In this document: piece by piece, positions 1 to 64,000 of the stretch
Position numbering within the stretch: the first letter of the stretch is position 1
How the letters are laid out: each line of letters opens with the position of its first letter
Translations under genes and position numbers: made by a program
Assembly: GCA_949358305.1 (NCBI GenBank)
Contig: OX442322.1
Span: 9,050,001-9,114,000 of the forward strand
DNA from: Strigamia acuminata
Taxonomy: Eukaryota > Arthropoda > Chilopoda > Geophilomorpha > Linotaeniidae
DNA length: 64,000 bases
Reading direction: 5' to 3'
Notes under the pieces: generated by a model
Told to the model about the DNA's origin: nothing
Databases searched by the model: none
Seen by the model: the letters and a program-made list of their open reading frames with translations, nothing else

Positions 1-89
1 ATCAACCACTATACAGTCTCGGGCGGTTTCCAGAGTTTGGTGACCAATTCGCCAGTCCTCCCCTGTGAGATCCAAGGTTGTTTGCTACA
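1..89 (+). repeat. 5' LTR tail of element F
   Basis: Identical by eye to the last 89 bases of the 3' LTR (31556-31644), ending TTTGCTACA. It is followed, after a 13-base spacer, by a primer-site motif. The exact match indicates a young insertion, though only 89 bases can be compared. Confidence 0.9.
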
Positions 90-102
90 GGGAGCTGTTT
101 TT

Positions 103-117
103 TGGTACCGTGATTCC
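103..117 (+). other. Primer-binding site of element F
   Basis: TGGTACCGTGATTCC lies 13 bases after the LTR end. It resembles the complement of a tRNA-His 3' end (TGG for CCA, then TGCCGTGA) with G to A at the fifth base. The same G to A change occurs in B-. The downstream CCAGGATTTCGT also follows the site in A-. Confidence 0.65.
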
Positions 118-308
118 AGGATTTCGTGCACGTGTGTACAGCGCGCATGGAAAAGAGGTCATTTGGATGTTCAGCAAGTGATTCAAGTGGGTTGGTGCGT
201 GCCAGTTGGTTCGTTTGTACGGCTGGTTCCGTGAGCGGCCGGCATCAAGTGCGCACGCCAGAGAGTCACGTGAGAGCGGCCATTGACGTCCTGAGTCTGC
301 CAAGTCAA

Positions 309-322
309 ACACAACGCAATGT
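309..322 (+). promoter_or_regulatory. Conserved leader block ACACAACGCAATGT, element F
   Basis: The same block occurs about 200-350 bases downstream of the primer site in B-, B+, C and D, in the leader region of E, and in a variant form in A. Its ATG opens a different short frame in each family, so the nucleotides rather than a peptide are conserved. Function unknown; packaging, dimerisation or splicing are candidates. Confidence 0.55.
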
Positions 323-474
323 GCAAGTTGAACAGCTACAGCCTGAAAGAAGAAGAACATTTTTAGTTATTAAAGTGTATTTTTGGTGGGCTGTTTTCTG
401 GGTTTTTGATGTGTTCCTTCTGGGGGGAGGGGAAGTGTGCTTTTTTGTATTTAAGTTAGCGTTTAAGTTTTGCA

Positions 475-502
475 CTCCATATAACTGCTTAAAGCAGGGG
501 AG
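475..502 (+). ncRNA. Leader hairpin of element F
   Basis: Outer arms CTCC/GGAG enclose inner arms CTGC/GCAG, with ATATAA between the 5' arms and TTAAA in the loop. The 28-base structure is matched in family A (42246-42273), where the inner arms are CTGG/CCAG and still pair. The compensating change supports a real RNA fold. It is a structural element of the transcript rather than an RNA gene. Confidence 0.55.
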
Positions 503-1027
503 TTTCTGTTTGAATTAAGTTAGAATTTAGTTTTGCCTTCCTGTTGTTGAGCTTGTCCAGGAGGTGTCAGTGTGGTGTGTACGAGTCAAGTCAAGCTGAG
601 CGGGACAATGCAATTGTCTTCAAGGAGCTTGTGGTTGCAAGGTCGCATCATGTGGTTGGCACATCAGGACGATGAAGACGGCTGGACAGTTAGCGGTGCA
701 AGCGGGTTGCTGGTCGGTGCAGACAAGTCAAATAACAAGTCACGCTCCAGTCAACTGAGCATTAACGCCAAGTCGTACGGGAAGGTGGACGCCTGCCGTC
801 AGGGCAGAAAAGAAAGAAGACAAGCTTTGCTTTTATTAGTTTAGAAAGAAGTTTGTTAAGATTGAGAGTTTTATCCAGGTGCTTTTGCGGTGTTTGGTTT
901 TTTGGTTTTGAAGTTGATACAGGCAGTTATGTTTAACGTTTTACTGTGTGAGCAGACTCGGTGCTTTGCGTGGGAGCGACCTGAGAGTATGGTCCCCTTG
1001 CTCAAGCAATTTGAGAAAGAGCCACGC

Positions 1028-1428
1028 TGTTGCGGTCAGTCAACAGGAACAGAGAAGAACTGAGATGTGGCGATTCGAAACTCCCGCCAACAAACTCAAA
1101 CGATCGTATAGTGAAATTCGTACGTGTACCGTGTGGAAATGCACTTGATTCGCCTCAAAATCTCCTGTTACATGAAGGTTTAACTGTTGGAAACACTTTT
1201 GCATGGTATCCAAGTGCTTGCTGATCCATTGGCCAGTCTGGGAAAAATGGTTCTCTACTCAGAACACATTGGAAATGGGTCAAAAGCAGAAAATACAAGA
1301 GTTAACATTAACACGACTATTTTAATCAAATATAAAATGGCAACTGAATAATTACACATTATCAATCAAAAGGCACGCAACAAGCCAATTGTCGTCAAAG
1401 TACAATAAAGAAAATACTCCGTTGCCAC
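1028..1428 (-). repeat. 3' LTR of A-, distal fragment
   Basis: Matches the corresponding part of the 5' LTR (17462 onward) apart from scattered differences. The rest of this LTR resumes at 10173. The last four bases, CCAC (1425-1428), are duplicated at 10169-10172 on the far side of element C. Confidence 0.92.
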
Positions 1429-3179
1429 TGTTGCCAGCAAGCAGTGATTGCTGCAAGAACCGGCAACTCACGCACCTCGTAATAAACATTCGAGCGATCA
1501 AATCTTCGCACAGCACTTTTAACTGCTCGACTCGATTGAAACCATTCTGACATCTGATAACGCATCTCATGTTTTCTGACTTGGCCCTCATTGTCCTCTC
1601 CATGTCGACCGAAACTCGAGAACCTGGCTTTTGCTCTAAACATGACGGTTGGCGGATATTCGGGCTCGAATATCAATATCGTCTTTCGCAAATCAAAGAT
1701 GGCGTAGATTCGAATCTCGCGCTCGTGTGAAAACGAAAAGAAACACTCGTTCTTATTTGCGAACAAAAATAAAACGATGTTTAATCGTTCAAATCAAAAC
1801 TATAACTACTTGTACAATATATAAACTCGTGCCACGAACTCTGATAACAATAAACGTCAACACGAGTACATTATTAATAAAATAAACAACAATATATCAA
1901 AACCCCAATGTCTCAAAACGGCCTCCGTACAAACAAAACAAGAACGGCCGTTGAGAGTTCAAATTACACCAAAAACTTATCTTTAATATCGAAAATCGTG
2001 CATATAAATAACTCAAACACTAATGATTATTTAATACAGCGAAAATGAATTGAAAGAAGGTGCAAACCTTCAAAATTAAAACCTCAACGAACATTGAATG
2101 GAAATCTCGAAAACCCGAAAACTGCTACATTTCGCCACGAGACGTCGCCTAATCAATGTAAACAAACACTTAATCTAATCAATCGCAATTCTCGCATCCC
2201 GGACATGGTCGCTGTTTTAATACGAATAAAGAATTCAAATGATGCATCCTCAACACTCCTTGTGCGCATTTAATAAATCTATTGCATAGCACGGAATTAA
2301 ATTCCCATCTCCCGCACCAAACCCAATGCTATTCGCGGGCGAGTTATGAAACCCGAACTCGACCGAAAAGATGCACGATGTCTCAAATCACGTGACACCC
2401 GACTAAACGATTAAATCTTATCCGAAACACAAAACAACGAAGAAATAATCAGCTAATCAATTCGAAATCGTAATAAAATCATACAGTAAAAACTTAATTC
2501 GAGCAAATCTTATTCTGAATCAAATTAAATCTCAACCGAAAACGAGGCTCGTTGTACCAACTGTCTTCTAATGGCGGATCTAGCCGATCAACGCTCCTTG
2601 GCGACCAACGAAGCTTCGCCTCGGCCCAACGCCGAATCATCGGACCTTAATCCACGGTAAATCACAACTAAAACTATTCATTTAATTACTGGAGTGGTTT
2701 CTAAACTAATGGATTTAAATTTACAGGTACAAACAACATCTTCCCGGGTGCGCTACGAGTTTCGCCAGACCAAAACGCTCGATAAACTGCGACGACTTCG
2801 CTTTTCGCTTTGAAACCCATCCTCGCCGTTATCGCCTTTAATTAGCGACCCAATGCCTGCCTGTACCGTGTCAGATAAGTTCTCGAAAATTATTCAAACT
2901 AACCGGAACCGAAATTAAAAACCTTAACTTTTCCTTTGTAGATAAATCCGATGCCCGAACTTAACACAAGATGGCGGACTGCGCTCACCTCTCATTTCCA
3001 ATGTTGCGAACTCTTCGAGAAATTGAGACTTTCAAAGAAACGAAATGACCGAAACGATTCAGCGAACCCCGACAACTTACAAGGTAAACATTCCAGAATG
3101 GTAATTCGAATCATGCAGATGAACCAAAGTTTCTTTCTCTTTTCTGAATATTAATTTTGTTGCGTATCTGCTCGCAACA
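1429..3179 (-). repeat. 3' LTR of element C
   Basis: 1751 bp, the same length as 8418-10168 and identical as far as I can read. On the minus strand it begins with the stem GTTGCG...CGCAAC and ends GGCAACA. It contains YY1-like motifs (AAGATGGCGG at 2968-2977). Open frames in it, such as 1395-1766, recur in the other LTR only because the DNA is duplicated. Confidence 0.95.
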
Positions 3180-6106
3180 TCGCTCCCACCAAAAAAGGAA
3201 GACGATAGCGGGGGGAAATTTATCCCTAATAAATTCACATCTTCTCTTTACTAGGACAGCCCATCTAACCTCGCTAATTACCACAAGTGACGTTGTGGAG
3301 ACGCTTAGCATGAACAACCGTCTCTCTTATCTGTACCCCGCAACCCATCCCCTCTCTCAGACTCCCATCTCGGTCCTTTCTATTCCTTCCAAGAGACCGA
3401 GTGTAAGGACCTAAGAGGGAGGGGAATAGGAAATACAGACACTCTCTATTATTTATGCAAACAAAACTATTTTCGATTCACAGCTTTTAATCGAAGGACG
3501 CCAATGAGATTCGGAAATTCTCTATCTTCTTCCAGAGAAGGAACCTTTTCAAAAAATGATGCTCTCGTGAAGAAGGAGAAACCACCTAACTTCCATAATC
3601 TCGATTGTCTACGCCTTTTGCTAATCTCAACCGGTAGCTCCCTAACGTCCCGTATCAAGCGAAGTTACATTGCATCAATTTAAATAGATCCCACTTCTCT
3701 TGAGAAAATCTGATCACCTCTTTTTCAAATTCCAGACTCTAACTCAATTCAATGGACGTCGTATTCTTGCGACTCATGACTCTCGACACGGCTCAACATT
3801 CACTTCACGTGCCGATGTTCTTTGACTATTTTTTTCTCTTATTCGGAGACAACGACTTCCGGACCACTTAAAATCCCTTTTACAAACCGGAATCGTCTTC
3901 TGTTAACTCTCGAATGTCTTAAAAAAATTCTCTTAAATTCTTAAAAAAAGGAAGTCAAGATTGCCGAACCAGTGGACCCAGCAACAGCGGACTTCTCTTA
4001 TTTGCTAATCCACTTCACTTGTTTTAGACAACAACCTTTACTATCAGCTCTGTAAATCTCTAACATTCTCCTATCTTAATTCTGCCTTTGAAAACTCCAT
4101 CAACTTTGTTTAAAAGAAAACCCTGTCAAGACCAATTACACCACATGCTGCTATTTTCTAATGGAGGGGTTAGTTTCCTGTTGTTATCCAGTCAAGGACA
4201 TTCGATATTTAACTGAATCCACCATAACTTGGGCTTATTCTAAGCACCCTGTATTTTATTTCCCGTGTTAAATGTTTGAGTTAAGGGTGAGGGAAGCCAT
4301 GAAGACTCTTCTATCTGTTATTTTTTCCACAATATAAAATCTTAGGATTAGGAAAACAGGAAATTAATCAAAAAAGTTTAGTGACCGTTCCTCTTCGGCG
4401 ACCGACGGCGTGCACTCCGCCGGTGGCCGGCAGGACTTTCCCGGACACATCTTGTCGTTTCCAATCCCAATTTTATTTTATATTCATATAATTCCCTCCC
4501 GACTCAAAAAAAAACAAGAAAGGAAGCTCTATTGCTAATCGGGTCCCAGTGACCAGGACACTTCGTGTAATCGCGAATTCGACTAAGGGACTAAGGGATT
4601 CGAGCAACCCATTGGTGTTTGCCATCTTGCATGTCGAAAAATCGATCATTCAAACGAAGAACCATTAGAATCACAAAGAGAGAAGGGGTGTAGAGGGACT
4701 TTATATCTGATTGTGTGCATGAAAGCACTGTCCTTGTAACATTAGCTAAGCTGACATGAACAGGTCCCGATATGTCCCCGCATTCGTTTTAACTCTAAAC
4801 AACTACATCAAATAGGAGAGCTTTCCATTTTCGTCTAATCCCGAGGGGAAAAGCGATTTATTCATCTAAATGGCTTGAAACTCCCATTATCTAGTTCAAC
4901 TGTTATGAAGGTCTAAGAGGTCAAGGTTTTCTATTCTATTTGCTTCTGTATGTATTTTCTAACCCTAAAAGAACAACGTAACCCATATGTGAGCACCGCA
5001 ATGCGAAGGACTTGTTTGCTAACTTCCAAACAGAAAGTCTTACAAAGCCATTACTTCACAAATTGAATCGGTTTTCTGAAAATGTCCAGAACTCTCAAGA
5101 TTCCCAGTGTTCAAAGGCGATTGCAGTTGGCTGCCCCTGAAGCAGGGCTTTCCAGAGGAAAAGGGAAAAAGGAGATACTTATAACAGAAAAACTAATCTA
5201 TCTCGTTCTGTTATTCTTGTGTTATATGTAAAGGATTTTCCTTTTAGTCAGGGTTTAAGTATGGTATGGATTGATATTTAGGAAGCGACAGCATGTATTT
5301 TGGCACGCTCGGCGCCAAGGAGTAGATCCACTTTTCGGGAGACTTCCCGAAACAAAGTGGCGAACTTTTCTAATACTGAAACTGTCAGAAAAAAAAACAA
5401 CTAAAGGTTAGATGAGGAGGAAGACTTTATTTTCTAAGATGCACCCAGCAGCAATGAATATCTCAACCGATCGGCTCATGTGGTTTTGACTAATGCCATA
5501 AATACTAACACCGACTGCGATATTTGACCAACACCTGAATTCGAATGTAATAGAAATTATAAATTCTTACGTCCAAACCTAATCTGCCCCCGATTTATTA
5601 AACTTGTTCTAACTGTAATATCCTGGAGAATAAGTATTTCTACTGTGAAGATCTTCTATGCTTTCAAAGAAATCGATCAGGAAACTTCCGAAACTTGAAA
5701 TCACTAAATTCTCGAGAGGAATTGTCTGTATTTTCTTTAATAAAGAGCTGTATATAAGGACTGGAAGAATAAACTAAACCATTTTCTATTTTCCTAAGTG
5801 ACGAGAAAATCGGGTTCTTTTCTGTTGGTTCTGGGGTCTTTAATTCTCAATAAACTGGGATTCGCTCCTTTTCTCTACTGAACCTTTTTACTGTCACCTT
5901 GTTTCTTCGGCTGACTTTACACGGCTCTTCCCAAATTAACAACCTCTTCGGACCAACTTGCACCGGACTAATTCTCTAATTGATTGCTCTAAAAAATCCT
6001 TTCAGTTTAATTTTTATGATCCCTTTTTATTCTATTAGCTGAGAGCTAATGATTGTTGCCTTTTCCTACTCTACAAGGAGGAAGATGGATCTCTATCTTT
6101 AGGTTT

Positions 6107-6490
6107 GTTGGACCACTGTTAACCAAATAAAACCTTTTCTCTAACCTAATACTTGGGCTTGATGGACCACTGTTAACCAACTAAAGCCTTTTTCTATTTC
6201 TGTCTTCTGTATAGGGGGGAATTTTCTTCTTTAAAACTTTATTATGCAACCTCGAGACTTTCCCGAGTTTCTCCCCTATCATTTTTCAATTCTTGAGGAG
6301 TGAATTTAGCGCGAAAGTCTCACGCGTCAATTACCCTCTCCTCATTATGCTAGTGAAACTCGACGGACCAACTGTTAACCGACTGAACTTCTTCTCACTT
6401 CTTCTAGTGAAGCTCGACGGACCAACTGTTAACCGACTGGACTTCTAAATTGCAAGCTTTCTAAATTAGACTGACCGTGCTGTTAACAGC
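6107..6490 (-). repeat. GTTAAC hairpin repeats in element C
   Basis: Four related units on the minus strand, at 6108-6126, 6161-6181, 6362-6383 and 6416-6437, have arms of GTTGG/CCATC or GTCGG/CCGTC type around a TTAAC-containing loop of 11-12 bases. The third base pair switches between T-A and C-G. A fifth site, 6479-6490, is the perfect palindrome GCTGTTAACAGC. Related units lie in element F at 20762-20874. Confidence 0.55.
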
Positions 6491-8036
6491 TCAAAAGAGA
6501 AAGTTTCTTGCTACTAAAGGAATCTCCAACAACCAATGTAATATTTTCTTTTTGTAGCTCGTTGCTTCGAAAATAAAGACAAAGAATCACTGAAAATTCC
6601 TGACGAACAACTTCTATTTCTAAACGGCCCTTTGCCAAAAAGGAAAATTAGTGTAAAGGTTTTACGTTCGTCTTTCTTATTCTGTACAATAAGATTTATC
6701 TCTCTTTGGTTCGATTTATTGCGAATCAACACCAACGGAACTTATTGCGCTCTTTTTCCGCCTGAGGAAGTATCAATTTCGATCCAAGTGACCAATTGGG
6801 ACCTCCCGCTAAGGCGATGCTGCATTTACAGACAATGACAAACTCTCTCGTTCCTTCATTAATCTGAAATTATTCTTGCGCGTGGCGAATCATTTTCTTC
6901 AACTAGCTTTCGACCCCCTTCAAAGCGCTTGGATACTTTAATAAAAGTAAAACCTCTTGAAGTCGACCATAGTTTTCTATTGCCACGGATGATGAAACCC
7001 AAAACTCCTTCTTTTATTCGGCGTCCCGAAAACTGAATAGAGAATCGAAATTCCACGCATCATCTCTTATTTCTTGCTAGCTAAATTTCCTCAAAATCCA
7101 GTGATTTATTCAACGTATAAACTTAGCTTGCACTACAACTTCTTATGCTATTCACGAGTTGGACCCTTAACCTGGGGTGTGCTAATTCTCTTTTCTGGTC
7201 CTTTAAAAGGCTGTCCAGCTTCTTAAATTATGCATACTCCCAAACGGATTCCAACCGCGTTCAAACTTAAGAGACTCGAAATTTTCTTTTCTATTAAAAC
7301 TCACATCAATCTCAAAATTGTCGATTGGGGGAACCCACGTCTTTATCTATAAAGGGAATTTATCTTTCTGCCCCTGTTCTATTTATCGTGGACATGTTCA
7401 TACTTAAATGCAACTTTCATAAACGTCGGAAATTAATTTCTAAACTCGTAATTGGAACTCAAATTTATCTCAACTCGTTTCACCTTTAATTCATCAACGT
7501 GACAAAATGAAAGGACTGACTAGAAACTTCAATCTCGAAAGAAAATCCCGTTCACAATAAAAAAAACCGACTAATTATGCATAAGCAATTGAAAATCAAT
7601 CCCCCCAAAAATAGACACACTTCGAACTTTGAATGTGATTCGCAAAACTCAACACTTAAAAGTTAAGATCGTAACGGAAATACTCCATATCGAACGGCGC
7701 TCACGAAATTGTCAGGTCGGAAACAACTCGAAAATATGCTAGTCTGAAAATCATACACACTAAAGTAAACTTTACAAGGCGTTTTTTCAATGACTCGTTT
7801 CATTAGGCAAGAGTGTCTTACGACCCTCGTTGAGCCCTGAAACAGAGCACGCCCCACAAATTAAGACTACCAATATACCGCACACCAAATCGAATCCGAC
7901 ATAACAACCCCGCAATACACATACACTAGCCGAACGAAACAAAAACCCCCAAAACAATCCTAAAACAACTCTAAACTAACTTAAAGCAAATAAACAATTC
8001 GAAAAAAGAAAACACAAGACTCTTCTCTTCTAGTGT

Positions 8037-8051
8037 CATTGCGTTGTGTAT
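8037..8051 (-). promoter_or_regulatory. Conserved leader block, element C
   Basis: Minus strand reads ACACAACGCAATGAC, about 340 bases from the primer site. It belongs to the same conserved block seen in F, B, D and E. Confidence 0.5.
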
Positions 8052-8392
8052 AACTTCTAGGCTCGCCCGAGATTCAGGGTTCCGATCGTTCCTCCTTCTT
8101 TGTACGCCGACTGCTTAATTTCCGCAACCTTCTTCATTCCGGTCCCGCGACGCCATTGTCCCTTCCGACGGCTCGACCGACGCTTTCGGATCAACCGACC
8201 TCCCGCGACGTATTTTTCCCAAATCTCTTTCGACTTGATTACCGCCCGACGAGAGACCGCTTGCCGCTTCGCCCTCAACCCATCAGTGCGGGCACTTCTC
8301 TGTTGACGTCGGCTGCTTGCTTTTGCGACCCTGGGACTTCTATTCTCCTCTGGTTGCTGGCTCTCTCCTCGTCTACCCGACGAATCCCGGTC

Positions 8393-8404
8393 ATCTACGG
8401 CACC
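8393..8404 (-). other. Primer-binding site of element C
   Basis: On the minus strand, TGGTGCCGTAGA lies about 13 bases after the LTR end. The first nine bases match the complement of the tRNA-His 3' end; the remainder departs from it. The site fixes the element's direction. Confidence 0.6.
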
Positions 8405-8417
8405 ACAAAAAGGGCTA

Positions 8418-10168
8418 TGTTGCCAGCAAGCAGTGATTGCTGCAAGAACCGGCAACTCACGCACCTCGTAATAAACATTCGAGCGATCAAATCTTCGCAC
8501 AGCACTTTTAACTGCTCGACTCGATTGAAACCATTCTGACATCTGATAACGCATCTCATGTTTTCTGACTTGGCCCTCATTGTCCTCTCCATGTCGACCG
8601 AAACTCGAGAACCTGGCTTTTGCTCTAAACATGACGGTTGGCGGATATTCGGGCTCGAATATCAATATCGTCTTTCGCAAATCAAAGATGGCGTAGATTC
8701 GAATCTCGCGCTCGTGTGAAAACGAAAAGAAACACTCGTTCTTATTTGCGAACAAAAATAAAACGATGTTTAATCGTTCAAATCAAAACTATAACTACTT
8801 GTACAATATATAAACTCGTGCCACGAACTCTGATAACAATAAACGTCAACACGAGTACATTATTAATAAAATAAACAACAATATATCAAAACCCCAATGT
8901 CTCAAAACGGCCTCCGTACAAACAAAACAAGAACGGCCGTTGAGAGTTCAAATTACACCAAAAACTTATCTTTAATATCGAAAATCGTGCATATAAATAA
9001 CTCAAACACTAATGATTATTTAATACAGCGAAAATGAATTGAAAGAAGGTGCAAACCTTCAAAATTAAAACCTCAACGAACATTGAATGGAAATCTCGAA
9101 AACCCGAAAACTGCTACATTTCGCCACGAGACGTCGCCTAATCAATGTAAACAAACACTTAATCTAATCAATCGCAATTCTCGCATCCCGGACATGGTCG
9201 CTGTTTTAATACGAATAAAGAATTCAAATGATGCATCCTCAACACTCCTTGTGCGCATTTAATAAATCTATTGCATAGCACGGAATTAAATTCCCATCTC
9301 CCGCACCAAACCCAATGCTATTCGCGGGCGAGTTATGAAACCCGAACTCGACCGAAAAGATGCACGATGTCTCAAATCACGTGACACCCGACTAAACGAT
9401 TAAATCTTATCCGAAACACAAAACAACGAAGAAATAATCAGCTAATCAATTCGAAATCGTAATAAAATCATACAGTAAAAACTTAATTCGAGCAAATCTT
9501 ATTCTGAATCAAATTAAATCTCAACCGAAAACGAGGCTCGTTGTACCAACTGTCTTCTAATGGCGGATCTAGCCGATCAACGCTCCTTGGCGACCAACGA
9601 AGCTTCGCCTCGGCCCAACGCCGAATCATCGGACCTTAATCCACGGTAAATCACAACTAAAACTATTCATTTAATTACTGGAGTGGTTTCTAAACTAATG
9701 GATTTAAATTTACAGGTACAAACAACATCTTCCCGGGTGCGCTACGAGTTTCGCCAGACCAAAACGCTCGATAAACTGCGACGACTTCGCTTTTCGCTTT
9801 GAAACCCATCCTCGCCGTTATCGCCTTTAATTAGCGACCCAATGCCTGCCTGTACCGTGTCAGATAAGTTCTCGAAAATTATTCAAACTAACCGGAACCG
9901 AAATTAAAAACCTTAACTTTTCCTTTGTAGATAAATCCGATGCCCGAACTTAACACAAGATGGCGGACTGCGCTCACCTCTCATTTCCAATGTTGCGAAC
10001 TCTTCGAGAAATTGAGACTTTCAAAGAAACGAAATGACCGAAACGATTCAGCGAACCCCGACAACTTACAAGGTAAACATTCCAGAATGGTAATTCGAAT
10101 CATGCAGATGAACCAAAGTTTCTTTCTCTTTTCTGAATATTAATTTTGTTGCGTATCTGCTCGCAACA
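8418..10168 (-). repeat. 5' LTR of element C
   Basis: 1751 bp, matching 1429-3179. Minus-strand start GTTGCG...CGCAAC, end GGCAACA. The near-perfect match indicates a recent insertion, as expected for an element inside another young element. Confidence 0.95.
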
Positions 10169-10172
10169 CCAC

Positions 10173-11243
10173 GGAACGGAGGAAATGCAATTTCAAGCAA
10201 AGACAACAAATTACGAGAAATGTATTAAAAATAATGTGTAATAGCTCAAAATGAGCACAAAAAACTCAGGAATAATAAAGTCTATCGTAACAACAAAATT
10301 CGTTAATCAAAACACTGAGAAAACAGCGAAAACAGTGATCGCTAGGCAGACAATTGGGCCTAACCAATCAAAGACAAGCAAAATGACATAATCATCAAGT
10401 TTGAATTCAAAGTCACACACAAAACCAAATAAGTAAAGATTTTGCATTGAAATACATTAAAACTAAATAGTACTAACACCAATTGAGATATAAAAACAAA
10501 GCGACATGAAAGATTTACAAATCATCGGCAAAATCCAACATGGCGTCCGGTAAACTCTACATTGGCGGCAAAACACAAGGTTTGAATTTCAACACAAGAA
10601 ATAACTTATGTAAACACTTTGAAATAAGTAAATAAGTTCAGGGAATGTAATTTCCCGCAAAACAAGACACTTTTTAATGAAAGAACACTTGAAATCAACC
10701 GCAAACCGAACGAAACGATCTTGGACGGCAACGCACATGCGGGGTCCGTCACGATCGCTCGTAGCAGAAAAACGGCTGTTCCGGGACGAAATTAGAGTGC
10801 ACGAATCAACAGATCACCCCCAAATTAGTCTAAAACAATGTCAAAAACAATTCTAACCATCAAAATTCCGTCCAAACGGAAGGTTAGAAGTTTGAACAAA
10901 AACCGAACTAGAACTTGAAATATGACGTCACGTCAATAACACTAGTGAACTGTTTAACGACAAATGCACCAAATTTCACCCGAAATCACACAAATTGATA
11001 GAAAATGAATAAAGTAACACAAAATCACGCAATAAACACTAGAAATAAATGCAATAAACAATGGAATATCCCATTTCATCAAACATCAGTATCTGAAAGC
11101 ACTAAAAACATTTTAATAATGCAAAAATCCTGTAAATAAAAACTGAAATGTTATGCAAAATAAAACACACTTTGGAAACATTTATTCAGACACAAATTGG
11201 CAATAAAAGTAGTTTCTAAATTATTCCACGTTGTTTGCAACAA
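10173..11243 (-). repeat. 3' LTR of A-, proximal fragment
   Basis: Continuation of the LTR fragment 1028-1428 after the element C insertion; 10169-10172 is the second CCAC. On the minus strand the LTR begins TGTTGCAAACAACG at 11243. A YY1-like AACATGGCGT lies at 10537-10546. Confidence 0.93.
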
Positions 11244-11300
11244 CGAATTGCCAGCGAGAAAGAGAGAGAAGAGAGATGAGAGAAGTCTGCAAAACACACA

Positions 11301-14300
11301 TCAATCAAGTTCAAGGGCTCTAATATGCCTTACAGAACGACGCAACTCTCTTCCATCGGGAAGCACAACACTGACGATGCGAATTAGTCCATCATCACCA
11401 GGAAAAACTTGTTTTATTCTGGCAAGAGGCCAAAAGTAAGGGTTGGTTCCCATCTTTTCAAGAAGAACAATCTGATCAATTTTGGGGTTTTGAAAAGATT
11501 TATCTCCTTTAGTCTCATAAAAGTTTCTTAACTGCATCAAGTAACTGTGTTTCCATATACTCCAAAAATCCCAAATGAACTGTCTTCTTTTCTTGTCGAG
11601 TTTTCGAAGGTCACTTTTCTTGATTGCATTCAAGGTCTTGTTGATCATGTATTTCGGCATACCTCCCGTTAAAAAGTTTTCAGGTGAAAGGATTCTGCCG
11701 CCGTCTATATTTTCGTGTACATACGACAAAGGTCGTGAATTCAACACGGAGCTGATCTCAAGAACCAAGGTTTGTAAATTTTCTAAATCCACAGTGTGTC
11801 TCAATAAAGTTTTCCGCAATTTATCCTTTACTGAACGGACTAGTCTCTCCCAAGCTCCTCCCATCCACGGTGAAAGCGGAGGGATAAATGTCCATACAAT
11901 CCTTTTCTCAGACAGAAATGTTTTTATGTCCGAACGGCCAATCAGTTTTCCCCATGACTGAATTTGTGTACTTCCTTTTTCAAAGGTTTTACTGTTGTCC
12001 GAGATGACTTTTGCTGGACAACCGTAACGAGCACAAAATCGTCTGAATGCCAATAAGAATTTCTCAGTTGATAAATCTTCGGACACTTCGAGATGTAAAC
12101 TTCGTGTAACCATACAAGTGAATAATAAAATGTATGTTTTCTTCAATCGTTTTTTGTCCTTTCCCACAAAAATAGGTCCTAAATGATCGATTCCGGTGTG
12201 TTGAAAAGGAGCTGCTGGGGTTACTCTTTCTTTCGGTAATTCTCCAGTAGACGGATTATTTCTTGCAAGTTTAGTCCTTCTGCAAACGGAACATTCTCTT
12301 ATCACAGTCTGAATGGTCCTGCGTCCTCGGAGAACCCAAAATTTCTCACGAATTCGGTAAAGTGTTTCACTCAAATCTCCATGCATGAGATCAAGATGAG
12401 TCTTGCGAATAATTAATCTAGTTACCCAACTTTCGTTATGCAAAAGAATCGGGTATTTTTCGTCAAACGAAAGCAAAGACAATCTCAGTCTGCTGCGCAA
12501 ACGTAAAAGTCCATCCTCATCTAAGAAATATTCAAAATTTTTCAAAGGGGATGATCTCTCAACTTCAGTCTTGTTTTTCACAGCTTCGATCTCTTCTCGA
12601 AAATAGATTTCCTGTGAAAATTTAAGAATCCTAATTTGACTAGATTCCATTTCGCGTTGCGCGAGATCTTCGCCGCGAAAACGATGAGATTTCCAGCGCA
12701 AAATGTACGAAAATACTCTAACCAGACGGTTGAAGTTGCGAAATCTTTTGAAAAATTTGCTCAAAAACGTTTCTTTAACTTGAACATTCATAACCACAAT
12801 CTTTCTTTCTTCTTCGGGTAGTTTTTCTTGCACGACCTCGACTTTTTCGATTTTAGAAACGTCCACGCCGTTCCACCAAAGTTTATTTGTCATCAATGTT
12901 TTTGCATCGTGTGGTCGTGTAAGTAGATCTGCAGGATTGAACTCTGTCGGAATATGTGACCATTGGCTTGCGTCAGACGATGAAACAATTTCCTGAACGC
13001 GGTTAGAAACATAAGGCTTCCACTCATTTTTCTTCGAGTTGATCCAAGCCAAAGTTATGGTGGAATCAGAAAAATATCGAATGGTTTTGATTGGATAACC
13101 TGGCAGAAAGTTATTTGTCAAATGCTGACACATCCGTACACCAACGACCGCAGCAGTTAATTCAAGTCTAGGCAAGGTAATCTTTTTTGCAGGGGCTAGT
13201 CTACATTTGCTGAGTAGCAAAGTTCTTTTTCCTTTGTTGTTGACGATGAAAATTGCACATCCAAAGGCTTTAGTGCTGGCATCACAGAAAACTTCAATAC
13301 TCAACTCTTCATTAGAATAGGTTTCTAACCATCGAGGTACCTTATAGTCTTTTAATTTCTGGATGTCTCGACTCCATTCGTCAATCTCTTGCTTTTCTGA
13401 GTCCGAAATTCTTCCGTCCCAGTTCTTTGTACGTAGACAAATGTCTTGAAGAAGGAGTCTCATTTTCAAAACGACTGGAGAAATGAGTCCCATCGGGTCG
13501 AAAATAGAGGCTACCAAAGAGAGAACTTCACGTCTTGTGTTCGGAATAATGTCCATTTGTGGAATCCTGAAAATGAGGACGTCTTCTTGCGTGTCCCATA
13601 AGATTCCAAGCATTTTTATAACTCCTTGTTCACAGAATTCGTCACTTCTCATGTGAAATCCCTTTTCTTTGATGTCATTGAAAACCTTTTCATTGGGTGT
13701 CGCCCATTTAACAAGTGGGAGTTTCCCGTCATCCAAAATCATTTTTAATTCTTCACAATGCTTTGTTGTGTCTGTCGTGTGATCACCTCCAGAAGTTAAA
13801 TCATCCATGTATATCCCGGCGTCCAGTGCATCAACTTCTTTCGGATGTGTCTCCTTGTATTGATCAGCTTGTTTCCGAATTGTTGCGCACAGGAGAAAGG
13901 GAGAGGAAATAACTCCAAATGGTACGACTATCATCCTCAAAATCATAATATTATTCCACAAATTTCTCCACGAATAGGGGTTCTTGAAATATTGCCTCGA
14001 AACCCACAAAAAACGCAGAAAATTCCTATGCGTGGGGTTTATCATCACTTGGAGGAATGCTTGTTTAATATCAGCGATGATTGGAATGCAATACAATCTG
14101 AATCTGACCATCACCAATATCAAATCTGGATTTAAGGATGGTCCAGGAAAAAGGCAGTCATTTAATGAGCGTTTTCCTTTTTTCGCAGACGACGCATTGA
14201 ATACGACTCTGAATTTCGTTGTTTCCCGGTCCTCTTTGATCACTGGATGATGTGGAATGTTATATATTCCTTTCTTTAGGAACCGTTCTTCAGTTGGAAC

Positions 14301-16553
14301 TTCCTCAGCGTGGTTTTCTTCAATGTACTGCCACATTGAGTCGTCATATCGCTTCTTATAATCGTCATTTGAGTCGATTCTCTTCAATGTGTTGGCTAAT
14401 TGGTTAAGTGCGAGCTCCCAGTTTGAGTCCAAGTCAGTTTCTTGTCCATTAAAAGGCAGCATCACCTCGTATCTTCCGTCATCGAGACGTTTTGTCGTGG
14501 CTTCAAATCGATCTCTTGTGAAATCGGATTCTTTTTCACCAGCATTAATCCCAATTGCCTCTAAGTTCCAAAGTTTGTCTAATTGTTCATGGATTTCAAT
14601 GTTGCAAGTATTACAACATGAAGTCAAATCAGCTTCATCTTCGAATAAATCCGTATTTCCGGCTGCTCCGATAAGCACCCATCCAAATAACGTATTTATG
14701 AGTCCAAGATCGTCGTTGATTTTCTTTTTGCCATCTTTAATGACTTTCCACCAAGCATCAACTCCCAAAAGAATGTCTATTTGAGATGTCTTGGCTGGCA
14801 GATCTTCGGCAAGTTCAAGATTAAGCTTCTTCACCTTTTCTATTACCGATGCATTCAAAATGCCCTGCACTTTCGGCAAATTTTCCACTGAAAGCATTGA
14901 TAATTTGAAGTTTTGTGCGTCATTCTTGCTTTGAAGAGTAACGTTGTATACGTCGTAATCAGTGGCAGCAGGCATAGAATCGTTGAACCGTTGTGTGGTC
15001 GCAGAAATACTGCCGCACTTCTTCAGTTTTAGTCGGTTCACCAGTTCAGTTGTAATGAATGACCGATGGCTACCCGGGTCAATCATGCCTCGGATGTGGT
15101 GTGAACCTCCAGATTTGGTTTTGAGGTCAGCAACAAAAATCATAAGTTGAAGAGAAGTGGATATCGCGCACGAGACGTGTGTGGTCACTTGCGACTCCTT
15201 GGGTTTCTCTGTCGGACTTGGAGAATTGTTCACCTCAGACTTCTTACAAATGGTTGAATGATGTCTTCCGCCACAATGCTTGCAGGAAAACTTCACTTTG
15301 CAGTCACCAACGCGATGACCTGTTCGAAAACAATTAAAGCAAAGTCTGTTTTTCTTTATCAATTCAATCTTTGCATTGATTTCGAACTCCTTTTTGCAAG
15401 AACCGCTCAAATGGTCTTCTTGACAAAAAATGCACTTGAGTGCCTTGGAATTCGCAGACTTGTTCTCTTGTCTCGACTCTGTCTTCACTTTGGCGCTTGA
15501 AGACGATTTTGAGTCTTGCGTCGCGGTGCAAGTCGTCATGGATCCTTTAACTTTAGCCTTTTCAACTTCAGACTTTTCCTTCTTTGCTTTTTCAGATGGA
15601 GAAACAGCTTCAGTGCGTTCTGCCATAGCTACTTCCTTTTGAAAAAAGTCAAGCAAAGTCAAAATGTTCTTGCAAGACAGTCCATGGACTTGGTAAAAAC
15701 GCAAAGTCATTGGAGCAGGAAACTTGCTAAGAATGTCCGGCATCAGAAATGCACCAGATGTCCGTACAGGAATCTTCAGTTGCTCAAGAAGTCGTATTGT
15801 TGAAGAAATTTTCGTCAAATTTGCTTTCAACACCTTTGTCGGGTATATGCTTGAAACAGTCTTCAAGTCTCGAATGGATTGGATGAGAGCCGTCTGTTGC
15901 GCATCCTCATCGCCATAGTTACGATCAAGTTCTTCCCGTGCCAAGTCATAGGATTCCTCGATCAAAGGAAAGGTGGAAATCAAAGCCGCAGCCTCACCTG
16001 TACACATAGTTTGAAGGTATTGCAACTTTTCAACACTGCTCAGATCTGGGTCATTATGAACAGAAGTTTCAAAGTTGCTCTTAAACGTCTTGTATTTGAT
16101 TATCTCCCCGTCAAACTTTACAGATTCAAGTTTGGGCAACTTGGAATTCTTGCGGAAAGAAGTCGAAGTATTCAAGGATGTATTTGCACCGGAAACTGTA
16201 GACATGTTGAGTCTTCCTCCAAGGGTTGGAAGAGACCGCTTTGAAACCTCCCACCTTCTTCGGAGAAGTTCCACTCTCGTTTGTGATGATTCCAGTTTCT
16301 CGACACTCTCAAGGTAAAACGCGTGCTCACAGTAGACTTGAAGCTCGTTCAGGCCATTTACAACGCGTGTCTCTTTCAGATTTGCAGTAAGCAGAAGCGC
16401 TTCTAACTCTCCTGGATCGCTCGTCTTCTCCGACAAAGACAGCAAGTCGTTGAGAGATGAAAGTTGTGCTTCCCACCTGGTCTCTAGTATTTCAATTTGC
16501 TCCACAGTGAGTAAATCGCGTTCGGAAGTTTCTGTTTCTCTATCTCTCTCCAT
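11301..16553 (-). CDS. BEL/Pao Gag-Pol polyprotein (A-), 1750 aa
   Basis: This single frame should supply capsid, protease, reverse transcriptase, RNase H and integrase for cytoplasmic reverse transcription and insertion. In order: a Leu/Glu-rich N-terminus (1-115), DUF1759 Gag (about 138-300), three CCHC zinc knuckles (374-436), DUF1758 retropepsin (about 465-640, active-site DPGS at 492-495), RT (about 770-960, YMDD at 915-918), an RNase H/A17 region (FCDAS 1089, ELTA 1131, FSDS 1161), integrase HHCC (H1386, H1391, C1421, C1424) and catalytic D1456, D1519, E1569, then a DUF5641-like end. No stop or frameshift. The A+ copy differs at roughly 17 residues. The start is the first ATG after a 0.9-kb leader. 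The protease motif has Pro where Ser or Thr is usual. Confidence 0.96.
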   Translation of the reverse strand: MERDRETETSERDLLTVEQIEILETRWEAQLSSLNDLLSLSEKTSDPGELEALLLTANLKETRVVNGLNELQVYCEHAFYLESVEKLESSQTRVELLRRRWEVSKRSLPTLGGRLNMSTVSGANTSLNTSTSFRKNSKLPKLESVKFDGEIIKYKTFKSNFETSVHNDPDLSSVEKLQYLQTMCTGEAAALISTFPLIEESYDLAREELDRNYGDEDAQQTALIQSIRDLKTVSSIYPTKVLKANLTKISSTIRLLEQLKIPVRTSGAFLMPDILSKFPAPMTLRFYQVHGLSCKNILTLLDFFQKEVAMAERTEAVSPSEKAKKEKSEVEKAKVKGSMTTCTATQDSKSSSSAKVKTESRQENKSANSKALKCIFCQEDHLSGSCKKEFEINAKIELIKKNRLCFNCFRTGHRVGDCKVKFSCKHCGGRHHSTICKKSEVNNSPSPTEKPKESQVTTHVSCAISTSLQLMIFVADLKTKSGGSHHIRGMIDPGSHRSFITTELVNRLKLKKCGSISATTQRFNDSMPAATDYDVYNVTLQSKNDAQNFKLSMLSVENLPKVQGILNASVIEKVKKLNLELAEDLPAKTSQIDILLGVDAWWKVIKDGKKKINDDLGLINTLFGWVLIGAAGNTDLFEDEADLTSCCNTCNIEIHEQLDKLWNLEAIGINAGEKESDFTRDRFEATTKRLDDGRYEVMLPFNGQETDLDSNWELALNQLANTLKRIDSNDDYKKRYDDSMWQYIEENHAEEVPTEERFLKKGIYNIPHHPVIKEDRETTKFRVVFNASSAKKGKRSLNDCLFPGPSLNPDLILVMVRFRLYCIPIIADIKQAFLQVMINPTHRNFLRFLWVSRQYFKNPYSWRNLWNNIMILRMIVVPFGVISSPFLLCATIRKQADQYKETHPKEVDALDAGIYMDDLTSGGDHTTDTTKHCEELKMILDDGKLPLVKWATPNEKVFNDIKEKGFHMRSDEFCEQGVIKMLGILWDTQEDVLIFRIPQMDIIPNTRREVLSLVASIFDPMGLISPVVLKMRLLLQDICLRTKNWDGRISDSEKQEIDEWSRDIQKLKDYKVPRWLETYSNEELSIEVFCDASTKAFGCAIFIVNNKGKRTLLLSKCRLAPAKKITLPRLELTAAVVGVRMCQHLTNNFLPGYPIKTIRYFSDSTITLAWINSKKNEWKPYVSNRVQEIVSSSDASQWSHIPTEFNPADLLTRPHDAKTLMTNKLWWNGVDVSKIEKVEVVQEKLPEEERKIVVMNVQVKETFLSKFFKRFRNFNRLVRVFSYILRWKSHRFRGEDLAQREMESSQIRILKFSQEIYFREEIEAVKNKTEVERSSPLKNFEYFLDEDGLLRLRSRLRLSLLSFDEKYPILLHNESWVTRLIIRKTHLDLMHGDLSETLYRIREKFWVLRGRRTIQTVIRECSVCRRTKLARNNPSTGELPKERVTPAAPFQHTGIDHLGPIFVGKDKKRLKKTYILLFTCMVTRSLHLEVSEDLSTEKFLLAFRRFCARYGCPAKVISDNSKTFEKGSTQIQSWGKLIGRSDIKTFLSEKRIVWTFIPPLSPWMGGAWERLVRSVKDKLRKTLLRHTVDLENLQTLVLEISSVLNSRPLSYVHENIDGGRILSPENFLTGGMPKYMINKTLNAIKKSDLRKLDKKRRQFIWDFWSIWKHSYLMQLRNFYETKGDKSFQNPKIDQIVLLEKMGTNPYFWPLARIKQVFPGDDGLIRIVSVVLPDGRELRRSVRHIRALELD

Positions 16554-16964
16554 CTCAAATTCACGGCTGTAAAATATGAAACAGAAGATAATATTTTGAA
16601 CAACAAAACACTTCGCTTTAAACTTAAAAAGAATATAACTTAAACTTTATACTTGAAAAGAATAAAATTCACAATCATTCACTTTAAAAGAACAGAATTT
16701 TTCAAAGTTTTCTTGCCCAAACGACAAAAAACCTTGAAAATACACAAGAATATCGAGTGTTTTAGCAATCAAGGATGCTAAAACAAACGAGCGACCTTGA
16801 TCACGTATTAAAAACGTGACTCAAAAAGTCCTACACAAGTTTGAATTATTTCTGCTGTTCGTACGGAACGAATCTAGCCAGAAAATCACTATCAGATTCA
16901 CGAGAATAACTGACAGCTCTTGCAATGAGAGACTGAACAGTTTCTAACTCCAAAAAATCTAAAT

Positions 16965-16992
16965 CTCCCCTGGTTAAGCCAGTTATATGGAG
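16965..16992 (-). ncRNA. Leader hairpin of A-
   Basis: Same 28-base fold as 42246-42273 in A+: outer arms CTCC/GGAG, inner arms CTGG/CCAG. Its counterpart in element F has compensating changes in the inner arms. Possible packaging or dimerisation signal. Confidence 0.55.
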
Positions 16993-17434
16993 ATGCATGC
17001 ACAAAAATCAAGAAAGCACTTGAAAAATTCACAATAAAATACACTTTCAGTGAATTTTCCCTCAAAACTAGCTTAGGAAAAAGCAAAAACAGCTTTGAAA
17101 TACCCAATACAATACCCTCATGCAACCAAAATCTTAGAAATACAAGCACTGAATGCAAAACACAAGAATAAGCAATTATTTCAGGGGCAAATCGGCTTTC
17201 CAGCACAGCGCGTTGTGTAATCCAAGATGTCGACCGAAGAATCTCGTTGCTTGCACAGAAATGTTCGTGATCGACGCCAAATAAATCCCCGTTGTGGCTG
17301 TTGCCACGTTGAACGACGACCATTCTAGCAGACGACGACTCACGGACGTAATTTCCGTCAATCGCACCAGACGCACGGTTGAACGTATCAAATGATGAAC
17401 CGGAAAAAACCCACAAGAAGCAGACGAAATCCTG

Positions 17435-17446
17435 GTCACGGCACCA
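17435..17446 (-). other. Primer-binding site of A-
   Basis: Minus strand TGGTGCCGTGAC is a 12-base match to the complement of the 3' end of animal tRNA-His as I know it, 15 bases from the LTR end. It is the best match among the elements here. The following AGGATTTCG also partly resembles the tRNA's T arm. Confidence 0.7.
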
Positions 17447-17461
17447 AAAATTCTTATTCGA

Positions 17462-18937
17462 TGTTGCGGTCAGTCAACAGGAACAGAGAAGAACTGAGAT
17501 GTGACGATTCGAAACTCCCGCCAACAAACTCAAACGATCGTATAGTGAAATTCGTACGTGTACCGTGTGGAAATGCACTTGATTCGCCTCAAAATCTCCT
17601 GTTACATGAAGGTTTAACTGTTGGAAACACTTTTGCATGGTATCCAAGTGCTTGCTGATCCATTGGCCAGTCTGGGAAAAATGGTTCTCTACTCAGAACA
17701 CATTGGAAATGGGTCAAAAGCAGAAAATACAAGAGTTAACATTAACACGACTATTTTAATCAAATATAAAATGGCAACTGAATAATTACACATTATCAAT
17801 CAAAAGGCACGCAACAAGCCAATTGTCGTCAAAGTACAATAAAGAAAATACTCCGTTGCCACGGAACGGAACGGAGGAAATGCAATTTCAAGCAAAGACA
17901 ACAAATTACGAGAAATGTATTAAAAATAATGTGTAATAGCTCAAAATGAGCACAAAAAACTCAGGAATAATAAAGTCTATCGTAACAACAAAATTCGTTA
18001 ATCAAAACACTGAGAAAACAGCGAAAACAGTGATCGCTAGGCAGACAATTGGGCCTAACCAATCAAAGACAAGCAAAATGACATAATCATCAAGTTTGAA
18101 TTCAAAGTCACACACAAAACCAAATAAGTAAAGATTTTGCATTGAAATACATTAAAACTAAATAGTACTAACACCAATTGAGATATAAAAACAAAGCGAC
18201 ATGAAAGATTTACAAATCATCGGCAAAATCCAACATGGCGTCCGGTAAACTCTACATTGGCGGCAAAACACAAGGTTTGAATTTCAACACAAGAAATAAC
18301 TTATGTAAACACTTTGAAATAAGTAAATAAGTTCAGGGAATGTAATTTCCCGCAAAACAAGACACTTTTTAATGAAAGAACACTTGAAATCAACCGCAAA
18401 CCGAACGAAACGATCTTGGACGGCAACGCACATGCGGGGTCCGTCACGATCGCTCGTAGCAGAAAAACGGCTGTTCCGGGACGAAATTAGAGTGCACGAA
18501 TCAACAGATCACCCCCAAATTAGTCTAAAACAATGTCAAAAACAATTCTAACCATCAAAATTCCGTCCAAACGGAAGGTTAGAAGTTTGAACAAAAACCG
18601 AACTAGAACTTGAAATATGACGTCACGTCAATAACACTAGTGAACTGTTTAACGACAAATGCACCAAATTTCACCCGAAATCACACAAATTGATAGAAAA
18701 TGAATAAAGTAACACAAAATCACGCAATAAACACTAGAAATAAATGCAATAAACAATGGAATATCCCATTTCATCAAACATCAGTATCTGAAAGCACTAA
18801 AAACATTTTAATAATGCAAAAATCCTGTAAATAAAAACTGAAATGTTATGCAAAATAAAACACACTTTGGAAACATTTATTCAGACACAAATTGGCAATA
18901 AAAGTAGTTTCTAAATTATTCCACGTTGTTTGCAACA
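17462..18937 (-). repeat. 5' LTR of A-
   Basis: 1476 bp, beginning TGTTGCAAACAACG on the minus strand and ending CGCAACA. It differs from the split 3' LTR by at least one substitution (near 17503) and one extra GGAAC unit at 17865-17875. It differs more from the A+ LTR, notably around 17790-17860, so the two copies belong to different sublineages. Confidence 0.95.
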
Positions 18938-18941
18938 ACGC

Positions 18942-20969
18942 TCCTGAATTTTCGAAATAAGTTTGGTTATAATATTTTGAAAGGCTGTAAGCACTTGGAC
19001 ACTTCTCTCAGTCTAAAATTTTGTTTGCTTGTGTTTGAAGTTCTTTCTAGCTTTAAGAGTTGATTAAGTTTTGAGGTCAGGTCTATTGTGAACTGTTAGG
19101 TTGACTGACGGCAGATTGGCCATGTTTGAGGCTGATGAGAAGCGGTCCCGCGCTCGTTTGCTTGTTCTTTCGGTTGTGGCAATCGAGTGGTCGCTCCTTC
19201 TCCCCTACTACACTCAGCCAGTTATATTGGGTTGCGTGGGAGAGTGGAGGCGAGGGATCCCGTCTCAATGGCCGCCGTGTTTGTCCGCCAGCCTTTCAGT
19301 GGACTGACCACATGGAAGAGTGCGTTTTGATTGTATTTTGGGGGACTTCCGTATTATTTAGTTGATTGTTTAAGCAGGTGTTAGTGTGTGAGGTTTTTCA
19401 GAAGAACCTGTGCGTGGGTTGAGATAAGATAAGCCACACTAGCTGTTTAATTAGAGAAAGCGGAAATTTAGGAATCAGTCCTCCATTCAGTCTCGTTTGT
19501 GATAAAAGGTTTTTGAGAAGTTACTGCTAAGAATTTGTAGATGTTCCCACTTCCAGCGTGTTGTACCTTTGTTTTAGTGCGTTCACAATTGGTTAGGAGG
19601 TTTGGATGCGTTACTGGGTTTGTCATTATTTTCTCGGGGTAAACCTTTTAGTTATAAGTTAGTTCAGAGTTTTGGGGAAAATTGCTTGTTAAGTTCGCAG
19701 CCACCAAGCGTCTTTGCGAGGGCGCTTGTAGATCAGTTGGGTGGGTACCCCCCTTTTTGGAAAGTTAGTTACTGCATGTTGGGGCTTGTTCAGGGTGAAA
19801 CGATCGTCCATTAGGGTCAGTCTTTCAAATTCGAGACAATTGATGTTAGTAAGTGCAGTCTCCACCTTGCACATTGTGTGGTTGGAAGGGGTATAAGGGC
19901 GCTTAATTGATCAGATCAGGGTTGTAAGAGCATTTTTCGAGACTCCAAAGTTGTAGAATTAGATATTAGAGGTTAACAGTCTTTAAATTTATTTTTTATT
20001 GAAAGTTGTCTTTATAAGAAATAGAAAGTTACATATTCGGGTTTTTTTTTGTGCGATTAGTTAACCTGCTTGTTCGAGCACCCATTTGGCGCTTAGCCAT
20101 TTGCGGTTGGCGGAGCAGAGTGCCGCGTTGACGAATGGAACAATGGTTGGTCAGCAAAGCCAGCGAGAGAGGTAGTGTTTGAGGATGTTTTAGAATTTCA
20201 TTTTTGGAAAAAGAAACGCAGCACTTCTCTCTCTTTTGAAGACTTGTTGTTCCTGCGGTTTAAGTTAAGATAGTTTTCCGAATTTGTTTCTTAGGGAATT
20301 TAGTTGTAGCATAGTTAAGTAGTCCACTCACAATGGATTCCAGTGTTGTCCCACACTCAGTTCTTGGATACATTCTGGGACTGGGGTTCAAAGAGCCAAG
20401 GCCTATTGCCTTGCAGTCAGAGTGGCAGTAGGAGAAGAAAGAGGACAATAAGCCCCGTTGGTTCGGATTAAGGTTAGAAAGAGCCAAAGAGAGATAAGTC
20501 TTATTTGTCAAAACAGAAAAGAGAGGTTGTTGAAGTACGCCGATAGGGCGGGGCATTCGTCAGTCAACCCTCAAATTCCCAAAGCTGCCTCGTGACGTTG
20601 CAATGTGTAACGTGATAAGCATGTGAGATCTCGTTACAAGAGTCGCGTTGGATAGGGAATTAGCATTAACATGTGAGTGTTGAGTTAACGGTCACTTGCA
20701 TAGGTTTATTTTGCACTGCTAACCAAAGTCAGTCGAACTGAACAATAGAAAAAGGGCTTTAGTCGGTTAACAGTTGGTCCGTCGAACCCCGAGTTGGAAA
20801 AAAGCTTTTAGTTGGTTAACGGTGGCCCAACAAACCCAAAGAAAAAGGTTTTAGTTGGTTAACGGTGGCCCAACAAACCCATAGAAAAAGCATTTAGAGA
20901 GTCTTAAGCGGATGATAGTTAAGTCAGTCAGGCTTAAGCAATTAGATGGTCTTAAGCGGATGATAGTTC
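18942..20969 (+). other. Element F internal region, part 2
   Basis: Continues F after the A- insertion (18938-18941 is the second ACGC). The sense strand is rich in G and T with very many stop codons. No frame over 100 codons and no recognisable domain. It holds two sets of short structured repeats, 20762-20874 and from 20903 onward. The final GTTC (20966-20969) is the left target duplication of B-. Confidence 0.75.
20762..20874 (+). repeat. GTTAAC hairpin repeats in element F
   Basis: Three units at 20762-20783, 20811-20831 and 20854-20874. Arms are GTCGG/CCGTC in the first and GTTGG/CCAAC in the other two, around loops beginning TTAAC. They match the minus-strand repeats of element C, which ties F and C together although their LTRs differ. 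Confidence 0.55.
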
Positions 20970-22327
20970 TGTTTCTGGCAAGGTCGCAGGCGACAACCAG
21001 GCCAGAAGGAGGGGCGGCAATACTTGACTGCTGCTTGGCTAAAATTGATACACAGAAGTTGGCCAAAGACTTGAAGAAATGCAAACACTGGAATTGAACT
21101 TGCTGCTTCACATGTTGATCTGCCACTGGTGAGTTCAAGGAGGAGGAAGGAGGATTTTTCTACTCACTGCACATTGCTTTCTGGTTGTATAGAGAAATGA
21201 GACTTGGAGAGAAATAAAAAGCAACCATTTTATTCTCTAAATTCTTAACAACACTACTACAATTGAATCACGAGGATTTTACAAAGAAGTCACACTTTAA
21301 CAATAATAAGAAACAACAAGTGTAACTATCTCCACATTGTATAAGGACACTTGCACTTAAAGTTACAGAGGTCTCTAAGTGCTTGTAAAGAGAAATAAGT
21401 ACTGCTGGCACAACAAAACTACCGTAGAAGTTAATAGTTGAAAACACATAAGCCTAACAGCAAGTATTTGACATTAAATGCAAAAGTATACATTAACAAC
21501 AGTCTCTAAACACAATGCTCATTGAGAACTAAATTATTCACTCTAAAACACACTGAACAACTCATAAAATAGAGAAAAGAATAAGTAAAGACATTTTAGA
21601 CCAATGAGCTGGCAACTTTACAGTAAGTGCAGAAGTTAAGTTATAAATCAACACAGATAAATCTTAAACTTAACACTTTTACATTGCATAATAATTAAGT
21701 GATTAATTATTAATCAGAACCCACAAAAACTCTTTGGGATTAAACATTTTCTCCTCTCTTTACAGATACAAGTAGACCACTCCCACAGTAATGGCCGACA
21801 ATGTAAACAGAGATCACTTGCAGGAAGATAAAAAGGCTTGAAATTAGCTCACCAGACAGGCTACACACAATCTAAGTTAACATAACGCTTAATTGGTTAG
21901 TAATATACAGAAAACAAACAGAAATTGATTGAAACAGCTTAAAACTGATAATAACATACATTTCTCATTCTAGTACCCTTTTGCTGTCTGAGAGCATCAT
22001 TACACCTTGTCACTACATTGACAGTAGTGGACTGGAAACAGGAAAACACTTGGAAACATCAAAACATGCATAACACAGGTAAACAAGATAGAAAATAAAT
22101 TCTAAGTGGATAAATAACTAATGTAAAAACTCTTTTCTTCCCAGATTTATCCGGTCAGATCAACCAGTACTGAGAAATTCACTCAAACTAACTCAAAGAA
22201 GACTTATATTCAGATAAGTGTCTAATTAAATTCCCAATCTAAGATAAATATTAAAAACCCTTTTTAATAATTCCAGATGACTAATTTTTAAGACGTTTAG
22301 CAGCTTTCCTTTATGTTGCTAGCAACA
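20970..22327 (-). repeat. 3' LTR of B-
   Basis: 1358 bp, matching 26202-27559 as far as I can read. Starts on the minus strand with the perfect 14-base palindrome TGTTGCTAGCAACA and ends CCAGAAACA. Confidence 0.95.
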
Positions 22328-22362
22328 TAGATTGCCGGCGAAAAGAAAGTGCGAACAACCCA

Positions 22363-25300
22363 TCATTTAGTTTGATTACTTCTGGTCTTTGAGGATAATA
22401 TTTGGGAGACCTCTTTCACCTTTTCGTATTCCACTCTGGGTGGCATGATTCTTTGACGGATCAAATTTGGTATCCACGGAGGTATTCTTCGGTTGACAAT
22501 CATACAACTAAGTCGAATAATTCCGTTGATGATTTTCCTTTTCGTCTCTAGGGACTTCATGGGCTTTGAGAAACATACTCGACAGGTTGGTTTGTATTTG
22601 TCGATCCCTCCTATCATCTTGACTCTGGTTTCGTGCGAAATTCGTCTTGAAAATTCAGCTTTATCTCCGCAAAAATAACATTTTGCTTGTAGTTTCACAA
22701 CAGACTCGGCTAGTGGAACTAACTTGGATATCTGATCAAATGGCTTCCTCTTGAAGTCGACGTCTAATGCGGCGACTATTACCTTTTTCTTTTGCTCAGC
22801 CATTTCATTTGAAAAAGTAAAAATGTCGGGAAAAAACTGTCCTTCGTCAATTCCGATTGCCTTCACTAATTTCGTTTTTTCCACAGCATTGATTAGGCTA
22901 CTGGTCGCGATTGCTTCTCGTCGATGACCGTCGTGGGTCACGACTTCGGTTTTACTGTAACGATCGTCATTGGAGTGTTTAATTAGCAGGGACGACGTCT
23001 TCTCTTCCTTTTCTAAAAGCTTCAATAACTTGGTCGTTTTCCCCGCATACATTGGACCAATGATGAGATGAATTCCCTTTTGATTGGTTGACAAATCAAT
23101 TTTCTTTTTCCAGAAATTCAGAATCACGTTTCCACTCCATCTCACGATTGCACACAATTTGGGTAAACTGGGCACTTGGTTTGTAAGTAATTCGACGTTC
23201 TTTCTCCCTGACTCTAACTGATTTCGCCCTCGTAATTCCGGCTTCATGTCCGAGCTTGGAGTTCTGTTGACCAATCCTCCATCCTTAAACGACTTTTTCG
23301 TTTTTTGGAGGGTGGTGTCCAGTTCCTCTTTCTCCAGACCACTGGAGAGGCTCGCGGCAAAACAAGAAGGTGTGACGTCTGTCTGTTTATTCACACCGGG
23401 TTCGCCATTCATGTTGGGCAGTGATTTCGGAATTAATTGGACTATTTTGTTTTCGTCATTTTCAGGTTGATTTGAGATCACTTCTTCTTTGGACTCGACC
23501 GCCATGCAAGAAATGTTGCACGCTGCCATGTTTTCTTCAAGCGGGTTGTTTGGTTTCAGTCGACCGTTTAGAATCCACCCAAAAATTGTCTCCATTAATC
23601 CCAACTCGTCGTTGATTTTTCGGCTTCCACCTTGACAAATCTTCCACCATGCGTTGCTTCCTAATAAGACGTCAATGTCTTCCGATTCTGACGGATGTAT
23701 CTCAGCCATCTCAAGTCCGAGTGATTGGACTTGCTTTATGGCTTCTGCTCCAATTATCCCTTTGACTTTCGGGAGTGTGTCGGTTTCTAATGCAAGGATT
23801 GATGTCTTTTTTGTTCCGTGTCTTGATTGTAGTTCGAATCTAAAGACATCATGTGTCGTCGGAACTGGCTTTTTGTTGAGCAGACACTGTGTCATCGTGT
23901 GTAGTGTCTCGATCTTTTGCATCCGGAATTTATTTACTAGTCTCTTCCTGACGTAGGAGCGATGGCTTCCTGGATCTAGTAATCCGCGGACGGGGTACAT
24001 GTCTCCATTTTTCTTCACAAAAAGAGCAGTGAAGACCATCAGTTGAATCTCCACCGACTCGGTAAGCGATACATTAGTAGACACGTTTTCTTCTTTTGGT
24101 GTAATCGCTTTTTCTTTGTTGTTTTTGTTGCAGATCGATGTGTGATGTCTTCCACCACACAAGCGACAACAAAACTTCACGGTACATTCTTTGGCTGTGT
24201 GGTTATATCTCAAGCAGTTGAAACAAAGTCGTTTCTTCTTCACTATTTCGATCCTCGCTGGTACATCGAGATCCGCATCACAATTTGCGTGTGCGTGATC
24301 ACCATCACAATAAGCGCAGGCGGGTTTGCGGTTTGGATTTGACTTGGAATTCATACTCAATTTTCCATTCTCGGAAGTCACGAATGAGGACATGGTTCCA
24401 GTTGGTCTTTCTCTTGTTTCCTTTGAAGTTTTCTCAAATTTTTCTGACTTCTTCAGATGAGCGCGCTTAAGGAGAACGCTTTCTTCCGACAATTCAGCCA
24501 GTTGTATCTCGGTTGCTACGAAGTCCAGAAAAACGTTAACATCATCAACTTTTCCTTGATGCTTTCGGTAAAAACGTTGGGAGATCTCCGGTGGAAATTT
24601 TCTAAGTAGTTCTGGAATAAGGTACGTTCCAGTAGTGTCAACTGACACAGACAGTTGCGCCATGGTCCGGACAGCAGATGCCAATGACGTGAATAGAGCT
24701 TTAAGTGGCTCGATTGGGTAGAGATCGAAAACGGGTTTCGACTCCCTAATCATCTTTGAAATCGCATTTCTCTGCGTGTTTTCAGATCCGAATAGACTCT
24801 TCAATGTATTTTTCGCTAATGGGTAGGCGTCATCAGTTATTGGGTACGACTTGATTGCGGATTCTGCAGCCCCAGTGCAGCATGACCTCAGATATATAAG
24901 CTTTTCCACGTTCGAAAGCTCCGTGTTCTGATCAACTGCTGATTCGAATAAATTCGCAAAACCTCTATATTCAGTTGCATCGCCACTAAATTTGGCAATG
25001 TCGGTTTTCGGCAATCTCGTGTTTCTCCTAGATGAAGCGGACGTCTGGTTTAAACTGGAATTCTGTCCCGGATGGGAACCAAATTGCCCTGCCATTTTTC
25101 CAGACACTTTTGCTCTTTGCTTCAATAAATTTACTCTGGTTCTAATGTCTTCAATTCGTTGAAGCCCCGCTAAATAGTCCTCTCTTTTTGACTCGTCTTT
25201 AAGAGCTTTCAATTCGTCGGCGAGATCACTCAATTGCTGGTCAACCGTTATTTGCATGGCTTCCAGCTCTCCTCCGTCTAGAATGTTGACTGAAGATCCC

Positions 25301-25380
25301 AGCAGATCCTCGGCTCCTTGAGCCTTTGCTTTCCAAATGACCTCCTTTTCCTCGAGATCAGCAGCGGATAATGTAGCCAT
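22363..25380 (-). CDS. Gag-protease-thymidine kinase polyprotein (B-), 1005 aa
   Basis: The N-terminal half is BEL/Pao Gag and protease: DUF1759 (about 122-290), three CCHC knuckles (355-417), DUF1758 retropepsin (about 443-607, DPGS at 469-472). After a linker of roughly 155 residues comes a complete TK1-type thymidine kinase (about 769-942): P-loop GPMYAGKTT (775-783), IDEGQFF (844-850) with the catalytic Glu, the RKPF region (878-881), PLAESVVKL (889-897), and zinc ligands C901, C904, C933, C936. A basic tail of about 60 residues follows. TK1 phosphorylates thymidine to dTMP. The upstream GTG AGG ATT codons are open, but I chose the first ATG. There is no RT or integrase. No KEN motif occurs in the tail. 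The fusion is clear; enzyme activity is inferred. Confidence 0.95.
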   Translation of the reverse strand: MATLSAADLEEKEVIWKAKAQGAEDLLGSSVNILDGGELEAMQITVDQQLSDLADELKALKDESKREDYLAGLQRIEDIRTRVNLLKQRAKVSGKMAGQFGSHPGQNSSLNQTSASSRRNTRLPKTDIAKFSGDATEYRGFANLFESAVDQNTELSNVEKLIYLRSCCTGAAESAIKSYPITDDAYPLAKNTLKSLFGSENTQRNAISKMIRESKPVFDLYPIEPLKALFTSLASAVRTMAQLSVSVDTTGTYLIPELLRKFPPEISQRFYRKHQGKVDDVNVFLDFVATEIQLAELSEESVLLKRAHLKKSEKFEKTSKETRERPTGTMSSFVTSENGKLSMNSKSNPNRKPACAYCDGDHAHANCDADLDVPARIEIVKKKRLCFNCLRYNHTAKECTVKFCCRLCGGRHHTSICNKNNKEKAITPKEENVSTNVSLTESVEIQLMVFTALFVKKNGDMYPVRGLLDPGSHRSYVRKRLVNKFRMQKIETLHTMTQCLLNKKPVPTTHDVFRFELQSRHGTKKTSILALETDTLPKVKGIIGAEAIKQVQSLGLEMAEIHPSESEDIDVLLGSNAWWKICQGGSRKINDELGLMETIFGWILNGRLKPNNPLEENMAACNISCMAVESKEEVISNQPENDENKIVQLIPKSLPNMNGEPGVNKQTDVTPSCFAASLSSGLEKEELDTTLQKTKKSFKDGGLVNRTPSSDMKPELRGRNQLESGRKNVELLTNQVPSLPKLCAIVRWSGNVILNFWKKKIDLSTNQKGIHLIIGPMYAGKTTKLLKLLEKEEKTSSLLIKHSNDDRYSKTEVVTHDGHRREAIATSSLINAVEKTKLVKAIGIDEGQFFPDIFTFSNEMAEQKKKVIVAALDVDFKRKPFDQISKLVPLAESVVKLQAKCYFCGDKAEFSRRISHETRVKMIGGIDKYKPTCRVCFSKPMKSLETKRKIINGIIRLSCMIVNRRIPPWIPNLIRQRIMPPRVEYEKVKEVSQILSSKTRSNQTK

Positions 25381-25895
25381 AATCCTCACCGAGAAATGAA
25401 GAATTCAAGGATCAGTTCAGGATTCAAACTCAACTTAACTGACTAAATTGGTTAACAAGAAATTGTCTAATTCTTTTACACTCTAGGATTTACTGAACAC
25501 ACAAAAACGGGATGGATATCCACAAGCTGTTAACAGGATTGAAACACACGGGATGTTAACAGGATTGGCAAATTAACCCCCAAAATTCAATAATTAAAGG
25601 TAATTGACAATTCTCTTATTTTCACAATTGAGTTTCTGACTAGATACTCGTTTTAAATTGGGATACCAACACTAAAGCTTAGTATTATTCACTAATTCAC
25701 TGGATATTCTCTAAATTCCACAAACTGGAATCGAGAATTTATTCAAACTGTTAAGACTTAAACTTCTTCTCCCCCCAACTACACCAGTTTCTAATCAAAA
25801 ACTCTTTTTGAAATAATTACAGCAGCAAATTCGGATATTATTCTATTTAAATAATAATTCTTAATAATTATTTCTTCAAATCTTCTTGTAGGATG

Positions 25896-25910
25896 TACAT
25901 TGCGTTGTGT
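25896..25910 (-). promoter_or_regulatory. Conserved leader block, B-
   Basis: Minus strand ACACAACGCAATGTA, identical to B+ at 56270-56284 and shared with F, C, D and E. About 288 bases from the primer site. Confidence 0.55.
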
Positions 25911-26186
25911 TTGGAATTGATTGTCGTGCAGGATCGCTCGTACTCTCGAAGCCTTGCTTGATCCAAGTTGAAAAACATCTTGACCATCTTGACAATTTGA
26001 GAATCCAACTTGAAAAACCCACTTTTTTGCCTGTGAAAGGCGGACGAGAGCATACACTTCACTGTAGTGGCACAGCTTCAATGGCACTTTACACATAAAA
26101 GCTTTGCACAGCTTGAAAACAAAACCCACTGATGAATTTTGCAGCACACATGAAGGTCCACTGAGATAACTGGAAGAAATCCTTGG

Positions 26187-26198
26187 TTCACGGTACCA
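26187..26198 (-). other. Primer-binding site of B-
   Basis: Minus strand TGGTACCGTGAA, 3 bases after the LTR end. B+ has TGGTGCCGTGAA at the same place, so the two copies differ by G to A at the fifth base; F has the same A. Confidence 0.65.
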
Positions 26199-26201
26199 AA
26201 T

Positions 26202-27559
26202 TGTTTCTGGCAAGGTCGCAGGCGACAACCAGGCCAGAAGGAGGGGCGGCAATACTTGACTGCTGCTTGGCTAAAATTGATACACAGAAGTTGGCCAAAG
26301 ACTTGAAGAAATGCAAACACTGGAATTGAACTTGCTGCTTCACATGTTGATCTGCCACTGGTGAGTTCAAGGAGGAGGAAGGAGGATTTTTCTACTCACT
26401 GCACATTGCTTTCTGGTTGTATAGAGAAATGAGACTTGGAGAGAAATAAAAAGCAACCATTTTATTCTCTAAATTCTTAACAACACTACTACAATTGAAT
26501 CACGAGGATTTTACAAAGAAGTCACACTTTAACAATAATAAGAAACAACAAGTGTAACTATCTCCACATTGTATAAGGACACTTGCACTTAAAGTTACAG
26601 AGGTCTCTAAGTGCTTGTAAAGAGAAATAAGTACTGCTGGCACAACAAAACTACCGTAGAAGTTAATAGTTGAAAACACATAAGCCTAACAGCAAGTATT
26701 TGACATTAAATGCAAAAGTATACATTAACAACAGTCTCTAAACACAATGCTCATTGAGAACTAAATTATTCACTCTAAAACACACTGAACAACTCATAAA
26801 ATAGAGAAAAGAATAAGTAAAGACATTTTAGACCAATGAGCTGGCAACTTTACAGTAAGTGCAGAAGTTAAGTTATAAATCAACACAGATAAATCTTAAA
26901 CTTAACACTTTTACATTGCATAATAATTAAGTGATTAATTATTAATCAGAACCCACAAAAACTCTTTGGGATTAAACATTTTCTCCTCTCTTTACAGATA
27001 CAAGTAGACCACTCCCACAGTAATGGCCGACAATGTAAACAGAGATCACTTGCAGGAAGATAAAAAGGCTTGAAATTAGCTCACCAGACAGGCTACACAC
27101 AATCTAAGTTAACATAACGCTTAATTGGTTAGTAATATACAGAAAACAAACAGAAATTGATTGAAACAGCTTAAAACTGATAATAACATACATTTCTCAT
27201 TCTAGTACCCTTTTGCTGTCTGAGAGCATCATTACACCTTGTCACTACATTGACAGTAGTGGACTGGAAACAGGAAAACACTTGGAAACATCAAAACATG
27301 CATAACACAGGTAAACAAGATAGAAAATAAATTCTAAGTGGATAAATAACTAATGTAAAAACTCTTTTCTTCCCAGATTTATCCGGTCAGATCAACCAGT
27401 ACTGAGAAATTCACTCAAACTAACTCAAAGAAGACTTATATTCAGATAAGTGTCTAATTAAATTCCCAATCTAAGATAAATATTAAAAACCCTTTTTAAT
27501 AATTCCAGATGACTAATTTTTAAGACGTTTAGCAGCTTTCCTTTATGTTGCTAGCAACA
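26202..27559 (-). repeat. 5' LTR of B-
   Basis: 1358 bp, paired with 20970-22327. Several positions set both B- LTRs apart from both B+ LTRs, so the two elements are independent insertions and not a recent segmental copy. Confidence 0.95.
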
Positions 27560-27563
27560 GTTC

Positions 27564-30065
27564 AGTCCGTCAGGCTTAAGCGAATAAGAGGTTTTTTAAG
27601 CGGATGATAGTTAAGTCCGTCAGGCTTAAGCGAATTAGAGGTTCTTAAGCGATTGATAGTTTAGTCTATCAGGCTTAAGCAAGCACTTTTGTGCAAGCAT
27701 TAGGGTTAGTGAAAGGTTAGGAGCCCAGAAGCAGAGTTCTTTCACTTTCTCGGTTGTTCTAGGACAGGGTACACTCGCCCTTAGTGACAAGGTGCGAGTC
27801 CAACAACCTTGATGTGAGAAAGGGCCAGGGATTCTATATTCTTTTCTCTTTTAGGCAGAGCCACGCGTTTTTTTTGGTTTAGTTTCGTATACTTACTCAA
27901 GGTGCATGGGGTAAAGTTCTTGAGGGTCCTCGTCAGTCGGGGCATGGTTTCGGTCTCGCGGGGGATGGAACGGAACTGTTTTTTGGGCGTGTTGGTTCTC
28001 TGGTGGACACTCGTGTTATTGGACCCAATACACGAGGAGCTAATCGGTTTTAGAGGGTGAACTTCATCACCATACTTTAATTCCTGTTGCTCACGTTCTC
28101 CTGAGCTTCTGAGCACTGTTCAACTTTCGGTCTTGTCCATTGCTCGTCCGAGATGGGCAGTAAACTTTGCCTTGGTACTTAGATTGTGCAAGGAAGTCTT
28201 CTCCTCCTTTGGATCCGGGTTTCTTTTTGCCTATGCATGAGATTGAGTCAGTTAATTCGTCAGATGCGTCAAGCATTGGGAGATGTGCGATCAAAGTTGA
28301 GTGGATCGCAACTTGTTTTCACGCCCCCTCCTACCCAAAGTTTTGAGCAGAGAAGCACAAGTGTTTTTGGCTGAACACAGGTGCACAAGTTTTTTTGGGG
28401 TTCATGAGAGAAAAGGGCAGAGGTTAGAAATGAAGAGTAAGTCGTGATTTCGAGTCCCCTTGGGCTAGCTTCCAATAGGAGAACTTAGAGGCGACGATAT
28501 AGTAGAAATTAGTAATTAGCCTTTTTTGTTAGTGTTTGATTTCGGAGCTTTTTGCGACGAGTCTGACGGTCACACGACCATGGGGTTGAGGTTAGTGGCG
28601 TATCAGATACTCGCGGAAGTCTTCTGAGATAAAAGCTTAGTTAGTCAAAGGTTAGTTAATTCATAGTTTATACCTTTAAAAGGTGGGTTTCTCTCACAAA
28701 GAAATTCACAGATGTTGTTTTTTTTCGACCTTTTCTGGCTCCGGCATTAGTGGTTTAAACGCCGTGGCAGCATTCTTCTTCTGTCGGGAAGAAAATGGGT
28801 TATGATAGGAAGGAAGGTTTAGCTGTGATGTTAGCCAGAGAGAAGGTCGAATGAGGAGAAAGCATTGAGGATAATTCGCGGTGTCAGGGGATACCCCTAG
28901 TTTTTCGTTAAAAAAAGGAATTATGTGTTGTGCGCTCTTAGATTCAAATTTTTGGCTTGTCTTGTGTTAGTTTAGCAGAGCCCTGCTTGTAGTGGAAAAA
29001 AATTGAGAAAAGATTTTGTACTACTAGTCGGGTGGGGCACGATTGAAGTTACTTGTCTTGAATTTAAGTGGCCGCTTCTCGTTGTGAGAGTTCTAGAGAG
29101 GTTTGAATGAAGATTTCACTAAGGGAGGGGTTTCGTTTTCTGCAATGTCAACAGGTAACTGTTTTTTAAAAAGTGAGCACAGTTTTCTTGATTTTTCAGG
29201 TGTAGTTAGACTGGGGGTGTGTTCTTTGACATTGCGTATTATTGGTTCCAATTGTTATTTTGGTTCATTACACAGTTTAGTTTAGTTCTTTCTAGTGGAA
29301 GATATTTAGTTTAAAGGAAATTGGGCACGAGTTTATCTTTGCAGTGAGTTGCCGCCTGAGTGGACGGTCGCTGGCTTGGCTGGTTGTTTATCATCAAGTC
29401 GTGAGTTGATCGCCTGTTTAGGTTGGTCGCTTGGCGTCCCAACGATGAATTGGTTGTTTTTTGCTTAGTTAGATAGGAATCTGCTTTAGCTTTCTGCGGC
29501 ATTTTCGTTTCAGTTTGATGTCAACTTTGGCAGGCTTCCTGAATGGATCAATGGCTGAGCTCAGGTGCTTGCGTAAGTCGGTGTCTTTAGGGGCGAATTT
29601 TGTCTGAGGATTCAAACTACCTCTTAAAGGAAGTGTATGAGAAGTCGGTTTGTTAGTTTAGCTTTAAGGTTATTTGTGGTTTAGTGGTGTCTTGTCGTTG
29701 ACTGACCCCATTGGTTGGGGGTCTCAGTTTCCCAAAGTTGACTGCAGGTCAATCTCTATGGGAGAGACAAGCTCTTTTTTTTGTGATTGTTAGTCGTTTC
29801 TTTGTATTACGAGTTGCAGGTTAGAGTCCGGTTATTTTGCAGTATGTCTAGGATCTTCTCGTTTCAGGGGACCCGCTCCTGTTCATGTTAATGTATTGTT
29901 AACAGAAGAGTCAATATATTTTCGATTTGGGAAAAGGGGTTCTATGATTCGTTGTGGATTCTTGCCAAGGGATATAGGCATGGTGAAAGTCAGTATGCTC
30001 GGTCTTTTCTTCATGAATGCGGTTCCTTCAGGGCGGCTGCTCTCTTCTTTTTTGGCCGGCAGCGA
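27564..30065 (+). other. Element F internal region, part 3
   Basis: From the B- target duplication to the 3' LTR. G/T-rich sense strand, no supported gene; the longest plus-strand frame (29896-30186, 96 aa) runs into the LTR. The first 120 bases finish the CTTAAGC repeats. The last 30 bases are pyrimidine-rich, then GGCCGGCAGCGA, directly before the LTR, where a purine tract would be expected. Confidence 0.75.
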
Positions 30066-31644
30066 TGTTGCGAGCAAGAACGCAACAAAAAGGATCTGGA
30101 GATTTCACGTTGTTCATCTTCTGAAAGAAAGAAAAGGCTTTTTAATTTTGTTGTCAAGTTTAGATAGATTTTTAACACATATCTGACATGCCCAGTTGGT
30201 TTGCCGCTTTGTTGTCACGATCCTGGTAGTTCAAGAGGGTTGTCACTTCGCCTGCCACACCTGGAATGTTTGAAAGTTGTGTTTTTAGTCTTTTGTAATT
30301 AATTTATGTGTCTTTTTCACGTTTCTGAGTTATTTCTAGTATTTGTAAGTTCTCTCCTGTTTCCAGTTCACTTGCGAAGGAGATAGGCGTGCATCGGCAA
30401 GATGGCCGCCATAGCGCAAGTGAACTGGGAGATGGGAAGAACCTGAAATAAGCACAATTGTAGTTTTTGGTGCTTATTTTGCTTGTGATTTAATTTATAC
30501 TAACTTGTATTGGTGTTTAAGGTAGTCCACAGGTGTCTTGGGTCGCTGGATGGGCGTTGGACATCGTTTGTGAGCGTTTGCGAGCGTCGGGCGTGAGCGT
30601 ACGCCTTGCGACGCCTCTCGTGGTCGTGTGGGTCCTGCAAATGAGTTGAATTGGTCGGGTTTCAATGCCCAAGCACTGGGAAAGCTGTACTGACCGTTCT
30701 AAGACGAAGATCCATCGTTGAGAAGGCCTGTGAGTCGCTCGCGACCTTGTTTGGCTCCATTCACGTCATTTTAGCAGTTGCATGGTCGCCATCTTGGATT
30801 TGGTGCTGCACTGTTGCCCTGTTATTATTTCTTTTGGGGTTTTGAGGAGACCTGGACATAGGGAATATTTACTAGTTATTGTTTGTATAAATTACCAATA
30901 TTAAGGGTTGTTAATCTAAGCTTTTACCTTTGTTATTGTATGGTTGTTACGGGTTAAGGTTTGTGACACTTTGCGCCCTCTTTTGGTGGCAATTGGGGTT
31001 TGGGCTCAGCATTGTGTTTTGAGTGCAGTTAATGTTAGTTTTAGCCTTTGAATTATCTGTTAAGTTTAAGTGAAGTGCTGTTTGCACAGGTCATACTGTT
31101 TTCAAGGTGTTAGGTTAAGTTTTGCCTTTATTTATGTTAAGTTTGACATCTGTTGTCTATATACGGAAACCTTGTTGGCACTATTGTTATTATTCAAATC
31201 TGTATTGTTTGGTCACTGACATTTATTGTAATCAGGTGACCAGTTGTTAAGAGTAGGTTGCTAAAGAAGCAACTCAGTTGTTATCAGTTGTTAAGTATTA
31301 AATCCAGTTGATATTTTTCCTCCTTCTTTGGATAATTTATTCCTGGGTTTCTTTTACTTCAATAAACATGATGGCTTGTGAGTAGAGAGCTTTGCCTGCT
31401 CTCCTCCTCCCTGGGAGCCCGGAATTTCTACCCAGCAGCTAAAGAGGTTTTGCCAATCACTTCATCTAAATGCAGTTAGGCCTAGTTTCATGCAGTCAGG
31501 CCTAATCCTTCTTCAAGTTAGGCTTGGGCTCAGAGAAAGGATTTCAGCTTGTTTCATCAACCACTATACAGTCTCGGGCGGTTTCCAGAGTTTGGTGACC
31601 AATTCGCCAGTCCTCCCCTGTGAGATCCAAGGTTGTTTGCTACA
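30066..31644 (+). repeat. 3' LTR of element F
   Basis: 1579 bp, starting with the hairpin arms GTTGCG/CGCAAC and ending TTTGCTACA. Contains YY1-like sites (AAGATGGCCGCCAT at 30399-30412, CGCCATCTTGG near 30788-30798), an AATAAA at 31361-31366 and TGAGTAGAGA at 31379-31388. Frames inside it are not conserved elsewhere. Confidence 0.92.
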
Positions 31645-34600
31645 CCTTAGTAGAAGGCTCCAATGTAAGGTTTAGCAACATCCAAGCAATGATTTGGGAG
31701 AATAGACTTTTGATCTCATCACAGTTGACTTAGCACAAACACCACAAGACCAATGTCTCTGAATGTTCAGAAATAGTGTTTAAACCTTAGTAGAAGGCTC
31801 CAATGTAAGTTTTAGAAACATCCAAGCAATGATTTGGGAGAATAGACTTTTGATCTCATCACAGTTGACTTAGCACAAACACCACAAGTCCAATGTCTCT
31901 GAATGTTCAGAAATAGTGTTTAAACCTTAGTAGAAGCCTTCAATGTAAGTTTTAGCAACATCCAAGCAATAAATTTTTAAAAAAAAATTTTGAGCTTATT
32001 TCACATTGCAGTTGACTTAGCACAAAGACCACAAGATCAATGTCTCTGAATGTTCAGAAATAGTGTTTAAACCTTAGTAGAAGGCTCCAATGTAAGTTTT
32101 AGAAACATCCAAGCAATGATTTGGGAGAATAGACTTTTGATCTCATCACAGTTGACTTAGCACAAACACCACAAGACCAATGTCTCTGAATGTTCAGAAA
32201 TAGTGTTTAAACCTTAGTAGAAGGCTCCAATGTAAGTTTTAGCAACATCCAAGCAATGATTTGGGAGAATAGACTTTTGATCTCATCACAGTTGACTTAG
32301 CACAAACACCAGAAGACCAATGTCTCTGAATGTTCAGAAATAGTGTTTAAACCTTAGTAGAAGGCTCCAATGTAAGTTTTAGAAACATCCAAGCAATGAT
32401 TTGGGAGAATAGACTTTTGATCTCATCACAGTTGACTTAGCACAAACACCACAAGACCAATGTCTCTGAATGTTCAGAAATAGTGTTTAAACCTTAGTAG
32501 AAGGCTCCAATGTAAGTTTTAGCAACATCCAAGCAATGATTTGGGAGAATAGACTTTTGATCTCATCACAGTTGACTTAGCACAAACACCACAAGACCAA
32601 TGTCTCTGAATGTTCAGAAATAGTGTTTAAACCTTAGTAGAAGGCTCCAATGTAAGTTTTAGAAACATCCAAGCAATGATTTGGGAGAATAGACTTTTGA
32701 TCTCATCACAGTTGACTTAGCACAAACACCACAAGACCAATGTCTCTGAATGTTCAGAAATAGTGTTTAAACCTTAGTAGAAGGCTCCAATGTAAGTTTT
32801 AGCAACATCCAAGCAATGATTTGGGAGAATAGACTTTTGATCTCATCACAGTTGACTTAGCACAAACACCACAAGACCAATGTCTCTGAATGTTCAGAAA
32901 TAGTGTTTAAACCTTAGTAGAAGGCTCCAATGTAAGTTTTAGAAACATCCAAGCAATGATTTGAGAGAATAGACTTTTGATCTCATCACAGTTGACTTAG
33001 CACAAACACCACAAGTCCAATGTCTCTGAATGTTCAGAAATAGTGTTTAAACCTTAGTAGAAGCCTTCAATGTAAGTTTTAGCAACATCCAAGCAATAAA
33101 TTTAAAAAAAAAAATTTTGAGCTTATTTCACATTGCAGTTGACTTAGCACAAAGACCACAAGATCAATGTCTCTGAATGTTCAGAAATAGTGTTTAAACC
33201 TTAGTAGAAGGCTCCAATGTAAGTTTTAGCAACATCCAAGCAATGATTTGGGAGAATAGACTTTTGATCTCATCACAGTTGACTTAGCACAAACACCACA
33301 AGACCAATGTCTCTGAATGTTCAGAAATAGTGTTTAAACCTTAGTAGAAGGCTCCAATGTAAGTTTTAGAAACATCCAAGCAATGATTTGAGAGAATAGA
33401 CTTTTGATCTCATCACAGTTGACTTAGCACAAACACCACAAGTCCAATGTCTCTGAATGTTCAGAAATAGTGTTTAAACCTTAGTAGAAGCCTTCAATGT
33501 AAGTTTTAGCAACATCCAAGCAATAAATTTAAAAAAAAAAATTTTGAGCTTATTTCACATTGCAGTTGACTTAGCACAAAGACCACAAGATCAATGTCTC
33601 TGAATGTTCAGAAATAGTGTTTAAACCTTAGTAGAAGGCTCCAATGTAAGTTTTAGCAACATCCAAGCAATGATTTGGGAGAATAGACTTTTGATCTCAT
33701 CACAGTTGACTTAGCACAAACACCACAAGACCAATGTCTCTGAATGTTCAGAAATAGTGTTTAAACCTTAGTAGAAGGCTCCAATGTAAGTTTTAGCAAC
33801 ATCCAAGCAATGATTTGAGAGAATAGACTTTTGATCTCATCACAGTTGACTTAGCACAAACACCACAAGACCAATGTCTCTGAATGTTCAGAAATAGTGT
33901 TTAAACCTTAGTAGAAGGCTCCAATGTAAGTTTTAGCAACATCCAAGCAATGATTTGGGAGAATAGACTTTTGATCTCATCACAGTTGACTTAGCACAAA
34001 CACCAGAAGACCAATGTCTCTGAATGTTCAGAAATAGTGTTTAAACCTTAGTAGAAGGCTCCAATGTAAGTTTTAGAAACATCCAAGCAATGATTTGGGA
34101 GAATAGACTTTTGATCTCATCACAGTTGACTTAGCACAAACACCACAAGTCCAATGTCTCTGAATGTTCAGAAATAGTGTTTAAACCTTAGTAGAAGCCT
34201 TCAATGTAAGTTTTAGCAACATCCAAGCAATGATTTGCGAGAATAGACTTTTGATCTCATCACAGTTGACTTAGCACAAACACCACAAGACCAATGTCTC
34301 TGAATGTTCAGAAATAGTGTTTAAACCTTAGTAGAAGGCTCCAATGTAAGTTTTAGCAACATCCAAGCAATGATTTGGGAGAATAGACTTTTGATCTCAT
34401 CACAGTTGACTTAGCACAAACACCAGAAGACCAATGTCTCTGAATGTTCAGAAATAGTGTTTAAACCTTAGTAGAAGGCTCCAATGTAAGTTTTAGAAAC
34501 ATCCAAGCAATGATTTGGGAGAATAGACTTTTGATCTCATCACAGTTGACTTAGCACAAACACCACAAGTCCAATGTCTCTGAATGTTCAGAAATAGTGT

Positions 34601-36195
34601 TTAAACCTTAGTAGAAGCCTTCAATGTAAGTTTTAGCAACATCTAAGCAATGATTTGCGAGAATAGACTTTTGATCTCATCACAGTTGACTTAGCACAAA
34701 CACCACAAGACCAATGTCTCTGAATGTTCAGAAATAGTGTTTAAACCTTAGTAGAAGGCTCCAATGTAAGTTTTAGCAACATCCAAGCAATGATTTGGGA
34801 GAATAGACTTTTGATCTCATCACAGTTGACTTAGCACAAACACCACAAGACCAATGTCTCTGAATGTTCAGAAATAGTGTTTAAACCTTAGTAGAAGGCT
34901 CCAATGTAAGTTTTAGAAACATCCAAGCAATGATTTGGGAGAATAGACTTTTGATCTCATCACAGTTGACTTAGCACAAACACCACAAGACCAATGTCTC
35001 TGAATGTTCAGAAATAGTGTTTAAACCTTAGTAGAAGGCTCCAATGTAAGTTTTAGCAACATCCAAGCAATAATTTGGGAGAATAGACTTTTGATCTCAT
35101 CACAGTTGACTTAGCACAAACACCACAAGACCAATGTCTCTGAATGTTCAGAAATAGTGTTTAAACCTTAGTAGAAGGCTCCAATGTAAGTTTTAGAAAC
35201 ATCCAAGCAATGATTTGAGAGAATAGACTTTTGATCTCATCACAGTTGACTTAGCACAAACACCACAAGTCCAATGTCTCTGAATGTTCAGAAATAGTGT
35301 TTAAACCTTAGTAGAAGCCTTCAATGTAAGTTTTAGCAACATCCAAGCAATAAATTTTAAAAAAAAAATTTTGAGCTTATTTCACATTGCAGTTGACTTA
35401 GCACAAAGACCACAAGATCAATGTCTCTGAATGTTCAGAAATAGTGTTTAAACCTTAGTAGAAGGCTCCAATGTAAGTTTTAGCAACATCCAAGCAATGA
35501 TTTAGGAGAATAGACTTTTGATCTCATCACAGTTGACTTAGCACAAACACCACAAGTCCAATGTCTCTGAATGTTCAGAAATAGTGTTTAAACCTTAGTA
35601 GAAGCCTTCAATGTAAGTTTTAGCAACATCCAAGCAATGATTTGGGAGAATAGACTTTTGATCTCATCACAGTTGACTTAGCACAAACACCACAAGACCA
35701 ATGTCTCTGAATGTTCAGAAATAGTGTTTAAACCTTAGTAGAAGGCTCCAATGTAAGTTTTAGCAACATCCAAGCAATGATTTGGGAGAATAGACTTTTG
35801 ATCTCATCACAGTTGACTTAGCACAAACACCAGAAGACCAATGTCTCTGAATGTTCAGAAATAGTGTTTAAACCTTAGTAGAAGCCTTCAATGTAAGTTT
35901 TAGCAACATCCAAGCAATGATTTGGGAGAATAGACTTTTGATCTCATCACAGTTGACTTAGCACAAACACCACAAGACCAATGTCTCTGAATGTTCAGAA
36001 ATAGTGTTTAAACCTTAGTAGAAGGCTCCAATGTAAGTTTTAGCAACATCCAAGCAATGATTTGGGAGAATAGACTTTTGATCTCATCACAGTTGACTTA
36101 GCACAAACACCAGAAGACCAATGTCTCTGAATGTTCAGAAATAGTGTTTAAACCTTAGTAGAAGGCTCCAATGTAAGTTTTAGAAACATCCAAGC
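31645..36195. repeat. Satellite array, 140-bp units with 147-bp variants
   Basis: Counting from CCTTAGTAGAAG there are 32 full units and a 43-bp partial. Twenty-eight are 140 bp and four (at 31925, 33052, 33479 and 35306) are 147 bp, replacing the TGATTTGGGAGAATAGAC part with an A/T-rich block and TGAGCTTATTTCACATTGCAG. Other recurrent variants (AGAAACATCC or AGCAACATCC, GGCTCC or GCCTTC, CACAAG or CAGAAG) alternate in patterns that suggest higher-order repeats. No open frame of note. Element F ends at its left edge and element G starts at its right edge, so the native array is longer than what is seen here. Confidence 0.97.
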
Positions 36196-37526
36196 TGTTG
36201 CTAGCAGCATTAGCAACAGAGAGTGTTGTTGTAGCGGATAAAACTTCCAATCTCTCTGTAAAAAGTAAAAGTTAAGTTTTTAAATAATTAACTACGCAAG
36301 GTATCAACTAGTTTAGCTTATCTGATCGAATTCCTTTCCGAATTATCATTTTCTCGTCATCTTGGCGTTTTCTTCCACTTCCAGTCCGGTTGTGTGATGA
36401 GTCTGAGGCCTTTTTTCTTATACAGGTTACTGAAAAAGGTGCATTTTCGTTAGTAAAACTGAGGAGGCTTATTTGCAAGTAGCAGATAGGTTTTTCTTAC
36501 CTGTTAAGATCGTTTTCCGTGTCTTGAAGCTGTCGTTTTGTTTCGTTGTGTCCAAATCGATCGGCGCGCGCATTTGGCAAGCTCGCCTCGGATGGTTGCA
36601 TGGGGCCGACGATTCCCTGTAGGAAAAAATATAGGTTTTTAATATTTGTCTTGTTATTTATAGTTTGCACTTTAAATACTCATCTGACGGTCGTTTCCTT
36701 CTCGTGTTTGCATGTTCGCGGGTGTCGAGTCAGTCTGGCTGGCTGGCGCTCGTCTGTATCTCGAAGCGGTTCTCGTGGTTTTTGCTGGAACGACACATTG
36801 CTGATTATGTCGTGGGAACTTTGATCATGCATTAGAATAAATATTTCTTACCGTCATAAGTACCGGGGAATGAGTCCTGAGCCGTGAGAAGCTTCGTTTG
36901 GCCTCGTGGAGAGTTGGAGGCGATCCGGGTCCGCCATCTTGGTTTGCTCGAACCTGCTCTCGCCTGTCATTTGTGGTAATTAAATTTGTTGTTCCGGTAT
37001 TTAGAATACTCTGTAGATTAATTAGTGCTCTAATTATTAGCAATTATTCCCGTTATGCATTACCTTCTAAGTGGTTCCGCAGATTTCTTGGTACATTCTC
37101 ATCTCTGCTTGCTTTGGCCTTGGCGGCCATTGTCTCTGCTTTTCGTTCTTGTTGTCTTCGGGTTTTCTCAACACCCGCTTCTTACGCTCCAACGCGGTTT
37201 TCGGAATGATTTGTCCCGGTTTCTTTAATGTTTTGCCTAATAAACGTTATTCTTGGTCAATGCATTGAAATTGGGAGGTTTGTAGAAGTTAACGTTGCCC
37301 TGGCGTTCTTATCCGAGTTCGTTAACCGAATTGGAACACTTTGCCCCGGGTTTTAGCGTTACCGACCCGGCCTAATGTTCGTTCTCTCGTATTTCGACAT
37401 TCTTTACCACCAGTCTTAGAATTAAGTAGGGATTTAGTAACTTTATTTGTTTCTGTAAGCTTTAATGTATAAATCTTTAAATATAAGCGTTGTTTGAGCT
37501 GTTTAAATAACGAAATCTTTGTAACA
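36196..37526 (+). repeat. 5' LTR of element G
   Basis: Begins at the satellite edge with TGTTGCTA...TAGCAACA, the terminal palindrome typical of the LTRs here, and ends TTTGTAACA, followed 14 bases later by a primer-like TGGTGGCACC. Length would be 1331 bp. There is no second copy in the window, so the call rests on the termini, the primer motif and the abrupt junction with the satellite. A YY1-like CCGCCATCTTGG lies at 36931-36942. Confidence 0.65.
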
Positions 37527-37540
37527 CTGTACTGTAGCCT

Positions 37541-37550
37541 TGGTGGCACC
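37541..37550 (+). other. Primer-binding site of element G, cut by element E
   Basis: TGGTGGCACC, 14 bases after the LTR end, the usual spacing here. Element E begins at the next base, so only the start of the site is visible and the rest of G lies beyond E, outside the window. Confidence 0.45.
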
Positions 37551-37631
37551 TGTTTCTAGCAATGCTTTGTGGCCGTGTGGCACTCTAGAAGACAACAGAA
37601 AAAGCTTATAACAAATAAACCTACTTACTAG
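37551..37631 (-). repeat. 3' LTR of element E, fragment 1
   Basis: 81 bp resembling the end of the D LTR, with substitutions. It ends in CTAG (37628-37631), the target duplication of D; the LTR continues at 52834, over 15 kb away. Confidence 0.8.
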
Positions 37632-38404
37632 TGTTTCTAGCAGTGCTTGAAGACCGTGTTGCACTCTAGAAGACATTAGAAAATGGTTAAAATAAATAAC
37701 CCTATTTACCAGAACTTGTGAAGAATCCCAAAGAAGAAAGTCCATTACAGGAAAAACCTTGATGTGAAACCTGTAAAGTGAGCTGCTGAACATGTTGGGA
37801 TAATTCAATACTATTGTGCTCAAGTTAGCACACAAAAACGAATTTATTGTAAAGTTAAAATCTATCAAAACATTACATGAAAAAAGAGGAGAAAATTAAC
37901 AAACTTAGGACTAGAAAAACTATATAACAAGTCAGTGTAGTTGCTGCGCAACCTACAACAATTAGAGCAGCGGCTCTTAGCAACGAGTGGCAACAATCGC
38001 TCGCAAGAGGCGAATTGTCCCTCTAGTGACAAAATGATAAAGCGTATACAAGAAAATACACAGTTTCGAGTATAAAATCATTACAAAAGGCACAAAACCG
38101 TAATAAATTAAGACAAAGTGTTTCAAATAAATGAACTAACTTAGGAACTAACAGCAGCGACTCTTTGGACGAATCCAAGCAGTCAAACTCCAAAGAATCA
38201 AAGAAAAGATACAAGATTACCTTAAGAAAGACAGCTTAAATCAGGTAATTCACCACTCCTACTTCACAAACTACACGAAATTCATTTAGCATTTAGCCAA
38301 AACTTAAGCTGCACTATTAACTAAACACAAACTTAAATAATTGATCAATTAAAGCAAATCCGCTATTGCGATAGCAAAAATCCATGTTGCACGTGCTCGC
38401 AACA
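37632..38404 (-). repeat. 3' LTR of element D
   Basis: 773 bp, paired with 52057-52829. On the minus strand it begins with arms TGTTGC/GCAACA and ends GCTAGAAACA. Confidence 0.93.
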
Positions 38405-40305
38405 GCGTTGCCGGCCAAAGAAGAAGGGAAGGCAAGGCAGAAAACCGTTGAAGGAATTCCCCATCAAAACCAAGAGCACAGGAAGAAAAAGTACCTAACC
38501 AAACTCGACTTTGTGAAAGTCGCGAAGGCAAAACCATAAACACGAAGGCAACAAGCTGGTACCTAAACATCCGGGACCTCTAGGCGCTTCCTAGAGTCAT
38601 GGGCGTCAAAGTCGGATCGCGGCCCATAAAACACCGGAGAGACGAAAGAAAAGAGAAGTTGCGTTGCGGCGCACTTCCTTATCAACAACCAATAAAGACT
38701 AAAAGAAACTTAGAACACGAGAGAAGAAAGAGAAGGGTCATGCCACGATGACCTAGTCCAGACACTAAGGGGCTACGGCGTCGCCAATAAACACGTGGCG
38801 CACACGCAGAAAACCTTTAGAAAATCCGACTGAACGGGTTTTCTAACTAAAACGACGTGAGAACATTGCGGGAGCTTGTCCGAAAGCTCAGTCTGTCAAC
38901 TCGTAGACAGACGCTTAAACTAATGGAAACTAGAAGCAGGAAAACGAGAATCCTCGTCAAAGAGGAAGGGGTGCTGGTCAATAACACTTGCCTGACCACA
39001 CACCAAGGTTCAAAGTCTCAGAACCGAGAACTAAACGTCGTCGAGGAAGGAAAACTGTCACAAAAACTCTTGACCGAGCATGGCCTCGCAAGGAACATGA
39101 CATACATGAAGACCAGAAGAAACTGGGAACGTGAAAGAAAACTAACTTGATAAACGGCAGGCTTCACCGCCTCGTTGACCTCGAGCCCGCGCTCAAGTGG
39201 CCACGTACCACGGAAACCTCCGCCCGCACGAAAACACGAGCCGCGAACTCAAACTTATTAAACTATTAAAGACGACCTTTTTCTAGAAAACAAGAAAAAT
39301 GCAAACTAAGGGAATGAATGCGTTGACCCAAACCTATCGTCTGACAACCACCCAGCATTCGTACGAAGAACTAGAAAATGCCGTCAAGACCTAGGCACCA
39401 CTCTTTCGCAAAGAGTGACCAACTAACAACTTACCCAAAGCCATGACCACCTAGCTAACATGATCACGCCAGAAGGAGGAAAAAGAGAACAAGAAGGCAT
39501 GAAGCTCAGGCAATGCGAACCATTCGCAGCAACTGCCACGCAAAGGCGTTGACCGCACCCTGACTCGACATGAACCCACGAAACCGCTAAGAGCGAAGAA
39601 TAACGAAAAAAGGAAAAGACTTAGTCAGGTGACTGAGCAAGCCAACTGCGACCTCTTGTCCACAGCGACAAGGAAACACGCGCACGCTGACCCATCGACC
39701 ACAACTTTATCTAACTAACAAGAGAAGAAACGGTTCAATTATCTAAAAAAAAAACGAGCACGTTCCGTGCAAATAAATACCGGCAAAAACGTCAATATTA
39801 TCACTAAAGCTATTGGCCAAGTATGGCCTCACAAAGGAAACTAACAAACTGGAACTGTGAAAACCAGCAGGAATTCCAAAACACTAAACTTTCTGCTTTT
39901 TTTTTTTTTTTCGAAGAGGGAAAAAGTCCGTACCCAAATAATCAATCCATTTCCTCCCCACAAGAAAAGAAAGGAAAGGGACCTGCTTCTTTTTGAAGAT
40001 CAACAGGTGTCAAACGATACGGAAAAACGTTGGAAGCAGTGCAACTGCAACCAAATGAAGCGAAGCTACACTTCCTGCACGAAAACTAATCACGTTGTTG
40101 AAAAGAAATTAAAACCGGTGGCTTTCCTTCAGCCGAGCTGCGCTTTACGAATGCGCCTTGAACAAAGAGGTACCCGATGGACATCGCATCCGCCCCCGGG
40201 CCACCGTGTAGCCTGTTGTGAGCAGACTACCACGAAGACTGAAACTTCTTTAACCGAAGGGGAAATAAAAACTAGATCTAGTTAAAACCCCATGCTCCAA
40301 TAAGG
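38405..40305 (-). other. Element D internal region, 3' part
   Basis: Aligns with E at 53514-54619 plus 61213-61845. The plus strand is A/C-rich, so the sense strand is G/T-rich. Frames such as 39857-40285 lie antisense to the element and are shorter in E. No supported gene. The first 35 bases read on the minus strand as a pyrimidine tract followed by GGCCGGCAACGC before the LTR. The last four bases, AAGG, are the A+ target duplication. Confidence 0.75.
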
Positions 40306-41774
40306 TGTTGCAAACAACGTGGAATAATTTAGAAACTACTTTTATTGCCAATTTGTGTCTGAATAAATGTTTCCAAAGTGTGTTTTATTTTGCATAACAT
40401 TTCAGTTTTTATTTACAGGATTTTTGCATTATTAAAATGTTTTTAGTGCTTTCAGATACTGATGTTTGATGAAATGTGATATTCCATTGTTTATTGCATT
40501 TATTTCTAGTGTTTATTGCGTGATTTTGTGTTACTTTATTCATTTTCTATCAATTTGTGTGATTTCGGGTGAAATTTGGTGCATTTGTTGTTAAACAGTT
40601 CACTAGTGTTATCGACGTGACGTCATATTTCAAGTTCTAGTTCGGTTTTTGTTCAAACTTCTAACCTTCCGTTTGGACGGAATTTTGATGGTTAGAATTG
40701 TTTTTGACATTGTTTTAGACTAATTTGGGGGTGATCTGTTGATTCGTGCACTCTAATTTCGTCCCGGAACAGCCGTTTTTCTGCTACGAGCGATCGTGAC
40801 GGACCCCGCATGTGCGTTGCCGTCCAAGATCGTTTCGTTCGGTTTGCGGTTGATTTCAAGTGTTCTTTCATTAAAACGTGTCTTGTTTGCGGGAAATTAC
40901 ATTTCCTGAACTTATTTACTTATTCCAAAGTGTTTACATAAGTTATTTCTTGTGTTGAAATTCAAACCTTGTGTTTTGCCGCCAATGTAGAGTTTACCGG
41001 ACGCCATGTTGGATTTTGTCGATGATTTGTAAATCTTTCATGTCGTTTTGTTTTTATATCTCAATTGGTGTTTGTACTATTTAGTTTTAGTGTATTTCAA
41101 TGCAAAATCTTTACTTATTTGGTTTTGTGTGTGACTTTGAATTCAAACTTGATGATTATGTCATTTTGCTTGTCTTTGATTGGTTAGGCCCAATTGTCTG
41201 CCTAGCGATCACTGTTTTCGCTGTTTTCTCATTGTTTTGATTAACGAATCTTGTTGTTACGATAGACTTTATTATTCCTGAGTTTTTTGTGCTCATTTTG
41301 AGTTATTACACATTATTTTTAGTACATTTCTCGTAATTTGTTGTCTTTGCTTGAAATTGCATTTCCTCCGTTTCCATGTCAACGGAGTATTTCTTTATTG
41401 TAATTTGCCAACAATTGGTTTGGCGTGTGCCATCCTATTATAATGTGTAATTATTGAGTTGCCATTTTATATTTGATTAAAATAGTCGTGTTAATGTTAA
41501 CTCTTGTATTTTCTGCTTTTGACCCATTTCCAATGTGTCCTGAGTAGAGAACCATTTTTCCCAGACTGGCCAATGGATCAGCAAGCACTTGGATACCATG
41601 CAAAAGTGTTTCCAACAGTTAAACCTTCATGTAACAGGAGATTTTGAGGCGAATCAAGTGCATTTCCACACGGTACACGTACGAATTTCACTATACGATC
41701 GTTTGAGTTTGTTGGCGGGAGTTTCGAATCGCCACATCTCAGTTCTTCTCTGTTCCTGTTGACTGACCGCAACA
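40306..41774 (+). repeat. 5' LTR of A+
   Basis: 1469 bp, TGTTGCAAACAACG at the start and CCGCAACA at the end. Contains a YY1-like CGCCATGTTGG near 41002-41012, ATTAAA at 41476-41481 and TGAGTAGAGA at 41541-41550. Confidence 0.96.
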
Positions 41775-41789
41775 TCGAATAAGAATTTT

Positions 41790-41803
41790 TGGTGCACGTG
41801 ACC
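41790..41803 (+). other. Primer-binding site of A+
   Basis: TGGTGCACGTGACC. Compared with A- (TGGTGCCGTGACC) it has one inserted A, and a further inserted T lies just downstream. These departures from the tRNA-like sequence could reduce priming in this copy. Confidence 0.6.
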
Positions 41804-42245
41804 ATGGATTTCGTCTGCTTCTTGTGGGTTTTTTCCGGTTCATCATTTGATACGTTCAACCGTGCGTCTGGTGCGATTGACGGAAATTACGTCCGTGAGT
41901 CGTCGTCTGCTAGAATGGTCGTCGTTCAACGTGGCAACAGCCACAACGGGGATTTATTTGGCGTCGATCACGAACATTTCTGTGCAAGCAACGAGATTCT
42001 TCGGTCGACATCTTGGATTACACAACGCGCTGTGCTGGAAAGCCGATTTGCCCCTGAAATAATTGCTTATTCTTGTGTTTTGCATTCAGTGCTTGTATTT
42101 CTAAGATTTTGGTTGCATGAGGGTATTGTATTGGGTATTTCAAAGCTGTTTTTGCTTTTTCCTAAGCTAGTTTTGAGGGAAAATTCACTGAAAGTGTATT
42201 TTATTGTGAATTTTTCAAGTGCTTTCTTGATTTTTGTGCATGCAT

Positions 42246-42273
42246 CTCCATATAACTGGCTTAACCAGGGGAG
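42246..42273 (+). ncRNA. Leader hairpin of A+
   Basis: Outer arms CTCC/GGAG, inner arms CTGG/CCAG, ATATAA between the 5' arms, loop CTTAA. Element F (475-502) has inner arms CTGC/GCAG at the same spacing. The surrounding sequence is otherwise poorly conserved between A and F. Confidence 0.55.
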
Positions 42274-42684
42274 ATTTAGATTTTTTGGAGTTAGAAACTG
42301 TTCAGTCTCTCATTGCAAGAGCTGTCAGTTATTCTCGTGAATCTGATAGTGATTTTCTGGCTAGATTCGTTCCGTACGAACAGCAGAAATAATTCAAACT
42401 TGTGTAGGACTTTTTGAGTCACGTTTTTAATACGTGATCAAGGTCGCTCGTTTGTTTTAGCATCCTTGATTGCTAAAACACTCGATATTCTTGTGCATTT
42501 TCAAGGTTTTTTGTCGTTTGGGCAAGAAAACTTTGAAAAATTCTGTTCTTTTAAAGTAAATGATTGTGAATTTTATTCTTTTCAAGTGTAAAGTTTATAA
42601 TTTATTCCTTTTAAGTTTAAAGCGAAGTGTTTTGTTGTTCAAAATATTATCTTCTGTTTCATAATTTACAGCCGTGAATTTGAG

Positions 42685-45600
42685 ATGGAGAGAGATAGAG
42701 ATACAGAAACTTCCGAACGCGATTTACTCACTGTGGAGCAAATTGAAATACTAGAGACCAGGTGGGAAGCACAACTTTCATCTCTCAACGACTTGCTGTC
42801 TTTGTCGGAGAAGACGAGCGATCCAGGAGAGTTAGAAGCGCTTCTGCTTACTGCAAATCTGAAAGAGACACGCGTTGTAAATGGCCTGAACGAGCTTCAA
42901 GTCTACTGTGAGCACGCGTTTTACCTTGAGAGTGTCGAGAAACTGGAATCATCACAAACGAGAGTGGAACTTCTCCGAAGAAGGTGGGAGGTTTCAAAGC
43001 GGTCTCTTCCAACCCTTGGAGGAAGACTCAACATGTCTACAGTTTCCGGTGCAAATACATCCTTGAATACTTCGACTTCTTTCCGCAAGAATTCCAAGTT
43101 GCCCAAACTTGAATCTGTAAAGTTTGACGGGGAGATAATCAAATACAAGACGTTTAAGAGCAACTTTGAAACTTCTGTTCATAATGACCCAGATCTGAGC
43201 AGTGTTGAAAAGTTGCAATACCTTCAAACTATGTGTACAGGTGAGGCTGCGGCTTTGATTTCCACCTTTCCTTTGATCGAGGAATCCTATGACTTGGCAC
43301 GGGAAGAACTTGATCGTAACTATGGCGATGAGGATGCGCAACAGACGGCTCTCATCCAATCCATTCGAGACTTGAAGACTGTTTCAAGCATATACCCGAC
43401 AAAGGTGTTGAAAGCAAATTTGACGAAAATTTCTTCAACAATACGACTTCTTGAGCAACTGAAGATTCCTGTACGGACATCTGGTGCATTTCTGATGCCG
43501 GACATTCTTAGCAAGTTTCCTGCTCCAATGACTTTGCGTTTTTACCAAGTCCATGGACTGTCTTGCAAGAACATTTTGACTTTGCTTGACTTTTTTCAAA
43601 AGGAAGTAGCTATGGCAGAACGCACTGAAGCTGTTTCTCCATCTGAAAAAGCAAAGAAGGAAAAGTCTGAAGTTGAAAAGGCTAAAGTTAAAGGATCCAT
43701 GACGACTTGCACCGCGACGCAAGACTCAAAATCGTCTTCAAGCTCCAAAGTGAAGACAGAGTCGAGACAAGAGAACAAGTCTGCGAATTCCAAGGCACTC
43801 AAGTGCATTTTTTGTCAAGAAGACCATTTGAGCGGTTCTTGCAAAAAGGAGTTCGAAATCAATGCAAAGATTGAATTGATAAAGAAAAACAGACTTTGCT
43901 TTAATTGTTTTCGAACAGGTCATCGCGTTGGTGACTGCAAAGTGAAGTTTTCCTGCAAGCATTGTGGCGGAAGACATCATTCAACCATTTGTAAGAAGTC
44001 TGAGGTGAACAATTCTCCAAGTCCGACAGAGAAACCCAAGGAGTCGCAAGTGACCACACACGTCTCGTGCGCGATATCCACTTCTCTTCAACTTATGATT
44101 TTTGTTGCTGACCTCAAAACCAAATCTGGAGGTTCACACCACATCAGAGGCATGATTGACCCGGGTAGCCATCGGTCATTCATTACAACTGAACTGGTGA
44201 ACCGACTAAAACTGAAGAAGTGCGGCAGTATTTCTGCGACCACACAACGGTTCAACGATTCTATGCCTGCTGCCACTGATTACGACGTATACAACGTTAC
44301 TCTTCAAAGCAAGAATGACGCACAAAACTTCAAATTATCAATGCTTTCAGTGGAAAATTTGCCGAAAGTGCAGGGCATTTTGAATGCATCGGTAATAGAA
44401 AAGGTGAAGAAGCTGAATCTTGAACTTGCCGAAGATCTGCCAGCCAAGACATCTCAAATAGACATTCTTTTGGGAGTTGATGCCTGGTGGAAAGTCATTA
44501 AAGATGGCAAAAAGAAAATCAACGACGATCTTGGACTCATAAATACGTTATTTGGATGGGTGCTTATCGGAGCAGCCGGAAATACGGATTTATTCGAAGA
44601 TGAAGCTGATTTGACTTCATGTTGTAATACTTGCAACATAGAAATCCATGAACAATTGGACAAACTTTGGAATTTAGAGGCAATTGGGATTAATGCTGGT
44701 GAAAAAGAATCCGATTTCACAAGAGATCGATTTGAAGCCACGACAAAACGTCTCGATGACGGAAGATACGAGGTGATGCTGCCTTTTAATGGACAAGAAA
44801 CTGACTTGGACTCAAACTGGGAGCTCGCACTTAACCAATTAGCCAACACATTGAAGAGAATCGACTCAAATGACGATTATAAGAAGCGATATGACGACTC
44901 AATGTGGCAATACATTGAAGAAAACCACGCTGAGGAAGTTCCAACTGAAGAACGGTTCCTAAAGAAAGGGACATATAACATTCCACATCATCCAGTGATC
45001 AAAGAGGACCGGGAAACAACGAAATTCAGAGTCGTATTCAATGCGTCGTCTGCGAAAAAAGGAAAACGATCATTAAATGACTGCCTTTTTCCTGGACCAT
45101 CTTTGAATCCAGATTTGATATTGGTGATGGTCAGATTCAGATTGTATTGCATTCCAATCATTGCTGACATTAAACAAGCATTCCTCCAAGTAATGATAAA
45201 CCCCACACATAGGAACTTTCTGCGTTTTTTGTGGGTTTCGAAGCAATATTTCAAGAACCCCTATTCGTGGAGAAATTTGTGGAATAATATTATGATTTTG
45301 AGGATGATAGTCGTACCATTTGGAGTTATTTCCTCTCCTTTTCTCCTGTGCGCAACAATTCGGAAACAAGCTGATCAATACAAAGAGACACATCCGAAAG
45401 AAGTTGATGCACTGGACGCCGGGATATACATGGATGATTTAACTTCTGTAGGTGATCACACGACAGACACAACAAAACATTGTGAAGAATTAAAAATGAT
45501 TTTAGATGACGGGAAACTCCCACTTGTTAAATGGGCAACAGCCAATGAAAAGGTTTTCAATGACATCAAAGAAAAGGGATTTCACATGAGAAGTGACGAA

Positions 45601-47937
45601 TTCTGTGAACAAGGAGTTATAAAAATGCTTGGAATCTTATGGGACACGCAAGAAGACGTCCTCATTTTCAGGATTCCACAAATGGACATTATTCCGAACA
45701 CAAGACGTGAAGTTCTCTCTTTGGTAGCCTCTATTTTCGACCCGATGGGACTCATTTCTCCAGTCGTTTTGAAAATGAGACTCCTTCTTCAAGACATTTG
45801 TCTACGTACAAAGAACTGGGACGGAAGAATTTCGGACTCAGAAAAGCAAGAGATTGACGAATGGAGTCGAGACATCCAGAAATTAAAAGACTATAAGGTA
45901 CCTCGATGGTTAGAAACCTATTCTAATGAAGAGTTGAGTATTGAAGTTTTCTGTGATGCCAGCACTAAAGCCTTTGGATGTGCAATTTTCATCGTCAACA
46001 ACAAAGGAAAAAGAACTTTGCTACTCAGCAAATGTAGACTAGCCCCTGCAAAAAAGATTACCTTGCCTAGACTTGAATTAACTGCTGCGGTCGTTGGTGT
46101 ACGAATGTGTCAGTATTTGACAAATAACTTTCTGCCAGGTTATCCAATCAAGGACATTCGATATTTTTCTGATTCCACCATAACTTTGGCTTGGATAAAT
46201 TCGAAGAAAAATGAGTGGAAGCCTTATGTTTCTAACCGCGTTCAGGAAATTGTTTCATCGTCTGACGCAAGCCAATGGTCACATATTCCGACAGAGTTCA
46301 ATCCTGCAGATCTACTTACACGACCACACGATGCAAAAACATTAGTGACAAATAAACTTTGGTGGAACGGCGTGGACGTTTCTAAAATCGAAAAAGTCGA
46401 GGTCGTGCAAGAAAAACTACCCGAAGAAGAAAAAAGAATTGTGGTTATGAATGTTCAAGTCAAAGAGACATTTATAAGCAAATTTTTCAAAAGATATCGC
46501 AACTTCAACCGTCTAGTTAGAGTATTTTCGTACATTTTGCGCTGGAAATCTCATCGTTTTCGCGGCGAAGATCTCGCGCAACGCGAAATGGAATCCAGTC
46601 AAATTAGGATTCTTCAATTTTCACAAGAAATCTACTTTCGAGAAGAGATCGAAGCTGTGAGAAACAAGACTGAAGTTGAGAGATACTCCCCTTTGAAGAA
46701 TTTCGAATATTTCTTAGATGAGGATGGACTTTTACGTTTGCGCAGCAGACTGAGATTGTCTTTGCTTTCATTTGACGAAAAATACCCGATTCTTTTGCAT
46801 AACGAAAGTTGGGTAACTAGACTAATTATTCGCAAGACTCATCTTGATCTCATGCATGGAGATTTGAGTGAAACGCTTTATCGAATTCGTGAGAAATTTT
46901 GGGTTCTCCGAGGACGCAGGACCATTCAGACTGTGATAAGAGAATGTTCCGTTTGCAGAAGGACTAAACTTGCAAGAAATAATCCGTCTACTGGAGAATT
47001 ACCGAAAGAAAGAGTAACCCCAGCAGCTCCTTTTCAACACACCGGAATCGATCATTTGGGACCTATTTTTGTGGGAAAGGACAAAAAACGATTGAAGAAA
47101 ACATACATTTTATTATTCACTTGTATGGTTACACGAAGTTTACATCTCGAAGTGTCCGAAGATTTATCCACTGAGAAATTCTTATTGGCATTCAGACGAT
47201 TTTGTGCTCGTTACGGTTGTCCAGCAAAAGTCTTCTCGGACAACAGTAAAACCTTTGAAAAAGGAAGTACACAAATTCAGTCATGGGGAAAACTGATTGG
47301 CCGTTCGGACATAAAAACATTTCTGTCTGAGAAAAGGATTGTATGGACATTTATCCCTCCGCTCTCACCGTGGATGGGAGGAGCTTGGGAGAGACTAGTC
47401 CGCTCAGTCAAGGATAAATTGCGGAAAACTTTATTGCGACACACTGTGGATTTGGAAACCCTACAAACCTTGGTTCTTGAGATCAGCTCCGTGTTGAATT
47501 CACGACCTTTGTCGTATGTACACGAAAATATAGACGGCGGCAGAATCCTTTCACCTGAAAACTTTTTAACGGGAGGTATGCCGAAATACATGATCAACAA
47601 GACCTTGAATGCAATCAAGAAAAGTGACCTTCGAAAACTCGACAAGAAAAGAAGACAGTTCATTTGGGATTTTTGGAGTATATGGAAACACAGTTACTTG
47701 ATGCAGTTAAGAAACTTTTATGAGACTAAAGGAGATAAATCTTTTCAAAACCCCAAAATTGATCAGATTGTTCTTCTTGAAAAGATGGGAACCAACCCTT
47801 ACTTTTGGCCTCTTGCCAGAATAAAACAAGTTTTTCCTGGTGATGATGGACTAATTCGCATCGTCAGTGTTGTGCTTCCCGATGGAAGAGAGTTGCGTCG
47901 TTCTGTAAGGCATATTAGAGCCCTTGAACTTGATTGA
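42685..47937 (+). CDS. BEL/Pao Gag-Pol polyprotein (A+), 1750 aa
   Basis: Same domain order and length as the A- polyprotein: DUF1759 Gag, three CCHC knuckles, DUF1758 protease (DPGS 492-495), RT with YMDD (915-918), RNase H/A17 region, integrase with HHCC and D1456, D1519, E1569, then a DUF5641-like end. All catalytic residues are kept. Differences from A- are scattered single residues (for example D6 for E, V922 for G, F1517 for I), none at an obvious catalytic site. The stop at 47935-47937 is followed by 58 bases to the 3' LTR. There is no frameshift between gag and pol, so the amount of Gag must be set by processing or another route not visible here. Confidence 0.97.
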   Translation: MERDRDTETSERDLLTVEQIEILETRWEAQLSSLNDLLSLSEKTSDPGELEALLLTANLKETRVVNGLNELQVYCEHAFYLESVEKLESSQTRVELLRRRWEVSKRSLPTLGGRLNMSTVSGANTSLNTSTSFRKNSKLPKLESVKFDGEIIKYKTFKSNFETSVHNDPDLSSVEKLQYLQTMCTGEAAALISTFPLIEESYDLAREELDRNYGDEDAQQTALIQSIRDLKTVSSIYPTKVLKANLTKISSTIRLLEQLKIPVRTSGAFLMPDILSKFPAPMTLRFYQVHGLSCKNILTLLDFFQKEVAMAERTEAVSPSEKAKKEKSEVEKAKVKGSMTTCTATQDSKSSSSSKVKTESRQENKSANSKALKCIFCQEDHLSGSCKKEFEINAKIELIKKNRLCFNCFRTGHRVGDCKVKFSCKHCGGRHHSTICKKSEVNNSPSPTEKPKESQVTTHVSCAISTSLQLMIFVADLKTKSGGSHHIRGMIDPGSHRSFITTELVNRLKLKKCGSISATTQRFNDSMPAATDYDVYNVTLQSKNDAQNFKLSMLSVENLPKVQGILNASVIEKVKKLNLELAEDLPAKTSQIDILLGVDAWWKVIKDGKKKINDDLGLINTLFGWVLIGAAGNTDLFEDEADLTSCCNTCNIEIHEQLDKLWNLEAIGINAGEKESDFTRDRFEATTKRLDDGRYEVMLPFNGQETDLDSNWELALNQLANTLKRIDSNDDYKKRYDDSMWQYIEENHAEEVPTEERFLKKGTYNIPHHPVIKEDRETTKFRVVFNASSAKKGKRSLNDCLFPGPSLNPDLILVMVRFRLYCIPIIADIKQAFLQVMINPTHRNFLRFLWVSKQYFKNPYSWRNLWNNIMILRMIVVPFGVISSPFLLCATIRKQADQYKETHPKEVDALDAGIYMDDLTSVGDHTTDTTKHCEELKMILDDGKLPLVKWATANEKVFNDIKEKGFHMRSDEFCEQGVIKMLGILWDTQEDVLIFRIPQMDIIPNTRREVLSLVASIFDPMGLISPVVLKMRLLLQDICLRTKNWDGRISDSEKQEIDEWSRDIQKLKDYKVPRWLETYSNEELSIEVFCDASTKAFGCAIFIVNNKGKRTLLLSKCRLAPAKKITLPRLELTAAVVGVRMCQYLTNNFLPGYPIKDIRYFSDSTITLAWINSKKNEWKPYVSNRVQEIVSSSDASQWSHIPTEFNPADLLTRPHDAKTLVTNKLWWNGVDVSKIEKVEVVQEKLPEEEKRIVVMNVQVKETFISKFFKRYRNFNRLVRVFSYILRWKSHRFRGEDLAQREMESSQIRILQFSQEIYFREEIEAVRNKTEVERYSPLKNFEYFLDEDGLLRLRSRLRLSLLSFDEKYPILLHNESWVTRLIIRKTHLDLMHGDLSETLYRIREKFWVLRGRRTIQTVIRECSVCRRTKLARNNPSTGELPKERVTPAAPFQHTGIDHLGPIFVGKDKKRLKKTYILLFTCMVTRSLHLEVSEDLSTEKFLLAFRRFCARYGCPAKVFSDNSKTFEKGSTQIQSWGKLIGRSDIKTFLSEKRIVWTFIPPLSPWMGGAWERLVRSVKDKLRKTLLRHTVDLETLQTLVLEISSVLNSRPLSYVHENIDGGRILSPENFLTGGMPKYMINKTLNAIKKSDLRKLDKKRRQFIWDFWSIWKHSYLMQLRNFYETKGDKSFQNPKIDQIVLLEKMGTNPYFWPLARIKQVFPGDDGLIRIVSVVLPDGRELRRSVRHIRALELD

Positions 47938-47995
47938 TGTGTGTTTTGCAGACTTCTCTCATCTCTCTTCTCTCTCTTTCTCGCTGGCAATTCGT
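47938..47995 (+). other. Pyrimidine-rich 3' junction of A+
   Basis: Between stop codon and 3' LTR the sense strand is TTTTGCAG, then a long C/T run, then GCTGGCAATTCGT. LTR elements normally have a polypurine tract here as primer for plus-strand DNA. The same polarity is seen in B, C, D, E and F. Confidence 0.6.
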
Positions 47996-49464
47996 TGTTG
48001 CAAACAACGTGGAATAATTTAGAAACTACTTTTATTGCCAATTTGTGTCTGAATAAATGTTTCCAAAGTGTGTTTTATTTTGCATAACATTTCAGTTTTT
48101 ATTTACAGGATTTTTGCATTATTAAAATGTTTTTAGTGCTTTCAGATACTGATGTTTGATGAAATGTGATATTCCATTGTTTATTGCATTTATTTCTAGT
48201 GTTTATTGCGTGATTTTGTGTTACTTTATTCATTTTCTATCAATTTGTGTGATTTCGGGTGAAATTTGGTGCATTTGTTGTTAAACAGTTCACTAGTGTT
48301 ATCGACGTGACGTCATATTTCAAGTTCTAGTTCGGTTTTTGTTCAAACTTCTAACCTTCCGTTTGGACGGAATTTTGATGGTTAGAATTGTTTTTGACAT
48401 TGTTTTAGACTAATTTGGGGGTGATCTGTTGATTCGTGCACTCTAATTTCGTCCCGGAACAGCCGTTTTTCTGCTACGAGCGATCGTGACGGACCCCGCA
48501 TGTGCGTTGCCGTCCAAGATCGTTTCGTTCGGTTTGCGGTTGATTTCAAGTGTTCTTTCATTAAAACGTGTCTTGTTTGCGGGAAATTACATTTCCTGAA
48601 CTTATTTACTTATTCCAAAGTGTTTACATAAGTTATTTCTTGTGTTGAAATTCAAACCTTGTGTTTTGCCGCCAATGTAGAGTTTACCGGACGCCATGTT
48701 GGATTTTGTCGATGATTTGTAAATCTTTCATGTCGTTTTGTTTTTATATCTCAATTGGTGTTTGTACTATTTAGTTTTAGTGTATTTCAATGCAAAATCT
48801 TTACTTATTTGGTTTTGTGTGTGACTTTGAATTCAAACTTGATGATTATGTCATTTTGCTTGTCTTTGATTGGTTAGGCCCAATTGTCTGCCTAGCGATC
48901 ACTGTTTTCGCTGTTTTCTCATTGTTTTGATTAACGAATCTTGTTGTTACGATAGACTTTATTATTCCTGAGTTTTTTGTGCTCATTTTGAGTTATTACA
49001 CATTATTTTTAGTACATTTCTCGTAATTTGTTGTCTTTGCTTGAAATTGCATTTCCTCCGTTTCCATGTCAACGGAGTATTTCTTTATTGTAATTTGCCA
49101 ACAATTGGTTTGGCGTGTGCCATCCTATTATAATGTGTAATTATTGAGTTGCCATTTTATATTTGATTAAAATAGTCGTGTTAATGTTAACTCTTGTATT
49201 TTCTGCTTTTGACCCATTTCCAATGTGTCCTGAGTAGAGAACCATTTTTCCCAGACTGGCCAATGGATCAGCAAGCACTTGGATACCATGCAAAAGTGTT
49301 TCCAACAGTTAAACCTTCATGTAACAGGAGATTTTGAGGCGAATCAAGTGCATTTCCACACGGTACACGTACGAATTTCACTATACGATCGTTTGAGTTT
49401 GTTGGCGGGAGTTTCGAATCGCCACATCTCAGTTCTTCTCTGTTCCTGTTGACTGACCGCAACA
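47996..49464 (+). repeat. 3' LTR of A+
   Basis: 1469 bp, identical as read to 40306-41774. Ends CCGCAACA, followed by AAGG and element D sequence. Confidence 0.96.
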
Positions 49465-51427
49465 AAGGAGGCTACCGTATGAACGCTTGGCCCACCCCGA
49501 GTCGGAACCAATATGATTGAACCGAGAAACGAGAGAAGAGGGAGGGTTGCTTGACGTCCCTGATTACGAGGGGCGTCACACATAGACATGAGCACAAGGA
49601 CTTGCCAGTTGCCAACCGCATTCCTGGAACCGGTAAGCAACTGCAAGTCGACAATTGACTCGCTCACATACCCATTGACCACATCGTCGATCAGCAAGCC
49701 GACTTCCGGAAATCGCCACTCTACTGAAAGCACGTGTTGTCCAATGACTAAAACGTGTTGCCGAGTGCCGGCGCCAAGAAGGCCGCACACACACGCCCTT
49801 CGACCCATCCTAGAGTGGGCTCCCTGCCTAGTGCATGTCTGCCTCACTGCAGAGCTAGGGATGAAAGACTAACAACAACTACTCAGTCGCGGGAAGCAAA
49901 CGTAGAAATAGGGGCCGCCAAGAGGCGCAGGGACTTTGTCTCGGACACGACATCTAACAGAGTATGGCAGTGCAAACCTGCCCTCTGAAACACATCGAAT
50001 GGCAGTCCTTGCTGTGCACAGCAAGAACGACCATCCAAAACAAGTACCTATACCCTACCGCCACGCCAGCTAGCCACAACCATAAAATAGCAAGCAAGCT
50101 ATTTCCTAAACGAATAAGCTAGCGAAAATGCAGAACATAACATCACCAGCGGTAGACACTGGGTGCAGCGGTCAACAACAAAAACTGGACTTGTCCAGTG
50201 GGCGGTGCGGATCGGCTGCTCTAAACTTCCAGCACCGACAGAAGTCACACGCCTTTCTAAATCCAAACCCACTTGCAAACAAGTTGTGTAACAACCTAAA
50301 CTAACAGAGATTGACGGACAGGTAAGAACCGACTGACCTCACGGGCCAGTGCTTTCCCTGCAAAACACGAGCAGCAAGAGAACGAATCTCGTTCTAAAAA
50401 CAAGAAACGTTCTACAAACACACGAATACAAACGGGTGTGCCCTCTCCCGGAGCGGAGAGATGACCGACACCAGAGCTCACGAGGAAACTCGAGCGGCAC
50501 ACAAAACTAAAACCGAGAACGGCGGGCTTCGACCGCCTCGCTGGTCCCGGACTGGCCTCATAACACCAGTGTCCGATCACCAATGACTAGCGGAAACCCC
50601 CAACTGAAAGGACCCCGAGCTGTGAACCCGGACCTTCTTGAAACAGACAAAGGCAAAAACAGATAGAGCCCCTTATAGAAGGCGGGACTCTGCAATAAGA
50701 CGCAACATCATGAAAAAAAGGAGAGAGCAGATCACGAGGTATGACTCGTGCATCGCTACTCCGGCCACAAGAGCCATGGGACAGATTTCCCATCTCAACA
50801 CGAAATCCCCTTTTTAACGGTAAAGGAGAAATTCGATTAACAACTGCTAAACGAACTAAACGAAAAAGCCAAACGAATATAAGGCTAGCGGCAGAACATA
50901 CTGGCGAACTCGTCTACAAGGGACCTGACAATCAAAACTTGAAGAGAACTAACTATATTAAGCATGAATCGGACTGAAAATCTCACCAAACGTGAGCAAA
51001 TCGAGTAAAGCTAATAAATATACACGGGTTAAGTATAAACTATCAAAGATGCAAACTCTAACTAGACCCAAATAGAAAACGCCAGCAAAATTATACCAGC
51101 CACCTTATTTTATCTCAAAAGGGAAACGTGAAACAAGATCACAGTAAATCGTAAGAAAAAGGACAACAACTGTTACAGGGAATCTAAAGGGACTTTGCCG
51201 ACAGCTCTACATAATAGACTATCGCCACAAGGCGCGAACATGCGAGGAAAACTAGAGAAAATGAGCTAAAAACGACCCTTATCCACTGTAAAAACCTAAC
51301 GCCCCTTAAAACCCCAAAACGACCACAATTTCCCCCAAAAACCTTAAAATTAACAATAAAAGCGAGAAAATATTCGATAAAAACGAAAATGATCGACAAA
51401 AAACGAAATCTTCATTGCCGACTCTTG

Positions 51428-51442
51428 TACATTGCGTTGTAT
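51428..51442 (-). promoter_or_regulatory. Conserved leader block, element D
   Basis: Minus strand reads TACAACGCAATGTAC. E has ACACAACGCAATGTAC at the same place (63875-63890). Part of the block shared with B, C and F. Confidence 0.5.
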
Positions 51443-52040
51443 TTAACTGGACTACAGGCGGCGTAACTGTCGCTTGAACATCCGAAGCTCGCAAGTTGCG
51501 TTGCAGCTTGGCGGATCCGTCTGGACACGTGGCACGCCAACACCTGACTGACGACAAGACGAGACCAATCTTGACTCGGCGGCAAAACTGTTCGACCGAT
51601 GAGCGCATTGGGCAGTCCTATCATGTTGCACAAGTGGCGCTGCTTCTTTCTGCTCGGTGAAAGATCGTCAATTGATCCCGGAGTGGCCACTGGTACGAAC
51701 TGCATGGACGGCGACGGCGACCCACAGACTCGCACACGACCCACTGGAAGCTCCCGAGACAAATTTCGCCATCCTGTGCGGCGATTCTCGTCCCGCTTGT
51801 CAGCAATACACGCGGCGCTGGCCTCTCGCAACGAGGCGGTCACCACCTCATGCTGTGGCGCAAATCGCTTGTCTCCGTTGCATTTGACGACCACTCGCTG
51901 CCTAAGCACCTGACGTACTCGCACACGATGCGCCTGAGAGTGTTTGAGCACACTCGAAACTCGCTTGATGACCATCTGCACGGCGGCATTCGAATATGGC
52001 GGACTTGCCTTTTCATCTCGAAATTCGGCCGACATCGTGG

Positions 52041-52052
52041 TCAACGGCACCA
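52041..52052 (-). other. Primer-binding site of element D
   Basis: Minus strand TGGTGCCGTTGA, 4 bases after the LTR end. Nine to ten bases match the tRNA-His-like consensus. Confidence 0.6.
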
Positions 52053-52056
52053 ACTT

Positions 52057-52829
52057 TGTTTCTAGCAGTGCTTGAAGACCGTGTTGCACTCTAGAAGACA
52101 TTAGAAAATGGTTAAAATAAATAACCCTATTTACCAGAACTTGTGAAGAATCCCAAAGAAGAAAGTCCATTACAGGAAAAACCTTGATGTGAAACCTGTA
52201 AAGTGAGCTGCTGAACATGTTGGGATAATTCAATACTATTGTGCTCAAGTTAGCACACAAAAACGAATTTATTGTAAAGTTAAAATCTATCAAAACATTA
52301 CATGAAAAAAGAGGAGAAAATTAACAAACTTAGGACTAGAAAAACTATATAACAAGTCAGTGTAGTTGCTGCGCAACCTACAACAATTAGAGCAGCGGCT
52401 CTTAGCAACGAGTGGCAACAATCGCTCGCAAGAGGCGAATTGTCCCTCTAGTGACAAAATGATAAAGCGTATACAAGAAAATACACAGTTTCGAGTATAA
52501 AATCATTACAAAAGGCACAAAACCGTAATAAATTAAGACAAAGTGTTTCAAATAAATGAACTAACTTAGGAACTAACAGCAGCGACTCTTTGGACGAATC
52601 CAAGCAGTCAAACTCCAAAGAATCAAAGAAAAGATACAAGATTACCTTAAGAAAGACAGCTTAAATCAGGTAATTCACCACTCCTACTTCACAAACTACA
52701 CGAAATTCATTTAGCATTTAGCCAAAACTTAAGCTGCACTATTAACTAAACACAAACTTAAATAATTGATCAATTAAAGCAAATCCGCTATTGCGATAGC
52801 AAAAATCCATGTTGCACGTGCTCGCAACA
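52057..52829 (-). repeat. 5' LTR of element D
   Basis: 773 bp, identical as read to 37632-38404. Flanked on the right by CTAG and then the remainder of E's LTR. Confidence 0.93.
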
Positions 52830-52833
52830 CTAG

Positions 52834-53513
52834 AACTTGTGATGAGCTCCAAAAGAGATGATGCATTGCAGGAGAAATCCTGCTTGAAATCCCTGCAAAG
52901 TGGCCTAATAAGTGTCTGGAAGAACTCACCACTAATATGCCAAATAACACATAAACAAACCGAATTTAATGTAAAGTTAATATCTATCAAAAGTACACAG
53001 AAAAGAGAGGAGAAAATTACATATCTTAACCCTAGAAATCTACATAACAGTCACAGTGTAGTTGCTGCGCAACCTACAACAATTAGAGCAACGAGTGGCA
53101 ACAATCACTCGCAAGAGGCGAATTGTCCCTCTAGTGACAAAATGATAAAGCGTATACAAGAAAATACACAGTTTCAAGTATAAAATCATTACAAAAGGCA
53201 CAAAACCGTAATACATTAAGCCAAAGTGTTTCAAATAAATGAACTAACTTAGGAACTAACAGCAGCGACTCTTTGGACGAATCCAAGCAGTAAAACTCCA
53301 AAGAATCAAAGGAAAAATACAAGATTACCTTAAGAAAGACAGCTTAAATCAGGTAAAACATAACTCCCACGTCACAAACTACACGAAATTCATTTAACAT
53401 TTAGCCAAAACTTAAGCTGCACTATTAACTAAACACAAACTTAAATAATTGATCAATTCAAGCAAATCCGCTATTGCGATAGCAAAAAATCCATGTTGCG
53501 CGTGCTCGCAACA
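52834..53513 (-). repeat. 3' LTR of element E, fragment 2
   Basis: Continues 37551-37631 after D. Alignable with the D LTR but with many substitutions and small indels; together the fragments make 761 bp. Begins on the minus strand with arms TGTTGC/GCAACA and a different loop (GAGCACGC, against GAGCACGT in D). Confidence 0.85.
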
Positions 53514-54619
53514 GCGTTGCCGGCCAAAGAAGAAGGGAAGGCAAGGCAGAAAACTGTTGAAGGAATTCCCCATCAAAACCAAGAGCACGGAAAGAAAAAG
53601 TATCGAAGCCAAGCTTGACTTTGTGAAAGTCGCGAAGGCAAAACCATAGACACTAAAAGAAACTTAGAACACGAGAGAAGAAAGAGAAGGGCCGTGCCAT
53701 GATGACCTAGTCCAGACACCAAGGGGCTACGGCGTCGCCAATAGACACGTGGCGCACACGCAAGAACCTTCAGAAAATCCGACTGAACGGGTTTTCTAAC
53801 CAAAACGACGTGAGAACATTGCGGGAGCTTGTCCGAAAACTCAGTCTGTCAACCCGTAGACAGACGCTTAAACTAAACGGAAACTAAAAATGGGAGAACA
53901 GAAATCCTTGTCAGAGAGGAAAGGCGCTGGTCCAAAACAATCGTCCAACCAAACACCGAGGTTAGAAGTCTCAGAACCGAAAACTAAACGTCGTCGAAAA
54001 AAGGAAAACTGTCACAAAAACTCTTGATCGAGCATGGCCTCGCAAGGAACATGACATACATGAAGACTAGAAGAAACTTGAAACGCAAAAAAGAACAAAC
54101 TTGAGACACGGCAGACTTCACCGCCTCGTTGTCCTCGAGCCAGCGCTCAAGTGGCAACGTGCCACGGAAACCTCCGTCCGCACGAAAACACGAGCTGCGA
54201 ACTCAAACTTAATAAACTATTAAGGACGACCCTTTTCTAGAAAACAAGAAAAATGCAAAATAAGGGAATGAATGCGTTGACCCAGACCTATCGTCTGACC
54301 AACCACCCAGCATTCGTACGAAGAACTAGAAAATGCCGTCAAGACCTAGGCACCACTCTTTTGCAAAGAGTGACCAACTAACAACTTACCCAAAGCCATG
54401 ACCACCTAGCTAACATGATCACGCCAGAAAGAGGAAAAAGAGAACGAGAAGGCATGAAGCTCAGGCAATGCGAACCATTCGCAGCAACTGCCACGCAAAG
54501 GCGTTGACCGCACCCTGACTTGACATGAACCCACGAAACCGCTAAGAGCAGAGAATAAAGAAAAAAGGAAAGACTTAGTCAGGTGACTGTGTAAACCATC
54601 TGCGACCTCTTGTCCACAG
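53514..54619 (-). other. Element E internal region, 3' part
   Basis: Homologous to D 38405-39676, lacking about 130 bp present in D near 38540-38680. No supported gene. Ends in ACAG (54616-54619), the B+ target duplication. Confidence 0.75.
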
Positions 54620-55977
54620 TGTTGCTAGCAACATAAAGGAAAGCTGCTAAACGTCTTAAAAATTAGTCATCTGGAATTATTAAAAAGGGTTTTTAATATT
54701 TATCTTAGATTGGGAATTTAATTAGACACTTATCTGAATATAAGTCTTCTTTGAGTTAGTTTGAGTGAATTTCTCAGTACTGGTTGATCTGACCGGATAA
54801 ATCTGGGAAGAAAAGAGTTTTTACATTAGATATTTATCCACTTAGAATTTATTTTCTATCTTGTTTACCTGTGTTATGCATGTTTTGATGTTTCCAAGTG
54901 TTTTCCTGTTTCCAGTCCACTACTGTCAATGTAGTGACAAGGTGTAATGATGCTCTCAGACAGCAAAAGGGTACTAGAATGAGAAATGTATGTTATTATC
55001 AGTTTTAAGCTGTTTCAATCAATTTCTGTTTGTTTTCTGTATATTACTAACCAATTAAGCGTTTTGTTAACTTAGATTGTGTGTAGCCTGTCTAGTGAGC
55101 TAATTTCAAGCCTTTCTATCTTCCTGCAAGTGATCTCTGTTTACATTGTCGGCCATTACTGTGGGAGTGGTCTACTTGTATCTGTAAAGAGAGGAGAAAA
55201 TGTTTAATCCCAAAGAGTTTTTGTGGGTTCTGATTAATAATTAATCACTTAATTATTATGCAATGTAAAAGTGTTAAGTTTAAGATTTATCTGTGTTGAT
55301 TTATAACTTAACTTCTGCACTTACTGTAAAGTTGCCAGCTCATTGGTCTAAAATGTCTTTACTTATTCTTTTCTCTATTTTATGAGTTGTTCAGTGTGTT
55401 TTAGAGTGAATAATTTAGTTCTCAATGAGCATTGTGTTTAGAGACTGTTGTTAATGTATACTTTTGCATTTAATGTCAAATACTTGCTGTTAGGCTTATG
55501 TGTTTTCAACTATTAACTTCTACGGTAGTTTTGTTGTGCCAGCAGTACTTATTTCTCTTTACAAGCACTTAGAGACCTCTGTAACTTTAAGTGCAAGTGT
55601 CCTTATACAATGTGGAGATAGTTACACTTGTTGTTTCTTATTATTGTTAAAGTGTGACTTCTTTGTAAAATCCTCGTGATTCAATTGTAGTAGTCTTGTT
55701 AAGAATTTAGAGAATAAAATGGGTTCTTTTTATTTCTCTCCAAGTTTCATTTCTCTATACAACCAGAAAGCAATGTGCAGTGAGTAGAAAAATCCTCCTT
55801 CCTCCTCCTTGAACTCACCAGTGGCAGATCAACATGTGAAGCAGCAAGTTCAATTCCAGTGTTTGCATTTCTTCAAGTCTTTGGCCAACTTCTGTGTATC
55901 AATTTTAGCCAAGCAGCAGTCAAGTATTGCCGCCCCTCCTTCTGGCCTGGTTGTCGCCTGCGACCTTGCCAGAAACA
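54620..55977 (+). repeat. 5' LTR of B+
   Basis: Starts with the perfect palindrome TGTTGCTAGCAACA and ends CCAGAAACA. Contains AATAAA near 55713 and TGAGTAGAAA at 55781-55790. The 3' end of this LTR carries short frames that recur at every copy only because the DNA is repeated. Confidence 0.96.
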
Positions 55978-55980
55978 ATT

Positions 55981-55994
55981 TGGTGCCGTGAACC
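55981..55994 (+). other. Primer-binding site of B+
   Basis: TGGTGCCGTGAACC starts 3 bases after the LTR end; the first 11 bases match the tRNA-His complement. B- differs by one base. Confidence 0.7.
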
Positions 55995-56269
55995 AAGGAT
56001 TTCTTCCAGTTATCTCAGTGGACCTTCATGTGTGCTGCAAAATTCATCAGTGGGTTTTGTTCTCAAGCTGTGCAAAGCTTTTATGTGTAAAGTGCCATTG
56101 AAGCTGTGCCACTACAGTGAAGTGTATGCTCTCGTCCGCCTTTCACAGGCAAAAAAGTGGGTTTTTCAAGTTGGATTCTCAAATTGTCAAGATGGTCAAG
56201 ATGTTTTTCAACTTGGATCAAGCAAGGCTTCGAGAGTACGAGCGATCCTGCACGACAATCAATTCCAAA

Positions 56270-56284
56270 CACAACGCAATGTAC
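56270..56284 (+). promoter_or_regulatory. Conserved leader block, B+
   Basis: ACACAACGCAATGTA, 289 bases after the primer site. Its ATG opens a 10-codon upstream frame ahead of the Gag-PR-TK start. Confidence 0.55.
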
Positions 56285-56797
56285 ATCCTACAAGAAGATT
56301 TGAAGAAATAATTATTAAGAATTATTATTTAAATAGAATAATATCCGAATTTGCTGCTGTAATCATTTCAAAGGAGTTTTTGATTAGAAACTGGTGTAGT
56401 TGGGGGGAGAAGAAGTTTAAGTCTTAACAGTTTGAATAAATTCTCGATTCCAGTTTGTGGAATTTAGAGAATATCCAGTGAATTAGTGAATAATACCAAG
56501 CTTTAGTGTTGGTATCCCAATTTAAAACGAGTATCTAGTCAGAAACTCAATTGTGAAAATAAGAGAATTGTCAATTACCTTTAATTATTGAATTTTGGGG
56601 GTTAATTTGCCAATCCTGTTAACATCCCGTGTGTTTCAATCCTGTTAACAGCTTGTGGATATCCATCCTGCTTTTGTGTGTTCAGTAAATCCTAGAGTGT
56701 AAAAGAATTAGACAATTTCTTGTTAACCAATTTAGTCAGTTAAGTTGAGTTTGAATCCTGAACTGATCTTTGAATTCTTCATTTCTCGGTGAGGATT

Positions 56798-59700
56798 ATG
56801 GCTACATTATCCGCTGCTGATCTCGAGGAAAAGGAGGTCATTTGGAAAGCAAAGGCTCAAGGAGCCGAGGATCTGCTGGGATCTTCAGTCAACATTCTAG
56901 ACGGAGGAGAGCTGGAAGCCATGCAAATAACGGTTGACCAGCAATTGAGTGATCTCGCCGACGAATTGAAAGCTCTTAAAGACGAGTCAAAAAGAGAGGA
57001 CTATTTAGCGGGGCTTCAACGAATTGAAGACATTAGAACCAGAGTAAATTTATTGAAGCAAAGAGCAAAAGTGTCTGGAAAAATGGCAGGGCAATTTGGT
57101 TCCCATCCGGGACAGAATTCCAGTTTAAACCAGACGTCCGCTTCATCTAGGAGAAACACGAGATTGCCGAAAACCGACATTGCCAAATTTAGTGGCGATG
57201 CAACTGAATATAGAGGTTTTGCGAATTTATTCGAATCAGCAGTTGATCAGAACACGGAGCTTTCGAACGTGGAAAAGCTTATATATCTGAGATCATGCTG
57301 CACTGGGGCTGCAGAATCCGCAATCAAGTCGTACCCAATAACTGATGACGCCTACCCATTAGCGAAAAATACATTGGAGAGTCTATTCGGATCTGAAAAC
57401 ACGCAGAGAAATGCGATTTCAAAGATGATTAGGGAGTCGAAACCCGTTTTCGATCTCTACCCAATCGAGCCACTTAAAGCTCTATTCACGTCATTGGCAT
57501 CTGCTGTCCGGACCATGGCGCAACTGTCTGTGTCAGTTGACACTACTGGAACGTACCTTATTCCAGAACTACTTAGAAAATTTCCACCGGAGATCTCCCA
57601 ACGTTTTTACCGAAAGCATCAAGGAAAAGTTGATGATGTTAACGTTTTTCTGGACTTCGTAGCAACCGAGATACAACTGGCTGAATTGTCGGAAGAAAGC
57701 GTTCTCCTTAAGCGCGCTCATCTGAAGAAGTCAGAAAAATTTGAGAAAACTTCAAAGGAAACAAGAGAAAGACCAACTGGAACCATGTCCTCATTCGTGA
57801 CTTCCGAGAATGGAAAATTGAGTATGAATTCCAAGTCAAATCCAAACCGCAAACCCGCCTGCGCTTATTGTGATGGTGATCACGCACACGCAAATTGTGA
57901 TGCGGATCTCGATGTACCAGCGAGGATCGAAATAGTGAAGAAGAAACGACTTTGTTTCAACTGCTTGAGATATAACCACACAGCCAAAGAATGTACCGTG
58001 AAGTTTTGTTGTCGCTTGTGTGGTGGAAGACATCACACATCGATCTGCAACAAAAACAACAAAGAAAAAGCGATTACACCAAAAGAAGAAAACGTGTCTA
58101 CTAATGTATCGCTTACCGAGTCGGTGGAGATTCAACTGATGGTCTTCACTGCTCTTTTTGTGAAGAAAAATGGAGACATGTACCCCGTCCGCGGATTACT
58201 AGATCCAGGAAGCCATCGCTCCTACGTCACGAAGAGACTAGTAAATAAATTCCGGATGCAAAAGATCGAGACACTACACACGATGACACAGTGTCTGCTC
58301 AACAAAAAGCCAGTTCCGACGACACATGATGTCTTTAGATTCGAACTACAATCAAGACACGGAACAAAAAAGACATCAATCCTTGCATTAGAAACCGACA
58401 CACTCCCGAAAGTCAAAGGGATAATTGGAGCAGAAGCCATAAAGCAAGTCCAATCACTCGGACTTGAGATGGCTGAGATACATCCGTCAGAATCGGAAGA
58501 CATTGACGTCTTATTAGGAAGCAACGCATGGTGGAAGATTTGTCAAGGTGGAAGCCGAAAAATCAACGACGAGTTGGGATTAATGGAGACAATTTTTGGG
58601 TGGATTCTAAACGGTCGACTGAAACCAAACAACCCGCTTGAAGAAAACATGGCAGCGTGCAACATTTCTTGCATGGCGGTCGAGTCCAAAGAAGAAGTGA
58701 TCTCAAATCAACCTGAAAATGACGAAAACAAAATAGTCCAATTAATTCCGAAATCACTGCCCAACAGGAATGGCGAACCCGGTGTGAATAAACAGACAGA
58801 CGTCACACCTTCTTGTTTTGCCGCGAGCCTCTCCAGTGGTCTGGAGAAAGAGGAACTGGACACCACCCTCCAAAAAACGAAAAAGTCGTTCAAGGATGGA
58901 GGATTGGTCAACAGAACTCCAAGCTCGGACATGAAGCCGGAATTACGAGGGCGAAATCAGTTAGAGTCAGGGAGAAAGAACGTCGAATTACTTACAAATC
59001 AAGTGCACAGTTTGCAAAAATTGTGTGCAATCGTGAGATGGAGTGGAAACGTGATTCTGAATTTCTGGAAAAAGAAAATTGATTTGTCAACCAATCAAAA
59101 GGGAATTCATCTCATCATTGGTCCAATGTATGCGGGGAAAACGACCAAGTTATTGAAGCTTTTAGAAAAGGAAGAGAAGACGTCGTCCCTGCTAATTAAA
59201 CACTCCAATGACGATCGTTACAGTAAAACCGAAGTCGTGACCCACGACGGTCATCGACGAGAAGCAATCGCGACCAGTAGCCTAATCAATGCTGTGGAAA
59301 AAACGAAATTAGTGAAGACAATCGGAATTGACGAAGGACAGTTTTTTCCCGACATTTTTACTTTTTCAAATGAAATGGCTGAGCAAAAGAAAAAGGTAAT
59401 AGTCGCCGCATTAGACGTCGACTTCAAGAGGAAGCCATTTGATCAGATATCCAAGTTAGTTCCACTAGCCGAGTCTGTTGTGAAACTACAAGCAAAATGT
59501 TATTTTTGCGGAGATAAAGCTGAATTTTCAAGACGAATTTCGCACGAAACCAGAGTCAAGATGATAGGAGGGATCGACAAATACAAACCAACCTGTCGAG
59601 TATGTTTCTCAAAGCCCATGAAGTCCCTAGAGACGAAAAGGAAAATCATCAACGGAATTATTCGACTTAGTTGTATGATTGTCAACCGAAGAATACCTCC

Positions 59701-59815
59701 GTGGATACCAAATTTGATCCGTCAAAGAATCATGCCACCCAGAGTGGAATACGAAAAGGTGAAAGAGGTCTCCCAAATATTATCATCAAAGACCAGAAGT
59801 AATCAAACTAAATGA
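56798..59815 (+). CDS. Gag-protease-thymidine kinase polyprotein (B+), 1005 aa
   Basis: Intact second copy of the fusion described for B-. Gag (DUF1759), three CCHC knuckles and DUF1758 protease precede a full TK1-type domain with P-loop, IDEGQFF, RKPF and the CX2C...CX2C zinc site, with 28 residues between the pairs. About six residues differ from B- (for example E194 for K, T478 for R, R657 for M, H737 for P, Q740 for P, T841 for A). Only the last is within the kinase, just before IGIDEG, and it is conservative. The stop lies 35 bases from the 3' LTR. Cleavage by the element's own protease could release the kinase; whether it does is unknown. Confidence 0.96.
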   Translation: MATLSAADLEEKEVIWKAKAQGAEDLLGSSVNILDGGELEAMQITVDQQLSDLADELKALKDESKREDYLAGLQRIEDIRTRVNLLKQRAKVSGKMAGQFGSHPGQNSSLNQTSASSRRNTRLPKTDIAKFSGDATEYRGFANLFESAVDQNTELSNVEKLIYLRSCCTGAAESAIKSYPITDDAYPLAKNTLESLFGSENTQRNAISKMIRESKPVFDLYPIEPLKALFTSLASAVRTMAQLSVSVDTTGTYLIPELLRKFPPEISQRFYRKHQGKVDDVNVFLDFVATEIQLAELSEESVLLKRAHLKKSEKFEKTSKETRERPTGTMSSFVTSENGKLSMNSKSNPNRKPACAYCDGDHAHANCDADLDVPARIEIVKKKRLCFNCLRYNHTAKECTVKFCCRLCGGRHHTSICNKNNKEKAITPKEENVSTNVSLTESVEIQLMVFTALFVKKNGDMYPVRGLLDPGSHRSYVTKRLVNKFRMQKIETLHTMTQCLLNKKPVPTTHDVFRFELQSRHGTKKTSILALETDTLPKVKGIIGAEAIKQVQSLGLEMAEIHPSESEDIDVLLGSNAWWKICQGGSRKINDELGLMETIFGWILNGRLKPNNPLEENMAACNISCMAVESKEEVISNQPENDENKIVQLIPKSLPNRNGEPGVNKQTDVTPSCFAASLSSGLEKEELDTTLQKTKKSFKDGGLVNRTPSSDMKPELRGRNQLESGRKNVELLTNQVHSLQKLCAIVRWSGNVILNFWKKKIDLSTNQKGIHLIIGPMYAGKTTKLLKLLEKEEKTSSLLIKHSNDDRYSKTEVVTHDGHRREAIATSSLINAVEKTKLVKTIGIDEGQFFPDIFTFSNEMAEQKKKVIVAALDVDFKRKPFDQISKLVPLAESVVKLQAKCYFCGDKAEFSRRISHETRVKMIGGIDKYKPTCRVCFSKPMKSLETKRKIINGIIRLSCMIVNRRIPPWIPNLIRQRIMPPRVEYEKVKEVSQILSSKTRSNQTK

Positions 59816-59850
59816 TGGGTTGTTCGCACTTTCTTTTCGCCGGCAATCTA

Positions 59851-61208
59851 TGTTGCTAGCAACATAAAGGAAAGCTGCTAAACGTCTTAAAAATTAGTCA
59901 TCTGGAATTATTAAAAAGGGTTTTTAATATTTATCTTAGATTGGGAATTTAATTAGACACTTATCTGAATATAAGTCTTCTTTGAGTTAGTTTGAGTGAA
60001 TTTCTCAGTACTGGTTGATCTGACCGGATAAATCTGGGAAGAAAAGAGTTTTTACATTAGATATTTATCCACTTAGAATTTATTTTCTATCTTGTTTACC
60101 TGTGTTATGCATGTTTTGATGTTTCCAAGTGTTTTCCTGTTTCCAGTCCACTACTGTCAATGTAGTGACAAGGTGTAATGATGCTCTCAGACAGCAAAAG
60201 GGTACTAGAATGAGAAATGTATGTTATTATCAGTTTTAAGCTGTTTCAATCAATTTCTGTTTGTTTTCTGTATATTACTAACCAATTAAGCGTTTTGTTA
60301 ACTTAGATTGTGTGTAGCCTGTCTAGTGAGCTAATTTCAAGCCTTTCTATCTTCCTGCAAGTGATCTCTGTTTACATTGTCGGCCATTACTGTGGGAGTG
60401 GTCTACTTGTATCTGTAAAGAGAGGAGAAAATGTTTAATCCCAAAGAGTTTTTGTGGGTTCTGATTAATAATTAATCACTTAATTATTATGCAATGTAAA
60501 AGTGTTAAGTTTAAGATTTATCTGTGTTGATTTATAACTTAACTTCTGCACTTACTGTAAAGTTGCCAGCTCATTGGTCTAAAATGTCTTTACTTATTCT
60601 TTTCTCTATTTTATGAGTTGTTCAGTGTGTTTTAGAGTGAATAATTTAGTTCTCAATGAGCATTGTGTTTAGAGACTGTTGTTAATGTATACTTTTGCAT
60701 TTAATGTCAAATACTTGCTGTTAGGCTTATGTGTTTTCAACTATTAACTTCTACGGTAGTTTTGTTGTGCCAGCAGTACTTATTTCTCTTTACAAGCACT
60801 TAGAGACCTCTGTAACTTTAAGTGCAAGTGTCCTTATACAATGTGGAGATAGTTACACTTGTTGTTTCTTATTATTGTTAAAGTGTGACTTCTTTGTAAA
60901 ATCCTCGTGATTCAATTGTAGTAGTCTTGTTAAGAATTTAGAGAATAAAATGGGTTCTTTTTATTTCTCTCCAAGTTTCATTTCTCTATACAACCAGAAA
61001 GCAATGTGCAGTGAGTAGAAAAATCCTCCTTCCTCCTCCTTGAACTCACCAGTGGCAGATCAACATGTGAAGCAGCAAGTTCAATTCCAGTGTTTGCATT
61101 TCTTCAAGTCTTTGGCCAACTTCTGTGTATCAATTTTAGCCAAGCAGCAGTCAAGTATTGCCGCCCCTCCTTCTGGCCTGGTTGTCGCCTGCGACCTTGC
61201 CAGAAACA
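59851..61208 (+). repeat. 3' LTR of B+
   Basis: 1358 bp, identical as read to the 5' LTR. Preceded by a sense-strand pyrimidine stretch and GCCGGCAATCTA at 59839-59850. Confidence 0.96.
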
Positions 61209-61765
61209 ACAGCGACAAGGAAACACGCGCACGCTGACCCATCAACCACAACTTTATCTAACTAACAAGAGAAAAACGGTTCAATTATCTAAACAGAACG
61301 AGCACGTTCCGTGCAAATAAATACCGGCTAAAACGTCAATATTATCACTAAAGCTATTGGCCAAGTATGGCCTCACAAAGGAAACTAGCAAACCGGAACT
61401 GTGAAAACCAGCAAGAATTCCAAAACACTAAACTTTCTGCTTTTTTTTTTCGAAGAGGGAACAAGTCCGTACCCAAATAATCAATCCATTTCCTCCCCAC
61501 GAGAAAAGAAAGGAAAGGGACCTGCTTCTTTTTGAAGATCAACAGGTGTCATATGATACTGAAAAACGTTGGAAGCAGTGCAACTGCAACCAAATGAAGC
61601 GAAGCTACACTTCCTTCACGAAAACTAATCACGTCGTTGAAAAGAAATTAAAACCGGTGGCTTTCTTTCAACCGAGCTGCGCTTTACGAATGCGCCTTGA
61701 ACAAAGAGGTACCCGATGGACATCGCGTCCGCACTCGGGCCACCGTGTAGCCTGTTGTGAGCAGA

Positions 61766-62224
61766 CTACCACGAAGACTGAAACTTCTTTAACCGAGGGG
61801 GGAAATAGAAACTAGATCTAGTTAAAACCCCATGCTCCAATAAGGAGGCTACCGTATGAACGCTTGGCCCACCCCGAGTCGGAACCAATATGATTGAACC
61901 GAGAAACGAGAGAAGAGGGAGGGTTGCTTGACGTCCCTGATTGCGAGGGGCGTCACACATAGACATGAGCACAAGGACTTGCCAGTTGCCAACCGCATTC
62001 CTGGAACCGGTAAGCAACTGCAAGTCGACAATTGACTCGCTCACACACCCATTGACGACATCTTCAATCAGCAAGCCGACTTCCGGAAATCGCCACTCTA
62101 CTGAAAGCACGTGTCGTCCAATGGCTAAAACGTGTTGCCGAGTGCCGGCGCCAAAAAGGCCGCACACACACGTCCTTCGACCCATCCTAGAGTGGGCTCC
62201 CTGCCTAGTGCATGTCTGCCTCAC
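61766..62224 (-). CDS. Small open frame of the D/E family, 152 aa, doubtful
   Basis: The frame lies in the element's own direction and starts with ATG. In element D the same frame is open from 49847 until A+ cuts it at 49464, about 125 shared codons with no frameshift. By eye about nine base differences give about six amino-acid changes, which does not show purifying selection. No domain, signal peptide or motif is recognised. It may be chance conservation in nearly identical DNA. Confidence 0.2.
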   Translation of the reverse strand: MRQTCTRQGAHSRMGRRTCVCGLFGAGTRQHVLAIGRHVLSVEWRFPEVGLLIEDVVNGCVSESIVDLQLLTGSRNAVGNWQVLVLMSMCDAPRNQGRQATLPLLSFLGSIILVPTRGGPSVHTVASLLEHGVLTRSSFYFPPRLKKFQSSW

Positions 62225-63874
62225 TGCAGAGCTAGGGATGAAAGACTAACAACAACTACTCAGTCGCGGGAAGCCAACGTAGAAATAGGGGCCGCCAAGA
62301 GGCGCAGGGACATTGTCTCGGACACGACATCTAACAGAGTATGGCAGTGCAAACCTGCCCTCTGAAACACATCGAATGGCAGTCCTTGCTGTGCACAGCA
62401 AGAACGACCATCCAAAACAAGTACCTATACCCTAACGCCACGCTAGCTAGCCACAACCCAAAAATAGCAAGCAAGCTATTTCCTAAACGAATAAGCTAAA
62501 ATGTCCAAATTCTAAGGTTGCCCCAAAGAATTAGAATAACTAAACTTCCTTTTTTTTTAAACGATAAAAGGCGAGACTAATCACTAATGAAGACTCATGA
62601 AACGCTACGGACGTTTCCACGAAGAGACAGCGAAAATGCAGAACGTACATCACCAGCGGTAGACACTGGGTGTAGCGGTCAACAACAGAAACTGGACTTG
62701 CCCAGTGGGCGGTGCGGATCGGCTGCTCTAAACTTCCAGCACCGACAGAAGTCACACGCCTTTCTAAATCCAAACCCACTTGCAAACAAGTCGTAACACA
62801 ATCTAACCGAACAGAAATTTGACGGACAGATAAGAACCGACTGACCTCACGGGCCAGCGCTCGCTCAGCTTGACATGAGCAGCAAAAGAACGAATCTCGT
62901 TCTAAAAACAAGAAACGTTCTAAAAACACACGAATACAAACGGGTGTGCCCTCTCCCGAAGCGGAGAGGTGACCGACACCAGATCTCACGAGGAAACTCG
63001 TGCAACACACGAAAGACATTGGACACAAAACGTAAAGACCAGAGGTCGTCCACATTCCAAACACAAGAGCAGGCTCACATGACGAGAAGAAGCTAGATCA
63101 CTCAAGGACCCCCCTGACCGCCGCTCTGATAGGCGGGAAGGACGAGAAGAGGGAACTGGTTGGCCCACAATAGCTAGTAATTTAACTTTAGCGTAGGGCA
63201 GAAAGCTAAAAGCGGGAGTTAATCGACCCCAAGCTGACGACTAACTGGCCAACACCACTAAAAATCTGCAAATGTGACGACGCTCCTGTCAGTAAGCCTA
63301 AAAAAACTCTCAAAGAGTTTACACGTAACAAGGGAAAAACCCTGGGAAATTACAAGAACTCAAGACCAAAGAGCTTATTGTATAATAAGTTGGCGATTTC
63401 AAATTAAAAGGGAGTGGATTAAAGAAAATTCAAATACAACTAACTACCGTATGCACGGATTGGGCCGAAAATTCTCAATAAAACGTGTGCAAGCTACTTA
63501 AAAAACCGCAGGTCTAACTGTAGACAATTAAAGACAGGAACTCCCTAATTAATTTCCGACAAAAAAGCCAATAAATTCATATAAGCTACTCTTTAGTATC
63601 TTTAACAAGAAACTCATGACATTAATACTAGAAAACGCATTCGAGGAGGACAAAAACAGAAGTTTAGAGTTTAAGGGGACTCCAAACAAGGCGCAAATAG
63701 GCGTGGAAACTAGCTACACTTGCACAACGACGTATGCAGAAGCATGAAACAGAACTAACGCCCCAAAACTCCCAAAACAACCAGAATATCCCCCAAAAAC
63801 CTTAAAATTAACATTTGATGAAAACGAGAAAATATAATCGACAAAAAAAACAAAATCTTCATTGCCGACTCTAG

Positions 63875-63890
63875 TACATTGCGTTGTGTT
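63875..63890 (-). promoter_or_regulatory. Conserved leader block, element E
   Basis: Minus strand ACACAACGCAATGTAC, at the position matching 51428-51442 in D. The primer site and 5' LTR expected to its right are outside the window. Confidence 0.5.
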
Positions 63891-64000
63891 TAACTGGCGG
63901 TCGACTGACGCTTGAAGAGTGACTCTTCCAAACTCGGTGACCATTCTGTGTGCGCTGACGGCACGAATCTCTTTGCTGGATCGTCCATTCTGCCTGAGAA

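Follow-up and report, generated by a model that had tools for sequence, protein, structure and literature searches.

Fusion of Gag to a cellular gene is familiar from the Gag-onc retroviruses, for instance those with gag-myc, in which Pol has been lost and a helper is needed; these are short-lived isolates, whereas the element described here forms a lasting germline lineage. The betaretroviruses MMTV and MPMV retain Pol in the same genome as their NC-dUTPase. This fusion (p30 in MMTV) is reported to be present in virions (PMC4531489) and likewise joins an enzyme of thymidylate supply to a Gag product, although it is a dUTPase rather than a kinase. The maize LTR element Bs1 carries captured host gene segments, none of which is reported to be of full length (PMC13317346), whereas the gene discussed below encodes a complete enzyme, apparently under purifying selection and present in many copies. 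Crocodilian endogenous retroviruses have likewise captured host mRNA, that of KIT-ligand or nectin3, with purifying selection reported, apparently for the KIT-ligand ORFs (PMC4299795); these are vertebrate endogenous retroviruses, however, and the captured genes do not encode nucleotide enzymes.

The BEL/Pao LTR retrotransposons (Belpaoviridae) share with the present element an LTR pair, a short target duplication, a DUF1759 Gag with zinc knuckles, a protease region and a primer-site-like sequence. Their LTR length is given by the ICTV as 0.2-1.2 kb (PMC8742986), compared to 1,358 bp here, and they differ from the element in having reverse transcriptase (RT), RNase H and integrase where it has a TK1-type thymidine kinase (TK). 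What distinguishes the present element, as read from the sequence, is a complete thymidine kinase fused to the Gag of an LTR element in place of Pol, in many copies, in the centipede Strigamia acuminata. Among the papers listed in literature searches, with subscription journals and Repbase outside their scope, none was seen to describe an LTR retrotransposon that naturally carries a TK; the author of an earlier note on this DNA knew of none.

The window, that is, the whole stretch of 64,000 nucleotides that was analysed, holds two such Gag-TK copies in inverted orientation as well as autonomous BEL/Pao elements (Table 1).

Table 1. Features of the window, in positions counted from its first nucleotide
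Feature	Position	Strand	Remarks
Target site duplication, 5' side (ACAG)	54616..54619	+	read directly
5' LTR of copy 1, 1,358 bp, TGTTGC...AAACA	54620..55977	+	0 differences from 3' LTR
Primer binding site-like TGGTGCCGTGAACCAAGG	55981..55998	+	resembles B2, A1 and A2 sites
Gag-protease-TK open frame of copy 1	56798..59815	+	1005 aa from ATG
DUF1759 (BEL/Pao Gag)	57188..57613	+	Pfam, residues 131-272, 1.9e-17
Three CCHC-type zinc knuckles	57860..58054	+	translation read by eye; Pfam zf-CCHC just 0.14
Protease-like region with LLDPGSHRSYV motif	58115..58657	+	homology to autonomous A1
Fast-evolving linker	58718..59095	+	dN/dS 0.68 (0.36-1.56) within B1; 29% identity B1 vs B2
TK1-type thymidine kinase domain	59105..59608	+	Walker A GPMYAGKT, DEGQFF, two CxxC pairs
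C-terminal tail (NRRIPPWIPNLIRQRI)	59618..59812	+	similar in B2 and B3; dN/dS 1.0 within B1, 0.36 within B2
TTTCTTTTCGCCGGCAATCTA directly 5' of 3' LTR	59830..59850	+	similar in autonomous A1, A2
3' LTR of copy 1	59851..61208	+	identical to 5' LTR
Target site duplication, 3' side (ACAG)	61209..61212	+	
Second Gag-TK copy	20970..27559	-	LTRs 20970-22327 and 26202-27559, frame 22363-25380, duplication GAAC
Autonomous BEL/Pao A1 copy	40306..49464	+	LTRs 40306-41774 and 47996-49464, Gag-Pol 42685-47937, duplication AAGG
Gag-Pol of second A1 copy	11301..16553	-	

The frame of copy 1 extends from stop to stop over 56774-59815 (1013 aa), with its first ATG at 56798, as the earlier note had stated, and 0 internal stops or introns. 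It encodes, in this order, a BEL/Pao Gag, a protease-like region, a linker, a whole TK1-type thymidine kinase and a tail. Over Gag-protease, the frame is 37-38% identical to A1, the window's autonomous BEL/Pao family (37% over 638 aa), and the match stops at residue 625. Since this homology ends just before the reverse transcriptase, the TK occupies the place of Pol; no Pfam family of RT, RNase H or integrase is found in copy 1 at E<=1. With regard to the protease, the PF05585 (DUF1758) profile, which the earlier note had proposed as a check, does not match copy 1; the protease is recognised from the homology to A1 and from weak Pfam matches of the B2 relative (Asp_protease_2, 4.2e-4; DUF1758, 7.4e-3). 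The architecture that the note had read from the letters, BEL/Pao Gag and protease followed by a whole TK1 that takes the place of RT, RNase H and integrase, is thus borne out by the frame, Pfam and the homology to A1. As the stop codon leaves only 35 bp before the 3' LTR, and given the missing enzymes, the element is filed only as a non-autonomous BEL/Pao derivative.

The LTR border of copy 1 contains one ambiguous base, by which the repeat could be extended to 1,359; it was counted with the duplication by analogy with a B2 copy, in which the duplicated site, CAGT, is clearly 4 bp long. There is no clear purine run 5' of the 3' LTR that could be taken for a polypurine tract, and a TCGCCGGCAAT-like motif, common to A1, A2, B1 and B2, stands there instead. 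The exact 18-mer TGGTGCCGTGAACCAAGG occurs 7 times genome-wide, and its counterpart in copy 2 differs by one base.

A fusion of this kind, with two inverted copies in one window, could arise as an assembly artefact or chimaera. This reading is refuted. Among 150 scored TK matches (from 204 candidates, genome-wide), at least 98 Gag-TK copies were counted by hand on many contigs, so that the single misassembled locus which the earlier note had named as fatal to its claim is not what is found. Moreover, the LTR ends are clean, the target duplications differ between copies (GAAC/GAAC, read by eye, flanks copy 2), and the genome is a HiFi assembly with QV 59.6 (PMC10556566). Copies 1 and 2 differ at 8/1359 LTR and 20/3871 internal positions and are therefore independent insertions, with 0 differences inside the LTR pair of copy 2. 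Full-length open frames of 995-1013 aa are present in 84 of the 98 copies among the matches scored, which fall into two lineages, B1 and B2. Two long frames of 1999 and 2054 aa on C130, apparent polyprotein-TK fusions, were rejected, since they read through a stretch of 5,000 N.

The TK segment, placed at residues 769-942 by the earlier note, is matched by PF00265 at residues 770-937 (3.3e-54; profile positions 3-176 of 176). It shares motifs, fold and 42-45% identity with cytosolic TK1 (human 1xbt, 2wvj), with a sequence match of 1e-42 to human TK1 and, for the predicted model (pLDDT 81), a Foldseek match of 1.6e-13 to 1xbt; it differs from the human enzyme in its fusion to Gag-protease and in its grouping with other repeated TKs of its own genome. 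Of 57 columns conserved at >=95% among 34 outside TKs, B1 retains 47 and B2-995 retains 46. Walker A, DEGQFF and the four zinc cysteines are complete in 38/38 loci (L001-L038), a set made up of the top-scoring matches and hence biased towards intact ones. The element TK is very probably an active catalyst. TK yields dTMP only, and two more kinases must be supplied by the host.

Identity between B1 and B2 amounts to 57% in Gag, 59% in protease and 56% in TK. No dN/dS is given for this comparison because dS is saturated. Within B1 (B1-1013 against B1-1009), dN/dS is 0.21 (0.09-0.45) for TK, 0.68 for the linker and 0.13 for Gag; within B2 (B2-995 against B2-814, dS 0.94), it is 0.118 (0.068-0.197) for TK, 0.082 for Gag-protease and 0.41 for the linker. 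The TK is thus apparently under purifying selection over longer times, at 0.12-0.21, near Gag. The TK variants among 30 B1 loci of very recent origin comprise 9 nonsynonymous and 7 synonymous changes, and selection is therefore visible over longer times and not in the newest copies. That the TK is a passive passenger, captured by chance and intact merely because its copies are young, would agree with this lack of clear constraint, with the existence of elements without a whole TK (B3 and C14, below) and with the identity of the LTR pairs in every copy examined, namely two of B1 and the B2 and B3 copies partly covered by the fetched stretch. The values for B2, obtained at a dS near one, and the open frames of both lineages despite their TK divergence make this reading very unlikely, and it is disfavoured given dN/dS. 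Selection via the element's own replication is the somewhat more probable basis for the retention of the TK.

Related elements indicate what the TK is not required for. In the sister lineage B3, only a TK remnant with 15/57 conserved columns is left, and the C-terminal tail is still recognisable despite this decay; the lineage is recent, with 5 Gag matches and LTRs that are identical across the 819 bp retrieved. In the C14 element, a TK is absent. Since B3 spreads with a remnant and C14 has none, the TK is dispensable for mobility as such. The decayed TK of B3 and its absence at one locus suggest one early capture, with retention in B1 and B2 and later decay or absence elsewhere; the order of B3 and C14 has a support of 92/93 in a Gag-protease tree of 6 rows.

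With regard to the origin of the TK, a first tree of 47 rows, with 36 outsiders chosen by hand from listed proteins, united the B1 and B2 TKs in one clade (98/97) and gave no resolution of its position among other TKs. In a second tree, from which 8 rows had been dropped (six outsiders on account of their long branches and two Strigamia rows as redundant), the B clade received 100/98 and nine of nine Strigamia TKs were joined at 99/97, a grouping obtained with Strigamia as the sole myriapod and to which long branches may contribute. In this tree, the closest TKs to that of the element are thus the other TKs that are repeated in its genome; inside the clade, a grouping of B with the 190/216-aa types is one possible order (p-AU 0.43). 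A viral source is the less likely possibility: among viral contigs, 45 stretches matched a pattern and 8 encode a TK, with at most 35% identity, and the rows of the tree include none of these. The last 436 aa of the frame, searched against a protein database, gave 12 matches, TK only; this search says nothing on absence elsewhere, because its length window of 0.55-1.75 times the query excludes a Gag-TK of 1,000 aa.

The motif DEGQF[FY]xD has 174 matches in the genome, sorted by motif (100/174 places listed directly, the others assigned from earlier pattern lists) into 94 of the Gag-TK type (including two decayed relics), 79 that belong to three types, all repeated and intronless, and 1 chance match, at C5:648329. 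An apparent host TK1 exon at C1:37500694 was rejected as a decayed relic, B2-like by eye, and the match at C1:45922189 is likewise a decayed relic, in this case B1-like (77% over 70 aa). The genome had 0 matches to patterns that contained Val, or a C at codon position two. No ordinary or intron-bearing TK1 gene was recognised among the 174 matches. The intronless frame fits the earlier proposal of capture from mRNA, but the intron-bearing parent gene that this implies was not among them. That the lineage, having traded its Pol for a TK, supplies its own thymidylate inside the particle, and that centipede salvage now depends on repeat-borne TK genes, is, taken together, unlikely.

The element is, with high probability, non-autonomous and mobilised in trans, as the signals at its ends suggest. 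Its primer site and the motif preceding its 3' LTR are shared with a present and recent autonomous BEL family, primer-site-like sequences being similar among B1, B2, A1 and A2. The A1 copy at 40306..49464 has 0/1469 LTR differences. Autonomous frames measure 1778/1781 aa in A1 and 1751 aa in A2, and 127 RT matches were scored out of 947 candidates, many of full length and in the same chromosome regions. A1-type elements likely supply RT and integrase. An ancestral BEL/Pao element would have lost RT, RNase H and integrase, gained a TK1 free of introns where the protease ends, and spread since then with RT and integrase borrowed from autonomous BEL elements with matching LTR-end, primer-site and pre-3' LTR signals.

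Our main reading, with a probability of about 0.5, adds to this trans-mobilised BEL/Pao element a Gag-linked TK that raises thymidylate for reverse transcription. The element RNA would yield Gag-protease-TK; the TK, carried on Gag, would enter or adjoin the particle and phosphorylate thymidine, and dTTP would then not limit, or dUTP not contaminate, reverse transcription where cell salvage is low. Kinase activity, packaging and dTTP benefit are what we infer from this arrangement, the last two having been marked in the same way by the earlier note, and action inside or near the particle falls just short of an even bet. The NC-dUTPase fusion in MMTV and MPMV virions offers a precedent (PMC4531489). 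Against this reading stand the spread of B3 with a mere TK remnant, the lack of a TK in C14, the newest B1 variants with their lack of clear constraint, the two further host kinases that dTTP requires, and the model, whose rmsd to human TK1 is ~10 A when all aligned positions are counted and whose second half is predicted with weak confidence.

Alternatively, the protease may cut the TK free to act as an ordinary cytosolic enzyme, raising whole-cell dTTP to the profit of element or host without packaging. A protease region between Gag and TK, a linker evolving as a spacer or cleavage zone might, and the failure to recognise an ordinary TK1 among the motif matches, so that repeat-borne TKs may supply salvage, are all compatible with this possibility, which we regard as rather unlikely. 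The Gag fusion is kept in both lineages at their present divergence, suggesting that the link matters, and other intronless TK genes could serve the cell. The TK1 fold forms tetramers, and the TK might be retained as a structural module for Gag assembly, or for protection of the C-terminus instead of Pol, with catalysis irrelevant. Its location at the Pol position and the recognisable tail of B3 would fit; the intact catalytic and zinc motifs of the best-scoring loci, in lineages so diverged in TK, render this improbable.

The element departs from the frequent fate of captured genes in LTR elements, which are often fragments or dead ends, as here a complete DNA-precursor enzyme takes the place of Pol. 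This enzyme seems to have been kept by selection while B1 and B2 diverged, and has decayed in a sister lineage. Two questions are thereby made testable: whether thymidylate limits reverse transcription in a germ line, and whether an element devoid of a polymerase can profit from supplying that of another element. The pairs of intact and decayed TKs that occur naturally in this genome are open to such comparison.

The frame of copy 1, the Gag-protease-TK element in the window, is uninterrupted from end to end and encodes, in this order, Gag (DUF1759), a protease-like region, a linker, a TK1-type thymidine kinase (TK) and a C-terminal tail; zinc knuckles in Gag were recognised by eye. The earlier note had read this frame as a single Gag-TK fusion devoid of RT, RNase H and integrase, and both points hold: there are no stops, the TK profile PF00265 is matched over its full length (3.3e-54), and none of the three missing enzymes gives a Pfam match at E<=1 in the protein. 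Moreover, the stop codon lies 35 bp from the 3' LTR, which leaves no space for Pol. The LTRs of copy 1, of 1,358 bp each, show no differences between them, and the target duplication is ACAG, with one border base ambiguous. Copy 2, on the opposite strand, has its own target duplication (GAAC), LTRs with 0 differences and 20 differences from copy 1 in 3,871 internal positions. The two copies are recent, independent insertions.

Location of the features discussed
Feature	Position	Strand	Description
Copy 1 (B1)	window 56798-59815		Gag-protease-TK frame
Motif ahead of 3' LTR, copy 1	window 59830-59850		TCGCCGGCAAT-like
Copy 2	window 20970-27559	minus	Gag-protease-TK element
A1 copy	window 40306-49464		autonomous BEL/Pao, Gag-Pol
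Satellite	window 31644-36195		140-bp units, some 147
293-aa frame	window 51412-52293	minus	no Pfam family
B3 copy (L045)	C13:8666400-8672900		Gag-protease and decayed TK remnant, one open frame, 892 aa
897-aa element (L046)	C14:37000-42600	minus	Gag-protease frame without TK
Relic L048	C1:37500694		decayed Gag-TK
Relic L063	C1:45922189		decayed Gag-TK
Intronless TK (L042)	C3:1769000-1778900		multicopy gene
Frames beside 221-aa TK	L043 1446-3470, 9437-9901		ankyrin-repeat and weakly Ulp1-like, on two sides

The satellite of the window also borders a B2 element (L044) and an A2 element (L053, L054); the B3 copy is not flanked by it.

The genome set searched comprised 157 contigs and 237,517,015 bases, the published assembly qcStrAcum1.1 being given as 158 scaffolds and 237,534,282 bp, about 17 kb more (PMC10556566). 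The host is taken to be the geophilomorph centipede Strigamia acuminata; the COX1 of the set matches one centipede best, at 87%, followed by horseshoe crabs and a second centipede at 86%. In all, 98 Gag-TK copies were found among the 150 of 204 candidates scored in the TK-domain search, with types counted by hand from the rows, and 84 of them have a full-length frame. Lineage B1 accounts for 54 (1013 aa in 34, 1009 aa in 13, others in 7) and lineage B2 for 44 (995 aa in 32, 1002 aa in 5, others in 7); the remaining 52 scored matches are TKs within other open frames. The full TK motif set is present in all 38 best-scoring loci (L001-L038), which represent 13 distinct proteins across the motif span. 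A Gag search, with 101 of 1,112 candidates scored, recovered B1 and B2 again, together with the 892-aa lineage B3 (5 matches, 46% identity) and a single 897-aa locus (49% identity). Two decayed Gag-TK relics lie outside the main clusters and point to earlier activity.

The A1 element encodes a Gag-Pol of 1,750 aa between LTRs of 1,469 bp with 0 differences, and is flanked by the duplication AAGG. The B protein aligns to it with 37% identity across 638 aa, up to B residue 625 of 1005, immediately upstream of the A1 reverse transcriptase, whose start was read from the sequence by the author. Since the match stops before RT, Gag and protease are retained, and TK is located where Pol would be expected, with about 130 linker residues ahead of it. 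RT and integrase are likely supplied in trans by autonomous elements resembling A1 and A2. Of 947 candidates in an RT search, 127 matches to these two families were scored; many of them lie in frames of 1,751-1,781 aa, and they largely share stretches with the Gag-TK copies on C13, C5, C1 and C8. Furthermore, B1, B2, A1 and A2 have in common the LTR ends TGTT...ACA, similar primer sites and the TCGCCGGCAAT-like motif directly upstream of the 3' LTR; no plain polypurine tract is seen there, in copy 1 or at the A1, A2 and B2 borders. The primer-site 18-mer of copy 1 has only 7 exact matches in the genome, so the primer site differs among copies.

Both trees place B1 and B2 in a single clade by their TK domains (98/97 and 100/98). 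In the second, from which eight rows of the first were left out, the nine sampled Strigamia TKs group together (99/97) against 30 outside rows. Identity between B1 and B2 is 57% for Gag, 59% for the protease region and 56% for TK, but falls to 29% for the linker. B1-1013 and B1-1009 give a TK dN/dS of 0.21 (bootstrap 0.09-0.45); for B2-995 and B2-814 the value is 0.118 (0.068-0.197), the latter pair giving 0.082 in Gag-protease and 0.41 in the linker. By contrast, among 30 recent B1 loci there are 12 distinct TK sequences, with 9 nonsynonymous and 7 synonymous changes relative to the window copy, as expected if selection works over longer times.

B3 keeps the TK start and the C-terminal tail, without DEGQFF or the zinc pairs, and retains 15 of 57 conserved TK columns, versus 47 of 57 in B1; the remnant aligns with a score of 65, the maximum in 2,000 shuffles being 52. 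The LTRs of the B3 copy show no differences within the 819 bp fetched. Mobility with a decayed TK shows that TK is dispensable for movement as such. The C-terminus of the 897-aa element has hydrophobic, membrane-like stretches, recognised by eye, and no Pfam family was found in it. In a six-row Gag-protease tree, B3 splits off before the 897-aa element and B1+B2 (92/93, 99/99). The simplest history is a single capture before these elements separated; TK would then have decayed in B3 and been lost or replaced in the 897-aa element, and B1 and B2 would have kept it in lasting use.

Among the 120 listed of 4,402 database matches, those most similar to the window TK come from animals (TK1s) and from metagenomes, with at most 51% identity, and viral contigs reach at most 35%. 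The pattern DEGQF[FY]xD has 174 matches in the genome (first 100 places listed). Earlier motif lists cover 172 of them, 93 with Ile after Asp (one a decayed relic) and 65 plus 14 in three intronless TK types; the other two are a decayed Gag-TK relic and a chance match. No ordinary intron-bearing TK1 was recognised among the 174; a gene that lacks the motif, or whose motif is split by an intron, would escape this pattern. The multicopy intronless genes (L041, L042, L043, L050 and others) are of 190-aa, 216-aa and 221-aa types, with 60, 14 and 5 motif matches, respectively. One copy of the 190-aa type on C3 and one on C9 show 100% identity across 4,421 bp, where the match stops at an N run.

By its sequence, motifs and predicted fold, the captured domain is of TK1 type, though the second half of the model is weak, with pLDDT blocks of 51-79, and the model deviates from human TK1 by an rmsd of about 10 Å. 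The product of TK is dTMP, which requires host kinases onward to dTTP. A Gag-linked TK would work at the site of reverse transcription. In resting cells dNTP levels are described as limited (PMC7999308), and the NC-dUTPase of betaretroviruses, reported in virions (PMC4531489), offers a parallel to the Gag-linked TK. TK may work inside or close to the particle, with a probability of roughly 0.45, and a free cytosolic role is rated somewhat less probable.

Both the capture of genes by LTR elements and the fusion of nucleotide enzymes to Gag are already known, and no report of a whole thymidine kinase replacing Pol in a lasting retrotransposon lineage was found in the literature searched.
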